Shown in pieces: positions 1-52,695 of a stretch of 52,695 nt of DNA. The DNA lies in the NCBI RefSeq assembly GCF_900101475.1, contig NZ_FMZV01000025.1:1-52695 (forward strand), read 5' to 3'. Numbering within the stretch: the stretch's first letter is position 1; each line of letters begins with the position of its first letter. The notes below the pieces were generated by a model, which saw only the letters and a list, made by a program, of their open reading frames with translations, was not told the DNA's origin and searched no databases. A program made the translations under genes and the position numbers. Source of the DNA: Ruegeria marina (GTDB lineage Bacteria > Pseudomonadota > Alphaproteobacteria > Rhodobacterales > Rhodobacteraceae).

Positions 1-664
1 CCGCGCCGATAGGCCGGACAAATGACCGCAACCTGCCTCGATCTCCTCGCCTCACGAAATCCCTTGCAAAACCGGAGCCGTCCACAAATGACACCGCCTT
101 GTACAATTTCGATTGTTTTCCGCCGGCTCATCCCGCCGCTACCGTGGCCGACTTTTGCTCCGCCCCGCTGGCAGTTTTTTACGCCGCAGTTGACACCGGT
201 TTCTTGATCCGTCTGAAGTTCGGCCGCTTCTAGCACCAAATTACAGCTCGCGCCGCTGTCCTTCTATTGTGCTTTACGCGTTCTTGTCCGCAAGTGCCGA
301 CCAGTTCCCTGGCCGACTGCGTTGGTCTCACGCCGCTTCAACACGCAGAGGCGCGAGGATTCAAGGAGATGGCCGAACGTTTTCGAACAGAAAACTGATC
401 CGCTTGCCTGCGAAAGCCTGCGACTTTGGCTTCCCGGCTTGCCCATGACGTTTCTAGATTGACTGCAGAAAAAGGTGACTTCCCGATAGGTGCAGTTCCG
501 CACTGACCAGGGGCATGAAAATAGGCCCTGCCATCGGGTTTACCAAACCGGCCTTTTGCTGCAAATGTTCATTCATGCGTTACAAAACGTCCATATCGCG
601 GGCTCTTTTTAGTGTTTTCCGAAATGGCGTGGAGTATCTCTCGCTGGCAATCGCTCCAAGGCGA
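1..664. other. No recognisable gene (left edge)
   Basis: The first 664 bases hold only short open frames of 60-80 codons on both strands. None has a recognisable domain, a convincing ribosome-binding site or a sensible neighbour. The stretch lies downstream of the convergent end of the LysR gene. It could be decayed coding sequence or a genuine spacer, and I cannot tell which. Confidence 0.5.
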
Positions 665-1618
665 TCAAGGTGCAGAGGTTATTCGGTCAGTGTAAGGTGC
701 TAACCTGTGGTTATGTTCACGTTGCGCGATTTCGACTATTTTGGTGATCAGTTTGTCAGTGGCGGGGTGGAGAATCCTGCCATCCAGAGTGGCGACGGAC
801 CAGACGCCATCAATCCCGAGATTGACCGGAATTTCCTTGAGGATGCCGAGAGCCAATGCGTTGCGGACAGTACCTGATGTAGTCAGCAGTATAAGATTGC
901 TTTCGGCGACTGCGTCACGCAGGGCCGCTATGTTGTGACAGTCGATGGAAATAACCGGATCTCCGGTGCGGTGGTCCACCCCAAGATAGCTTGCAAACGC
1001 GCGTGTCACGGATTCGGGGAAATGGGTTCCGGCAAAGCGATATCTTGCAAGATCGGAAGGCTGAGGTTTCCGGATTTGCAGGACCGGGTGGCCGGCGCGA
1101 CAAAAAGCGCCACCACGCTGGGGGGGCAATTCGACCATCTGAAGATCATCAACGCCTGTCCGCAAATCGCGCGTGTCGCCAACGATCAGGTCGAAGGTTT
1201 CGTCACGGAGCCCGTCGACCAGCACCTTGGTTTCCTGAATGTCTATGTCCAGTTTCACGCCGGGGTGCTTTTCATGCCATTCGGCGATAATGGGCCCACC
1301 TAGGGACGTCGAAAATACCGCCGTCATGCCTACATGCAGATGTCCCCCGCTTCCAGAGGCGACGTTGTCTAGAATCTGGTCAAGATTGCGGGCCTCGAAA
1401 AGGATCGCCTCTACGCGCTCCAAAATGATCTTCGCAAAGGGTGTCATTCTTATCGGGCGTTCTGAACGCTCAAAAAGGGGAAAGCCCAGTCGTCGTTCAA
1501 GGCTTCGGATCGAGTTGCTCAGAGCGGGCTGCGTGATGTTCGCCAACTCGGCCGCGCGTGCGAAACTGCCTTCCTGTGCGACGAGCTTGAAGTGCTGGAG
1601 TTGTGACAGATTTTGCAC
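665..1618 (-). CDS. LysR-family transcriptional regulator
   Basis: A 317-residue protein of normal LysR length. The N-terminal winged helix-turn-helix occupies about residues 1-60 (SFARAAELANITQPALSNSI, then a recognition-helix region ending RRLGFPLFER). A substrate-binding domain follows from about residue 90. The start is a GTG at 1618, preceded by GAAAGG at usual spacing. It is transcribed away from the TRAP operon starting at 1824, the classic arrangement in which a LysR protein controls the divergent genes in response to the transported compound or a metabolite. The effector is unknown. Family assignment is secure; the target operon is inferred from position. Confidence 0.93.
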   Translation of the reverse strand: MQNLSQLQHFKLVAQEGSFARAAELANITQPALSNSIRSLERRLGFPLFERSERPIRMTPFAKIILERVEAILFEARNLDQILDNVASGSGGHLHVGMTAVFSTSLGGPIIAEWHEKHPGVKLDIDIQETKVLVDGLRDETFDLIVGDTRDLRTGVDDLQMVELPPQRGGAFCRAGHPVLQIRKPQPSDLARYRFAGTHFPESVTRAFASYLGVDHRTGDPVISIDCHNIAALRDAVAESNLILLTTSGTVRNALALGILKEIPVNLGIDGVWSVATLDGRILHPATDKLITKIVEIAQREHNHRLAPYTDRITSAP

Positions 1619-1731
1619 GTCATTGCCTTTCTTCGACGCGTTTCATGTCTGTTACGCTGCGTTACGGGATAGCTATCGCGGGTCGCAAGCAACTGAGAAA
1701 GCAGTTTAATTTTTATATAAATCAAAACATG

Positions 1732-1743
1732 AATGATATCATT
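1732..1743. promoter_or_regulatory. Palindrome, candidate operator between LysR and TRAP genes
   Basis: A perfect 12-bp palindrome (AATGATATCATT) sits in the AT-rich part of the intergenic region shared by the LysR gene and dctP, about 80 bases before the dctP start. Its position fits an operator, but it lacks a clear T-N11-A LysR box, so another regulator is possible. Confidence 0.35.
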
Positions 1744-1823
1744 GAAAAAGTAAACTGGCGTGTAATTGGCTGCGGTTTAATGATGTCTCTACCCACGCTG
1801 TGCCGTGGCAAGGAGGAGACAGC

Positions 1824-2828
1824 ATGACATTCTACAAGACACTCGCCGCGGCTGGCGCCATTGCCATTGCCGTGGTTTCGCCCGCGACCGCGGAAACCGT
1901 CCTCAAGCTTGCGACGGCCGCGCCCCAAAAGACCCCCTGGGGTGCGCAGATCATGCGTTTGGCAGACGCCATTGCCGAGGAAAGCGAGGGGCGCCTCAAG
2001 GTCGAGCCTTACTTCAACTCGCAACTAGGCACGGAAAACGATACGCTCGCGCAACTGGCTCGCGGCCGGATCGAAATGGGCCTGTTTACGGTCAGCGCCG
2101 GCGCGCAACAGGCACCGGAAGTCGGCCTGATGCAGCTATACGGCCTTTATGACAGCACCGATCAGCGCGCCTGCGTCCAGGACAACTACCTGACCGACAA
2201 GATCCGCGAACGCCTCAGCCCCAAGGGCGTCTATTTCGGCACATGGGCCGAGGTCGGCAACGGGTATTTCTTCGCCAAGGAGCCGATCACGAGCGTCGAG
2301 CAACTCAAGGGCATGAAAGTCGGGATTTCGGTCAACAAGATCAACACTGAATACTGGAAAGCGGTTGGTGCCAATCCGGTTCCGGTCAGCCCGGGCGAAG
2401 CGGCTTCGGGGGCCTCGACCGGTCTGATCGAAATGTATCCGACCGTTTATTCCTTCTACATCCCGTCTGGTCTCAACAAGATCATTCCGGTTGTGTCGGA
2501 GTATAACTATTCCAATGGTCCTGCGATGTTCGCTGTGAGCCAGCGCACGCTCGACAGCATGAGCGAAGAGGATCAGGCCGCCATCAACCGCGCCTTCGAT
2601 CGCTTCACATCCAAGGAGATCATGGATGAGATCTTTGCCTTCGAGGACAAGATGCGTGAAATCCACATCGCTTCGGGGGGGGAAATCGTCCAGGTCAGCG
2701 AAGAGTTCAAGAACGAGATGAGCGCGATGCTGCCCCCGTTCTGGGCAACGATGACAGCCGAATATGGTGACGTGGGCGCCGAGATCATGGCATTGGTCCA
2801 AAAAGCCAAGGCAGAATGCGGCAATTGA
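1824..2828 (+). CDS. TRAP transporter solute-binding protein (DctP family)
   Basis: This 334-residue periplasmic receptor has a signal peptide ending near residue 25 (VVSPATA, then ET). The ATG at 1824 is chosen because AGGAGG lies at 1811-1816; the frame is open a little further upstream. The body has the DctP fold signatures: AAPQKTPWG near the N-terminus and EVGNGYFFAKEPITSVEQLKG before the hinge. The segment after LKG reads MKVGISVNKINTEYW, whereas most DctP proteins have K-x-R there, the arginine that pairs with a substrate carboxylate. The usual G-x-V/I-D-G segment is also unconventional. The ligand may therefore not be a simple carboxylate. It is first in an operon with dctQ, dctM and a serine hydrolase. 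Confidence 0.92.
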   Translation: MTFYKTLAAAGAIAIAVVSPATAETVLKLATAAPQKTPWGAQIMRLADAIAEESEGRLKVEPYFNSQLGTENDTLAQLARGRIEMGLFTVSAGAQQAPEVGLMQLYGLYDSTDQRACVQDNYLTDKIRERLSPKGVYFGTWAEVGNGYFFAKEPITSVEQLKGMKVGISVNKINTEYWKAVGANPVPVSPGEAASGASTGLIEMYPTVYSFYIPSGLNKIIPVVSEYNYSNGPAMFAVSQRTLDSMSEEDQAAINRAFDRFTSKEIMDEIFAFEDKMREIHIASGGEIVQVSEEFKNEMSAMLPPFWATMTAEYGDVGAEIMALVQKAKAECGN

Positions 2829-2901
2829 CCGTAATTGGCTGAAAAACTCGCTGCCCTGCCGGATGTCGGGGCAGCCCTCTCGCAATCGAGAAGCAAATCC
2901 A

Positions 2902-3456
2902 ATGACAAAACAAACCCTACCGGCTGCGGTCGAACGACTGCTGACCGTCTGGAATCTGCTTGAACGCTGGATCGCCGTGCTTGCCTTTTCGTTGATCGGA
3001 GCGTTGATCTTCGGGGATGTCGCGGGGCGCGAGTTCATCGGCCCGGTCGGCCGCGCCTTGGGTTTCGACCTTGGCTTCACTGGCATCTACGGGGCGGGCA
3101 AGCTGGCCCTCTTCATGCTGGTGATCGGCGCCTTCGCCGGGTTGGGGGTCAGCGTGGCAAGCGGTGCGCAGATCGTTCCGCGCATCGCCTTCGCCTGGCT
3201 CCCGCGCAGCTGGTCGCCGCATGTCGACCGGCTGGCCAATTTGCTCAGCGGGATCGTGTTTTTCGCCGTCGCCTATTATGGCTGGGTCTTTGTCAGCGCC
3301 TCGCGCGACATCGGAACGGTCATGCCGGGTCTCGACTGGCCGGTCTGGATCATCCAGACCGCGATCCCCGTCGGATTTGCTTCGGCGGCCATTCGGTACG
3401 TGATTTTCGCAATCTGGCCTGCCTCGGCACCCCTGCGTGAGGAGTTGCCGGAATGA
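2902..3456 (+). CDS. TRAP transporter small permease (DctQ family)
   Basis: A 184-residue membrane protein with four predicted hydrophobic segments (about residues 25-50, 65-85, 105-130 and 145-170), the usual DctQ topology. I chose the ATG at 2902; the frame is open further upstream, but that would overlap the end of dctP with unrelated sequence. It is spaced 73 bases from dctP and its stop overlaps the dctM start in an ATGA. DctQ forms the inner-membrane permease with DctM and stabilises the receptor-permease complex. Assignment rests on length, topology and position between dctP and dctM. Confidence 0.88.
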   Translation: MTKQTLPAAVERLLTVWNLLERWIAVLAFSLIGALIFGDVAGREFIGPVGRALGFDLGFTGIYGAGKLALFMLVIGAFAGLGVSVASGAQIVPRIAFAWLPRSWSPHVDRLANLLSGIVFFAVAYYGWVFVSASRDIGTVMPGLDWPVWIIQTAIPVGFASAAIRYVIFAIWPASAPLREELPE

Positions 3457-4709
3457 GCGCGTTCCTTCTATTCGCCCTCATCCTTGCGCTGCTGGTGCTG
3501 CGCCAGCCGCTGACCGTCATCCTCATCGCTGCGATTGCCTATGTCCACATGGTCTGGGGGCATGGCTACCTCGACTACATCATCGAGGACATGTGGACCT
3601 CGCTCAACAAGGAGCTGATCCTGTCAGTGCCCTTGTTCCTGCTCTGCGGTGCGGTGATGACAGAAGGCACGGCCGCGCGCCGGCTTGTGCGAATCGTGCG
3701 GGCCTTCACGGCGCCGACGCGCGGGGGTCTGGGCGTGGCGGCGATCATCAGCTGCGCGGTCTTCGCCGCGATCTCCGGCTCGTCCATCGTGACGATGATC
3801 GCCGTGGGCTCGGTGCTTTACCCGGCGATGAAAGAGGCGGGCTATACCAACCGTTTTGCGCTTGGCACGGTCGTGTCGGGTGGTACGCTGGGGATCATAA
3901 TCCCGCCGTCGATCCCGCTGATCCTCTATGGGCTGGTGACTGAAACCTCGATCGTCGATCTGTTCCTTGCAGGCATCTTGCCAGGATTGGTCCTGATCGG
4001 CCTTATGACGGCCTATGCAATCTGGGCCAATCGCCACCAGCCGCCCCAGATGATGGATTGGGCAGAGTTGCGCACCGCGCTCCGTGAAGGGATCTGGGCC
4101 GCGCTCTTTCCGGTGATCCTGCTGGGCGGCATCTATTCGGGCTTTTACTCGCCCACCGAAAGCGCGGCCGTCGCCTTGATTTATGCGCTGATCATCGAGT
4201 TCTTCGTGCATCGCGAGATGACACTCGCCAAGTACTTCAACGTGGTCACCGAGACGGCCAAGCTGGGCGGTGCACTGTTCCCGCTGATTGCGGTAGCACT
4301 GTCACTGAACCTAGTGCTAACCGAATATCGGGTGCCGGCGCAAATGGTCGAACTGGTGGGTGCCTGGATCGACAGCCCGCTTGCCTTCATCCTGACCATA
4401 AACCTGCTGCTGCTGGTGGTCGGTGCCTTCATGACCACGAATGAGGCGATCCTGATCCTGGGGCCGATCCTGATGCCGGTGGCGCAGGCCTACGGCTTCC
4501 ACCCGGTCCATTTCGGGATCATCATGATCGTCAACCTGGAGATCGGGTATCTCACCCCGCCTGTCGGCATGAACCTGATGGTGGCGCTGGTCACCTTCAG
4601 ACAGAAATTCGCCGAACTGGTGATATCGGTCCTGCCCTACATCGCGGTGATGGTCATCGGCCTGATCGTCATCACCGCCGTGCCGTGGCTGTCACTGGGG
4701 CTGCTGTGA
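3453..4709 (+). CDS. TRAP transporter large permease (DctM family)
   Basis: A 418-residue, about 12-segment integral membrane protein of normal DctM length. Family signatures are clear: AAIISCAVFAAISGSSIVT near residue 95, the LGIIIPPSIPLILYG stretch near 150, and NLEIGYLTPPVGMNL near 365. It performs sodium-driven uptake of the ligand delivered by the DctP receptor. The start overlaps the dctQ stop by four bases, implying translational coupling. The serine hydrolase downstream begins about 100 bases after it on the same strand. Confidence 0.95.
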   Translation: MSAFLLFALILALLVLRQPLTVILIAAIAYVHMVWGHGYLDYIIEDMWTSLNKELILSVPLFLLCGAVMTEGTAARRLVRIVRAFTAPTRGGLGVAAIISCAVFAAISGSSIVTMIAVGSVLYPAMKEAGYTNRFALGTVVSGGTLGIIIPPSIPLILYGLVTETSIVDLFLAGILPGLVLIGLMTAYAIWANRHQPPQMMDWAELRTALREGIWAALFPVILLGGIYSGFYSPTESAAVALIYALIIEFFVHREMTLAKYFNVVTETAKLGGALFPLIAVALSLNLVLTEYRVPAQMVELVGAWIDSPLAFILTINLLLLVVGAFMTTNEAILILGPILMPVAQAYGFHPVHFGIIMIVNLEIGYLTPPVGMNLMVALVTFRQKFAELVISVLPYIAVMVIGLIVITAVPWLSLGLL

Positions 4710-4810
4710 TGCCCGGCGCCGCCCACTCCCTTCCCGCCCGCGTCCGGACCCGAAAGATCGGCGTACGGGCATTTCCCAGGAACTCGAGCAATCCTAGCAT
4801 GGAGGCAAAA

Positions 4811-6010
4811 ATGCCTGAACTCTCCGCGGAAACGAATTACCGGCTGCGCTCGCAGGTCTCGATCCCGAAACTGATCGAAGGTGGCGAGGTCGCGCATTGG
4901 TGGTGCACACATATCTCCGAATGCATGCCGACTGCGATGCTGCATAGCGCACAGCCTACCGCCGAGTTGGAGCAAGCGCCGATGCATGCGATCTTCGATA
5001 TCGAGGCCGATACGGACTTCGGCACCTACAGCCTGCGGGATTTTCTGGTCCATCCGCAGGCCCGCGGGCGTGGGTTCCTTGTGGTCAAGAACGGTCGGAT
5101 CGTCGCGGAAAGCTATCCCGATCTGCGCCCCGAACAGCCGCATCTCTGGGCCTCCTGCGCCAAACCGATGGCCGGTCTGATGATCGAGCACCTGATTGAC
5201 GACGGGCTGATCGGCGAGGCGCGCACGCTGGGCGATTATGTGCCTGCCTTGCGCGATACCGATTGGGCCAGCGTGACCGTGCGCGACACGCTCGACATGT
5301 CGCCCGGCATGGATTGCGAGGACACGACCGAGACCCGCGACGATCCGAATTCGAACGCCATTCGCGCCTATTGCGCCGAGTTCAATGTGCCCTTCCGGGG
5401 CAAGATGGAGACGTTGCTGGAAGTGCTGCAGGACGTCCCGCGCCAATGCCCGCCGGGTGAGAAGTTCGAATACAGCTCGCCCTGCACGCAGATATTGGTG
5501 TTTCTGGCAGAGGCCGTGTCCGGCAAGCGCTGGGCTGATCTTTTCCGTGAGCGGGTCTGGGCGCATGTCAGGGCGGATGGTCCCGTGCAGGTGCACTTGA
5601 CCCCGGACGGGGTCGCCTGTGCGCACGGTATCGTGTCCTCGACGCTGAGGGACATGGCCCGCTTTGGGATGCTCTACACGCCAAGCTGGAACAAGGTCGC
5701 CACTCGGCAGATCGTCAGCGAGGCGGTGATTGCCCGTATCCGCGGGGCCGTGCGGACCAAGAAGTTCTTCATGGACGGGTTCGACGGGCCGGTTTTCGTC
5801 GACCGGCTCGGCACGGACGAGATGCTTGGCAATGCGCGGCAATGGGACTGCATCTGGCCCGATGGCGATCTCTACAAGGGCGGGTTGATGGATCAGGGGC
5901 TGTATGTCTCCCCCGACCGGGATCTGGTGATCGCCTATTTCTCGACCACGCCGGAGATGCAACTGACCCGCTATCTGCGCCCGATCGCAACTTCTGACCT
6001 GCTGGCCTGA
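4811..6010 (+). CDS. Serine hydrolase, beta-lactamase (class C)/esterase-like family
   Basis: A 399-residue protein of the PF00144 serine hydrolase family, which includes class C beta-lactamases, EstB-type esterases and 6-aminohexanoate-dimer hydrolase. The nucleophile motif S-C-A-K (SxxK) is in WASCAKPMAGLM, the tyrosine motif is YSS in FEYSSPC, and a late K-G-G box precedes GLYVSPDRDLVIAY. The ATG at 4811 follows GGAGG at 4801-4805; the open frame extends upstream without a better start. No signal peptide is visible, so the enzyme is probably cytoplasmic. As the last gene of a TRAP operon it most likely hydrolyses an amide or ester bond in the imported compound, rather than conferring antibiotic resistance. 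Substrate unknown. Confidence 0.85.
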   Translation: MPELSAETNYRLRSQVSIPKLIEGGEVAHWWCTHISECMPTAMLHSAQPTAELEQAPMHAIFDIEADTDFGTYSLRDFLVHPQARGRGFLVVKNGRIVAESYPDLRPEQPHLWASCAKPMAGLMIEHLIDDGLIGEARTLGDYVPALRDTDWASVTVRDTLDMSPGMDCEDTTETRDDPNSNAIRAYCAEFNVPFRGKMETLLEVLQDVPRQCPPGEKFEYSSPCTQILVFLAEAVSGKRWADLFRERVWAHVRADGPVQVHLTPDGVACAHGIVSSTLRDMARFGMLYTPSWNKVATRQIVSEAVIARIRGAVRTKKFFMDGFDGPVFVDRLGTDEMLGNARQWDCIWPDGDLYKGGLMDQGLYVSPDRDLVIAYFSTTPEMQLTRYLRPIATSDLLA

Positions 6011-6035
6011 TCCGGCCACGAAAGGACCTTTTCCA

Positions 6036-7536
6036 ATGATCCAGCACAGCCCCGTTCAACGCCTCGATATGACACTCGAAGACCGTCTGAGCCAGCAAGA
6101 AGGCTGGGTCTACATGACCGGGATGCAGGCGCTGGTGCGCTTGCCGATCCAGCAGCGTAAGCAGGATGCCGCTGCGGGCTAGAACACGGGCGGCTCCATC
6201 TCCGGTTATCGCGGCGGCCCTGTGGGCACCTATGACATGAACCTCTGGCAGGCCGAGGCGGCGCTCAAGGAGCACAATATCCACTTTCAGCCCGGGCTGA
6301 ACGAGGATCTGACGGCGACCGCGACTTGGGGCGCCCAGAATCTCGGCCTGTTTCCCGGTGCCCGGGTCGAGGGTGTGTTCTCGATCTGGTACGGCAAGGC
6401 GCTAGGGATGGACCGCTCGATGGACCCGCTGCGGCACGCCAACCTGGCGGGCACCAATCCAAAAGGCGGGACGCTCTTGCTGGTCGGCGACGATTACGGC
6501 GCCAAATCCTCGACGCTGGTCTGATACTCGGACCTGAACCTCGCCTCTCTTGGCGCGCCCTTGCTGGCGCCGGCCAATGCGCAAGATGTGCTGGACATGG
6601 GGTTGCACGGGATCGCGATGAGCCTGTTCAGCGGAACGCTGAGCGGGATGAAACTGGTTATCGAGGTGGTCGAAGGCGGCGGGTCGGTCTATGTCGCGAC
6701 CGACAGCCCGGAGATCGTTCTGCCGGAGGCGGATGGGCCCGATGAGTCGATCAAGCCGTTCACGCCGATCCCGGTACAGGAGCAGATGCTCTTGGATGTG
6801 AAGCTGCGCAAGGTTCTGACCTATAACCGATGCGACGCCGCCAAGACACAGATCGGTGAGGTGCGGATAGACGTCAGTCACCTGTCGGACCCATCTCCGC
6901 GCGCAATCGACGGGTCGTGGTCGATCCTCGTCTCGGGCATCGGCTGCGCGGTTGTCGTGACCGTCGGTCAGACCCTTGCCGTTGCGGCCCGTACGGACGG
7001 GTATTTCTCCTCGAACCTCGGCATCACCGGGCTGGCGCAGAAGTACGGCGCGGTGCATTCGCTTATCAAGATCGCTCATAGCCCTGACGAAATGCGGGCC
7101 ACCCGGATCGTCAGCGGCGAGGCGGACGCGCTTCTGGGCTGCAATCTGGTGGCGGCGGCCGGGGACGAGGCGCTGTCCAATGTGACGCTGGGCAAGTCGG
7201 TGGCGGTGACGGATACTACGGTGTTGCCGACATCTGAGTTCTCGAAAAACCCCGACTGGCAGCTTAGTGGCGCGGAGCAGGTCGAGCGGCTGACCCGGGT
7301 GTTGGGCGAGGCGGTCCATGCGTTCGAGGCGCAGACTCTCGCCGAGAAAGCCATGGGTCCGGATGTTCGCCAACATGGTGCTGATGGGCGCCGAGTGGCA
7401 GCAGGGCGGCATCCCGCTGTCATTGGCGGCCATTCACCGCGCGATCGAGTTGAACGGCGTGGCCGTGGCGAAGAACCCGCAGGCCTTTCATCTCGGGCGA
7501 TTGGCGCTGGCCGCGCCCGAGGCGGCGCGCGCAGGC
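6036..7536 (+). pseudogene. Decayed indolepyruvate ferredoxin oxidoreductase (IorA-IorB fusion)
   Basis: Translation gives the N-terminal part of the fused IFOR family: LEDRLSQQEGWVYMTGMQAL, an in-frame TAG at 6181, then GGSISGYRGGPVGTYDMNLW, the thiamine-enzyme-type start. A TGA at 6522 interrupts GAKSSTLV-YSDLN. The N-terminal section ends near 6830. Sequence typical of the C-terminal gamma-like domain follows (YGAVHSLIKIA, ATRIVSGEADALLGCNLV), then a frame change near 7360 to NMVLMGAEWQQGGIPLS. Full-length family members are about 1,100-1,200 residues; about 500 residues' worth remains, so some 450 central residues, including the thiamine-binding region, are gone. It runs directly into the next pseudogene. 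The intact enzyme would oxidise aryl- or 2-oxo acids. Confidence 0.82.
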
Positions 7537-8374
7537 GGTCGCGCGCCGTCCCGTTCACCCTGTCCACGGTGTCGATCTGCTCGCTCGGAGAGGTAGCGGT
7601 GGTCTCCGACAAGCCCTTCTGGTTCCAGCTCTACATGCAGCGGGATCGGGGCATCGTCACCGAATTGCTGGACGGGGCGTGGAGGCCGGGTGTGTGGACG
7701 CTGGTCTTTACGGTGGACCTCGCGATGGTTGGGGAGCGCTATCGCGACACAAGCAACGGTATCGCGGGCGGGGTCACGTCGAAATTTGCCAAGCTGCGCG
7801 CCGGACCGCTGTCCTATGCTGCGCATCCAGGCTGGGAGCTGGATGTGGGCGTTAAGGGCAAGCCGCATACCTTTGGCAAACTCGCCGCCTATGTGCCGAC
7901 GGCCAGCAATTCGACGCCTCGGTGACGTGGGCGGAGATCGAGTGGCTGCGGGGCATCCGGAAGGGAAAACTGGTCATCAAGGGCGTTCTGTCCGCCGCGG
8001 ATGCTCAGAGCGCGGTGAATTCAGGGGCGGATGCCGTCATCGTGTCCAACTATGGCGGGCGGCAATTTGATGGCGTCGCCTACAGCATCTCGGTGGTGCC
8101 CGAGGTCGCGCAGGCCATTGGCGGATCTGCCGAGGTTCTGATGGATGGTGGCGTACGCATCGGTCTGGACGTGTTCCGGGCCCGGACGTTGGGCGCGCAG
8201 GGGGTCTTGATCGGCAGGCACTGGGCCTATGCGGTGGCGGCCAAGGGGCGGGCGGGCGTGCTGAGCCTGTTGCAGGCGTTCAAGCGAAAATTGACGGTGG
8301 CTATGGCGCTGTGTGGGGTCACGGATCTGTCGCAGATCACCGGCGATCTGGTGTGGCGGGGCAGCACGTCCTGA
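7537..8374 (+). pseudogene. Decayed FMN-dependent alpha-hydroxyacid dehydrogenase (LldD-like)
   Basis: The sequence starts in the middle of the family at AVPFTLSTVSIC (normally about residue 100) and continues PFWFQLYMQRDRGIV and VFTVDLAMVGERYRDT. A frameshift near 7915 leads to WLRGIRKGKLVIKGVL, then the FMN-site region and DGGVRIGLDVFRARTLGAQG. The active-site block reads SNYGGRQFDG, where functional members have SNHGGRQ-D: the catalytic histidine is a tyrosine. Loss of the N-terminus, a frameshift and loss of the catalytic base together make this a dead gene. It is joined without a gap to the IFOR remnant, pointing to a deletion that removed the end of one gene and the start of the next. 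Confidence 0.85.
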
Positions 8375-8375
8375 G

Positions 8376-9089
8376 CTAACATCGACCGGCGGCGTCGGAG
8401 CGGGCCTCGTCGCCGCTTTGCTCCGTGCCGATTTCGGCAGCGTTGATATGGGCCGACAGGCGCTCCAGAAACACGGACTGGTCGCGCGCCTTGAGAGCCG
8501 CGATCAGCGCGTCATGCTCCTCGGCTAGGGCACTCAGGATGCCGTAGTCGGGATCGTCCATCAGGCTGAGCTGATAGTGCATATGCACGAAAGACAGCTC
8601 CTGATGCTGGTCGCTGATGAACGCATTGCGCGCCAGCCCAACAAGGATGGCGTGAAACTCGCCATTCAAATGAGCCCATGACACAAGATGTTTCGGCTGG
8701 CTGGCGTCCTCGGCGACCTTGCTCATCCGCGCGTTGAGGCGCTCCAGCTTTCGGATATCGGCATCTTTGACACTCGCGAAGCCGAGCCGCACGGCGGAGG
8801 TTTCGAATAATTCGCGGAACTCGATGAATTGCCGGAACTCCGCGCGGGTCGGGGCGGGGGCAACGAAATAGCCACGGTTCGGCTCGGAGATGACGATGCG
8901 CGTGGCCAGAAGGCGGGCGAGCGCCTCGCGCACGGGGATCAAGCTGACACCGTAGCGATCGGCCACGGTCTTGATGCGGATATGCTCGCCGGGCGCGAAG
9001 TCTCCGGCAATGATCGCATCGCGGATATTGACTACGAGGCGATCCACCAGATTGCCTGCCTCGCCCAGTTTGATAGCCGTCGATGCCAA
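8376..9089 (-). CDS. GntR-family transcriptional regulator (FCD/FadR subfamily)
   Basis: A 237-residue protein with an N-terminal winged helix (about residues 15-78; TVADRYGVSLIPVREALARL, then a region ending NRGYFVAP) and a C-terminal all-helical FCD ligand-binding domain (about 90-220). The start is a TTG at 9089, supported by AGGAG a few bases upstream. It lies downstream of and on the same strand as the oxygenase operon, 84 bases below the Rieske gene, and its 3' end abuts the alpha-hydroxyacid dehydrogenase remnant. FCD regulators usually repress catabolic operons and respond to a carboxylic acid; here it may control the oxygenase operon or the now-dead genes. Confidence 0.9.
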   Translation of the reverse strand: MASTAIKLGEAGNLVDRLVVNIRDAIIAGDFAPGEHIRIKTVADRYGVSLIPVREALARLLATRIVISEPNRGYFVAPAPTRAEFRQFIEFRELFETSAVRLGFASVKDADIRKLERLNARMSKVAEDASQPKHLVSWAHLNGEFHAILVGLARNAFISDQHQELSFVHMHYQLSLMDDPDYGILSALAEEHDALIAALKARDQSVFLERLSAHINAAEIGTEQSGDEARSDAAGRC

Positions 9090-9173
9090 GTCCCGCTCCT
9101 GTCCGATGCGATATCCCTCAATTCATCGTTTTTGGACGCGGCGCAAGGCGCCGCATCCGGCTTCGGGACATCG

Positions 9174-10259
9174 CTAGGCGCGGCGTTCGGCCTCTAGCTT
9201 GCGTTTGAGCACACGGCGCACGGCCACGCCCGCACCATCCGCGCCAAGGTTGATCTCCGGAAAGTCCAGTCCGCGCGGATCGCGCGACACCTGCGCTTGG
9301 ATTTTCTCCAGCAGGTCCTTATCTTCCTGGAAGGCGGAGATCACGCCGGCCTTGGTCTTTTCCAGTAGCGCGACGGGCGCGTTGGGGCTGTCGAACGAAG
9401 CGACGAAGAAATAATGCGTCTTTCCCCGCTCACCCGGCGTCACGATATGCGCGCCGCGCCCGATAAAGTCACGCCGCTTGCCGAGCTCGGCGCTGATGTC
9501 GTGGATGTTCCAGTCCGAAAAGGAGACCGCCAGAGACGGCATCCATCCGCGCTGTTCCCGCTTGACTATGTGCTTGTCCTCGAAGCCGAAGGCCGCGCAG
9601 AAGAGCGGCGACAGAGGCGAGGGCGGGAAGTCCTGTTCATAGACGATCGTGTCGCCTTCCATGTGCACTTCGGGCGCATTTTCCCAGTCGTCCTGCTGAA
9701 AGGTGTTCGCATGCAGGAAGGCGATATGCGTCAGGTCCAGCACGTTTTCGCGGATCAGCACCCAGTTCGCCTGAACTTCCATATAACCGGTGATCACCGA
9801 CCAGCCGGGATCGGTGGTGAAGCCCATGTCGACCGGGTCGTGATCAATCGCCTCCGGGTCGCCCATCCAGATCCACACGAATGCCCCTGATGTGCGCAGC
9901 GGATAGCTTTGAACCCGCGCCGAATTGGGCACGCTGGTCTGTGTTGGCACCTTGGTGCAGATCCCGTCCGCACCGAATTCCATGCCGTGATAGGGGCAGA
10001 CGATCTGGTCATCGATCACCTTGCCCTCGGACAAGGGTGCCCAGCGGTGCGGGCAGCGGTCATCCAGCGCGACTGGCGTGCCGTCTGACAGGCGATACAG
10101 GACGACGGGATTTTCCAGAAGCCAGCGAGCCAGCGGCTTGTCGGTGATTTCATCGACATGCGCCGCGCACCACCACATGTTGCGCGGTGCGTTGTCATCC
10201 AGCATCCCGTTCGGGATCAGTTGCGCGCCCTTGGTCAGGCCTGTGGCGGTGTCCTTCAT
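9174..10259 (-). CDS. Rieske non-heme iron oxygenase (VanA-like)
   Basis: A 361-residue oxygenase alpha-type subunit. The Rieske [2Fe-2S] site is C69-P-H71 and C88-x-x-H91 (CPYHGMEF). The mononuclear iron site is in ENVLDLTHIAFLH, with D175, H178 and H183. Length and organisation match the vanillate O-demethylase/phthalate-type monocomponent oxygenases. Enzymes of this type O- or N-demethylate or hydroxylate using electrons from a ferredoxin and reductase. A MocE-like ferredoxin is encoded two genes upstream, but no reductase gene is present in the window. The start overlaps the stop of the PanB-like gene (ATGA on the minus strand), so the two are translationally coupled. Substrate unknown. 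Confidence 0.92.
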   Translation of the reverse strand: MKDTATGLTKGAQLIPNGMLDDNAPRNMWWCAAHVDEITDKPLARWLLENPVVLYRLSDGTPVALDDRCPHRWAPLSEGKVIDDQIVCPYHGMEFGADGICTKVPTQTSVPNSARVQSYPLRTSGAFVWIWMGDPEAIDHDPVDMGFTTDPGWSVITGYMEVQANWVLIRENVLDLTHIAFLHANTFQQDDWENAPEVHMEGDTIVYEQDFPPSPLSPLFCAAFGFEDKHIVKREQRGWMPSLAVSFSDWNIHDISAELGKRRDFIGRGAHIVTPGERGKTHYFFVASFDSPNAPVALLEKTKAGVISAFQEDKDLLEKIQAQVSRDPRGLDFPEINLGADGAGVAVRRVLKRKLEAERRA

Positions 10260-11110
10260 GGTTTTTCCTCCCTGAGCATATCCGCAAGCCGCTGCGCTTC
10301 CTCGGGCTTCATCTGATAGCTGTGGTCTGCGTCTGGGAAGGACCCCGACACCACGTCCTCGCGGAATTCGGCAAAGGCCTTTACGGCGATTTCCGACATG
10401 TTGGCGTAGCGCTTGGCGAATTTCGGCTTGAATGTGTCGAAGGCGCCCAGAACGTCGTAGCCGTTCAGGATCTGCGCCGTGCAGGCCGATCCCGCACCGA
10501 TGGCGGCGGTGAAGATGCTCACCGATTCGTCAACGGCCTTGCCGACCTCATAGGGCATGGCCTCGACCTCGATGCCGACGGCGCCCGCTTCCTCGATGGC
10601 GCGGGCGTTGTCAACGATCTCCATCGCCGCTTCGGCGGTGCGGCCCTGCATCTTGAAGCCGCCGAACTTGTGGACCATGTGCGGCACCAGCCCGACCTGG
10701 CTCATCACCGGAACACCGGCATCCGCGATGGCCTTGATGATGTCGAATTTCTCGCGCCCGCCCTGCATCTTGACCGCGTCACAGCCGCTTTCCTTCATCA
10801 GGCGCAAGGCGTTGATGACAGCCATTTCCCGCGTGGCATACGACCCGTAAGGCATGGAAACAACGCACATCGTGTTGGGCGCGCCCGTGCGGACGGCGCG
10901 GGTGTGGTTGATCATCTGGTCCATGCTCATCGACAAAGTGTTCTCATGGCCATAGAGCGTCATGCCGATACTGTCGCCGACGCCAACGATGTCGATGCCG
11001 GCGCGTTCGGCCCATCTGGCGGTCAGCACTTCCCCTACGGCAAGAAGCGCGAGACGTTCGCCCGCCGCCTTCTTCGCGGCCAGATCGGGTATGGTCAGTT
11101 TGGTGGGCAT
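10256..11110 (-). CDS. PanB-like (ketopantoate hydroxymethyltransferase superfamily) protein with altered metal ligands
   Basis: A 284-residue protein with clear PanB architecture: VGVGDSIGMTLYGHENTLS, GVPVMSQVGLVPHMVHKFGG and KMQGRTAEAA. The ATG at 11110 has AAAGGA upstream. By alignment from memory with E. coli PanB, the magnesium ligands D45, D84 and E114 correspond here to D46, S85 (CVVSMPYGSY) and Q116 (AVKMQGG), while the catalytic-lysine position K114 and the later glutamate region (VEAMP) are kept. Two of three metal ligands are therefore changed. I doubt it makes pantothenate; another C-C lyase or transferase reaction of this TIM-barrel superfamily is more likely. Its place between a ferredoxin and an oxygenase gene supports a catabolic role. 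Confidence 0.82.
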   Translation of the reverse strand: MPTKLTIPDLAAKKAAGERLALLAVGEVLTARWAERAGIDIVGVGDSIGMTLYGHENTLSMSMDQMINHTRAVRTGAPNTMCVVSMPYGSYATREMAVINALRLMKESGCDAVKMQGGREKFDIIKAIADAGVPVMSQVGLVPHMVHKFGGFKMQGRTAEAAMEIVDNARAIEEAGAVGIEVEAMPYEVGKAVDESVSIFTAAIGAGSACTAQILNGYDVLGAFDTFKPKFAKRYANMSEIAVKAFAEFREDVVSGSFPDADHSYQMKPEEAQRLADMLREEKP

Positions 11111-11163
11111 GACGGTTCCTTTGTCCTTTGATGTGATGACCTCATCGCCTTTGCAGGCGCCGC

Positions 11164-11478
11164 TCATCCCTCCACCTGAACAAAGACGCGGCCGCTCTCG
11201 ACCTTGACAGGGTAAGTTTTCAGATCGACCAAAACCGGCGCCGAGAGAGCCTTGCCCGTGCACACGTCGAACCGGCCGCCATGCAGCGGGCATTCGATCA
11301 CGCAATCGATGACCAGCCCGTCCTCCAGGCTCTGTTCTTCATGGGTGCACATCAGGTCGGAGGCGAAAAAGCCCTTTTCCGTGTTGTAGATGGCGTATTT
11401 GCGCCCCGCATGCTCCCACGCGATCAGGTCCTCTTCGTCGATGTCATCGGGCGCGCAGGCGTCAATCCATTGATTCAT
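11164..11478 (-). CDS. MocE-like Rieske-type [2Fe-2S] ferredoxin
   Basis: A 104-residue soluble ferredoxin. The cluster ligands are C44-T-H46 (LMCTHEEQ) and C63-P-L-H66 (CPLHGGRFD), the arrangement of Rieske ferredoxins that serve oxygenases. The frame extends upstream, but the ATG at 11478 with GAGGA just before it gives the standard length. It is the second gene of the operon, 49 bases after the desaturase-like gene and 53 before the PanB-like gene. Pairing with a desaturase-fold oxygenase is the MocD/MocE arrangement known from rhizopine (3-O-methyl-scyllo-inosamine) demethylation. It probably supplies electrons to one or both oxygenases of this operon. Confidence 0.9.
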   Translation of the reverse strand: MNQWIDACAPDDIDEEDLIAWEHAGRKYAIYNTEKGFFASDLMCTHEEQSLEDGLVIDCVIECPLHGGRFDVCTGKALSAPVLVDLKTYPVKVESGRVFVQVEG

Positions 11479-11527
11479 ATCGTCCTCGTGTCTTTGTCTT
11501 TTGGGTATCGGTGACCAGCGGGCGGGT

Positions 11528-12556
11528 TCACATGGTTTTCTGCGCGATGCTGTGGATCGGTCCGCCATCCGTGATCATGCGTGGCGCTTGGCGGATCGTT
11601 GGGGCCTTGGTCGAGCGGCCGAGCGACCTACGCAGGACGACCAACCCCAGTTCCGCGCAGGTGCGGACAAAGCCGTGATCGGGTTCAGGCACCTGGTCCT
11701 TGACCGCTTCGGCCAGTTTCGGCAGCGCGTGGAACGGCACCTGCGGATAGAGGTGATGTTCGACGTGGTTGTTCATGTTCATGTAGAGGAATGCCATCAC
11801 CCGGTTCGTCGTGAAGGAGCGCGTGCTTTCGAGGATCGATGGCGAGTTTTCTTGCAATTCTGCATGCTGGATCAGCACCAGCAGGATCATCACAGGCGTT
11901 CCCAGAACCCGCGGCAGGATGATGAACCAGACCGGCCACCAGATACCCGCAAGAGGCAGCACCGCAATCAAAACATATAGCGCGATCATGATCCGCGCAT
12001 TGCGGGTCATCTTGGGCAATTCCGGTTCCGGCGTGAATTTCAGGATCATGTCTGAGAAGTTCCGCGTGGCCAGCACATAAAGGACCTTCACATGGTAAAT
12101 CAGCGGGATGATCCCCGTTGTCGCCGCGAACCATTCGGCAAAGCGCAGCGGAATATTGTATGGCATCTGGCTGTCTTCGCCCACATGCCAGGTGTGGGTG
12201 TGGTGGTTGGTGTGGCTGTAGCGGCGGTGCAGCGGCTCTTCGATGAAGATGAACGAACTGACCCAGAGGACAGCTTCGTTCAGCCAGCGGCTGCGGAAGG
12301 CCGTCCCATGCGCCGTCTCGTGGCTGGCCGCATAGGCTGGAACGGTCAGAAGGGTGCCGTGCAGCAGCATCGCGGGCCAGACCCAAACCGTGCCCAGTGC
12401 CGCCCAGACCAGAGTGCCGGTAGCGACCAGCCCCAGGGTCCACTGCGCGAGCCAGATCAGACCGGGCCGGTCGGTGCGCGTGGCAATGGATTTCAGCGTC
12501 TTCTTGTCCAGCCGGACGCCCGAGGACGCGGCGTTGGTGGGGACATAATCAGGCAT
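11528..12556 (-). CDS. Fatty-acid-desaturase-family di-iron oxygenase (MocD-like)
   Basis: A 342-residue integral membrane protein with the three histidine clusters of the membrane di-iron family: HETAH at residues 79-83, HRRYSHTNHH at about 110-119, and NNHVEHH near residue 260. Hydrophobic segments surround them, including a pair near residues 40-75. The ATG at 12556 follows GAGGGA; the longer open frame has no better start. It heads the minus-strand operon with the MocE-like ferredoxin next. Relatives are fatty-acid desaturases, alkane hydroxylases and MocD of rhizopine catabolism. The ferredoxin partner and catabolic setting favour a MocD-type hydroxylase/demethylase over a lipid desaturase, but the substrate is not shown by sequence. 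Confidence 0.85.
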   Translation of the reverse strand: MPDYVPTNAASSGVRLDKKTLKSIATRTDRPGLIWLAQWTLGLVATGTLVWAALGTVWVWPAMLLHGTLLTVPAYAASHETAHGTAFRSRWLNEAVLWVSSFIFIEEPLHRRYSHTNHHTHTWHVGEDSQMPYNIPLRFAEWFAATTGIIPLIYHVKVLYVLATRNFSDMILKFTPEPELPKMTRNARIMIALYVLIAVLPLAGIWWPVWFIILPRVLGTPVMILLVLIQHAELQENSPSILESTRSFTTNRVMAFLYMNMNNHVEHHLYPQVPFHALPKLAEAVKDQVPEPDHGFVRTCAELGLVVLRRSLGRSTKAPTIRQAPRMITDGGPIHSIAQKTM

Positions 12557-12749
12557 GGCTCGGCTCCCTCTTGGGCGGCATGTGTCAGTGCGCGCGGAGC
12601 GGCTTGGATGCCCCGTCTTCCGTCTCATAAAATATATAATATATTATTTTGATGTGCGTCAACCCGGAACTGCCCGGTGCATCTCCCCGGCAGAAGACCG
12701 ACTGGAAAGCAGCGCTTTAGGAGTCGAAAACATGCCGGTTCCGAAGGAC

Positions 12750-13158
12750 TTACCGCACCAGTTCCATCGCGATCCACGTCTGCCAGATGACCAGCGCGAG
12801 CGACAGGATAATCAATCCGATGAAGGGCAGAGCCGCAATTTCCAGCTCACCGAACCTCTGCCGAAGGGCGGTCATGGCCATCATCAGGTTGAGTCCGACC
12901 GGCGGCGCCAGATAGCCGATTTCGAGGTTAAGGATCATCATGATCCCGAAGAGCACCGGGTCGAACCCGAAGGCGCTGGCGGCAGTCATCAATAGTGGTG
13001 CGAGGATCAGGATGGCTTCGTTCGTGGTCATCACCGCGCCCACGACCAGCAGCAGATTGACCGTGATGATGAACATCAAGGGCGAAGTGAACAAGTCCTG
13101 CAGCAAGTTAACCATCTCGACCGGGACGCGGTTTTCTGTCAGCACCAGATTGAGGCCG
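12750..13158 (-). pseudogene. Truncated TRAP large permease (DctM), C-terminal fragment
   Basis: About 136 codons encode the C-terminal third of a DctM protein: LVLTENRVPVEMV, TTNEAILILAPLLMTAASA and NLEIGYLAPPVGLNL, ending in a normal stop. Similarity begins at NLVLTEN, the equivalent of roughly residue 285 of the intact DctM at 3453-4709. Immediately upstream the sequence switches to IS6 transposase, so the N-terminal two-thirds and the matching dctP/dctQ were lost through an IS-associated deletion. It is clearly a different paralogue from the two intact systems. It lies upstream of the oxygenase operon, in the same orientation, and may once have carried that pathway's substrate. Confidence 0.88.
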
Positions 13159-13925
13159 TCCCATATTCAGCACAGAGACCGCGCCACTCGGCCAGAGCAG
13201 CGGCACGGTGTGATTTGAAATTCTGTCGGCTGGTGAGGCTTCGCTCCGAATTGAAATGGTTGCAGGCCGAGGCGTGGATGGCGGCGAACATCGGCAAACT
13301 TCGCATCCGACTGAAACGAAGCATCGCCTGCTTTCGTCGATGGAATGGAAGGTGCGAGTCCTCGGCCCGATTGTTCAACCATCGACCCGTTTGCTGGCGA
13401 TGCCCCGCACCCACTTCCCTCAGGGCGGTACCGTAAGAGCGCAGCAGATCCGTGACGAATACTTCCGTGCAGCCATGCTTACGCATTGCTTTCTTTAAGA
13501 ATTTCAACGCGGCTTTCTTATCGCGCGCCTTCATCACAAAGCTTTCCAGCACCTCGCCCTCATGGTCGACGGCCCGACAGAGGTAGTGTCGCTCACGATT
13601 AATCTTTACGAACATCTCGTCCAAGTGCCAACGCCACCAGCTTGATTTCATGCCTTCGATACGGCGCTTGCGGATCTCGGCGGCAAACATCGGACCGAAG
13701 CGATGCCACCAGAAGCGGATCGTTTCGTGGCTGAAATCGACGCAGCACTTGTGAAGCAGATCCTCGACATTGCGCAGTGACAGGGGGAAATCGGACGTAC
13801 AGCATCACCGCCAGGCGGATGATCTTGTGTATCGTTTTACAATAGCAGAACGGGTCAGGTTTGGTCATCCACAGACGGTAAGGAACCGCCCCGCTCGGCT
13901 CACGTCAGTTTGTTCTGACAGGACC
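13159..13925 (-). mobile_element. IS6-family insertion sequence, copy A, 3'-truncated
   Basis: The transposase-start side ends in a terminal repeat reading GGTCCTGTCAGAACAAACTG (minus strand, ending at 13925), matching the start of the copy at 45272. The other terminus is missing: the sequence passes from transposase directly into the DctM fragment near 13159-13165. No matching 8-bp target duplication is available. This is a one-ended remnant formed by deletion after insertion. Confidence 0.8.
13165..13868 (-). pseudogene. IS6-family transposase, frameshifted and truncated
   Basis: The N-terminal piece (IIRLAVMLYVRFP) is in one frame and the remainder (MFAAEIRKRRIEGMKSSWW, WHLDEMFVKINRERHYL) in another. 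The shift maps to a run of five G on the plus strand at 13783-13787, where the copy at 35.4 kb has four. The DDE residues are present: D in WHLDEMF, D in VTDLLRSYG and E in NNRAEDSH. The reading frame continues past ALAEWR into foreign sequence because the IS end is gone. Inactive. Confidence 0.85.
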
Positions 13926-14158
13926 GGCGCCGTCACTACAACACCAAGCGCCCGCACTCATCACTCGGCTAACGACCGCCAGTTCCGCAAGTGGTGCAGT
14001 GGCCAGCTTCGCCATCTGAGCCGCTTCGCCGGCCACGCCAGCTGTAGCGCAAAGACCCGTAATGCACTAACACTGAAACGGGACCACTCGATGAGGGAAG
14101 GTCACAGGCTTTCTTGGCGGTTGGGCTTGTTTCTATTCGGTTTCGCTGACACTTTAAC

Positions 14159-15403
14159 TTGCGACTGAAAAGGGCATTTGTCTTGTTGATTGATCGTTTG
14201 ATCGTTCTTGCACGTAAGCACGGATCGGGATTTCGTTCCGGTGTTCCTTTTTGCGACAGAGCTAGCCTTGCCGGTGCAGCGAACACCTTGCTACGGGTGA
14301 TCCTTTTCACGGGTTGCCTATCGGGCGCTGCCCTTGCGCAGAACCCGTTCTTCGAACAACGCAATACCGCTGTTGACGCGGCAACTCAAACGGATGTCGG
14401 CCTTAGAAGCGGCTCGCTGGTCATCGCACCGATCCCTTTCAGCAACGATGTGATCGGCAACGGAATTTCTTTGGGCGCGGGTTATCTGTTTACCCTCCCT
14501 GGATCAAAGCCATCAGGGGTCGGTGTTGCGACGCTGAAGACCGATAAGGGAAGCACTGGCTACGGTGGCGGTGGGCTTGTTAACTTCGGCAACGGGCGCT
14601 GGACGCTCGGGCTTTTTGGCGGCACCGCAGATGTCAATTACACGTTGCCCGTTGGCAGGCTCAAGTTGCCACTCACGCAATCCGGCAAAGCGGTTGACGC
14701 CATCTTGGGCTATAACGTTACGGATCAACTGAAAATCGGGTTCAACCTGGGATACCTCGACACGTCGATTGGATTGGGCACTCTGCGTGTGAGTGATTTT
14801 CCAGTTGATCTGCGGCCTGATTTGGACGTCGAGTTGGTCAAATTCAGCGCACATGCAACTTGGGACACGCGAGATAACACTTTCTATCCGACGACCGGTG
14901 TGCTGATCTCAGGAAAGATTTCGCGCGCGGGCATCACGGATCAGGCATTCGGAAACCTGCTTACGATATCGGACAGAAGTTACTACAAAGGCGTGGCTTC
15001 CGCATCTACCTACAACGCGATTGGGGAACGTGGTGTTCTTGCCGTCATTGCCTCTGTCTGCGGTGCTGGCCGTGATGCGCCATTCTTTGACTCTTGCGGT
15101 GTTGGTTTCTCTGACGGCTTGCGTGGATTTGGTACTCTGGACAACTTGCAAAACTGGTCTGCCTCCGCCCAAGTCGAGTATCGAGGCCGCGTCTCTGAAC
15201 GTTTCGGTTATGTCGCGTTTGCCGGTCTCGGCGGCGGCGGTGAAAGCATCAGCGCCATTTCGACGAAAAACGGCGGAGCCGCGGCTGGCGTAGGCTTGAG
15301 GTATCGTATCGCCAAGAAATTCGGTTTGGACTACGCTGTTGATTACGCGGTCAACGATCAAGGTGAAGCGTTTCTATACCTCTCTCTTGGGCAACGGTTT
15401 TGA
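14159..15403 (+). CDS. Omp85/BamA-type outer-membrane beta-barrel protein (surface antigen D15 domain)
   Basis: Up to 414 residues. The signal sequence ends in LSGAALA-Q around residue 61 of the longest frame. The mature part is a barrel with alternating aromatic/glycine strands, the Omp85-type motif FSAHATWDTRDNTFYPTTG and a terminal strand ending LSLGQRF, whose final phenylalanine is the usual outer-membrane signal. There is no room for POTRA repeats, so it resembles stand-alone D15-domain barrels rather than BamA. The start is uncertain: the longest frame begins at TTG 14159 with no good ribosome site, and TTG 14288 would give a conventional 17-residue signal peptide. It stands alone between IS remnants. 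The role may be outer-membrane passage or a surface function. Confidence 0.75.
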   Translation: MRLKRAFVLLIDRLIVLARKHGSGFRSGVPFCDRASLAGAANTLLRVILFTGCLSGAALAQNPFFEQRNTAVDAATQTDVGLRSGSLVIAPIPFSNDVIGNGISLGAGYLFTLPGSKPSGVGVATLKTDKGSTGYGGGGLVNFGNGRWTLGLFGGTADVNYTLPVGRLKLPLTQSGKAVDAILGYNVTDQLKIGFNLGYLDTSIGLGTLRVSDFPVDLRPDLDVELVKFSAHATWDTRDNTFYPTTGVLISGKISRAGITDQAFGNLLTISDRSYYKGVASASTYNAIGERGVLAVIASVCGAGRDAPFFDSCGVGFSDGLRGFGTLDNLQNWSASAQVEYRGRVSERFGYVAFAGLGGGGESISAISTKNGGAAAGVGLRYRIAKKFGLDYAVDYAVNDQGEAFLYLSLGQRF

Positions 15404-15439
15404 TTTCATCCATAATGGTGGCCGAGTGAAAATTCCCGC

Positions 15440-16042
15440 AATACCAATCCTACCGGCGCCTGCACATCTTGCTCCGCCGAGAGGGCGGGGGCGTGAACTG
15501 GAAGAAGCTCTACCGCATCGACCGTGAAGAGCGGCTCACGGTGCGCAAACGCGGCGGCCGGACGCGGGCGCTTGGCGCGCGGGCAACGATGGCGATCCCG
15601 CATGGTCCAAAACCAGCGTTGGGGCCTCGACTTCGTGTCTGACGCACTGTTCTGCGGACGACGGTTGCGGGTGCTGTGCGTGATCAACGACTTCAGCCGG
15701 GAGTGCCTGGCCTCGGTCGTCGATACCTCAATCTCTGGAGTCATGGGGTTCGCGAACTGGACCGTATCGCTGAGATCCGGGGCTATCCCTGCATGGTAGT
15801 TAGCGACAACGGCACCGAACTAACCTCGAACGCCATCCTGAAGTAGCGGGAGGAGCGCCGTGTCGAGTGGCACGACATCGCGCCCGGTAAGCCCTTAAAA
15901 AACGGTTTCGTGGAAAGCTTCAGCGGCCGCTTACGCGACGAATGCCTGAACAAGCACCTCTTCACAGGCCTGCGCGATGCCCGCAAACTGATCGCGGCAT
16001 GGCGCGACGACTATAACCATCACCGCCCGCATGCGTCTTAGA
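15440..16042 (+). pseudogene. IS3-family transposase OrfB remnant (IS407-like)
   Basis: Three frames carry consecutive OrfB segments. The first (from about 15451) reads RRLHILLRREG to LTVRKRGGRTRALG. The second (from about 15605) reads NQRWGLDFVSDALFCGRRLR. The third (from about 15740) reads RIAEIRGYPCMVVSDNGTEL, then an in-frame TAG at 15844, then [19 protein letters not shown] and [11 protein letters not shown]. At least two frameshifts and one stop disable it. It is cut at about 16042 by the IS110 fragment. Confidence 0.85.
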
Positions 16043-16465
16043 AAGCTCCTGGATGTCCGCCGTCCCGACCACCAAGGGATCGTGAAAGAACTGCATGGCG
16101 CCGATCCCGAGCATGTGCAGGATGACCTGGGCGTCTTTCGGGTCGTTCTTGTTCCAGCTGTTGGGCAAGACCTCCTGCGTCCGGGCCAGGCCGACCGAGA
16201 AAACCGGCTTCAGCTTGAACCCGGCCTGGTCGAGATGATGCGCCAGCGGTCGGTGATAGTTGCCGGTCGCTTCGAACCCGAACTGGACGGGAAGGTCGTA
16301 GCTCTCAAGAGCCGCCAATGGTCGCCTGATGTCCTCGAGCGTATTGTTGATCGTCATCCGGCGGCAACGCTTCTTGTCCGGGATCCGGATCAGCACCTCG
16401 TGGCGATGCTTGGAAATGTCGATGGCGACCAGAACGGTCGAAGCGGTATATTGGATAACGGTCAT
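16043..16465 (-). pseudogene. IS110-family transposase, N-terminal fragment
   Basis: Begins TVIQYTASTVLVAIDISKHR with the first DEDD aspartate, continues QFGFEATGNYHRPLAHHLD (glutamate) and NSWNKNDPKDAQVILHML (DxxD), then stops matching after about residue 142 of a normal 320-400. The C-terminal serine-containing transposase domain is absent. It abuts the IS3 remnant on one side; its own upstream end reaches to about 16500. Confidence 0.82.
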
Positions 16466-16589
16466 AACCGGTCTTCTAAGCGGTATGGTTCACCAAAAAA
16501 CACTTTTGAGACCTGAGAACCGTTTTTAGCTACCCGTTGCGCGACATGAAGGCTGCGCGAGTGGCCATAACCTGTCGGTTGCGCTTCTT

Positions 16590-16893
16590 CCCTACGTGCT
16601 ATGGCAGCGAGTTCGTCTAGCGAGTCTTTAATTTCTGGGTCTATGTCAACGACGTCACGTCGGACTTCTCGGCCTGGCAAACTCACGGACAACGGCTATG
16701 TTGAAGCTTTCAACAGCAAGCTCAGGGCGGAGTGTCTAAACACGCACTGGTTTATGAGCCTTGCAGATGCGCGGGAAAAGCTGGAGGATTGGCGCAGGAA
16801 CTACAATGAGGACAGGCCCTACGCGCGCGATCGGATACATCGTCCCGATTGCCATGCATTATCCCGATGGCGGCACCAGCCTGGCATCGTGAG
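16590..16893 (+). pseudogene. IS3-family transposase OrfB, C-terminal remnant
   Basis: Starts in a degenerate CYGSEFV (the DNGSEF block with its aspartate lost) and continues DVTSDFSRPGKLTDNGYVEA, FNSKLRAECLNTHWFMSLAD and WRRNYNEDRP. A frameshift near 16820 leads to AIGYIVPIAMHYPDGGTSLA and a stop. Frame breaks near 16670 and 16820 inactivate it. It is a different IS3 relative from the remnant at 15.4-16.0 kb. Confidence 0.8.
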
Positions 16894-17077
16894 ACAGTCG
16901 GAAAAATCCAGCGTCTGTCGGTCCAATGTTGGGCAGCAGTGCAATCGAATGAAATGGTCTTTCACGAACTGGACCATAGATTGGAAAACATACTGGTTTG
17001 GTAATGGATAGTCCGAGTACAATTGAAGGAGCGCTCAGACAGGTTAAAAAGTTTGTGGCTAAGTGGAGGTTTTAAAA

Positions 17078-18631
17078 ATGATTTTGAGAATATTTGCTCT
17101 GGCCACGGCACTCTTGTCCTCGAGCTCGACCCTGACGTTGGCTCAAAGCTACGATCTCGTCATCAAGAATGGCCGGGTAATGGACCCCGAAACCGGTTTT
17201 GACCGCGTGGCTAATGTCGGCGTCGTTGACGGCACCATATCTGCCATCACTGAAGAAGATATTTCGGGCTCGAAGGAAATCGACGCTAGTGGTCTTGTTG
17301 TGGCACCAGGCTTCATCGATATGCACAACCATGTCGGTGGGTTGCCGTTTGGTCAAAAACAGGCCTTGCGCGACGGTGTGACAACCCAGCTGGAGCTGGA
17401 GGCGGGTGCGTATCCGATATCGCTCTACTATGAGCGGCTGGAAGGCAAGTCGAAAACGAACTACGGCGCGAGCGTGTCTGTCCTGGGTATTCGAGAATCC
17501 GTCATGAACCCGGACTACAACAGTAAGTATGGCTCATATCTTCTGGATGGCGGGCTCACGGAACCGACCATGGACTTCACGCTTGACGCTCTCCAGTCAA
17601 GGCCGGATTCCGATCAGATTGCCGAAATCGTGCAACGCATGGAAGAAGGCCTGAAACAGGGTGGGCTCGGATTTGGTAATCCCGTCGGCTACGCAACCGC
17701 CAATTTGACATCGCAGGAAATGGTCGAGATGCACCGCCTTGCAGGCGAATATGGCAGTTTCAGTGTCATGCATGGGCGGTTTTCGAGCAATCTTCCGCCA
17801 ACGACAGGCATCATGTCGGTTCAGGAGGCGCTTTCGAGTGTCGCGATTTATGGCGGCGGCCTCTACGTGAGCCACATCCATCAACAGACGCTGAGGAATA
17901 CTCCTTACGCCCTCGACATGATCAAAGATGCACGGTCTGCCGGTATCGACGTCGTTGCAGCAATCTATCCTTACAATTTCGGCGCTTCGGTCATCAGCGC
18001 CGATTACTTGGATCCCTTGAACTACGGTCCGAACATGGGGCGCAGCTACGAAGACATAACCGAACAGGCGACCATGCAGCCGCTGACGAAGGAGCGCTAC
18101 GAGGAACTGATAGCAAACGAGCCAACCGCCCCGATCCTGTTTGTGGGTGTTGAAGAGGACATCATGCTCGCGGCCCTTGCCGACCCGAAAACTCTCGTGG
18201 AAAGCGATGCGTTCACCTCTGTTGTTTCAGCCACGGGTGAGACGGCCGTCGGTTGGGATGTCGCCTATGAGGAAGTGCAGGCCCATCCGCGTGCGGCAGG
18301 GTCACATGCCAAGGTCCTGCGGCTAGTGCGTGAACAAGATCTGATGCCGTTGATGCTGGCTGTGTCCAAGATGACTTACATGCCTGCGGTTTTCATGGAA
18401 AGAAATGGTGTTCCCCAGATGGCGAAGAAGGGCCGTATCCAGAAAGGCGCCGATGCCGACATCACCATCTTCGATCCGGAAAACGTTGCCGACATGGCCA
18501 CCGAGAAACGGGGTGGATTGGCCTCCGAAGGCATACCGTACGTGATTGTGAACGGGAGCATAGTCGTTGATGACTCGCGGGTTGTCATGGAGGTGTTTCC
18601 GGGCCAGCCGATCCGCGGCGACCTGAACTAG
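17078..18631 (+). CDS. Secreted amidohydrolase, D-aminoacylase-like, copy 1
   Basis: A 517-residue metal-dependent hydrolase. The ATG at 17078 is chosen because GGAGG lies at 17064-17068; a GTG 15 bases earlier would overlap that site. A signal peptide ends near residue 22 (STLTLA-Q), so the enzyme is exported. The metal motif H83-N-H85 is in [12 protein letters not shown], an acidic bridge candidate is in LELEAGAYP, and later histidines are in SVMHGRF and LYVSHIHQ, with an aspartate in VESDAF. The overall order fits N-acyl-D-amino-acid deacylases and related cyclic-amidohydrolase enzymes. It is paralogous to the enzyme at 24981 (shared HPRxAG and [11 protein letters not shown] segments). It stands alone between IS remnants, probably displaced from the main operon. 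Confidence 0.85.
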
Positions 18632-18770
18632 TGAATGAACTTGCAGGGATAGTTAGGGGAACGAGGCTGGCGATGGCTAATTTGAACGGAACTTTGCTTG
18701 CGACGGGGTAGTGGGCTGGATAGCGTTCTGTAATGGTAAGACGCGACCCGTTCAAGTGCTTCGCGATGTG

Positions 18771-19980
18771 AGGTGTCCCTAGATTTATAGACGCTTTGCC
18801 CCCGAACTTTGAAGCTCAGAGGCAGATATGGGGACAAGCAATCCCAGCGACGAGTTCAAGCGCGACGCGGTGCACCAGATTACGGTACGTGGGTATCCGG
18901 TTCGGGAGGTTTCGCAACGTTTGGGTGTGAGCACGCACTCTCTGTGCAAGTGGCTGAAGCTGTTTGCTGAACCATCACCGAAGCCGGGCGTAGACCACGA
19001 AGCCGAGAACCGGCGTTTGAAGCGGGAGCTGGCGAGGGTGACCGAGGAGCGTGACATCTTAAAAAAGGCGACGGCGTACTTCGCGCGCGAGTCCCAATGA
19101 AGTACGCCTTCATCCGGGCGCATCGCGGAGCGTTCGGCGTCCGGGCCATGTGCCGGGTGCTGCGGGTTCATTTCATCTGCTTCTATGCATGGATTAAGGA
19201 ACTGTTAAACCCCGGACGTGCGCCAGACCGAGCTGATCCGACAGGCTTGGGCGGGCAGCGGCAAGGTCTATGGCTATCGCAAGCTGACGGACGATCTGCG
19301 CGATCAGGGCGAGCAAATTTTAGAGAACCGTCTGGCCCGCTTGGCATCCATGGCCAGGATCGCTGTATAGATCAGGTACAAGCGCCGTCCGGGCCGGTAT
19401 GGCGGCAAGCCAGCCATCGTGGCCGAGAACAGGTTGGAGCAGCAGTTCCAAGCTTCTGCCCCCGATCAGGTCTGGGTAGCCGAAATCACCTACATCAAGA
19501 CCCACGAGAGTTGGCTGTATCTGTGTGTCGTCATCGACCTGTTCTCGCGCCGCGTGGTCGGCTGGTCTGCGCAATCCCGAATGACCACGGACCTCGCCCT
19601 GCAAGCTTTGCAAATGGTCGTTTGGCGACGAAAACCCGCTGGACAGGTCATGGTGCATTCCGATCAGGGTTCACAGTTCACCAGGCGGGAGTGGCAGACG
19701 TTTGTACATCAGTACAATCTGGAACCGAGCAGGAGCCCGCGCGGAAACTGCCATGACAATGCCGTTGCAGAAAGCTTCTTTCAGCTGCTGAAGCGGGAGC
19801 AGATCAGGTGACGGACAAATCCGCCCCGCGACGATGCGCGGCGAGACATGTTCGAATACATCGAGCAGTTCTGCAACCCGAAGCGCAAGCACACGAATAA
19901 CGGCATGCTGTCGCCCGTTGACTATGAGATCAGACAGCAGAAATTGAACAAGGCAGGTGTCCAGGAAACTAGGGGCACCT
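18771..19980 (+). mobile_element. IS3-family insertion sequence with both ends
   Basis: Inverted ends are visible: AGGTGTCCCTAGATTTA at 18771-18787, and the reverse complement of the right end (to 19980) starts AGGTGCCCCTAGTTTCC. Between them lie OrfA and a damaged OrfB in the standard overlapping arrangement. I see no convincing 3-4 bp target duplication. The element can no longer make a full OrfAB transposase. Confidence 0.82.
18828..19100 (+). CDS. IS3-family transposase OrfA
   Basis: A 90-residue protein of typical OrfA length. An N-terminal helix-turn-helix (RDAVHQITVRGYPVREVSQR, then LGVSTHSLCKW) recognises the element ends; a C-terminal leucine-rich coiled coil (ENRRLKRELARVTEERDILK) mediates multimerisation. 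It ends KKATAYFARESQ with the A6 slippery run near 19060 where IS3 elements make the OrfAB fusion by programmed -1 frameshifting. OrfB starts in the overlapping ATGA at 19097. OrfA appears intact. Confidence 0.92.
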   Translation: MGTSNPSDEFKRDAVHQITVRGYPVREVSQRLGVSTHSLCKWLKLFAEPSPKPGVDHEAENRRLKRELARVTEERDILKKATAYFARESQ

Positions 19981-19981
19981 A
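19097..19981 (+). pseudogene. IS3-family transposase OrfB, inactivated
   Basis: The start (MKYAFIRAHRGAFGVRAMCR) is intact. The frame changes near 19210, then TELIRQAWAGSGKVYGYRKL is readable. A TAG near 19369 and a TGA at 19809 interrupt the catalytic domain, whose pieces are APDQVWVAEITYIKTHESWL (first Asp lost or shifted), VMVHSDQGSQFTRREW and DNAVAESFFQLLKREQ. The tail FEYIEQFCNPKRKHTNNGML follows the last stop. One frameshift and two nonsense codons make it non-functional. Confidence 0.85.
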
Positions 19982-20202
19982 AGTCACACGATAGATCCAA
20001 ACGCTCGACGAGCGTCGCCCGCGCCATCTTTATTAAGCTAGTTCAGAATTTCCGAGATCCGCTGTCTGGCACGCATGATAGACTGGGCATGGCGACGCCT
20101 CGTTCATAAAACAAACTCCGGATATCGCAAACGGAAGCAATGCGGTGATTGACACGAAACCGATAGAAAGCTGTTTCCCAAGCATGTATAGCCTGTAACA
20201 CG

Positions 20203-20562
20203 ATGCTTCCGTTTGCTCTTACCATCCTGCGCTTCCTGAAGGCGATTTGTCGTTCTTGGTCCGACGAAACCTTCAGGGCTGGGATGGCAGTTGCAATCCT
20301 GCTTCTGCTTTCCGGGACGACCTTCTACCGGATGGTAGAAGGATGGTCCTGGCTCGACAGCCTGTATTTTTCCGTGATGCTCATATCGACAGTCGGCCTT
20401 GGTGATCTCTACCCTGTTACCGAGTTCGGTAAGATTTTCACGGTTTTCTACATTTTCGTTGGTGTAGGGGTGTTCGTGGCGCTTTTTGCTCAGTTTGCGC
20501 GCGCTTTGGTCATCGGGCCCCGGAAAGATGCCCCCCCCGATCCGGACAACCTAAAAGAGTAG
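20203..20562 (+). CDS. Small two-helix potassium channel (Ion_trans_2 pore protein)
   Basis: A 119-residue membrane protein with two hydrophobic helices (about residues 27-45 and 73-97) flanking a pore loop. The selectivity filter is STVGLGD at residues 62-68, a common bacterial variant of TVGYGD. A short charged tail follows (FARALVIGPRKDAPPDPDN); no RCK or cyclic-nucleotide domain is attached. It probably forms a tetrameric K+ channel. The ATG at 20203 lacks a strong ribosome site. It stands alone between IS remnants, with no functional link to the surrounding catabolic genes visible. Confidence 0.85.
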   Translation: MLPFALTILRFLKAICRSWSDETFRAGMAVAILLLLSGTTFYRMVEGWSWLDSLYFSVMLISTVGLGDLYPVTEFGKIFTVFYIFVGVGVFVALFAQFARALVIGPRKDAPPDPDNLKE

Positions 20563-20789
20563 TGCGCCACAAAGAAGCCGAAATGGCTTGCATGCGGATG
20601 ACCTGCCCCCCATCGGTTCCTCGCCCATAACGAGAGCCTGCGGGTTTGTGCTCTGAACCCCAATCTTGGATCGCCAGAAGCAGCATTTTTCCGGCTCTGT
20701 CACGATGATGGGCTGGTGACGCCATCGGGATATTGCATGGCAATTGGGACGTTGTATCCGATTGCACTGTGGGGCCTGTCCTCATTTTA

Positions 20790-21018
20790 GTGCCGACGTC
20801 AGTCCTCCAGGTATTCGCGGGCATCTGGAAGACTCATGAACCAGTGTGCGTTCAGGCATTCCGCCCGGGGCTTGCTGCCAAACGGCTCAGTGAAGCCATT
20901 GTCCGTGGGCTTCCCAAGCCAAGAGAAGTCGAGGGTAACGTCGCTGGCGTGGGCCCAGAGATCGAGGTCTCGCGCGATGAAATCGCTGCCGTTATCGACT
21001 CTGATCGTCCTGCGGTAT
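20790..21018 (-). pseudogene. IS3-family transposase OrfB, C-terminal fragment
   Basis: Minus-strand translation gives RVDNGSDFIARDLDLWAHAS, then LDFSWLGKPTDNGFTEPFGS, RAECLNAHWFMSLPDAREYL and a stop near 20805. This is the second half of the OrfB catalytic domain from an IS3 relative similar to that at 16.6 kb. It is fused directly to IS630-type sequence at about 21020, showing nested or recombined elements. Confidence 0.78.
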
Positions 21019-21019
21019 G

Positions 21020-21315
21020 ATCAACCGATCCTCGTACGGTGCCCATCCTCTGAGTGGGGTCAGATTTGTCTTCACCGAGGTTTCGTCAATGAAGACAACG
21101 CGCTCGGGCTGTGCCGACACCGCCGGGATACGGTGCCTGAACCATGTCTCGCGCTGTTGCCGTACCTTGACTCGACAGCGTTCGGCGGCCATATAATGGC
21201 GATTGGACACGATCTCGCGCTTATCGGGATCAATATGCTCCCAAATGTCTGGATCAGTTTTCTGTCGCCGCCTGTCGGGAGGACCGGGATGGTGTCCATC
21301 ACTGCAGCCCGTCAA
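21020..21315 (-). pseudogene. IS630-family transposase fragment
   Basis: A piece of about 100 codons: DPDIWEHIDPDKREIVSNRH, WFRHRIPAVSAQPERVVFID and ETSVKTNLTPLRGWAPYEDR. The FIDETSV block carries one DDE aspartate. N-terminal HTH and C-terminal parts are missing; the end joins the IS3 fragment at about 21020. Confidence 0.75.
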
Positions 21316-21403
21316 AGATACTGCGAACTGGCAGTGGCGTCTTCGGCACTCTTAGGGCGGACAATACTGTTGACCAGTCCGGCGATCTGAAAACCTTGGA
21401 TCG

Positions 21404-22450
21404 CTATGGGGCTGAACAAGTAAAATTGGTATCCCGTAGAACCGCTCGTGTTTCAGCAAGCACTGCCGAGGGCAGTTTGCCAAACTGCTCTTGGAACTTT
21501 CTGGCGAAATAGCCGGATTTGGTGAAGCCGGCATCCAGCGCCACCTCTTTCACCGACCTGGGCGGGGTGGCAGGGTTGGTCAACCGCTCATATGCTGCGC
21601 CTAGTCTCAAGGCCATTAGGCACTCACCTGGTGCGAGCCCGTGAATTTCATGGAACGCCTCGAAAAGCCGCGTCTCACCAACACCCAACAAGCTGCAAAG
21701 CTGTGACAGGCTCGGAGGCGCATCCGGTGTATCAAACGTCAGTCGCCGTGCTTCCGCTGCGATATCAAAGGCTCGCCTTCGCGCGCCATGAATGCGCGGT
21801 GCGTTGCCGACAGTCGTGAAATACTCGTGCGCCAGCACATCCACAAAATCCCGATCCAGCGTACCATGGTACTTGTATACCCTGTCTGCGGTTTCTTTCG
21901 TGTCGTTTTGCGAGAGACTGCTTTGAAGTCTAAGCGCCTGAGACACTAGCCGCCTCGAAGGCCTGAACCTCAACCATTTCATATCCAACCGTAAATCGGG
22001 CTGACCCGAAAGCGCACGCAAGGCCTCCTCCAGCGCTGGTCGATAAACTCCTATTGTTAGATTATCCCGCCCTTTGCCGTGCGCTGTATAGCCGTTGGGC
22101 TCACCGGTGATGAAGGCATCGCCCGGCTTGACCTCCTGCCCGTCGAAGATGTAATCGCCTATCCATGACAACGGGATGTGCCAAGCTAGCCATTCACGGT
22201 GAGGAACGGTGTAGCCAGTGAAACGGCCCGGAAGATACATCCGAGACACCGAAGACATCTTTCCTGCAAATTTTTTCCCGAAAAGGCTCGGGGCACCCGC
22301 GTCAAGTAACGCTAGATGACCTTCTCCTATCGGCATACCGCGTAGTTGTTCCGCAAAACTTACAATCTTCTGGAGACCCGCCGGTTTTCCAGAAATTTCT
22401 TCAGTTTTGGCGTTTGACAGCCCGATAGAGTGACGAACTTTTGGTCTCAT
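21404..22450 (-). CDS. AraC-family transcriptional regulator
   Basis: A 348-residue protein. A variable N-terminal ligand/dimer domain is followed by two helix-turn-helix units at about residues 240-335: SLSQLCSLLGVGETRLFEAF, then SVKEVALDAGFTKSGYFARK and FGKLPSAVL, the AraC signature. The start is the ATG at 22450. It is transcribed away from the OprB porin gene, with about 215 bases between them, so it is the natural candidate to control the porin-amidohydrolase operon. The N-terminal domain resembles AraC-binding-like regulators of aromatic or amino-compound catabolism only loosely; the effector is unknown. Confidence 0.9.
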   Translation of the reverse strand: MRPKVRHSIGLSNAKTEEISGKPAGLQKIVSFAEQLRGMPIGEGHLALLDAGAPSLFGKKFAGKMSSVSRMYLPGRFTGYTVPHREWLAWHIPLSWIGDYIFDGQEVKPGDAFITGEPNGYTAHGKGRDNLTIGVYRPALEEALRALSGQPDLRLDMKWLRFRPSRRLVSQALRLQSSLSQNDTKETADRVYKYHGTLDRDFVDVLAHEYFTTVGNAPRIHGARRRAFDIAAEARRLTFDTPDAPPSLSQLCSLLGVGETRLFEAFHEIHGLAPGECLMALRLGAAYERLTNPATPPRSVKEVALDAGFTKSGYFARKFQEQFGKLPSAVLAETRAVLRDTNFTCSAP

Positions 22451-22666
22451 GTTTAGTTTTTGAGCAAAAAGCCTGTAGATAAAGGATTTTCGGCCTGAAC
22501 AGCGAAGGATTCAGGCCCGTTCTCGTGATGGAAGAACCCCACTTATGACATACACTTAAAGGAGCGTGAGTAAAGAAGCAGGTTCAAGACCAGAACGGCT
22601 TTGCCTTTGAAGTTGCAAGACCATGAGCGAGCTGTGCCGTCTAAGCCAAACGAGGGGCTAGAAGTT

Positions 22667-23926
22667 TTGAATTTTTCGACCTTTTGCCGACTTTCAGCTT
22701 TGCCGATTATTCTATCGTTGCCAGCCTTCGTTTTGCCGTCCACTGTTTTGGCCCAGCAGGTGAGTAGCCTGCTGTCGGGGCCTGACTCCACGCCTAACCT
22801 TCTCAGCTCTGATGCGCAGGAAAAAGACGACCTGCTGAACGTCGATGCTCAGCAGGGCTTTGACGACTGGAAAGCGGGCATAAAGGAGCGGTTCGGGCTG
22901 GATTTTGGGATCGATTACAACGTACTTGGATACACTGCGAGTTCTAGCCTCGGAGAAAGGAAAAGTGCCAGCGGCGCCTTTCGTCTTTTCGGGACATGGG
23001 ATCTGGTCAACCGTGAGGGTCCTAATACCGGTAGCTTGATTTTCAAGTTCGAAAACCGACACGCGTTCACTACGGTGCCGCCCACGGGCTTCGGTGGGGA
23101 ATTGGGCTATGCTGGTCTCAACAGCTCAGTGTTCAGCGATCAAGGTTGGCGTGCAACGCATCTCTATTGGCAACAGGAATTCGCCCAAGGACGCGGCGTA
23201 GCCTATATTGGGTGGTTGGATGTGACGGATTTCGTCGATGTTTATGCCCTTGCCAGCCCCTGGACCGGTTTTTCCAACATTGCGTTTCAGACTGGGTCCG
23301 GAACCATCGGAGGCCTGCCGGACGGGGCGTTGGGGGCAATGGCCGGCGGGTTCCTGACCGATAACATATATGCTTCAGCAGGGATCGCAGATGCCAATGC
23401 GGATCCGACCGACCCGATTAGTGGTTTCGATACTCTGTTCGATCAAGGCGAAACATTCAAGTCGCTTGAAATCGGCTGGACTTCGGGTGCCGAAGCGCTT
23501 TTCGTCAACAATGCTCATCTAACCTTCTGGCAAATCGACGCGCGTCAACAGGCAGGAACGCCGGGAGGCCACGGCATTGCCTTTTCCTACACTCATGTTT
23601 TGGGAGATGCATGGCTGCCCTTCATACGTGGAGGTTGGGCCGACGATGGCGGCAGCCTCTACGAGGCCGCCGTCAGCGCGGGTTTCGGTTACACCCGTCA
23701 GCCTGGGAGAAACCTGCTCGGTGTGGGTCTCAACTGGAGTCGGCCGAATGATACAACCTTTGGGCCAAATTTAAGAGACCAGTACACGCTGGAGGTTTTT
23801 CAGCAATGGCAGTTGACCGAAGGCTTGGAGCTGACGCCGAGCGTTCAGATCATCAAGAACCCGGCCCTGAACCCAAACAAGGATACGGTTGCATTGTTCG
23901 GCTTGCGGTTCCGGGCATCGTTTTGA
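22667..23926 (+). CDS. OprB-like carbohydrate-selective porin family protein
   Basis: A 419-residue outer-membrane protein. A signal peptide precedes VLPSTVLA-QQ (near residue 27). The mature part has DFGIDYNVLGYTAS, a porin-type internal pattern (GAFRLFGTWDLVNREGPNTG, WRATHLYWQQEF, AYIGWLDVTDFVDVY) and a terminal strand LFGLRFRASF ending in phenylalanine. This order matches OprB-family porins. I chose TTG 22667 because GAGGGG lies about ten bases upstream and it gives a clean signal peptide; TTG 22601 or GTG 22634 would add residues before it. It is the first gene of the operon, likely admitting the substrate of the exported amidohydrolases. OprB members are not always sugar-specific. Confidence 0.82.
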   Translation: MNFSTFCRLSALPIILSLPAFVLPSTVLAQQVSSLLSGPDSTPNLLSSDAQEKDDLLNVDAQQGFDDWKAGIKERFGLDFGIDYNVLGYTASSSLGERKSASGAFRLFGTWDLVNREGPNTGSLIFKFENRHAFTTVPPTGFGGELGYAGLNSSVFSDQGWRATHLYWQQEFAQGRGVAYIGWLDVTDFVDVYALASPWTGFSNIAFQTGSGTIGGLPDGALGAMAGGFLTDNIYASAGIADANADPTDPISGFDTLFDQGETFKSLEIGWTSGAEALFVNNAHLTFWQIDARQQAGTPGGHGIAFSYTHVLGDAWLPFIRGGWADDGGSLYEAAVSAGFGYTRQPGRNLLGVGLNWSRPNDTTFGPNLRDQYTLEVFQQWQLTEGLELTPSVQIIKNPALNPNKDTVALFGLRFRASF

Positions 23927-24035
23927 TGAGCGCGCGCCCTCAGGACACGGCTAAGGAACTAAGGAGCAGATCCGACCAGGCGGATGCCGGTTGAACCTGT
24001 GCATACAGAACCGCTTGATCATAAGGAGACGAAAC

Positions 24036-24923
24036 GTGGAACAACACGGTGACACTCATTTCATCCGAAGCATAAGCACAAAACGCGACTGTTCAGGGTT
24101 GGGAAATGCCGGGAGATACGCGCGTTTGTGCAGTTCGGCCGCTTGTCTAATCGCGTTCGCAAGCGCGACTTTGGCGGAGGAGGAAATCAACAACGGGACA
24201 AACCCCATCAAGCTCACCAGCCAAATCGCGCTTCAGTACCAGTTCAATCAGATCGATTCCAACCTCAACACGGGTCTGCTCGAGTTTGCCTATACAAAGC
24301 CTTTCGGCGATATGAGCCAATCCTTCCGACTGACCGTGCCTTTCTCGGACAGTCCGTTCAACGCTAACCCCACCTTTGGGGATACGGCAGCCATTGCAGC
24401 GGCCAATCCTTCCGTGGGCAACGAAATGCGGCTTGGCGATATAAGCCTCATGTTCATCAAGGTCTTCGGCGTAACCGAAAAGAATGGCGCCGCGGCCACG
24501 TTCGAACTGTTTCTGGACACGGCCGAGACGCCGACGGCAGGCTATGGTCAATTTGCTGCCGAAGCCTCTGCCTACTACGCGTGGTTCCTCGATAACGGGT
24601 CGATCTTTTCGCCAGCCATAGTTCACACCTTCGGGCTCGAAGGTGGCAACAGCCTGGGCGTGGACGTCAATACCACAACTATCGACTTCTACTATGTGCC
24701 CAAGCTCCCAACGTCGAAATACTACATGACCTTCGACCCGGCGATCATCCACGACTGGGAGAACGACGCGACCTTCGGCAGCTTGCAGGTCACATTTGGG
24801 ATCATGACGGGCAAGGCATTTGGCGGCGACAGCCAATTATTCATCAAACCCGGTGTCCTTTTCGGCGGCGACGCTCCGGCCGATTGGTCGGTGCAGTTTG
24901 GATACAAGATTCTGAACTTCTGA
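24036..24923 (+). CDS. Putative outer-membrane beta-barrel protein
   Basis: A 295-residue exported protein. The GTG start at 24036 is preceded by AAGGAG at usual spacing; the frame is open from 23991. The signal sequence ends in FASATLA-EE near residue 47. The mature part alternates hydrophobic and polar residues in strand-like runs (KLTSQIALQYQFNQIDSNLN, LLEFAYTKPFGDMSQSFRLT, WSVQFGYKILNF) and ends in phenylalanine, indicating a barrel of about 12 strands. I do not recognise a specific family. Its position between the OprB-like porin and the amidohydrolases suggests a second uptake or surface component of the same pathway. Confidence 0.7.
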   Translation: MEQHGDTHFIRSISTKRDCSGLGNAGRYARLCSSAACLIAFASATLAEEEINNGTNPIKLTSQIALQYQFNQIDSNLNTGLLEFAYTKPFGDMSQSFRLTVPFSDSPFNANPTFGDTAAIAAANPSVGNEMRLGDISLMFIKVFGVTEKNGAAATFELFLDTAETPTAGYGQFAAEASAYYAWFLDNGSIFSPAIVHTFGLEGGNSLGVDVNTTTIDFYYVPKLPTSKYYMTFDPAIIHDWENDATFGSLQVTFGIMTGKAFGGDSQLFIKPGVLFGGDAPADWSVQFGYKILNF

Positions 24924-24980
24924 GACAAAGGGCAACGGTTCTAACGATCTAGTCAACGGAATCCTGAAACGGAGAACTTT

Positions 24981-26663
24981 ATGCAAAAGATAATTTCAAC
25001 CGCCTTACTGGCCTCTCTTGCATGGTCGACCGCACATGCACAGGACTATGATCTGGTCATCCTGAATGGGAGGGTCATGGACCCCGAAACGATGCTTGAC
25101 GGGCAGTTCAACGTGGGTATCAAGAATGGAAGGATCGAGGTCATCACGCCAAGCGAGATCACCGGCGCCGAAACCATTGATGCATCAGGCCATGTCGTCG
25201 CGCCCGGATTCATAGACCTGCATTTCCACGCCCTCGACGGGCTCTCGCTGAAGCTGGCCGCGCTTGACGGCGTGACCACCGGGATGGATCTGGAAGCTGG
25301 TGCAATTAACGTAGCCGAATGGTATACTGAAAAGGATTCAACCGGCTGGCCGCTCAACTATGGAACCGGGGTCAGTCAGGAGATGACACGGACCCGAGTC
25401 CATGACCCCGAGGTCGATACTAGCGGTTGGCACGACGCCACCAGCGTTTTCGACCTGCGCGCTCAGGCAGTGCAGGATGGTGTGCCGGGTTGGTCGGTTA
25501 CGCGCAGCAACTCTGATCAGTTCAACCAAATCCTAACCTATATCGACGAAGAATTGCGTCAGGGTGCAATCGGAATTTCCTCGACCATCGGCTACATGAC
25601 CGAAGGCGTGACCACCTTCGAAATGTTCAAGACCCAAGAAATCGCGGCGAAATACGGCCGCTTCCTCGGCGCGCATGTGCGGTTCCACGGCAACCCCTCC
25701 AACCCCGAAGGTCCGCTAGGCACCAGCGAATTGCTGGCCAACGCGCTGGCGCTGGATGCTCCGTTCTCGCTTAACCACAACAACGAGTATGGTTGGTGGG
25801 AGAACGAGGAGAAACTTCAGAAGGCTCGCGCGCAAGGATACAACGTCTGGTCGGAATACTATCCCTATTCGGCGGCTTCGACGGCGATCTCCGCAGAGTT
25901 CTTTCATCCGGACAAGTTCGCGATTATTTCGGGTGGGCGACCCTACGAAGAGACGATCTACGATCCGGTTCAGGACAAGTTCCTGACGCAGGAAGAGTGG
26001 GAGAAAACCTCGGCAGAGTTTCCGGGTCGCTCGATCTTTGCCTTCAATCCCAAACGTGACGAATGGCTCCCCTACTGGCAGAGAATGCCGCACATGATCG
26101 TCGCCTCCGATGCAATGTTTTCCGGCAAGGGGATCGACTCCTGGGACCTGCCGCCCGAAGAATATGTCGGTCATCCGCGAACTGCGGGCACGCGCGGCAA
26201 GGTTCTGGCCGGCGGGCGCGAGCAAGGCGTCCCACTGATGTTCACGATCGCGCAGATGGCCTATTGGCCGGCATATCACCTGGGCTTGACAGGTCTTGAG
26301 GGGATGCAGGAGCGGGGCCGCCTGCAGGAAGGTATGGTCGCCGACATCACGATCTTCGATCCGGAGAACGTGAAAGACAATGCCACCTACAAGGCCGGTG
26401 AGCAGGGTCAGCCGACCACGGGCATTCCCTATGTCATCGTGAGCGGTGTGCCTGTCGTGAAGGAAAGCGAATTCCAGTTGGATGTTCGTCCGGGCAAGTC
26501 GATCCGCTTCCCGGTGGAACAAAAGGGCCGCTTCGAGCCCGTCACATTCGAGGCTTGGGAGAAGGCGCACACGATTACCGGCTTCACCATCGACCCCGGC
26601 GCGCTGGGTCAGCCTGACAGCGGTGCTGACGCGGGCGTGTCGCGCCAAACCGGGGATGAGTGA
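24981..26663 (+). CDS. Secreted amidohydrolase, D-aminoacylase-like, copy 2
   Basis: A 560-residue exported enzyme with a short signal peptide ending AHA-QD at residue 20. The metal site begins H81-F-H83 (PGFIDLHFHALDG). An acidic bridge candidate is in MDLEAGAINV; further histidines are in FLGAHVRFHG and FSLNHNNEY; the catalytic-type aspartate is in MIVASDAMFSG. A composite-domain tail ([25 protein letters not shown]) closes the beta-sandwich. The order fits N-acyl-D-amino-acid deacylases. It is paralogous to the protein at 17078 but about 40 residues longer at the C-terminus. It overlaps the small secreted-protein gene that follows (TGATG at 26661-26665). Confidence 0.85.
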   Translation: MQKIISTALLASLAWSTAHAQDYDLVILNGRVMDPETMLDGQFNVGIKNGRIEVITPSEITGAETIDASGHVVAPGFIDLHFHALDGLSLKLAALDGVTTGMDLEAGAINVAEWYTEKDSTGWPLNYGTGVSQEMTRTRVHDPEVDTSGWHDATSVFDLRAQAVQDGVPGWSVTRSNSDQFNQILTYIDEELRQGAIGISSTIGYMTEGVTTFEMFKTQEIAAKYGRFLGAHVRFHGNPSNPEGPLGTSELLANALALDAPFSLNHNNEYGWWENEEKLQKARAQGYNVWSEYYPYSAASTAISAEFFHPDKFAIISGGRPYEETIYDPVQDKFLTQEEWEKTSAEFPGRSIFAFNPKRDEWLPYWQRMPHMIVASDAMFSGKGIDSWDLPPEEYVGHPRTAGTRGKVLAGGREQGVPLMFTIAQMAYWPAYHLGLTGLEGMQERGRLQEGMVADITIFDPENVKDNATYKAGEQGQPTTGIPYVIVSGVPVVKESEFQLDVRPGKSIRFPVEQKGRFEPVTFEAWEKAHTITGFTIDPGALGQPDSGADAGVSRQTGDE

Positions 26664-26956
26664 TGCGGCCACCTATCCGTCCAAGCCTGGCGATTGTAGC
26701 GAGCATTTGCGTCGCAATCGGGACGATCGCGTCGGCCAACGATAGGGATGAGAAGATGGTAGGAACTCTTGGCCTCTCGTCCCTAGATCCGCTTGCGCAG
26801 TTGGTTGCCCCGGATCTGGACCGCATCGCTGAAGAGAACGCAGCCTCAGCATCTGATCTTGCGGGGCAGGGGGCGTTTGCCACCGTGTTTTGCCCTGTGC
26901 ATCTGCAACTTGAGACTCAGGTAATTGACTTCTCGAGACGGCGGAAGTCCAATTAG
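26663..26956 (+). CDS. Small secreted protein of unknown function
   Basis: A 97-residue frame starting at the ATG that overlaps the stop of the preceding amidohydrolase. A signal-peptide-like N-terminus (LAIVASICVAIGTIASA, then ND) is followed by a short acidic-to-polar region (LDPLAQLVAPDLDRIAEENA) containing one cysteine (FCPVHL). I recognise no domain. Coupling to the upstream gene and placement before the four tandem enzymes argue that it is real and part of the operon, possibly an accessory or folding partner. It could also be a non-functional open frame, as it has no strong ribosome site of its own. Confidence 0.5.
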   Translation: MRPPIRPSLAIVASICVAIGTIASANDRDEKMVGTLGLSSLDPLAQLVAPDLDRIAEENAASASDLAGQGAFATVFCPVHLQLETQVIDFSRRRKSN

Positions 26957-26987
26957 CTTGTTTCGGGTATTATTTGGAGAAAGAACC

Positions 26988-28322
26988 ATGCAAATTCAAA
27001 ATCTTGTCGCCATTCTTTTTACGGTTTCAGCGAACGCCGTGTTCGCTCAGGAGGCATCCAACCAGACCCTGATCACCAACGTAAATGTCTTTGACGGCGT
27101 GAACGAGGCACTGATCGAGAACGCCAATGTGGTGATCAACGGCAACCTGATCGAGACCATCTCGACCGAACCGCTGGCCGTGGCCGGCGGCAAGGTGATT
27201 GACGGGGGCGGCCGCACGCTGATCCCCGGCTTGATCGACGCGCACTGGCACACGACCTACGCTTACACACCGCAAAGTACGGTCGTATCCGGTGATATCT
27301 CGGAAGTTGCGATCCGCGGAGCGCTTGGCGCCGAAAAAACACTGATGCGCGGCTTTACAACGATCCGTGATACCGGGGGGAATCCATTTTCGATCAAGAA
27401 GATGATCGATTCGGGCGAACTTGTCGGACCGCGCATTCTGCCCTCGGGGCCGCCCATTACGCAAACCGGAGGCCATCTCGACTATCGCCCCTACCAGGCG
27501 GTTCCGATGAACCAAGGCGACTCGCAGTGGTACTGGTACGCCAATGGGCTGATGCTCCAGGCGGACGGCGTGCCCGATGTCATTCTGCGCACGCGCGAGG
27601 TGATGCGCATGGGTGCCTCGCAGATCAAGATCGCGGCAGGCGGCGGCGTGTCTTCGCTCTATGACCCGATTGACGTCCGGCAATACACGCGGGCCGAGTT
27701 GGAAGCCTTTGTCGAGGTCGCCGACACTTACAACACATACGTTCTGGCGCATATCTTTACCGACGATGCCGCGCAGGTGGCAATCGAGGCGGGCGTGAAG
27801 TCGCTGGAGCACGGTATGCTCTTCAGCGAAGAAACCCTTCGAATGATGAAGGAAAACGACGTCTGGCTCTCGACCCAGCCAATCCTGAATGACGAGACCG
27901 CGCTGGCGTTCGATGATCCGGTCAGCACGGCGAAATTCCTTCAGGTCACAGATGGCACTGAGAAGGTGTATCAACTCGCAAAGGAGATTGGGGTGAAGAT
28001 CGCCTTCGGAACCGACATGCTGTTTGACCCGAAGACAGCCGAGTCGCAGACCCAGTTCCTGACGAAGTTGAAGCCGTGGTTCACACCCTACGAGATCCTG
28101 AAGATGGCGACCTCGGACAATGCCGAGCTTTTGGAACTTGCCGGCCCCCGCCATCCCTACCAGGAGGGCCCGCTGGGCGAGATCACCGAAGGAGCCTATG
28201 CCGACCTGATCCTCGTCAACGGTAACCCATTGGTGGACATCGATATTGTCGCCGACCCGCACACCAATTTTGTCCTTATCATGAAAGATGGAGTTATCTA
28301 CAAAAACGCTCTGGAGAACTGA
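26988..28322 (+). CDS. Secreted amidohydrolase, tandem copy 1 of 4
   Basis: A 444-residue exported member of the imidazolonepropionase-like/carboxylated-lysine amidohydrolase group. Signal cleavage is after AVFA (residue 20). Expected binuclear-site residues are all present: H86-W-H88 (GLIDAHWH), K214 (QIKIAAGGG, the lysine normally carbamylated), H255 (VLAHIF), H275 (SLEHGML) and D343 (FGTDML). The ATG at 26988 follows TTGGAGAAAG. Characterised relatives include Xaa-Pro/Xaa-Arg-type dipeptidases and ochratoxinase as well as imidazolonepropionase, so a periplasmic peptidase or amide hydrolase is plausible. It is followed after one base by the next paralogue. Confidence 0.88.
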   Translation: MQIQNLVAILFTVSANAVFAQEASNQTLITNVNVFDGVNEALIENANVVINGNLIETISTEPLAVAGGKVIDGGGRTLIPGLIDAHWHTTYAYTPQSTVVSGDISEVAIRGALGAEKTLMRGFTTIRDTGGNPFSIKKMIDSGELVGPRILPSGPPITQTGGHLDYRPYQAVPMNQGDSQWYWYANGLMLQADGVPDVILRTREVMRMGASQIKIAAGGGVSSLYDPIDVRQYTRAELEAFVEVADTYNTYVLAHIFTDDAAQVAIEAGVKSLEHGMLFSEETLRMMKENDVWLSTQPILNDETALAFDDPVSTAKFLQVTDGTEKVYQLAKEIGVKIAFGTDMLFDPKTAESQTQFLTKLKPWFTPYEILKMATSDNAELLELAGPRHPYQEGPLGEITEGAYADLILVNGNPLVDIDIVADPHTNFVLIMKDGVIYKNALEN

Positions 28323-28323
28323 C

Positions 28324-29658
28324 ATGAAAAACAGGAGGAAACTAATAACGGCCGTGTTCTGTGTGGCGGCGTCGCTAGTCGCGGCGCAGGAGACATCCGA
28401 CCCTGGCACAGTAATCACCGGCGCGCGTATCTTCGACGGCTTGTCGCCTGATCTGATCGAGGGGCAGGATGTTCTGATCCAAGACGGCATGATTGCGGCA
28501 ATCGGTGCCGCTTTGACACCTCCCGAGGGCTCTGCCGTGATCGACGCAAACGGACGGGTCATGATCCCGGGGTTGTCAGACGTACATTGGCACGTGACTA
28601 TGGCAGAGGTGCCTCAGACTACTCTTCTGACTGGCGACGCCTACGAGATCGCGGCGAGGGCAGTTCCGACGGCCGAGCGCACTCTTATGCGTGGCTTCAC
28701 TACGGTTCGCGACCTTGGTGGCAATAGCTTTGCTTTAAAGAAACTGATTGATAGCGGGATTCTTGTCGGACCGCGCATGCTGGTCGCAGGCCCGCCGCTC
28801 ACGCAGACCGGGGGACATTATGATTATCGCCTGCCGCACGACGTGCCAGCTGACAGTACGATGGACTACTGGGGGCGCACGGCTTTTTTTGTAATTGGTG
28901 ACGGAGACGCAGAGGTTCGAAAGCGTGCGCGTGAAATCTTTCGGATGGGAGCCAGTCAGATCAAGATAGCCGCCGGCGGTGGTGTTGCGTCGATCTTTGA
29001 CCCTCTAGACGTGCGCCAATACTCGCTGGAAGAAATGAAGGCGATCGTGGACGTGGCTGAGAGCTATAATAGTTATGTCGCAGCGCACGTAATCGCTGAC
29101 GAAGCTGTCCGGATGGCCGTCGAGGCCGGAATCAAGAGCATCGAACATGGGATGCTGCTTGAACGCGAAACTTTGGAACTCATGAAAGAAAAAGGCGTCT
29201 GGCTCAGCACCCAACCCTTGCTGGACGACGAAGACCGCATGGTCTTCCCGACCGCAGAGTCCACCAAGAAATGGCTTGTCGCAACGGCTGGCACCGAAAA
29301 GGTCTACAAGATGGCCAAGGAAATCGGGGTAAAGATTGCGTTCGGTACGGACGCGTTGATGGACCCGGAAATGGCTGCCAAACAGGGCAAATATCTCAGT
29401 AAGCTCGAAAAGCTTGGTTTCACGCCCTATGAAGCGCTTAAGATGGCGACTTCGGACAATGCTGAACTCATGGAAATGGCTGGGCCGCGTCATCCCTATC
29501 AGAAAGGCCCGCTGGGCGAGATCAGCGTTGGTGCCTATGCAGACCTGATCCTTGTCGATGGGAACCCGTTGGAAGATCTGAGCCTCGTCGCAAACCCCGA
29601 AGATAACTTCGACCTGATCATGAAAAACGGTGTCATATACAAAAATGATATGGAGTAA
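28324..29658 (+). CDS. Secreted amidohydrolase, tandem copy 2 of 4
   Basis: A 444-residue paralogue, the closest of the set to copy 1: both share QTGGHxDYR, QIKIAAGGG, VWLSTQP and the KMATSDNAEL block. Signal cleavage is near residue 20 (SLVA-AQ). Metal and catalytic residues are H88-W-H90, K214, H255, H275 and D342. It begins one base after the preceding stop and ends six bases before the next start, with GGAG within the previous gene's end serving as ribosome site. Substrate specificity probably differs in the loop around DSTMDYWGRTAFFVIG, which is unlike the others. Confidence 0.88.
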   Translation: MKNRRKLITAVFCVAASLVAAQETSDPGTVITGARIFDGLSPDLIEGQDVLIQDGMIAAIGAALTPPEGSAVIDANGRVMIPGLSDVHWHVTMAEVPQTTLLTGDAYEIAARAVPTAERTLMRGFTTVRDLGGNSFALKKLIDSGILVGPRMLVAGPPLTQTGGHYDYRLPHDVPADSTMDYWGRTAFFVIGDGDAEVRKRAREIFRMGASQIKIAAGGGVASIFDPLDVRQYSLEEMKAIVDVAESYNSYVAAHVIADEAVRMAVEAGIKSIEHGMLLERETLELMKEKGVWLSTQPLLDDEDRMVFPTAESTKKWLVATAGTEKVYKMAKEIGVKIAFGTDALMDPEMAAKQGKYLSKLEKLGFTPYEALKMATSDNAELMEMAGPRHPYQKGPLGEISVGAYADLILVDGNPLEDLSLVANPEDNFDLIMKNGVIYKNDME

Positions 29659-29664
29659 AACGCA

Positions 29665-31011
29665 ATGCTCAGACGATTTATGATAACTTCTTTCTTCGCA
29701 CTGGCGGCTCCCGTGGCGGGCGCGCAGAACGACCCGACGGGACCCATCGTCATCACGAATGTGAATGTCTTCGACGGGTCGAGCGAAGAACTGATCGAGG
29801 GCGCGAATGTCGTCATCGACGGTAACCTGATTGCGGAGATCACCACCGAAGATGTTGTGGTTGCCGGTGGTCGGGTGATCGACGGCGGCGGCCGCACGCT
29901 TATGCCGGGGCTGATCGATACTCACACGCACATCATGCTGCATTCGGATCCCGTGACGCAATTGATGACGCAGGATGCATTCGAACAAGGGGCTCGCGGC
30001 GCAGCACGTGCGAAGGCCTATTTGGATGCCGGGTTTACCACTGTGCGAGACTTGGGTGGAAATTGTTTTGGCGTAAAGAATGTCATCGACGCGGGCGTTT
30101 CACCAGGGCCACGGATTTACTGCGGCGGCGCCAGTATCACTCAAACATCCGGACATGGCGACTTCCGGATGACGAACGACGGGCACCCGAGGTTTGACGG
30201 CTTTGCGGCCTCTGGTGTCGCCAACACGACGAAGACCACTATCATCGCTGATGGCGTGGATGACGTGCGCGCCGCTGTCCGTGAAATGCTGTTCCGGGGA
30301 GCGTCCCAAATCAAGGTACACGCAGGTGGCGGCGTAACCAGCTTCAAAGACCCGCTGGAGGCAGCTCAGTACACCCAGGAAGAACTCAACGCAGCGGTGG
30401 AAGAGGCTGAGCGTTACGGCACCTATGTGACGGTACATGCCCAAGTGAATAACGCCGTTGTGGCATCCCTCGATGCAGGCGTCAGAACCGTTGAACACGG
30501 CCTGATCATGGAAGAGGAAACCATGGTGAGGATGGCCGAGGAAGGCGTCTACTGGATCCCACAGGCGTTTCTCGCGCTTCAGGACGTCTCGAGCAATCCA
30601 CTGTTTCAGGACCCGATCCAGAATGCCAAGTTGGCCAAGGTCAATGCAGGCGCGCGCCAAGCCTTCGAATGGGGCATTGAACACGGCGTCAAGACGGGCT
30701 GGGGAAGTGATGTTTTCGGAGCAAATGATATCTTTGCTACTTTCCGGCAGGAATTCGCCTTTCGTGACGAGTTCTACGAACCCATTGAGCAGATGCAACA
30801 AGTCACCGGTGTGAACGGAGAAATTCTCGCTCTGAGCGGTTTGAAGAACCCGTACGTAGATGGTCCGCTCGGTGTCATCGCCGAAGGAGCTTACGCGGAT
30901 ATCATTCTGGTCGACGGTGACCCGACCCAAGACATTCACCTTTTGATGGACTCGAACAACATTGCCCTGATCATGAAGGACGGTGTCATCTACAAAAGCG
31001 ACTTGGAGTGA
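29665..31011 (+). CDS. Secreted amidohydrolase, tandem copy 3 of 4
   Basis: A 448-residue paralogue with signal cleavage near residue 20 (PVAGA-QN). It is the most divergent at the active site: the first pair is H87-T-H89 instead of H-W-H, the lysine segment is K217 in QIKVHAGGG, H258 is in VTVHAQ, H278 in TVEHGLI, and the aspartate D349 sits in GWGSDVF instead of FGTD. The segment VYWIPQAFLALQDV replaces VWLSTQP. It therefore keeps the full binuclear set but likely handles a different substrate from copies 1 and 2. The tail IMKDGVIYKSDLE matches the shared C-terminus. Confidence 0.87.
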   Translation: MLRRFMITSFFALAAPVAGAQNDPTGPIVITNVNVFDGSSEELIEGANVVIDGNLIAEITTEDVVVAGGRVIDGGGRTLMPGLIDTHTHIMLHSDPVTQLMTQDAFEQGARGAARAKAYLDAGFTTVRDLGGNCFGVKNVIDAGVSPGPRIYCGGASITQTSGHGDFRMTNDGHPRFDGFAASGVANTTKTTIIADGVDDVRAAVREMLFRGASQIKVHAGGGVTSFKDPLEAAQYTQEELNAAVEEAERYGTYVTVHAQVNNAVVASLDAGVRTVEHGLIMEEETMVRMAEEGVYWIPQAFLALQDVSSNPLFQDPIQNAKLAKVNAGARQAFEWGIEHGVKTGWGSDVFGANDIFATFRQEFAFRDEFYEPIEQMQQVTGVNGEILALSGLKNPYVDGPLGVIAEGAYADIILVDGDPTQDIHLLMDSNNIALIMKDGVIYKSDLE

Positions 31012-31016
31012 CCATA

Positions 31017-32354
31017 GTGCTGCATAAAGCGTTTATCGCCACTGCTTTCGCCGTTGCGGCTTCGGTCGTGGGAGCGCAGGAGGAGGCAAAAGAAACGCAA
31101 GTCCTGTTCAAGAACGTGCGCGTTTTCGACGGGGTCGGAACGGAACTGAGCGACCCGACCAATGTGCTGGTCACCGGAAACATGATCGGTGCGATCGGGC
31201 CCGACGTGACGGCTGACGGCGATGCGACGATCATCGCCGGCGATGGACGGACACTAATGCCGGGCCTCTCGGACTGCCACTGGCATTCGCATTCGATCGC
31301 AGTCACCAATCCCGAACTGCTTTTCGGGGATCCCTTCAAGAACATTATCAAGGTTGCCCTCGAATCAGAGCATACGTTGATGCAGGGCATCACCACCGTG
31401 CGCGACGTGGGCGGCAACATTTTTGGCGTCAAGGCACTGATTGACGAGGGGCGCCTCGTGGGGCCGCGCATTCTGCCCTCCGGGGCCTACCTGACGATGA
31501 CCTCCGGTCACGGTGAAATGCGCTTGCCCAATGTCCTGCTGCGCCCCGAAGGCCGTGCATTGATCGACCAGGAAATTCTGGGACATACGGCGATTGCCGA
31601 CGGAGTGCCCGCAGTCTTGAGGCGCACACGGGAAAACCTGATGCGCGGGGCCACACAGATCAAGGCGATGGCAGGCGGTGGCGTCGCGTCATTTTCCGAT
31701 CCCCTGGACGGCGCACAATTCAGTCTTGAGGAACTCAACGCGATCGTCGAGGAAGCCGAGAGATGGAACACTTACGTCACCGTTCACACCTACACCGCGA
31801 AAGCGGTTCAGCACGCCTTGGAGGCTGGCGTCAGAAGCATCGAACACGGCCAGATGATCGACGAGGAAACGGCGCAGATGCTTGCGGAGACTGACGCATG
31901 GTTGTGCCTGCAACCCTTCCTGGACGACGAGGATAGGATCCCTCTGGATGGAGAGTTCAACAACCGCAAGTACGATCAGATGCTTGGTGGAACCGACACT
32001 GCCTACAAGCTGGCCAGGAAATACGATGTCAATGTCGGCTTCGGTACGGACATGCAGCAGAATCCTGCCATGATCGACCGCTGGGGCGCGCAGCTGGTGA
32101 AGCTTACGAATTGGTACACACCAGTCGAGGCTCTGCAAATGGCAACCAGCATCAACCAAGAGTTCTTCAAGATGGCGGGTGAGCGGCATCCCTATCAGAA
32201 AGGTCCGCTCGGGGTCGTGCAGGAAGGAGCCTATGCCGATCTGCTGCTCGTCGAAGGTAATCCCCTGGAAAACATCGAGTTGGTCGCCGACCCCAACTCG
32301 AACTTCAAGATCATCATGAAGGACGGCGTGATCTACAAGAACACGCTGGAGTAA
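31017..32354 (+). CDS. Secreted amidohydrolase, tandem copy 4 of 4
   Basis: A 445-residue paralogue, last of the array. I chose GTG 31017 because GGAG at 31004-31007 is well spaced and the protein then begins with a compact signal peptide (MLHKAFIATAFAVAASVVGA, then QE); GTG 31008, overlapping the previous stop, would add three residues. Active-site residues are H88-W-H90 (GLSDCHWH), K216 (QIKAMAGGG), H257, H277 and D345 (FGTDMQ). The C-terminus IIMKDGVIYKNTLE matches the other copies. A strong terminator follows immediately, marking the end of the operon. Confidence 0.87.
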   Translation: MLHKAFIATAFAVAASVVGAQEEAKETQVLFKNVRVFDGVGTELSDPTNVLVTGNMIGAIGPDVTADGDATIIAGDGRTLMPGLSDCHWHSHSIAVTNPELLFGDPFKNIIKVALESEHTLMQGITTVRDVGGNIFGVKALIDEGRLVGPRILPSGAYLTMTSGHGEMRLPNVLLRPEGRALIDQEILGHTAIADGVPAVLRRTRENLMRGATQIKAMAGGGVASFSDPLDGAQFSLEELNAIVEEAERWNTYVTVHTYTAKAVQHALEAGVRSIEHGQMIDEETAQMLAETDAWLCLQPFLDDEDRIPLDGEFNNRKYDQMLGGTDTAYKLARKYDVNVGFGTDMQQNPAMIDRWGAQLVKLTNWYTPVEALQMATSINQEFFKMAGERHPYQKGPLGVVQEGAYADLLLVEGNPLENIELVADPNSNFKIIMKDGVIYKNTLE

Positions 32355-32360
32355 CAACGA

Positions 32361-32394
32361 CCGCCCGCCGCGAAAGCGCGGTGGGCGGCTTTTT
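32361..32394 (+). terminator. Rho-independent terminator after the amidohydrolase array
   Basis: A 12-bp stem (CCGCCCGCCGCG at 32361-32372 with CGCGGTGGGCGG at 32377-32388, one G-T wobble), an AAAG loop and a T5 run at 32390-32394, starting six bases after the last amidohydrolase stop. It separates the hydrolase operon from the ABC transporter operon. Confidence 0.92.
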
Positions 32395-32411
32395 GTCCGC
32401 GAGGCCGGTTT

Positions 32412-33098
32412 ATGCACCCATTGCGAATTGAACGACTTGTCTACCGGTGGCCGGGCGCGGCGCGCAGCACACTGGGTATTGGCGCGCTGTCTCTGGCGTC
32501 CGGCGAGCGCCTGTTTCTCCATGGTCCCAGCGGGTGCGGAAAATCGACCCTGCTGTCGGCGATTGCGGGAGTGGTCGATGTGCCCACGGGGGCCATACTT
32601 GTTGCGGACAAGGACGTAGGCGCGTTGAATGGCGGCGCGCGGGACCGGTTCCGGGTGGATCATATCGGCATGATCTTTCAGGTATTCAATCTGATCCCAT
32701 GGCTGAGCGCGCTCGAGAACGTCCTTCTTCCCTGTACATTCTCCAAGCGTCGGCTCGAGCGCTCGGGCGAGGATCCTGCGGGAACGGCCCGGAATCTGCT
32801 CGACGAACTGGGTCTGTCGGATCCGTCCCTAGCATCCAAGCCGGCTAGCGAGCTCAGCGTGGGCCAGCAACAACGGGTTGCTGCCGCGCGCGCGCTAATC
32901 GGCAAGCCGGACCTTATCCTTGCGGATGAACCGACCTCGGCGCTCGATGAGGTGGCCAAGGCGGCCTTTGTCGACCTGCTGGCAAGGGAGTGCGCCGAAG
33001 CGGGCACCGCGCTGCTCTTCGTGAGCCATGACCGCAGCCTGGAGCATCATTTCGACCGCAGTGTTGATTTTCTCGCCCTAAACGGTGGCGCGGCCTGA
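32412..33098 (+). CDS. ABC transporter ATP-binding protein (LolD/MacB-type)
   Basis: A 228-residue nucleotide-binding subunit with Walker A GPSGCGKST (residues 38-46), Q-loop region IGMIFQVFNLIPWL, signature LSVGQQQR, Walker B LILADEPTSALDE and the H-loop histidine in LLFVSHDR. The IFQVFNLIPWLSALENVLLP stretch is typical of the LolD/MacB/FtsE branch that works with FtsX-type permeases. Its stop overlaps the permease start (TGATG at 33096-33100). Together they form a mechanotransmission-type or exporter-type ABC system rather than a binding-protein-dependent importer. Confidence 0.93.
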   Translation: MHPLRIERLVYRWPGAARSTLGIGALSLASGERLFLHGPSGCGKSTLLSAIAGVVDVPTGAILVADKDVGALNGGARDRFRVDHIGMIFQVFNLIPWLSALENVLLPCTFSKRRLERSGEDPAGTARNLLDELGLSDPSLASKPASELSVGQQQRVAAARALIGKPDLILADEPTSALDEVAKAAFVDLLARECAEAGTALLFVSHDRSLEHHFDRSVDFLALNGGAA

Positions 33099-34438
33099 TG
33101 CTGGGGTTCAGCCTGCGCAGCCTGTGGAACCGCCGCTTCGTGGCCGGCCTGACCGTGCTGGCCATTAGCCTCAGCGTCGCGCTGATCCTCGGTGTTGAAC
33201 GGCTCCGGGACGGCGCGCGTGACAGCTTTGCCAACTCCGCGTCCGGGATAGACCTGATCGTGGCGCCGCGCGGCAATTCGGTGCAGATCCTGATGGCCAC
33301 CGTCTTCGGCGTCGGCGGCACCGGGACGGGCATGACATGGGACAGCTTCGAGTGGCTGGAAGATCGGCCCGAGGTGGCCTGGGCGGTCCCGATCCAGATG
33401 GGCGACAATCATCGCGGCTATCCGGTGATCGGGACGGATGCATCGTATTTCGAGCATTTCCGGCACTCTGGCGGTCAGCCTCTCTCCCTCGCCGCAGGCA
33501 CGTTCCTTTCCGGTGACGGGGCGGATGCCGCCGTGGTCGGGGCCGAGGTCGCGGCGCGGTTCGACTATGCCCCCGGTGCGGTGATCGTCAACGCCCACGG
33601 CTCGGGCGAGGTTTCCTTCGACCTGCACGACGACGCGCCCTTCACAATATCGGGTGTGCTCGCGCCGACGGGTACCGCCGTCGACCGGATGGTCTTCGTC
33701 ACGCTCGAAGGGTTCGACGCCCTGCATGCGGAAGAAGATGCGCCTGCTGCCGACCCCCTCGACCCGGCCGCCATGCCCACCGACGATCATGACGATCATG
33801 ACGATCATGGCGGGCATGACGGGCATGACGATCATGAAGATCATGGCGAACACGAAGGCACGGAGGCCAAACACAGTCACGAACCGGACCGGATCAATGC
33901 CGTCTACGTTGGGCTGATCGATCGGACGAATGTCCTTGGTCTGCAGCGGGCCATCAACGAACGCCCCTCCGATGCGTTGAGCGCAGTCCTCCCGGCGGTC
34001 GCGCTCACCGAGCTCTGGGGGATTACCGGGACAGCGGAGCGCGCGATGCGACTGATGGCGTGGGCCGTGGCTTTGGCAGGGATGATCGGCATGGTGGTCA
34101 TGCTCTCTGCGACCCTCGACACACGCCGCCGCGAATTCGCGATTCTGCGGTCTGTTGGCGCCACGCCCACCCGTATCTTTGCGCTAATTGTCGCCGAGGC
34201 CGCCATCCTCACCGCGGCGGGGCTGATCCTTGGCCTTGTTCTGCTCACGGTGGCCACGTTCGTGACCGACCCGATCCTGTCTGCCCGCTTCGGTCTGAGG
34301 TTGGGATTGAATGTCTTCGGTGCGCGCGAAATGGCCACCCTTTTCGTCATCTTCTGCGCCGGGCTCCTCGCCTCGCTCATCCCGGCGGTCCGGGTCTACC
34401 GCATGACGCTGGCCGACGGGCTGTCGGTTCGGCTATGA
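33098..34438 (+). CDS. FtsX/MacB-type ABC permease with histidine-rich periplasmic loop
   Basis: A 446-residue permease. One N-terminal membrane helix (about residues 10-30) is followed by a large periplasmic domain and three C-terminal helices with the FtsX motif TRRREFAILRSVGATPTRIF. Residues about 228-264 form a histidine/aspartate-rich run built of repeated DDH and GH units, encoded by near-repeats of GACGATCAT, a probable metal-binding segment. FtsX permeases with such loops and DUF3299 neighbours resemble the Vibrio cholerae ZrgABCDE zinc locus as I recall it, so zinc or another divalent metal is the likely cargo or signal. No separate binding protein is encoded here. Confidence 0.85.
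   Translation: MLGFSLRSLWNRRFVAGLTVLAISLSVALILGVERLRDGARDSFANSASGIDLIVAPRGNSVQILMATVFGVGGTGTGMTWDSFEWLEDRPEVAWAVPIQMGDNHRGYPVIGTDASYFEHFRHSGGQPLSLAAGTFLSGDGADAAVVGAEVAARFDYAPGAVIVNAHGSGEVSFDLHDDAPFTISGVLAPTGTAVDRMVFVTLEGFDALHAEEDAPAADPLDPAAMPTDDHDDHDDHGGHDGHDDHEDHGEHEGTEAKHSHEPDRINAVYVGLIDRTNVLGLQRAINERPSDALSAVLPAVALTELWGITGTAERAMRLMAWAVALAGMIGMVVMLSATLDTRRREFAILRSVGATPTRIFALIVAEAAILTAAGLILGLVLLTVATFVTDPILSARFGLRLGLNVFGAREMATLFVIFCAGLLASLIPAVRVYRMTLADGLSVRL
33781..33866 (+). repeat. Short in-frame repeats encoding a His/Asp-rich segment
   Basis: Near-identical 9-base units (GACGATCAT and variants with GGGCAT, GAAGAT and GCGAACAC) run through this stretch inside the ABC permease gene. They encode alternating D-D-H and G-H units. 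Such repeats expand or contract by slippage, so loop length may vary between strains. Confidence 0.8.
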
Positions 34439-34458
34439 CAAATGAAGGGGATATTTCC

Positions 34459-35115
34459 ATGACCACGTTCGCCCGTCTCGTCTTGATATTCTCGCTTGCC
34501 CTTTCTCCGGGCTTCGCACAGGCGACTGAACCTCAGGAAATCTCGTGGGCTACGCTTGCACCTCCTGCCGCCGTGATTGAGAACCCGTTCGAGAACCTCA
34601 CCGATGATCAGATGGACAGCTTGCGCCAGATCCTACGGTTCGAGGCACGGGCGGAGCGGAGCGATGACGCTGAAGCCCGCGCCGAAGCGCAAGCGTTGCG
34701 CAAACAATTGGCCGACGAGGGCCTTGATGTCGACGGGTTGTTCGCCGCGCGCCTCGCGATCATGGAAGAACGTGAAGCTGCGGCCACCGAGGTGAACGAA
34801 GACCTCGTTGGCATGAGCGTCCGCCTGCCGGGCTATGTTCTGCCCCTGGAATTTAAGGGTCGTAAGGTCGTCGAGTTTCTCCTCGTGCCTACGGTCGGCG
34901 CCTGCATCCATACTCCGCCGCCGCCCGCCAACCAGATCGTCCATGTCGTGTATCCCGAGGGCATCGAGGTTAGCGGTCTTTTCACCCCGGTATGGATCAC
35001 CGGGACCATGGTCGCCCAGAGTTCGGTTCAGACGGTTGGCTATGTCGACGGACAGGCCCCGGTTTCTGTCAGCTATTCGATGCAGCCGCAGCTGGTCGAG
35101 GAGTATGGCGGCTGA
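34459..35115 (+). CDS. Exported DUF3299-domain protein
   Basis: A 218-residue protein. A signal peptide ends SPGFAQA-TE near residue 23, then comes a charged helical linker (DDQMDSLRQILRFEARAERS, residues about 50-110). The DUF3299 domain occupies about 120-215, recognisable by VEFLLVPTVGACIHTPPPPA with a conserved cysteine and histidine. The ATG at 34459 follows AAGGGG; an ATG at 34435 overlapping the permease stop is an alternative. DUF3299 proteins are often encoded next to zinc or metal ABC systems, matching the histidine-rich permease just upstream. The C-H pair could bind metal. Function not established. Confidence 0.85.
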   Translation: MTTFARLVLIFSLALSPGFAQATEPQEISWATLAPPAAVIENPFENLTDDQMDSLRQILRFEARAERSDDAEARAEAQALRKQLADEGLDVDGLFAARLAIMEEREAAATEVNEDLVGMSVRLPGYVLPLEFKGRKVVEFLLVPTVGACIHTPPPPANQIVHVVYPEGIEVSGLFTPVWITGTMVAQSSVQTVGYVDGQAPVSVSYSMQPQLVEEYGG

Positions 35116-35332
35116 ACCCCGATGCACAGGGCAGATCGGTATCTCGGCATGGCAGGCTATAAGTGGCGGCGAAAGCGTCGCTTAGGTGGTGTCAGAAGGA
35201 AACCGGTTGAGACGGGCTGGGCAGTCTCGTAGCCTCTCGGCCTGCCGAAACGTGCTCCTTTAAATATTTCCACAGCAGGAGGTGTCAAGGCGATGGGCTT
35301 GAGCGGGGCAGGGCGAGCCGTAGACTCTGGCC

Positions 35333-35496
35333 ATGACGACTCCCAACCGGTTTCGCTACTTTAGCACGAGCCGCGAGATCATCCAGCTGGTGGTTATGCT
35401 GTACGTCGGATTTCCCCTGTCACTGCGGAACGTCGAGGATCTCCTGCACGAGCGTGGCATCGATGTGAGCCACGAGTCGGTCAGATTGTGGCTACA
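35333..35496 (+). pseudogene. IS6-family transposase, N-terminal part (copy B)
   Basis: MTTPNRFRYFSTSREIIQLV to VEDLLHERGIDVSHESVRLW matches the other IS6 copies. After that the frame enters IS110-type sequence (LQRLGRKRLV, stop at 35524). The catalytic domain is separated by about 970 bases. Unlike copy A, the homopolymer at about 35410 has four C and the reading frame is normal up to the break. Confidence 0.85.
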
Positions 35497-36462
35497 GCGT
35501 CTCGGTCGTAAGCGTCTGGTCTGACCGCTCTGCCGCGGGGAGATAGAGGCGGATAGGGCTATGCCGCGGAATTTGGTCTGACGATCGCGACGGGCATGGT
35601 GCACATTCCCAAACTGCTCTCACGCATTCAGTCTGATGAAAGCCTTCCGGCTTTGGCGCGCGATCTATTTGTCGCCCAGGCGGAAGAATATCATCAGCTC
35701 CAGCAAAGGATTGATGATGTCGAGGCCAGGCTTCGGGCCTGGCACAAGGCTGACGCCTGCAGTCGCCGTCTGGCGAAGATACCTGGAATTGGCACTGTTG
35801 GTGCGGCCATGTTGATCCAGAAAACGCCGGCGCCCGAGGCATTCCGTTCCGCGCGGCAATTCGCGGCCTGGATCGGTTTGACACCCAAGGTTCACTCCAC
35901 AGCGGGCAGGGTCATGCTCGGCTCCATTACGCGTGCCGGTGACGAAAGCTTGCGCAGCGTTCTGGTGGTCGGGGCGACCGCAGTTATTCGCCAGCTCAGT
36001 ATGAGGCGGGGCAATGCATTTCCCTGGCTGGCCAACCTGCTGAAACGCAAGGCGTCGAAACTGGCGGCAGTGGCTCTGGCCAACAAGATGGCACGAATTG
36101 CCTGGAAGCTCTTGGTTTCGGGCGAGGCCTATGCTCCCAGAACTGCGGCGCTTCCAAACGCATCTGCATAACTATGAAGGTTTTCGTGAAACCACGATAG
36201 ACCGCCCTCCGTCATGAGGTGCCTGTCGTAGGAACTTGCAAGTTGATCAGCAGATGGAGTGATCGATCGATCCGGAACCCGGGAAAATCCGAAGATGCCA
36301 ATGGCCGAAATGAGGTCGCGGAGGTGATGGGAACCCAGGTCGCGGAAGCCATCTTGGCCAGCGTTCATGAGTGAACGCATCGAAAGGCCGGACATATGAA
36401 CGCAAGCGATCCGATCAGATGCTGCAAACTCACTTTGCGAGACGGGGGCAGCCCACATATGG
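35497..36462 (+). mobile_element. IS110-family (IS1111-type) element, 5'-truncated
   Basis: The insert within IS6 copy B. It contains the C-terminal transposase gene at 35596-36171, then about 290 bases without a coding frame (terminal region). The N-terminal DEDD domain of the transposase is absent, so it cannot move. Ends were inferred from where IS6 similarity stops (about 35496) and resumes (about 36463). Confidence 0.7.
35596..36171 (+). pseudogene. IS110/IS1111-family transposase, C-terminal domain
   Basis: 191 codons. A helical linker (EEYHQLQQRIDDVEARLRAW) is followed by the transposase_20 domain with the helix-hairpin-helix-like RRLAKIPGIGTVGAAMLIQK, the region FAAWIGLTPKVHSTAGRVML and GSITRAGDESLRSVLVVGAT. 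This is the C-terminal half of IS110-family proteins. The N-terminal DEDD half is missing. The IS110 fragment at 16.0-16.5 kb is an N-terminal half, but I cannot show that they come from the same element. Confidence 0.85.
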
Positions 36463-36926
36463 CATCTGGACGAAATGTTCGTGAAGATCAATGCTGAACG
36501 GTACTACCTGTGGCGGGCCGTCGATCACGAAGGAGAGGTCCTGGAGCGCTTCGTCACGAAGAAGCGGGACAAGAAGGCGACATTGAAATTCTTGAAGAAA
36601 ACGATGAACCGCCGCGGCCGGCCGCATGTTTTCCTGGCAGACAAGCTTCGATCCTGTGGTGCCGCATTGAGAGAGATTGGCTTCGTAGACCGCCAAGAAA
36701 ATGATCGGTGGCTCAACAATCGCGCTTAGAATTCGCATCTGCCATTCCAACGACGGCAACGGGCAATGCTTCGGTTTCGGCGAGTTCGAAGTTTTTAGCT
36801 GTTCGCCTCAGTTCACGCTTCGGTCCAAAATTATTTCATCGCCGATCGCAATTTCACCAGTCGAGCCAACTTCAAGCACCACCGCGCCGCTGCTCTCGCC
36901 GAGTGGCGTCAACTTAGGGCGGCATA
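36463..36926 (+). pseudogene. IS6-family transposase, C-terminal part (copy B), with internal stop
   Basis: WHLDEMFVKINAERYYLWRA, VTKKRDKKATLKFLKK and FLADKLRSCGAALREIGF align with copies A and C. An in-frame TAG at 36727-36729 follows DRWLNNRA just where the catalytic glutamate (RAENSH in copy C) should be. Sequence then continues NSHLPFQRRQRAMLRFRRVR to AALAEWRQLRAA and a stop near 36926. Confidence 0.85.
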
Positions 36927-37015
36927 AGGGGCTAGCTTGACCGGCCTTTCAGAGACCGGTTCTCGTCCGTCTGACAGCACCTGAATGTTCTCGTTCCTCC
37001 AGGATATAATAAGTG

Positions 37016-37762
37016 CTATTTCGCAATGAGCAGCGAGACGCTGACAATCAGGAAGAGGACTGTCAGCCACTTGAACGCTTGCTCGTTGATGGAACGAGCG
37101 AGAAACAGGCCTGACGCGGTACCAGCGATGGTCGGAATGGCTAACGCAGAGACCGTTGGAAGCAGGCTTTCCGAAACACCGACGAACAATGCCTGGACCG
37201 TCAATGCGATCGGATACGACAGAAGGAATGTAACCAGTGTTGTCGCCCGAACAACTCTTCCGTCTCCCTTGATCGCGGTGACATAGGCTGCGACCGGAGG
37301 ACCAGGCATCGCGAGTGCGGCGTTAAGAACTCCGCAGACCACTCCGACGGCGCCGCGCCTAGTGGCAGTGTCAGACTGAAAAATCGGAAATTTGGCCAGA
37401 ATCCCGGTCGCAATGACAGTCATTGCTCCGACGACTATCGCCGCGCACAGTTTCAGGGTTTCCAACGATAGCGACAGATAGGCCAGGGCGCCCACCGGTG
37501 TCCCGAGGCAAACACCGATGAACAGCGGCCGCAACAGACGCCAGTTGACCGCGCGAAGGGTCATTGGCGCCAGCAACAGCGCGATCAGGAAACTCAGCAC
37601 GATTGAAACCTGAATGGCGCCCGCGCTGGCCATCGTGACGAGAAGCACCGGCCCGGCGATCACGCCAAAGCCGATGCCGGTAACAGCCTGCAACAGGGAC
37701 GCCGCGAACACTGCGGCGACCAGAAGGGGTGGCACAATGCTGGGATCAAGAAACGACAGCAT
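37016..37762 (-). CDS. TauE/SafE-family membrane permease
   Basis: A 248-residue protein with about eight hydrophobic helices. It has the family's internal-duplication hallmark (LLQAVTGIGFGVIAGPVLLV near residue 25 and GVVCGVLNAALAMPGPPVAA near residue 140). TauE/SafE proteins export sulfite, sulfoacetate or other small organic anions, or import them in some cases. It is the last gene of the five-gene minus-strand operon, 12 bases after the aldehyde dehydrogenase, so it may expel an acidic end-product or sulfite. No sulfonate-degrading gene is present to support sulfite specifically. Confidence 0.88.
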   Translation of the reverse strand: MLSFLDPSIVPPLLVAAVFAASLLQAVTGIGFGVIAGPVLLVTMASAGAIQVSIVLSFLIALLLAPMTLRAVNWRLLRPLFIGVCLGTPVGALAYLSLSLETLKLCAAIVVGAMTVIATGILAKFPIFQSDTATRRGAVGVVCGVLNAALAMPGPPVAAYVTAIKGDGRVVRATTLVTFLLSYPIALTVQALFVGVSESLLPTVSALAIPTIAGTASGLFLARSINEQAFKWLTVLFLIVSVSLLIAK

Positions 37763-37774
37763 GTGTGCGAACTA

Positions 37775-39190
37775 TCAGGAGAATACGACTTGGATGTTGG
37801 TGTATTCCTCCAACCCTTCCTGGCCGAATTCGACGCCGACACCAGATTGCTTTACCCCGCCGAATGGCGCATTGGGTTGAATCATGCCGTGCTTGTTGAT
37901 CCAGACCGACCCGCATTCCATCCGGCTGGCTACCTGGCGGGCAGTCGTTATGTTGCGGCTCCAGACCGACCCGCCAAGCCCGTTGGGGTTGTCGTTGGCC
38001 TTTTCGATCACCTCGTCGATGTCGTGAAACCGGATGATCGGCAGCGCCGGGCCGAATTGTTCTTCGTCCACCAGGCGGTCACCGTTGTCGAGGTCTGCGA
38101 TGATGGTGAGCGGAAAGAAATAGCCCTGTTTCTTGCCGGTGCGCGCGGGCGGGTCGCCGCCCAGCAGAACGCGGCCCTTTTTGCGGGCGTCAGCGACAAG
38201 ATCGCTGACAATTTCGAACTGGCGCAGGTTCTGCACCGGCCCCAGCATCGCGGTCTCGTCAGTGCCTTCGCCCATGGGCATCTTGCGGGCGAACTTGACT
38301 AGTTCCTCGCAGACATCCTCGTAGACATCGTCATGCACGTAGAGGCGTTTGAGTGCGGCGCAGGTCTGACCGGTGTTGATGAAGGCGCCCCAGAACAGCC
38401 CTTCGGCAATTTGCTTGGGATCGACGTCTGGCAGCACAATGCCCGCATCGTTGCCACCCAGTTCCAGGGTCATGCGTTTCATGGTCTCTGCGGCATTGAC
38501 GTAGATTTTCTTGCCGGTGCCCGAGGAGCCGGTGAACACGATCTTGCCGATGTCGGGATGGCTGGTCATGACCGGGCCAAGGTCGTCGTCGCCAGTGACG
38601 CAGTTGACGACGCCGCGCGGCAGAACCTCATTCATCAGCTCGACCAACCTCAGCGTGGTGAGGGGCGTGTAGGGCGAGGGTTTTGCGACAACTGTATTGC
38701 CCGAGAGCACAGCCGGAATGATGTGCCAGATTGCGATCATGACCGGGAAATTCCACGGCAGGATCGAACCGACCACCCCGATCGGCTTGCGGAACAGTTC
38801 CACCCGGCCTTCATTGTTGTCTTGTAGTACCTTGGGCGGCATCGACAGGCTGGCCGTATACTGTGTCCAGGCGATTGCGGCACCAATTTCCCAGCGCGAT
38901 CCCAACCCGCCCATCGGTTTACCCTGTTCGGCGGTCAGAAGGGCGGCAAGCTCTTCGGCATGCGCCTCGATCCGCTCGGCGATGCGGCGGCAGGCAGTCT
39001 GCCGCTTGCGCTCGGTTTCCTTGGCCCATGATTTCTGTGCCACCTTGGCGGCGCGGATCGCGTCCTCAAGCTGTTCCCTGGTCGCCAGAGGCGCCAGCCC
39101 GGCGACCTTTTCCGTGGCAGGATTCAGCACTTCGAAACATTGCTTTGTCGGGACTTTCTTGCCATCGATGATCAGGCGAAACGGGTCCAT
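37775..39190 (-). CDS. NAD(P)-dependent aldehyde dehydrogenase
   Basis: A 471-residue member of the ALDH superfamily. It has LPWNFPVMIAIWHIIPAVLS with the KPSPYTP cofactor region, FTGSSGTGKKIYV (Rossmann glycine motif), the catalytic glutamate in LELGGNDAGIV and the catalytic cysteine in NTGQTCAALKR. The closing FGGVKQSGVGVEFGQEGLEE is standard. The ATG at 39190 follows GAGGAA. It oxidises an aldehyde to the acid. It starts one base downstream of the nitroreductase-like gene, implying coupled action: that gene's product may generate, or its substrate be derived from, the aldehyde. The aldehyde is not identifiable. Confidence 0.95.
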   Translation of the reverse strand: MDPFRLIIDGKKVPTKQCFEVLNPATEKVAGLAPLATREQLEDAIRAAKVAQKSWAKETERKRQTACRRIAERIEAHAEELAALLTAEQGKPMGGLGSRWEIGAAIAWTQYTASLSMPPKVLQDNNEGRVELFRKPIGVVGSILPWNFPVMIAIWHIIPAVLSGNTVVAKPSPYTPLTTLRLVELMNEVLPRGVVNCVTGDDDLGPVMTSHPDIGKIVFTGSSGTGKKIYVNAAETMKRMTLELGGNDAGIVLPDVDPKQIAEGLFWGAFINTGQTCAALKRLYVHDDVYEDVCEELVKFARKMPMGEGTDETAMLGPVQNLRQFEIVSDLVADARKKGRVLLGGDPPARTGKKQGYFFPLTIIADLDNGDRLVDEEQFGPALPIIRFHDIDEVIEKANDNPNGLGGSVWSRNITTARQVASRMECGSVWINKHGMIQPNAPFGGVKQSGVGVEFGQEGLEEYTNIQVVFS

Positions 39191-39191
39191 G

Positions 39192-40532
39192 TCATTCCTC
39201 CGTGGCGCGCTTCGTCGGCCCGTTGTTGCCGTGCCAGTCGCGGAAATGGTTCTTGTGAGTGTCGAGATACGCCCCCGGTTTCATGTGCTTGTCATAGAAA
39301 TCGAGGTCGAGGTGATGGGCCTGGATGAACAGCGTCATCTGGATCGGGTCCACTGTGGCGGGGAACTTGCCATAGGTTTCGTAGATGTACTGACACATGT
39401 CCTTGACGCACTGAATGCCATCGGGGCTGGCGGGGATTGTGGCGGCGTCGAACTCGGCGTTGGGCGCCGTGTGCGGTTTAACCATGCCTTTGGCTTCCCA
39501 TTGATCCATTGTCTGAAGCGCGCCTTCCAGCGCCGCGTCGACCGCATCGGACATGTTGGCGAAGTAGGGCGGGCAATAGGCTTCAAACACGCCGTCGCGG
39601 CCAACTGGGATCGGGAACGGATCCGACTTGGACTGGATAAAGCGGAAACCGAGCCCGCGGCAGGCGGGCGTGCCTCCCAGCACTACGGTCGAGGAGAACC
39701 CGCCGTAGACCCAGCCGCCCAGCCCTGTCGCCTGAAGTGTCAGTGCCATGAGTTGACCCATGAAGGCGCCTTCGGCCAGCATCCCGTCCGACAAAAGTTT
39801 TTCCAGCCGGCTCAGGGTCATGACCTTGCGCTTGTTCAAAAGCCCGTTGTCGACCCATTTCTGGTTGCCGCATGGGCGCATGCCGTTGCGATCATCGACA
39901 ATGTAGTACCCACCGGTGTTCTGGGCATAGCGTCCCGCCTTGCCGTCACAAAGGTTGATCATCAGCTTGATAATGTCCTTGGTGACGTCGATCACCGGCA
40001 TGAAGATCGTGGTGCCTGGCATGTTGGTGACCCACTGGTTGTGAGGCCAGATGCCCGGTTCCGAGGGCGGCAGGTCCATCCGTCCGTTGTCGATCTTCTC
40101 GACAAAATTGTCGTAAAAACCCAACAGCTTGTCGCGGTCGTCCGCGGTCTCGTACTCGCGCATCTTGGTCATCTTGGCCTTGTCGGCGTTGACTACGAAT
40201 ACGCCTTCGTCATTGGTGAAGAAGAGCCGTGAGCGGTGCGAGCCCATGGCCGAGGGATAGGGTTTCCCGATGGTCTTCACCATGGCCCCCGGCAGGTTGG
40301 TCTCGGCCAGGATCGGTCCCGTTGTTGCTGTGGCCGCAGCAACCAGCATTGCCGTTTCCAGATCACTCAGCGGATAGGGATGGTACTCGGATTTGTGTTG
40401 GAACGGGCCAGAGGTCATCTCCATGCCCAAGCCAAACCGGCGCGACCGGCGGCCCATGATCGCGTCGAACAGGGGGAAATCCCAAGCGGCTTGCGCCTGC
40501 GGGGGCAGGCCATCGGGCTTTCGCGCGCTCAT
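39192..40532 (-). CDS. Conserved protein with nitroreductase-like features
   Basis: A 446-residue protein of no family I can name with certainty. The start (DFPLFDAIMGRRSRRFGLGM) resembles the FMN-binding N-terminus of nitroreductases (RRSxRxF), and LMALTLQATGLGGWVYGGFS looks like their conserved C-terminal helix. Between them, two long insertions (around residues 150-260 and 300-400) and the ending HHLDLDFYDKHMKPGAYLDT are unfamiliar. No signal peptide. An FMN-dependent reductase/dehydrogenase is a reasonable guess. It sits in the operon between a 78-residue protein (overlap 4 bases) and the aldehyde dehydrogenase. GGGAGG precedes the ATG at 40532. Confidence 0.6.
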   Translation of the reverse strand: MSARKPDGLPPQAQAAWDFPLFDAIMGRRSRRFGLGMEMTSGPFQHKSEYHPYPLSDLETAMLVAAATATTGPILAETNLPGAMVKTIGKPYPSAMGSHRSRLFFTNDEGVFVVNADKAKMTKMREYETADDRDKLLGFYDNFVEKIDNGRMDLPPSEPGIWPHNQWVTNMPGTTIFMPVIDVTKDIIKLMINLCDGKAGRYAQNTGGYYIVDDRNGMRPCGNQKWVDNGLLNKRKVMTLSRLEKLLSDGMLAEGAFMGQLMALTLQATGLGGWVYGGFSSTVVLGGTPACRGLGFRFIQSKSDPFPIPVGRDGVFEAYCPPYFANMSDAVDAALEGALQTMDQWEAKGMVKPHTAPNAEFDAATIPASPDGIQCVKDMCQYIYETYGKFPATVDPIQMTLFIQAHHLDLDFYDKHMKPGAYLDTHKNHFRDWHGNNGPTKRATEE

Positions 40533-40765
40533 TGCCGCGCCTCCCGGGCCACATCCCGGCGCACGCTAAACAAGAGCCTGATCAGATAGCCCCAGGCCCC
40601 GGGCTTGCGCAGAACCATGCCGAGGATGCGCCGCAGATCGGCGTCGGTCATGGTGGTCTCGGCTTCCCAGACCCCCATCTTGCCGGTCAGCACGATACCG
40701 TCAGCGCGCAAATCCAGTTTTTCCAGGTCGAACGAGAATTCGCCTGCCGCCGAGTCAATTTTCAT
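40529..40765 (-). CDS. Small conserved-looking protein of unknown function
   Basis: A 78-residue protein, basic at its C-terminus (LLFSVRRDVAREARQ) with a beta-rich N-terminal half (GEFSFDLEKLDLRADGIVLT) and no signal or membrane segment beyond a weak hydrophobic stretch near residues 55-68. The ATG at 40765 has an excellent GGGAGGAAGAC leader. Its stop overlaps the next gene by four bases, so it is almost certainly translated. It may be a small partner subunit of the nitroreductase-like protein. Confidence 0.75.
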   Translation of the reverse strand: MKIDSAAGEFSFDLEKLDLRADGIVLTGKMGVWEAETTMTDADLRRILGMVLRKPGAWGYLIRLLFSVRRDVAREARQ

Positions 40766-40786
40766 GTCTTCCTCCCATCCCACCTT

Positions 40787-41500
40787 TCAGGGGATCATTT
40801 TCCAGTAAGCATCCTTGAGCGTGATCAGGCCTTCGCCGATTTCGTAGTAGTCAAAACCTTTGGATTGCCGCCAACGACCGTCGGGCGCCATGTATTCGAC
40901 ATCATAGGTTTGAAGGACGGTCTTACCGCTGAACCGCCAGACCGAAGCCGAAAACTTCGGTCCATTGGGCATTGCAAAGCGGCGTTCCATTTCTTCTAGT
41001 GCATTGTCCCGGCCATAGACCACCTGCCCATTCGGAAGTTTCCACGTAAACGCGGGGGAGAGGCACTCGCGCAAAGCCGCCATGTTGCGGGCGGTAAAAG
41101 CCTCTTCGAATTTCGTGAAAAGCTTTTTGTACTCGATCTCGTCGCCTGCCGGCACCGTTAGGGGGGTTGACCTGATCCGTTCCTTGCGTTGATACGCCCG
41201 GTTGTCGACGATCTTGAAGCCATTTGCGATGCGGGGCGCATTGCTCGCCGGTGTTGACGGACGGATCTCCTCGACCTGCTGTTCTGCGGGGTTGCCGATG
41301 ATTGTCGAATGGGTCTGGGTAACGCGTTCCGGCTCGGGTGCTTCAACCCGCTCGATTTCAGTGACGGTCATCGCGGCAGCATTGTCCACGACGTTCAGAT
41401 CTGACAGCCCCGACCGGGTCGGAGACGCGCGCACGAGACCGTTCGAGGCGCTTTCTCTGTCGCGTCGTCCAGTTGTTGCTTTGTTGCCGACTTTGGACAT
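40787..41500 (-). CDS. NTF2-like/SnoaL-like domain protein
   Basis: A 237-residue protein. The first 110 residues are a low-complexity, charged extension. The C-terminal 120 residues form an NTF2-like fold: LFTKFEEAFTARNMAALREC, TWKLPNGQVVYGRDNALEEM and FDYYEIGEGLITLKDAYW. Proteins of this fold serve as cyclases, isomerases, dehydratases or small-ligand binding modules. It is the first gene of the minus-strand operon and lies divergent from the TRAP operon, so it probably acts on the transported compound. The long N-terminal extension is unusual for the family; the ATG at 41500 follows GGAAAA. Confidence 0.72.
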   Translation of the reverse strand: MSKVGNKATTGRRDRESASNGLVRASPTRSGLSDLNVVDNAAAMTVTEIERVEAPEPERVTQTHSTIIGNPAEQQVEEIRPSTPASNAPRIANGFKIVDNRAYQRKERIRSTPLTVPAGDEIEYKKLFTKFEEAFTARNMAALRECLSPAFTWKLPNGQVVYGRDNALEEMERRFAMPNGPKFSASVWRFSGKTVLQTYDVEYMAPDGRWRQSKGFDYYEIGEGLITLKDAYWKMIP

Positions 41501-41704
41501 CTGTTTTCCGATCTGTTTCTTCAGGCCCCGGTGCGTGGTCGCCTCTTTTGGGCCGCCTCCGTGCCGATCGAGATGAAACTACTGATTCTCCAACTTGCAT
41601 GTCAAGAAAATGATTTTAGGTTCATAAATATTGCCATTAAGAGTTTTCTTAATCTATTGAAAAAACAAGATAATAGAATAACCATGAATAACAATTCATT
41701 TTAA

Positions 41705-41734
41705 TTGACAGAATCCAGGCCGTGATACTAGCAT
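41705..41734 (+). promoter_or_regulatory. Candidate sigma-70 promoter for the second TRAP operon
   Basis: TTGACA at 41705-41710 and TAGCAT at 41729-41734, spaced by 18 bases, lie about 45 bases upstream of the dctP ATG at 41777. The preceding 120 bases are strongly AT-rich, unlike the flanking genes, consistent with a divergent control region shared with the operon ending at 37016. Confidence 0.4.
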
Positions 41735-41776
41735 TCGTGCAGCTTGAAGTTGGTGTGACACAGGGAGGACGCCGTC

Positions 41777-42760
41777 ATGAAACTAACAGTCATAGCAGCC
41801 GCATTGGTGGTCGCAGGAAGCATCGCCGCCGAAGCCAAGGAGTTGCGGCTCAGCGCAGCCCCGCCGCCGGGTTCGCCTTGGGGCGCGGTAACCATGAAGT
41901 TCGTCGAAAAGGTTGCTGAACTGTCGGGTGGCGAACTGGTCATCGAACCTTACCTTGGCTCGAAGCTGGGCGGGGAGCAGGACGTCGCAAAGCAGATCGC
42001 TCGTGGCCGGATCGACATGGGTGTCATGTCCAATACGGCGGTGTCGCTTCTGGTTCCGGAATTCGGCCTTTTGGCCTCTCCCTATGCCTTTGAAAATGCG
42101 GAACAGTTCGACTGCGTTGCCGATAATCACCTCCTCAAGACGTTCGGGGCCGAATTTGATGCGGCCAATGTAAAGACGTTGAGCTGGATGGAAGTCGGTT
42201 ATCAGTCGATCTTCTCCAAGCAGCCGATCCGCGTGCCGGGTGATCTCAAGGGTGTGAAAATCCGCACGGCTCCGGCCGTGACCGACACCCTGTTCATCCA
42301 GACCGCAGGCGGCACCCCGGTTCCTCTCGCGCCCAGCGAGGCCGTTCCGGCGCTCAAGACCGGGCAGGTTGATGCTGCGACCCAGCTGTCGGTGTTCGGT
42401 ATCGCCACCGGCTATGACAAGGTCGCTCCGCAGATCACCTTGACCCGCCACCAGCATCAGGTCGGCGCGATCATCATGTCTTCCAAGACATGGGAGGGAT
42501 TGACGGATCAGGAAAGGGCCTGGATCGAGGAAGCGGCCCCCATTTTCCTGGATTTGCGCGCTGCGATCCGCGGGGCTGAGGGCGCGCTGCTGAAAAAAGC
42601 CGCATCCGAAGGCGCCACAGTTATCGAACTTGCTTCCGAAGAACTGGATCAGTGGAAAGCGCTGGTTCCGGCGGCGCAGGAGACGATCCTGAACGAACTC
42701 GGCGACAGCGCCAAGGCCAAGTGGGAAGAGATCCTCGCGGCCAAGCAAGCCTGTTCGTGA
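41777..42760 (+). CDS. TRAP transporter solute-binding protein (DctP family), second system
   Basis: A 327-residue periplasmic receptor. Signal cleavage is near residue 20 (GSIAAEA-KE). Unlike the first system it keeps the canonical arginine: DLKGVKIRTAPAVTDTLFIQ, followed by TPVPLAPSEAVPALKTGQVD. This favours a carboxylate-bearing ligand. The ATG at 41777 follows AGGGAGGA. It heads a dctPQM operon divergent from the NTF2-aldehyde dehydrogenase operon, implying that the transported acid or its product is processed by those enzymes. Confidence 0.94.
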   Translation: MKLTVIAAALVVAGSIAAEAKELRLSAAPPPGSPWGAVTMKFVEKVAELSGGELVIEPYLGSKLGGEQDVAKQIARGRIDMGVMSNTAVSLLVPEFGLLASPYAFENAEQFDCVADNHLLKTFGAEFDAANVKTLSWMEVGYQSIFSKQPIRVPGDLKGVKIRTAPAVTDTLFIQTAGGTPVPLAPSEAVPALKTGQVDAATQLSVFGIATGYDKVAPQITLTRHQHQVGAIIMSSKTWEGLTDQERAWIEEAAPIFLDLRAAIRGAEGALLKKAASEGATVIELASEELDQWKALVPAAQETILNELGDSAKAKWEEILAAKQACS

Positions 42761-42767
42761 GCGGATT

Positions 42768-43259
42768 ATGTTGCGGTCCGTCCTCAAGGGACTCACGCTG
42801 ACCGAATCCATCGTGGCAACGGCGGCATACGCCCTCGTTGCCGCCCTTCTCATGGTGGATGTCATCGGACGAGAGGTCTTTTCCTCGGCGTTGCTGGGTC
42901 TTCAGCAAATCGCGGTTTACGGGGCTATCGTTGCCGGTTTTCTCGGCCTGACTCTGGCGACGACCGACAACTCTCACCTTCGGCCGGAGTTCCTCGATTT
43001 CCTTGCCGGTCGGCATGGTCATGAGGTGTCCAGGGCAGGTGATGTCCTGTCAGCGGTGTTCTATTTTGCTGCGACCTATGTCGCATGGACGTTCGTGCAA
43101 ATCTCGATGGACGTCGGCGACAAGGCGCCCGTCCTCTACTTCGTCCTTTGGCCGCTGCAACTGATCATACCCTATGCCTTCGGGTCAGCCGGTGTGAAAC
43201 ACCTGATCTTCGCGATACGTCCCGACCTGAAGACCTATTCCGACAAGCCGGCAGGGTGA
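42768..43259 (+). CDS. TRAP transporter small permease (DctQ family), second system
   Basis: A 163-residue protein with four hydrophobic segments: about residues 13-33, 43-65, 88-108 and 130-150. The end of dctP is seven bases upstream and dctM begins four bases after its stop. It forms the permease with DctM. Assigned by length, topology and position; sequence in the family is always weakly conserved. Confidence 0.87.
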   Translation: MLRSVLKGLTLTESIVATAAYALVAALLMVDVIGREVFSSALLGLQQIAVYGAIVAGFLGLTLATTDNSHLRPEFLDFLAGRHGHEVSRAGDVLSAVFYFAATYVAWTFVQISMDVGDKAPVLYFVLWPLQLIIPYAFGSAGVKHLIFAIRPDLKTYSDKPAG

Positions 43260-43263
43260 CACC

Positions 43264-44523
43264 ATGTATGCTGTACTCCTTCTCGTGATGGTGCTGGCGC
43301 TTCTGGCGTTCAGACAGAACATCATCGTCATTCTTCTTGCGTCTGCGGCCTATGTGCATCTGGTCTGGGGCGATGGGCATCTGGAGTACCTTGCCGAGGA
43401 TATCTGGATCAGCCTCGACAACGCTCTCTTGCTGGCGATCCCGATGTTCCTGCTGGCCGGTTCGATCATGACGCGCGGTTCGATCGCCCGTCGCCTGATC
43501 GACCTTGCCGTCAGCTTGACCCGCCCCATTCCCGGCGGTCTTGCGGTGGCGACGATCCTGAGTTGCGCCATCTTCGCGGCTATTTCCGGGTCCTCCCCGG
43601 TCACGTTGCTGGCCGTCGGCACGATCCTGTACCCGGCCCTCTTGCAGAATGGCTACTCGAAGCGCTTCGCTCTTGGGGCGCTGACGTCCGGCGGTACGCT
43701 GGGCATCATCATCCCTCCGTCGATCCCGCTGATCCTCTATGGGATCGTGAACGAAAAGAACATCGCTGACCTTTTCCTTGCGGGCATCATTCCGGGCCTG
43801 ATGATTGCGGCGGTTCTGGCGGGCTACTCCTACTGGGTCAATCGCAAGATGCCGTCCCAACCGTTCAACCTGACGGAGTTCACCACCGCGTTGAAACGGG
43901 GCGGTTGGTCGGCCATGCTGCCGGTGATCCTGCTGGGCGGCATCTATTCGGGATATTTCTCGGCCACCGAAGCTGCGGCGGTGGCACTGGTCTACGCGCT
44001 TTTCGTCGAGATCTTCATTCACCGGGAATTGAAGCCGATAGATTTTTATCACACTTGCGTCGAGACGGCGAAATTGCTGGGAATGCTGTTTCCGATCGTT
44101 GCCGTCGCCCTGAGCCTCAAGACCATCCTCACGATCGAAGAGGTGCCCGACCAGCTGGCCATGTGGATCACGTCGGTCACCGACAACAAGATCGCCTTCC
44201 TTCTGGCAGTGAACCTACTATTGCTGGTCGTGGGATGCCTGTTTGACGTGATTTCGGCCATTCTTATCCTTGGTCCGCTGCTGATGGTGCCCGCGATGGC
44301 CTATGGTGTCGACCCAATCCATTTCGGCGTTATCATGGTGATCAACCTGGAGATCGGCTTTCTGACCCCGCCAATGGGCCTGAACCTGATCGTCGCGATG
44401 ACCGCGTTTCGAGAAAATTTTCTCGAAATCTGTATGGCCGTCCTGCCCTTTATCGCGCTTATCATGGCCGTTCTCCTGATCGTCACCTTTGTACCCCAAA
44501 CCGCGCTTTTGTTTGTCCGATGA
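43264..44523 (+). CDS. TRAP transporter large permease (DctM family), second system
   Basis: A 419-residue membrane protein with DctM signatures: LSCAIFAAISGSSPVTLLAV near residue 100, GGTLGIIIPPSIPLILYG near 145, and INLEIGFLTPPMGLNLIVAM near 365. It is closely similar in arrangement to the protein at 3453-4709 but clearly a different paralogue. It completes the second TRAP system; the TetR gene follows after 85 bases on the same strand. Confidence 0.95.
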   Translation: MYAVLLLVMVLALLAFRQNIIVILLASAAYVHLVWGDGHLEYLAEDIWISLDNALLLAIPMFLLAGSIMTRGSIARRLIDLAVSLTRPIPGGLAVATILSCAIFAAISGSSPVTLLAVGTILYPALLQNGYSKRFALGALTSGGTLGIIIPPSIPLILYGIVNEKNIADLFLAGIIPGLMIAAVLAGYSYWVNRKMPSQPFNLTEFTTALKRGGWSAMLPVILLGGIYSGYFSATEAAAVALVYALFVEIFIHRELKPIDFYHTCVETAKLLGMLFPIVAVALSLKTILTIEEVPDQLAMWITSVTDNKIAFLLAVNLLLLVVGCLFDVISAILILGPLLMVPAMAYGVDPIHFGVIMVINLEIGFLTPPMGLNLIVAMTAFRENFLEICMAVLPFIALIMAVLLIVTFVPQTALLFVR

Positions 44524-44608
44524 GCGCGGGAGGATAAGGCGACGCTTTGACAAGGCCGCGCCGAGAACCTAAATCGGGCATGGAACGGAAAGTGCGGAAA
44601 GGCACGGG

Positions 44609-45292
44609 ATGAATATCGATGCAATATCGGTAAACGAAGACATCCCCGGCGTACTGCCGGCCCGGCAGGCACGCAGCCGCCGCATCAGGGACGCATACAT
44701 CGAAGCTGGCATCAAGCTTCTGAACTCGATGCGGTTCAACGATCTGAAGGTGTCGGATCTGGCGCGGGACTGCGGGCAATCGGTCGGCAGCTTTTACACT
44801 CGGTTCCAGGATAAGGAAGCCTATTTTCGCGCGCTGCGCGCGGCAGCGATAAACCTTTGCAACCTCGAGATTCATGCTCGCATCGGCGGCGACAAGCTGT
44901 ACGAGATGGAACCCGAGGAAGCTCTGGACGAGCTCGTCGATCTGATGGCAGATCTTTTTACCGGCCCGGTGCGCGGTGTCTTGCGGGAGTCCCTGCTCCG
45001 CATCCTCGAACCTGACGACCCTTGGGCGCCAATGCGCGATTCAGCACGCGAGATCATGCGAAATTACCGCCGGGCCTGCGGCACGCAATTCCCGGCGTTT
45101 GATCAGGCAGAAACCCAGACGAGGTTGAGTTTCTGTTTTCAACTGGTGGTCGGTGCGCTTCAAAACGACTTGGTGAACGACTACCACGTCTTTTCGACCA
45201 AAGACCAATCGCTGAGAAGGGGACTCAAAGAGGTCGTTCGCAATTACATGCACCCTGGCAGTGGGGCGAGTGGTGCTGTCAAAGCAAACTGA
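44609..45292 (+). CDS. TetR-family regulator with 3' end altered by IS6
   Basis: A 227-residue protein. The N-terminal helix-turn-helix is about residues 20-70 (RIRDAYIEAGIKLLNSMRFN, then LKVSDLARDCGQSVGSFYTR), followed by a helical ligand domain (LDELVDLMADLFTGPVRGVL). The IS6 terminal repeat begins at 45272, inside the reading frame: the last residues G-A-V-K-A-N and the stop are read from the IS end. The native C-terminus has therefore been replaced, probably losing only a short tail, since the length is normal for TetR. It may regulate the upstream TRAP operon. Whether it still works is unknown. Confidence 0.85.
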   Translation: MNIDAISVNEDIPGVLPARQARSRRIRDAYIEAGIKLLNSMRFNDLKVSDLARDCGQSVGSFYTRFQDKEAYFRALRAAAINLCNLEIHARIGGDKLYEMEPEEALDELVDLMADLFTGPVRGVLRESLLRILEPDDPWAPMRDSAREIMRNYRRACGTQFPAFDQAETQTRLSFCFQLVVGALQNDLVNDYHVFSTKDQSLRRGLKEVVRNYMHPGSGASGAVKAN

Positions 45293-46086
45293 CTTGAGGC
45301 GGGGAGGGCGGCTTTGTCGCGTCCGGTCATGACCAAACGTTCGCCATTTCGCTATTTCAAGACCAGCCCAGAGATCATCCGCTTGGCGGTCATGTTGTAC
45401 GTGCGGTTTCCACTGTTTCTCCGAAACGTGGAAGATTTGCTGCACGAGCGTGGCATCGATGTGAGCCACGAAGCCGTTCGGTTTTGGTGGCACAGGTTCG
45501 GGCCAATGTTCGCCAACGAGATCAGGAAACGACGTGTCGAAGGGATGAAATCGAGCCGATGGTGTTGGCATCTGGACGAGATGTTCGTTAAGATCAACGG
45601 TGAAAGACGCTACCTTTGGCGGGCGGTAGACCACGAAGGGGAAATCCTGGAAAGCTTCGTCACGAAGAAGCGGGACAAGAAGGCCGCGCTGAAATTTCCA
45701 AGGAAAGCGATGCGTAAGCATGGCTGCCCTGAAATGATCGTGACCGATCGGCTCAGGTCCTACGGTGCTGCATTGAAGGACCTCGGAGCCAGCCATCTCC
45801 AGGAAACTGGTTGCTGGTTGAACAAGCGGGCCGAGAACTCGCACCTGCCATTGCGACGATGAGAACGGGCAACGCTGCGCTTCAGGCGGATGCGAAGTTT
45901 GCAGAAATTAGCCGCCATCCACGCCTCGGTCTGCAACCATTTCAACTCGGAGCGCAGCCTAACCAGCCGACAGAATTTCAAGCTCAACTGTGCCGCCGCT
46001 CTCGCCGAGTGGCGTCAGCGCGGCGCTGCCTAAGTTCCTTCGGTTCGTGGCAAACTGAGACTGGTTAGAATCTGTCTGACAGGACC
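45272..46086 (+). mobile_element. IS6-family insertion sequence, copy C (both ends)
   Basis: The left end reads GGTGCTGTCAAAGCAAACTG from 45272; the right end, read inward, is GGTCCTGTCAGACAGATTCT, finishing at 46086. Length 815 bases is typical. The flanking 8-mers (GGGCGAGT and GGTCCAAT) do not match, so either the target duplication was lost or the element arrived through replicative cointegration/deletion. Confidence 0.85.
45329..46034 (+). pseudogene. IS6-family transposase with premature stop (copy C)
   Basis: Otherwise complete, about 234 codons. An N-terminal zinc-finger-less HTH (NVEDLLHERGIDVSHEAVRF) is followed by DDE residues in WHLDEMFVKIN, VTDRLRSYG and KRAENSHLP. A single in-frame TGA at 45860-45862 follows LPLRR, probably from CGA; the downstream frame continues ERATLRFRRMRSL to LAEWRQRGAA and a normal stop near 46034. 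The C-terminal fifth would be lost, so activity is unlikely unless readthrough occurs. The ATG at 45329 is chosen; an upstream ATG-like start at 45314 lies in the same frame. Confidence 0.88.
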
Positions 46087-46199
46087 GGTCCAATTGCAGA
46101 GTACGATTTTGGCTGGATATGGGTCGAGCTTGGGCAGCAGAAATATCGGCGATGATGGCAAACGCGGTGGCGCCGGATGGCGATTAAGCGGGAAGGGTG

Positions 46200-46587
46200 C
46201 ACAGGCTACATCAACGCCAAATCAACCTGCGACTGCGGACTTCGCGCGGTTGCGCCCCCTTTTTCACGCTGAGGCTCGAAGCTGTGCGGTGCGCTTGCAA
46301 GTAGGTCATGTCGATTATGATCGTCTTGTTGGTCGCGGCCTCGGCGGCCAGGCGCAACATGAGCTTGGCAAGGATCCTTTTGTCGTTCCAACGTTTCCAG
46401 CGATTGTACAGGGTTTTGGCTGGCCGTATTCTCGCAGCGCATCGCACTACCGCACCCCATTGAGATTGATGAAGAATATTCCATTCAGAACACGTCGGTC
46501 GTCGACGCGGGGCCTGCCATGGCTCTTTGGAAAGAAGGGCTTCAGACGTTCCATTTGGGCGTTGCTCAGCCAGAAAAGGTTGCTCAT
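46200..46587 (-). pseudogene. IS5-family transposase remnant, N-terminal half
   Basis: Starts MSNLFWLSNAQMERLKPFFP at 46587 and continues RPRVDDRRVLNGIFFINLNG. A TAG replaces the conserved tryptophan in VRWCD; a frameshift at about 46440 brings in TLYNRWKRWNDKRILAKLML and TIIIDMTYLQAHRTASSLSV, with the DDE aspartate in IIDMTYL. It is truncated after KKG, losing the rest of the catalytic domain. Confidence 0.8.
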
Positions 46588-46823
46588 CGTTCAGGTCGCG
46601 GTGCGCGGCCTGAATCATGCCAAGAAACTGAAGTCAATAGGTCTAGAGCGAGTGTCTGTTTGGTGCCCTGGAGCAGGGCTGGGAGCTTGAAGTCCCGTTG
46701 GCTGCCCCTTTGACTCTGGCGCTTTTCGATCAAGGAAATACAGGTCTTCTCGAAGCCTGTAGAGAGTTTGTCGTTCCTAACTTGACGCCCGAAAACCAAT
46801 AGAATAGTACCGGTGAACGCCGA

Positions 46824-46866
46824 GCGGGCGTTGTGTAATGGTAAGACCCTTGCCTTCCAAGGAAAA
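46824..46866 (+). tRNA. 5' relic of a tRNA-Gly(UCC)-like gene, candidate integration site
   Basis: GCGGGCGTTGTGTAATGGTA, then the anticodon-arm segment CTTGCCTTCCAAGG, resembles the acceptor 5' strand, D-arm and anticodon loop (TCC anticodon) of bacterial tRNA-Gly. D-stem pairing is degenerate, and no T-arm or matching 3' acceptor follows (the next bases are AAAGTCTTGAGTTGCAC). It is not a working tRNA. P4-type integrases commonly use tRNA genes, and one begins 120 bases downstream, so this is plausibly an attachment-site half or relic. Confidence 0.45.
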
Positions 46867-46872
46867 GTCTTG

Positions 46873-46970
46873 AGTTGCACAGAGTAGCATGTAGTTGCTA
46901 ATAATTTCATTTTGTTGAATAATTGATTGCGCCGAGTATCACTCAGTTGCACTTGATATCATGTAGCTTC
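46873..46970 (+). repeat. Pair of imperfect direct repeats upstream of integrase
   Basis: AGTTGCACAGAGTAGCATGT (from 46873) and AGTTGCACTTGATATCATGT (from 46945), 72 bases apart in the same orientation, share AGTTGCAC and CATGTAG at equal spacing. They lie between the tRNA relic and the integrase start, where arm-type integrase-binding sites would be expected. Confidence 0.5.
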
Positions 46971-46988
46971 CGACAAAAAGCCGACAAA

Positions 46989-48068
46989 ATGCCAAAGCTG
47001 ACTGAGACCTTCGCCCGCAAGGTTCCGCAGACAAAATCGGGAACCGACAAGCACTGGGACAGCGAGGTGAAAGGCCTCGTTCTCTTCGTCGGGAAGCGGT
47101 CGAAGACCTGGTATTTTCAGAAAGATGTGGGCGGCCAAACCCAGCGGGTTCTGATCGGCCGGTTCCCGACGATCTCGGCAGATATCGCCCGCCAGACCGC
47201 GATGGGCTTTGCGCTGGAATGGGGCAGGGGGGCTGGAAAGAAACTCCAGATCGGCGCTCCAACGCTAAAGGACGCAATGGAGAGCTATCTGGCGCGGCCA
47301 AAGCTCAGATCAGATGTGCACAAACTCAGTGTCCGGCAGCAATTCGATCTCCATTTGAAGGATTGGCTGAAGTTGCCACTCGATGAGATCACCAAGGCGA
47401 TGGTCGTTGATCGGCACCGGTCGATGGCAAAGTCCCCTTCGGCGGCCAATCACACGCTGAAGTATTTCCGTACAATCTGGAACAATGCTCGCAGGGTGCA
47501 TGACCTGACGGAAAGCCCTACGATGGCAATCGAGTGGTTTGATGAACGACCGAAGGGCACGATCATAGAGGACCTTAAGGAATGGCACCGTGAAGTGGAT
47601 GACCTCTTCAACCCGATCCACAAGGTTTTCTACGAGTTGATCCTGTTCACCGGGTTTCGCAAGACCGAAGCCCTGACACTGGAATGGAAGAACATTCATG
47701 AGGATCATATCCATCTACCAATGACCAAGAACGGGCGCAGTTTCGATTTTCCGATCTCGCAGCTGCACCACGAAATCTTGGCGCCGGTCCGTGGATTGAG
47801 CCGGCAATGGGTGTTTCCATCGCCGAAGTCCTTTACGGGCTACATTACCGGCCCTGAGAAGATTACTTGGTCTCCGCACGCGCATCGGCGCACCTTCGCG
47901 ACGATGGCGATGGAAGCGGGCGTCCTAGAGGAGATAGTGGGTCGACTGCTAAACCACACGCCGCTTTCGATCACCGGGCAGAGATATTTGAAACCATCCT
48001 TAGATGCCTTGCGCCCGGCCATGGAGACAGTTTGTGCGGAGCTCCAGAGCCGCATAAACGCGCGCTAG
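46989..48068 (+). CDS. Tyrosine-type integrase (P4-like, with N-terminal arm domain)
   Basis: A 359-residue integrase. An N-terminal DUF4102-type arm-binding region (residues 5-70; KVPQTKSGTDKHWDSEVKGL, then FVGKRSKTWYFQ) leads to a core-binding domain (about 80-180). The catalytic domain has R in FTGFRKTEALTL, H-x-x-R in WSPHAHRRTFATMA, H in LLNHTPLS and tyrosine in GQRYLKPS. All catalytic residues are present, so it may be active. The ATG at 46989 is preferred; an upstream TTG at 46923 is open in frame. Adjacent to a tRNA-Gly relic and direct repeats, it marks the left end of an integrated element running rightward. Confidence 0.92.
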   Translation: MPKLTETFARKVPQTKSGTDKHWDSEVKGLVLFVGKRSKTWYFQKDVGGQTQRVLIGRFPTISADIARQTAMGFALEWGRGAGKKLQIGAPTLKDAMESYLARPKLRSDVHKLSVRQQFDLHLKDWLKLPLDEITKAMVVDRHRSMAKSPSAANHTLKYFRTIWNNARRVHDLTESPTMAIEWFDERPKGTIIEDLKEWHREVDDLFNPIHKVFYELILFTGFRKTEALTLEWKNIHEDHIHLPMTKNGRSFDFPISQLHHEILAPVRGLSRQWVFPSPKSFTGYITGPEKITWSPHAHRRTFATMAMEAGVLEEIVGRLLNHTPLSITGQRYLKPSLDALRPAMETVCAELQSRINAR

Positions 48069-48157
48069 CGTTGCTGAGCGGCGCGATGCTGAGCTAGCAC
48101 TGACGGGGTTGCAAGCGCAGAGCTTTGGCAATGCCACACCTAAAACTGGCGCCCGTA

Positions 48158-48421
48158 TCAATGCATGCGTGGCGGCCGACCACTACCTTCGCGGCCTTCC
48201 GGCTCCTCCGCCAGTGTCATCCCGTCTGCAACCATACTCAGAATGTCAGCGGCGGGAACACCAGCGCGAGCAAGGCTGGCCACCATCTCCACAATAAGCC
48301 TGTCAGTTAGGCAATCAATGCAGATTCTCTGATCTTGCGCGCGATCGGCCAAAGCCTTCAGTTCCCGTTGGATGAAGTCTTCAAATGCCTGTTGATCGCT
48401 GTGAGTGGTTCCATCCGGCAT
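48158..48421 (-). CDS. Small hypothetical protein
   Basis: An 87-residue acidic-to-basic helical protein, transcribed towards the integrase. MPDGTTHSDQQAFEDFIQRE, then a C-x-x-C (RICIDCLTDRLI) and VEMVASLARAGVPAADILSM. No recognised domain, no signal peptide, and a weak ribosome site. The regular amphipathic helices suggest a real protein, of the kind often found in genomic islands, but a chance frame cannot be excluded. Confidence 0.45.
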   Translation of the reverse strand: MPDGTTHSDQQAFEDFIQRELKALADRAQDQRICIDCLTDRLIVEMVASLARAGVPAADILSMVADGMTLAEEPEGREGSGRPPRMH

Positions 48422-48985
48422 TTGTTTCTCCCAAGTCCTGCCTCGGGCCTCCCGTTAGGCCGCTACCCTGCCTTATGGGAATCGAGGCGGAAGGCCAATC
48501 GTCGAAACAAGAGCACATTGCACAATTTTGCCGCTGTCTCGGGCGACGAATTGATGCCGAGAGACAACATGCCTGCTTTCTAGTTCTCGAATGCCGCCCC
48601 AAGGACCGGCTTCTGCGATAATCTTCATTGGAGGGAACGAGAGTTCCCTTTCCTCCCAGTTGGACTGGCCGACGTTTGCACGTCGGCCCTTTTTTAGTTT
48701 CCACTATACCTGACTCACAGCAAGCTCATTGTTTGGCAGTCTTCTTAGAGACTTCATTCCGCTTGAACACAGCGAGATTGGGTTCCCTCGTACTTGCGAA
48801 ACCCCGTCAGTTGATCTAATTTCTGCTGCAGAGGCCTTACCGCTGACAAGATCGGCCGTCTGGTTCTCGAGTTCGGCATGTGCCGGCGTTTTGCGTCCGC
48901 CTTGCTGCGCGTCTAAGAGCTCGCTTCTTGCGAGCGCATTATTCGTTGCAGCCGGCCCTTGGGTCGCAAGGTGAGACGCTTAGAC
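48422..48985. other. Mostly non-coding stretch with a terminator
   Basis: No convincing gene. A 48-codon plus-strand frame (48475-48621) ends shortly before the terminator at 48667 but lacks a ribosome site. The rest contains no recognisable domain on either strand. Confidence 0.45.
48667..48695 (+). terminator. Strong intrinsic terminator (plus strand)
   Basis: A perfect 9-bp stem GGCCGACGT / ACGTCGGCC with a TTGC loop (48667-48688), then C and a T6 run at 48690-48695. No clear gene lies just upstream, so it may end a small RNA or a short frame, or be inherited from a former gene. Confidence 0.75.
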
Positions 48986-49237
48986 ATGGCACAGGACAAT
49001 TCTCCCCAAAATACAGCCTTCGGGTGTGGGTATTCTCCATATTGGCTGATGACGCGAGACGAGGTTGAGGACGTCTTTGGCTTGAGCAAGCGGTGGTTGG
49101 AGGTGGCTGCATGCCGACGAGAAGGCCCACCGATCGTGCGGATCTCTGCGCGGATGGTTCGCTATAGGTTTCGTGACGTAGAAGCGTGGATCGCGTCGCA
49201 AGTGGACCACGGTCTGGGCGGGGAGGGTCCGAAATGA
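48986..49237 (+). CDS. Helix-turn-helix protein, excisionase/AlpA-like, first
   Basis: An 83-residue protein. A winged-helix MerR-like fold is suggested by YWLMTRDEVEDVFGLSKRWL and EGPPIVRISARMVRYRFRDV, with the EAWIASQ end typical of AlpA/Xis-type DNA-binding proteins. The ATG at 48986 is preferred over an upstream start nine codons away. Its stop overlaps the next start (ATGATG at 49234). It probably directs recombination or regulates the recombinase genes downstream. Confidence 0.75.
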   Translation: MAQDNSPQNTAFGCGYSPYWLMTRDEVEDVFGLSKRWLEVAACRREGPPIVRISARMVRYRFRDVEAWIASQVDHGLGGEGPK

Positions 49238-49428
49238 TGCGCCCTAAAAAGCACGCTTTCGAGCCGTTGCTGACCATTGAGGACGTCGCCGCGGTTCTAC
49301 AGTGCTCTCTGAAGACGGTTCAACGCCGTATAGATGCCGGTGATCTCCCTGTCATCCGCGACGGAAGAATGGTTCGCGTACATCCCGCGGACCTCGATCG
49401 CTACATCAAACAGCGGCGGGGAGTGTGA
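49234..49428 (+). CDS. Helix-turn-helix protein, excisionase-like (HTH_17), second
   Basis: A 64-residue protein: LLTIEDVAAVLQCSLKTVQR, RIDAGDLPVIRDGRMVRVHP and ADLDRYIKQR are the complete HTH_17/excisionase pattern. The start overlaps the previous stop by four bases, so the two are co-translated. Two consecutive small DNA-binding proteins ahead of a recombinase pair suggests that they act together as directionality factors. Confidence 0.85.
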   Translation: MMRPKKHAFEPLLTIEDVAAVLQCSLKTVQRRIDAGDLPVIRDGRMVRVHPADLDRYIKQRRGV

Positions 49429-49594
49429 CCTATGGTGTCTTCTAGTGTCCTGATAAATCGCAGTTTACGAGAGCTTCGGGAGAATATGCCCATCAGTCTG
49501 AGAGGAGAACAATCTGCTACCTTTTCCCGAATCCAGGGGAAAGTCCCCTCAAGTCTTCCCGAGACCACACTTGTCTCAAACCGGGGGTCCCGAC

Positions 49595-51292
49595 ATGACT
49601 GAACACAAGCCGATCCAACCGAAAGATGTCTTTGCGTCGCTGCCCAGGATGACGTTTGCGGATGTGCGCGATGCTGCCGTAAGCGAGGTCTCTGGCACGC
49701 GTCTGCGGGACCTTCGTTCTGCCTTCCGTTTCCTGGAGGATCGAATGGGTCTAGATCTGACGCAAACGCCTGCGACCGCGGCGATTGTCCGCGAAATATT
49801 CGAGAACCAGCGACCCGATACCCTGGGCATTTCCGTGAAGCGCTTGGAGAACATCCGGTCAATCGTTAGTCAGACCCTCAGGTCTCACGGCCCCCGTAGG
49901 AAATGGATCACGCAGGAGATTGAGCCAGCACCTGTGTGGCAAGCTCTACTCGATCTTTTGGAGCGCAGGGAAGACCGTTGGGCTCTTGGCCGGATTGCTT
50001 GTTACTGCACGGAGATGAAGATTGCGCCCGATGAGCTCCGCAGCGCGATGCTGGGCGGCTTCTGGCAAGCTTTGTGCCATGAGGTGACGTCCAAATCGCC
50101 GAAGGCGATCTTCAAGCGGACGATCCACGCCTGGAACCGTGCCCTGAGGGAGGTGCCGGACTGGCCTGGCGAGGGGCTTGGTTCTCCCTTCAAAACCAAT
50201 CCCTACATGTTGCCCCTTGAGGCATTCCCGGCGGGCTTTCAGGAGGCCGTTGTCGCATGGGAAGTTCGCTTGTGCAATCCCGATCCGCTCGATCCGACTT
50301 CGCCCATCCGCGCATATCGTTCGGCGACCATTGAGGGGTATCGCTATGCCTTCCGGAGGCTGGCGACGGCGCTGGTGAAATCCAGCACCGTTCCGATCGA
50401 TCGGATTACCGGGTTCGAGGTGTTCTTCGTGGAGGATCACTTCAAGTCAGCCCTACGCCCGTTTCTCAAAGGCGAACGGGTCAAGACAGAAGGGTATGCT
50501 CACAAGATGGCAACGCAGATGATTGCGGTTGGCCGATACCACCTCGGTTATGATGATGCGCGCCTGGCGCCGTTGATTGCGATTGCACAGCGTCTTAAGC
50601 CGAAAGACATCGGAAGGATGGGAGAACGCAATCGCAAGCGCCTTGAGCAATTTGACGACGAGGACGTGGTGCGGCGCCTGTTGCGCTTTCCGGAAGAGGA
50701 ACTTGCCCGGGCACACAATCAACGCAACAAACTCCGGCGTGCGAAAGGTGTCGAGCGCGCTTTGGCAGTCTCGCTGGCGATCTTTACAGGGATGCGGATC
50801 AAGAACCTGCGCCAGCTCAACCAGGATGCCCAGATACTGCGGAGCGGGAAGCGGGTCTTCGTGCACCTGTCCGACGAAGAAACCAAGAGCCACAGGGCAT
50901 TGGACTTGGAGTTGCCCTCAGAAACGGTCGGACTGCTCGACCAGTTTCTTGCGGATCATCGCCCGCTCTTGCCCGGCTCCGATGGGCCGTATCTGTTCCC
51001 TAGCGAGCAGGGTGGTCCGCGATCTTACTCCGCTTTGCGGGGCGCTTTGAGCCGCACTCTTTGGCAGCATGCGGGCATCCGTATCTCGCCACACCTCTTT
51101 CGTCACGCCATCGCCAAGATCGTGGTCGAACGGCATCCGGAGCGGGCGCTTGATGTCAGTCGTCGACTTGGCCACAAGTCCATCAATACCACGTATCAGT
51201 CTTACCTCGGCACCGAGGGACCTGCCGCCAGCCGTCGCATCAACGCGTTGCTCAAGGACCTGCGGGATGATCCCTCCGAGGGCGAGACATGA
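49595..51292 (+). CDS. Large tyrosine recombinase, first of a tandem pair
   Basis: A 565-residue protein, longer than the usual 300-400. The C-terminal catalytic domain has R in IFTGMRIKNLRQLNQ, H-x-x-R in SPHLFRHAIAKIV, H in LGHKSINTTYQ and the tyrosine in YQSYLGTE. About 360 residues precede it, with a core-binding-type segment (ATIEGYRYAFRRLATALVKS) and an extension of unknown function. The ATG at 49595 is chosen; a TTG at 49571 is open in frame. Its stop overlaps the next recombinase start. Related paired recombinases occur in Tn554-type and recombinase-in-trio elements. Confidence 0.87.
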   Translation: MTEHKPIQPKDVFASLPRMTFADVRDAAVSEVSGTRLRDLRSAFRFLEDRMGLDLTQTPATAAIVREIFENQRPDTLGISVKRLENIRSIVSQTLRSHGPRRKWITQEIEPAPVWQALLDLLERREDRWALGRIACYCTEMKIAPDELRSAMLGGFWQALCHEVTSKSPKAIFKRTIHAWNRALREVPDWPGEGLGSPFKTNPYMLPLEAFPAGFQEAVVAWEVRLCNPDPLDPTSPIRAYRSATIEGYRYAFRRLATALVKSSTVPIDRITGFEVFFVEDHFKSALRPFLKGERVKTEGYAHKMATQMIAVGRYHLGYDDARLAPLIAIAQRLKPKDIGRMGERNRKRLEQFDDEDVVRRLLRFPEEELARAHNQRNKLRRAKGVERALAVSLAIFTGMRIKNLRQLNQDAQILRSGKRVFVHLSDEETKSHRALDLELPSETVGLLDQFLADHRPLLPGSDGPYLFPSEQGGPRSYSALRGALSRTLWQHAGIRISPHLFRHAIAKIVVERHPERALDVSRRLGHKSINTTYQSYLGTEGPAASRRINALLKDLRDDPSEGET

Positions 51293-52428
51293 AGCGCGGC
51301 TGGCCCAACCTTCGTTACCCGGCATGGCCCGAACCGGATCGCGTTGCCTGGCGGCACTTGCTGCGCGACGGCGACATTCTGGACGGGCGCGGGCGAGGGG
51401 TTCATTGGGCTGAGGCAACGCGCAGCACAGTCCAGAAGCATTACGCGGGCTGGTTGGGGTGGCTAAATCAGCATGAGATCCTCGACCCCTACATTGGACC
51501 TGCCGACCGCATCACGCCCGAGGCGGTCACAGCCTATGCGCGTGAGTTGATGGCCTGCGTCGCTCCCAAGACGGTGGAGACCTATCTGCGCGATCTCAAG
51601 GTGGTGGCAAAGGCGATGTCACCCGACCGGGATTGGCGGTGGCTCATGGATCTTTCAAAGCGCCTCAAGCACTGGGCCAGGCCGAGCCGCTCTCACACAA
51701 TCCGCCAGCTCTCGGCCCAGCAGATGTTTGGTCGGTGCCTGTGCGAGCTGGATCGACTGGCGGAACAGGACTTCAGCGTGGGCAAGCATCGAATCGGCTA
51801 CCGGGATACCTTGTTGGTTGCTGTGCTTATCTGTTGCCCGATTCGACTGAGAAACCTTGCGATGATCCGGATCGGGCAGCATTTGCAGCTCTGTGGACAT
51901 GAATGGCATTTGCGCTTTGCGACCTCAGAAACCAAGACCGGCCAGTCGCTGCATCATGTCCTTCAAGTGGATCTTCGCCAGCATGTGGACAGATACATCC
52001 ATCATGTGCGCCCGGCATTCCCGACCGCGGAAGAGACCGACCGGCTTTTGCTTGCCAGCAAGGGGAAACCAATGGCGCATCATTCGATCTACGATCGGGT
52101 TTGCCGCCAGTCACACCACTTGTTTGGTGAAAGATTGTCGCCGCATTCCTTCCGCACGATCAGTGCCACCTTTCTGGCGGAGGCGTCGCTGGAGGATGCG
52201 TTGCACGCAAGGGCGCTTCTGGGACACCGGTCACCAGCCACCACAGAGACATTTTATATCAAGGCAAATCAGCTGAAGGCATCTCAGGCGGTTGCGGCCG
52301 TTTTGCGAGGCATAAGGGATGCACCCGACGGCCAGAAGGCGAAGCCGGATGCGAAAGACGAAGTCTGGAGCCTAAAAGGCGCCAGTTCTGGGAGCCAGGC
52401 GATACCGTCACCTACCAGATCACCGTGA
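51289..52428 (+). CDS. Tyrosine recombinase, second of a tandem pair
   Basis: A 379-residue protein coupled to the previous one by a four-base overlap. A core-binding domain (residues about 60-130; [20 protein letters not shown]) is followed by a catalytic domain with R in [15 protein letters not shown]-x-x-R in [14 protein letters not shown] in [12 protein letters not shown] and the tyrosine in ETFYIKANQ. The last 50 residues (from about [15 protein letters not shown]) look like run-on sequence: they continue into the DUF11-type DNA that follows in another frame, so the native end of the element may lie near 52380. All catalytic residues are kept. Confidence 0.87.
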
Positions 52429-52695
52429 CCAACGCCGGTCCGGCGCAGGCGACCAATGTCAGCTTGACCGACAGCCTTCCGGCGGGGCTCACCGCCACCG
52501 CCAATAACGGCACCACCGCCACCGGCACCTATACTGCTGGCACCGGGGTCTGGGCCATTGGCACTCTGGCCAATGGCGCCAGCGCCACGCTGACGCTTGA
52601 AGGTGTGGTTGATGCCGGCCAGGCCGGCAATACCATCACCAACACCACGACCGCGGCTTCCGGGGATCAGACCGATCCGGGCACTGCGGGTGACG
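52392..52695 (+). CDS. DUF11-repeat protein fragment (runs off window)
   Basis: From 52392 the frame reads [20 protein letters not shown], then [36 protein letters not shown] and [18 protein letters not shown]: one complete DUF11 (conserved repeat) unit. These occur in tandem in large secreted or surface proteins. The frame is open to the window end. It overlaps the last 37 bases of the second recombinase in a different frame and shows no start codon or ribosome site, so this is the interior of a longer gene, presumably broken by the recombinase element. Confidence 0.75.

Follow-up and report, generated by a model that had tools for sequence, protein, structure and literature searches.

An AraC-linked locus of Ruegeria marina combines exported amidohydrolases, outer-membrane channels and a Zrg-like transporter that may supply their metal

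Results

We analyzed a stretch of 52,695 nucleotides of Ruegeria marina DNA (contig NZ_FMZV01000025.1), called the window below. A gene for an AraC-type regulator (21404-22450, minus strand; PF12833 HTH_18, 53 bits) is divergent from an operon on the plus strand. The operon opens with an OprB-type porin carrying a signal peptide (22667-23926) and a second outer-membrane barrel of about 12 strands, barrel-2 (24036-24923, with 24036 the probable start). These are followed by an exported D-acylase-like amidohydrolase of the PRK09061 subfamily (24981-26663), a small open reading frame (ORF) of 98 amino acids with an export signal (26660-26956), and four exported COG1228 amidohydrolases, A1 (26988-28322), A2 (28324-29658), A3 (29665-31011) and A4 (31008-32354, GTG start). 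A hairpin of 12 pairs followed by CTTTTT (32361-32388, plus strand) occupies the interval between the last hydrolase gene and the next three plus-strand genes. They encode a ZrgC-like ABC ATPase (32412-33098; PF00005, 102 bits), a ZrgB-like permease of the MacB/FtsX type with a His-rich insert (33098-34438; PF12704 and PF02687), and a ZrgE-like DUF3299 protein with an export signal (34435-35115; PF11736, 122 bits). A second exported amidohydrolase of the PRK09061 type (17078-18631, plus strand) lies outside the operon; by eye, the ORFs around it resemble transposase remnants.

An earlier, sequence-only reading placed eight genes between 22667 and 32354, and all are found at those positions. 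The module is larger than that reading had it, since the divergent AraC gene and the ABC, permease and DUF3299 genes up to 35115 had been missed. The tight spacing it described holds from each COG1228 gene to the next and at 26663/26660, with gaps of 1 to 6 bases or overlaps, but not elsewhere: OprB and barrel-2 are 109 bases apart, barrel-2 and the D-acylase-like gene 57, and the small ORF and the first COG1228 gene 31. Its claim of signal peptides throughout is borne out by a rule-based scan, which found an export signal in 8/8 of these genes (for barrel-2 from an internal start only) as well as in the 17078 enzyme and the DUF3299 protein; the same scan gave no signal for the AraC protein or the ABC ATPase. 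Within the window the rule also flagged the first helix of the permease and four of the 15 remaining proteins: two are TRAP-type binding proteins, in which a signal is expected, and the other two had lower scores. The small ORF has no Pfam match and no relative among 191 loci except two that are the window itself; it may be no gene at all.

The porin scores 71.2 bits against PF04966 (cut-off, 22.9). We found two OprB genes in the window genome, each near amidohydrolases. OprB is present in 12 of 150 genomes of the family, where, after 32 rows were merged into 28 genes, 23 of the 28 have a COG1228 or PRK09061 gene no more than 8 kb away, against 0.67 expected, in counts that ignore shared ancestry. 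The AlphaFold2 model of barrel-2, with 12 long strands and a moderate pLDDT of 71, has FapF and the COG4313-type outer-membrane channel 4rl8 as its nearest folds in Foldseek. Unlike these, barrel-2 has no Pfam match, and identity to them is 14%. It also shows a weak match to another barrel type (orf292 in cluster L051; small alignments with an hhalign probability of 91). Seven of eight barrel-2 relatives lie within clusters containing these amidohydrolases; in L105 and L108 barrel-2 directly adjoins D-acylase-like or DUF3299 genes, and COG1228 is found 7 to 8 kb away in the same cluster; in L107 one relative has no such enzyme nearby. Thus, the pairing of channels with signal-peptide amidohydrolases that the earlier reading proposed to look for in other genomes is found for both OprB and barrel-2.

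A1 to A4 match PF01979 at 99 to 149 bits and carry the HxH, Lys, His, His, Asp ligand set. The residues His, His, Lys, His, His and Asp, which we take to be the metal ligands, are invariant in all 18 aligned COG1228 sequences. Family, near full-length match and the six expected ligands are common to these proteins and the COG1228 prolidases and Xaa-Pro dipeptidases (3mkv, 3feq, and 3mtw Cc2672), as well as ochratoxinase (4c5y), another PDB relative. In the PDB, A2 and A4 score best with 3mkv and 3feq, of which 3feq is named prolidase. However, all four fall below the Xaa-Pro dipeptidase equivalog cut-off (NF051886, 500 bits), with 221.7, 263.8, 213.2 and 196.8 bits for A1, A2, A3 and A4, respectively (best, 263.8; range, 197 to 264), and, unlike the known enzymes, they form a set of four diverged copies that share an operon with channels. 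We rejected a recent tandem duplication, given that A3 and A4 fall into separate groups in a tree of 68 sequences. In that tree the nearest neighbors of A1, A3 and A4 are each in another cluster, for A3 in L106, which has a barrel-2, while A2 is nearest to L052 and L051; A4 has a 78% identical relative in Salipiger bermudensis.

Both PRK09061-type enzymes exceed the subfamily cut-off (NF006560, 340 bits), the operon enzyme with 345.6 and the 17078 enzyme with 418. They are 38% identical. The related enzyme that the earlier reading saw at 17078 is confirmed. The nearest structure to the model of the operon enzyme is 3gip (TM 0.68 by query length), and the window enzymes share the fold, HxH, two His and Asp with the N-acyl-D-amino-acid deacylases 3gip and 1m7j. 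In contrast to those, they lack the metal-bridging Cys of such deacylases: none of 20 aligned sequences has Cys at that column, and a Glu one column earlier is invariant in 20 of 20. A Cys two columns after the bridging position occurs in 10 of the 20 relatives but in neither window enzyme. The label D-aminoacylase-like is therefore right for the fold and not for the metal-bridging Cys.

The adjoining ATPase, MacB-like permease and DUF3299 genes of the window have the arrangement seen in ZrgABCDE of Vibrio and in PA4063-PA4066. We rejected membership in the canonical ZrgABCDE system because ZrgA (PF10986) has no match in the window genome. The window differs from that system also in the His-rich stretch on its permease and in its linkage to hydrolases and AraC. 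Of 12 genomes that bear the module, 9 lack ZrgA, the window genome among them; in genome G065, 3.4 kb separate a ZrgA gene from a COG1228 gene on the opposite strand. The permease insert has 10 His in 35 residues, and such a stretch is present in 13 of 13 permeases without ZrgA in the locus versus 0 of 11 with it. The motif CxHxPxPxxNQ is present in 22 of 22 aligned DUF3299 proteins, the site being known as a motif alone; 4hsp is a solved relative. In the accessible portions of two reports, Zrg systems import zinc in Vibrio and the function of DUF3299 is left open (PMC9817125, PMC9820375); the latter describes, in the same portions, that deletion of zrgE alone had no effect on growth of V. cholerae.

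The ABC, permease and DUF3299 genes recur in seven other clusters. Counting the window, eight clusters, of which one is from Roseibium aggregatum, have the ABC-permease pair next to amidohydrolases, and their permeases form one clade with modest support (0.61; L134 was left out of the tree). DUF3299 lies inside an enzyme or enzyme-porin run in L064, L069, L077 and L078. Four genes are DUF3299-NicO fusions (L052, L103, L122 and L139), and all except L122 adjoin a COG1228 gene or are at most 1 kb from one. Many clusters have DUF3299 without the ABC pair, and 33 of 67 Sec-type enzymes have no DUF3299 within 6 kb, so neither DUF3299 nor the pair is strictly needed.

The strong terminator that the earlier reading called at 32361 is a real hairpin, and with its T-run it separates the enzyme genes from the ABC genes. 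A hairpin recurs at the same place, without a T-run, in L045, L064, L069 and L070, whose ABC gene follows a COG1228 gene; none was found at that place in L051, L067 and L068, whose ABC gene follows OprB. Across the five of eight clusters that have it, the window included, 93% of cells are paired and compensatory base changes are absent. Given this recurrence, the window hairpin need not end the operon, which weakens a plain terminator.

Clustering of these amidohydrolases with OprB and DUF3299 is far beyond chance, by P-values that ignore phylogeny. In the 150 family genomes, 25 of 69 DUF3299 matches lie within 8 kb of COG1228 or PRK09061 amidohydrolases against 1.0 expected, 22 of the 25 on the same strand; ancestry is ignored, and the 69 rows are unmerged, among them the fragments of a single broken gene in G017. 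The two families have 123 matches in these genomes, of which 43 have an AraC-type gene within 3.5 kb on either strand. Related clusters contain other amide-hydrolase families, with an M19 dipeptidase in L115 and L116, a choloylglycine-hydrolase family member in L106 and Beta-lactamase2 in L045 and L064.

We classed the 123 proteins by export signal with rules that use Tat and KR-type motifs; this classification scored 2 of 34 cytoplasmic controls as Sec. Ten labels were set by reading N termini, not blind to neighbors, which raised the exported members from 74 to 81. With these hand-corrected labels and ancestry ignored, DUF3299 is near (6 kb, same strand) 35 of 81 exported versus 0 of 42 unexported amidohydrolases, and CobW near 0 of 81 versus 7 of 42. 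Before correction the counts were 32 of 74 and 3 of 49 for DUF3299 and 0 of 74 and 7 of 49 for CobW; the three unexported proteins near DUF3299 were among those relabeled, their neighbor being known beforehand. DUF3299 is near 34 of 67 Sec-type versus 1 of 14 Tat-type enzymes (hand corrected), or 31 of 62 Sec, 1 of 12 Tat and 3 of 49 without a signal before the ten corrections; by eye this contrast comes from about five Tat lineages, and Tat-type members mostly lack channels too. The earlier contrast with mostly cytoplasmic amidohydrolases is unsafe because 81 of 123 carry an export signal by the rules with the ten hand corrections and because bile salt hydrolases that are secreted and metal dependent appear in the accessible part of another report (PMC13081902).

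Discussion

The explanation we favor, at about an even chance, is AraC-controlled entry and periplasmic amide hydrolysis, with DUF3299 and the transporter supplying metal to the exported enzymes. The locus would be a single inducible unit by which the cell uses, or disarms, amide compounds while they are outside the cytoplasm; the other loci support enzymes, channels and DUF3299 as one unit. An AraC-type regulator speaks for an organic inducer, which would act through this protein. OprB and barrel-2 would pass compounds across the outer membrane, and the idea of a periplasmic enzyme set coupled to such channels, raised by the sequence-only reading, is supported; that the set breaks down amide- or peptide-like material, as the same reading suggested, is an inference. 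The D-acylase-like enzyme and the four diverged COG1228 enzymes would be exported unfolded by Sec and cut different amide bonds in the periplasm, their products being taken in by general transporters. Because the enzymes need metal and would fold after export, we propose that DUF3299, with its Cys-x-His motif, and the Zrg-type ATPase and permease are the locus's own periplasmic metal machinery, in which the His-rich loop may replace the separate binding protein ZrgA. Linkage, family membership, the expected metal ligands, rule-based export signals and the split by compartment are what we observed, whereas induction, the class of substrate and both the direction and the target of the metal step belong to our interpretation.

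More tentatively, DUF3299 with the ABC pair, or with a fused NicO, could be a dedicated metallation device in the periplasm. It would hand metal to exported amidohydrolases with energy from the transporter, and would correspond on the outside to the CobW-type chaperones that accompany some unexported members. A His-rich loop on the permease where ZrgA is missing looks as if an enzyme client had taken the place of a substrate-binding protein as the partner.

The amide-use operon could be as proposed and the ABC, permease and DUF3299 genes a separate, ordinary zinc importer next door, which we consider rather unlikely. The terminator-like hairpin and T-run between the blocks would fit this, and so would the occurrence of DUF3299 and ABC pairs without amidohydrolases: 19 such DUF3299 loci (11 of ZrgA type, 3 with other ABC pairs and 5 with no pair) account for 23 of the 44 DUF3299 matches that have no amidohydrolase nearby. 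However, contiguity recurs in the eight clusters, whose permeases form their own clade, DUF3299 sits inside enzyme and enzyme-porin runs, and ZrgA was not found in the genome. The same genes might also serve metal scavenging: periplasmic digestion of metal-binding amides or peptides by the enzymes would free zinc, which the Zrg-like transporter would then import, as Zrg does in Vibrio according to the accessible text (PMC9817125, PMC9820375). Porin-type channels and an AraC-type regulator argue against this, and CobW accompanying unexported family members instead fits metallation rather than scavenging; we regard scavenging as very unlikely.

Detoxification, in which the set would inactivate amide toxins, antibiotics or acylated signals of neighbors, is in our view improbable. 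It draws on the beta-lactamase-family and choloylglycine-hydrolase-family partners in related loci and on ochratoxinase among the structural relatives, but it leaves DUF3299 and NicO unexplained, and the best structural matches of A2 and A4 point elsewhere, 3feq being named prolidase.

How exported zinc-type enzymes acquire the correct metal once Sec has exported them is, to our knowledge, unsettled. A recurrent operon that joins such enzymes to channels, a regulator of the inducer type and a Zrg-like machine without ZrgA makes a direct genetic test possible, and its context suggests a role for DUF3299. If the metallation reading is true, DUF3299 would gain a function and metal supply would be part of a catabolic operon. 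The locus may also point to extracellular processing of amide-type dissolved organic matter by marine bacteria.

A run of channel and amidohydrolase genes

The window is the entire contig C18 of a 5.0-Mb genome. A single-strand run (22667-32354, +) encodes an OprB channel, a second outer-membrane barrel (barrel-2, 24036-24923), a D-acylase-like amidohydrolase of the PRK09061 type (24981-26663), a doubtful 98-residue ORF, and four COG1228 amidohydrolases, A1 to A4 (26988-28322, 28324-29658, 29665-31011, and 31008-32354). An AraC gene (21404-22450) is divergent and upstream of the run. Past a hairpin at 32361-32388, between the last hydrolase and the ABC ATPase, lie genes for that ATPase (32412-33098), a MacB/FtsX permease (33098-34438), and a DUF3299 protein (34435-35115), all on the + strand. 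A rule-based scan detected an export signal in every product of the run, for barrel-2 from an internal start only; it also scored 4 of 15 other window proteins, two of which are TRAP-type binding proteins.

Outside the operon, a second exported PRK09061-type enzyme (17078-18631, +) has an Omp85-domain barrel gene (PF01103, 14159-15403) upstream. By eye, ORFs resembling transposase remnants (15962-20027, 35596-36171, and 45314-45862) flank this enzyme and the operon, and two TRAP-like transporter sets (1800-4709 and 41777-44523) stand on either side of the region. Three phage-type-integrase-like ORFs, also seen by eye, lie close to the contig end (46923-52428), which is possibly an island or plasmid end.

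Linkage of channels, DUF3299, and amidohydrolases

OprB is rare, found in 12 of 150 family genomes (28 genes once 32 rows were merged). Of these 28, 23 have a COG1228 or PRK09061 neighbour no more than 8 kb away, against a Poisson expectation, which ignores shared ancestry, of 0.67. Among the other five, L115 and L116 adjoin an M19 dipeptidase with AraC upstream, L117 adjoins a sulfatase, and L113 and L118 have neither arrangement. The search detected two OprB genes in R. marina itself; contig C37 carries the second, where genes follow one another as AraC (divergent), COG1228, DUF3299, PhoD-like, OprB.

Relatives of barrel-2 occur in 7 of 390 genomes searched, R. marina included, and seven of the eight relatives outside R. 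marina are clustered with COG1228 or PRK09061 enzymes. A COG1228 gene is directly adjacent in L052, L102, L103, and L104, and one gene away in L106; in L105 and L108 the barrel gene adjoins genes for D-acylase-like or DUF3299 proteins, and COG1228 lies 7-8 kb away. No enzyme of either family was found in the L107 locus. In L104, an FMN-dependent dehydrogenase gene (6493-7545) is flanked by two COG1228 genes. DUF3299 was matched 69 times across 33 genomes; in 25 cases a COG1228 or PRK09061 enzyme is no more than 8 kb away (Poisson expectation, again ignoring shared ancestry, 1.0), and in 22 of these 25 the two share a strand.

The clusters come in two forms. Large ones with ABC ATPase and permease are those of the window, L045 (Roseibium aggregatum), L051, L064, L067, L068, L069, and L070. 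Small ones, in which AraC is followed by COG1228, DUF3299, and OprB, are L022, L054, L077, L078, L079, L080, and L087 (a Ruegeria conchae plasmid); some of these also include PhoD or further genes. Among the loci compared, L082 (AraC, COG1228, OprB, another ORF, D-acylase) most closely matches the OprB and D-acylase of the window. Related clusters carry additional hydrolase families: Beta-lactamase2 (L045, L064), choloylglycine hydrolase (L106), and Beta-lactamase PF00144 (L105). On a Vibrio cyclitrophicus plasmid (L089, 7005-9843), two short amidohydrolase CDS, which look like a single gene in pieces, precede a longer copy and DUF3299. A G+C-rich hairpin also occupies the hydrolase/ABC junction in L045 (12871-12905), L064 (4528-4565), L069 (14169-14206), and L070 (11860-11895); among these and the window, a T-run follows it in the window only. 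It is possibly a processing or attenuation element.

The enzymes

The closest named match of A4 is in Salipiger bermudensis (78%), followed by R. aggregatum (55%). Four further loci, of six from this search, belong to Salipiger mangrovisoli, Chitinophaga, a Balneolaceae, and a Saprospiraceae bacterium. Of the COG1228 proteins, A2 and A4 were compared with the PDB; their best matches are 3mkv and 3feq, with ochratoxinase, further amidohydrolase entries, and an arginine carboxypeptidase next. None of the six expected ligand residues varies across the 18 aligned sequences, which include A1 to A4. All four fall below the NCBIfam equivalog cut-off, and their substrate therefore cannot be read from the family match. 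A tree of 68 sequences does not place them in a single clade: A1 and A2 fall into adjacent groups, A3 and A4 lie in other parts of the tree, and each has relatives among the other clusters. The set appears to have been put together from diverged members.

The D-acylase-like enzyme is predicted to adopt a D-acylase fold. In an alignment of relatives, the bridging position never holds a Cys; the column just before it is an invariant Glu. A Cys two columns later is present in 10 of 20 aligned relatives and absent from both window enzymes.

Metal-related genes and compartment

We classed all 123 COG1228 and PRK09061 matches from the 150 genomes by N-terminus, with ten labels set by hand and not blind; 2 of 34 controls were wrongly scored Sec. 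With these labels, DUF3299 lay nearby (within 6 kb, same strand) for 34/67 Sec-type, 0/11 Tat-type, 1/3 KR-type, and 0/42 unexported enzymes; before hand correction the counts were 31/62 Sec, 1/12 Tat, and 3/49 unexported. As a confounder, Tat-type enzymes mostly lack channels as well (channel in 2/11). CobW, whose members are putative metal chaperones, was near 7/42 unexported enzymes (six genomes) versus 0/81 exported ones with the hand-set labels, and 7/49 versus 0/74 before correction. CobW GTPase genes adjoin unexported PRK09061 or COG1228 enzymes in L071, L182, L183, L184, L185, and L142 (six genomes). In S. mangrovisoli (L048), outside the 150 genomes, CobW sits between COG1228 and a D-acylase-like gene with a Tat-like start. 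DUF3299 is fused to a NicO nickel-transport domain in L052 (6606-7925), L103 (5679-7349), L122 (6655-8199), and L139 (2425-4101), and all except L122 adjoin or lie within 1 kb of COG1228 genes.

Comparison with Zrg systems

Zrg systems comprise the ATPase ZrgC, the MacB-like permease ZrgB, the DUF3299 protein ZrgE, and the binding protein ZrgA (PMC9817125, PMC9820375). The window matches the first three, but ZrgA is missing from the R. marina genome, one of 9 among 12 module-bearing genomes in which it was not found. In the other three, ZrgA lies within a few kilobases of full-profile-type DUF3299 genes; in G065 there is additionally a COG1228 gene 3.4 kb away, on the opposite strand.

In a 24-permease tree, the eight amidohydrolase-linked permeases group together, with modest clade support (0.61). 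Permeases from loci lacking a ZrgA match all have a His-rich stretch (13/13; 6-11 His per 35 residues), which is present in 0/11 from loci with one (2-3 His per 35 residues). We read 19 loci with DUF3299 away from COG1228 or PRK09061 enzymes, covering 23 of the 44 such matches; none had a module-type permease score (best, 601 bits, versus at least 863 for module relatives). L087 (9229-14666) and L088 (10355-14597) hold another type of Zrg-like ABC block, which includes a biotin/lipoyl-binding protein; it adjoins a metallo-hydrolase gene annotated gntH in L087 and is near sulfatase and alkaline-phosphatase-family genes in L088.

What the locus may do

In searches that covered mostly open-access papers, and judged by title and start of abstract, none of the papers listed describes such a locus, and none treats COG0523, zinc, a periplasmic metallochaperone, and an amidohydrolase together; DUF3299 was mentioned in four of the papers covered, but not in any title or abstract.

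We ranked four readings, which overlap, so that their probabilities are not intended to sum to one. We give about an even chance to metallation, an amide operon whose metal genes would supply the exported enzymes. An amide operon that merely neighbours an unrelated zinc importer comes next and appears rather unlikely. Detoxification seems improbable, and metal scavenging, which we place last, slightly more so. The locus comparisons show a recurrent unit of putatively exported hydrolases, channels, and AraC regulator with Zrg-like metal genes. From this we infer that the unit may carry out periplasmic amide hydrolysis with a local supply of metal.
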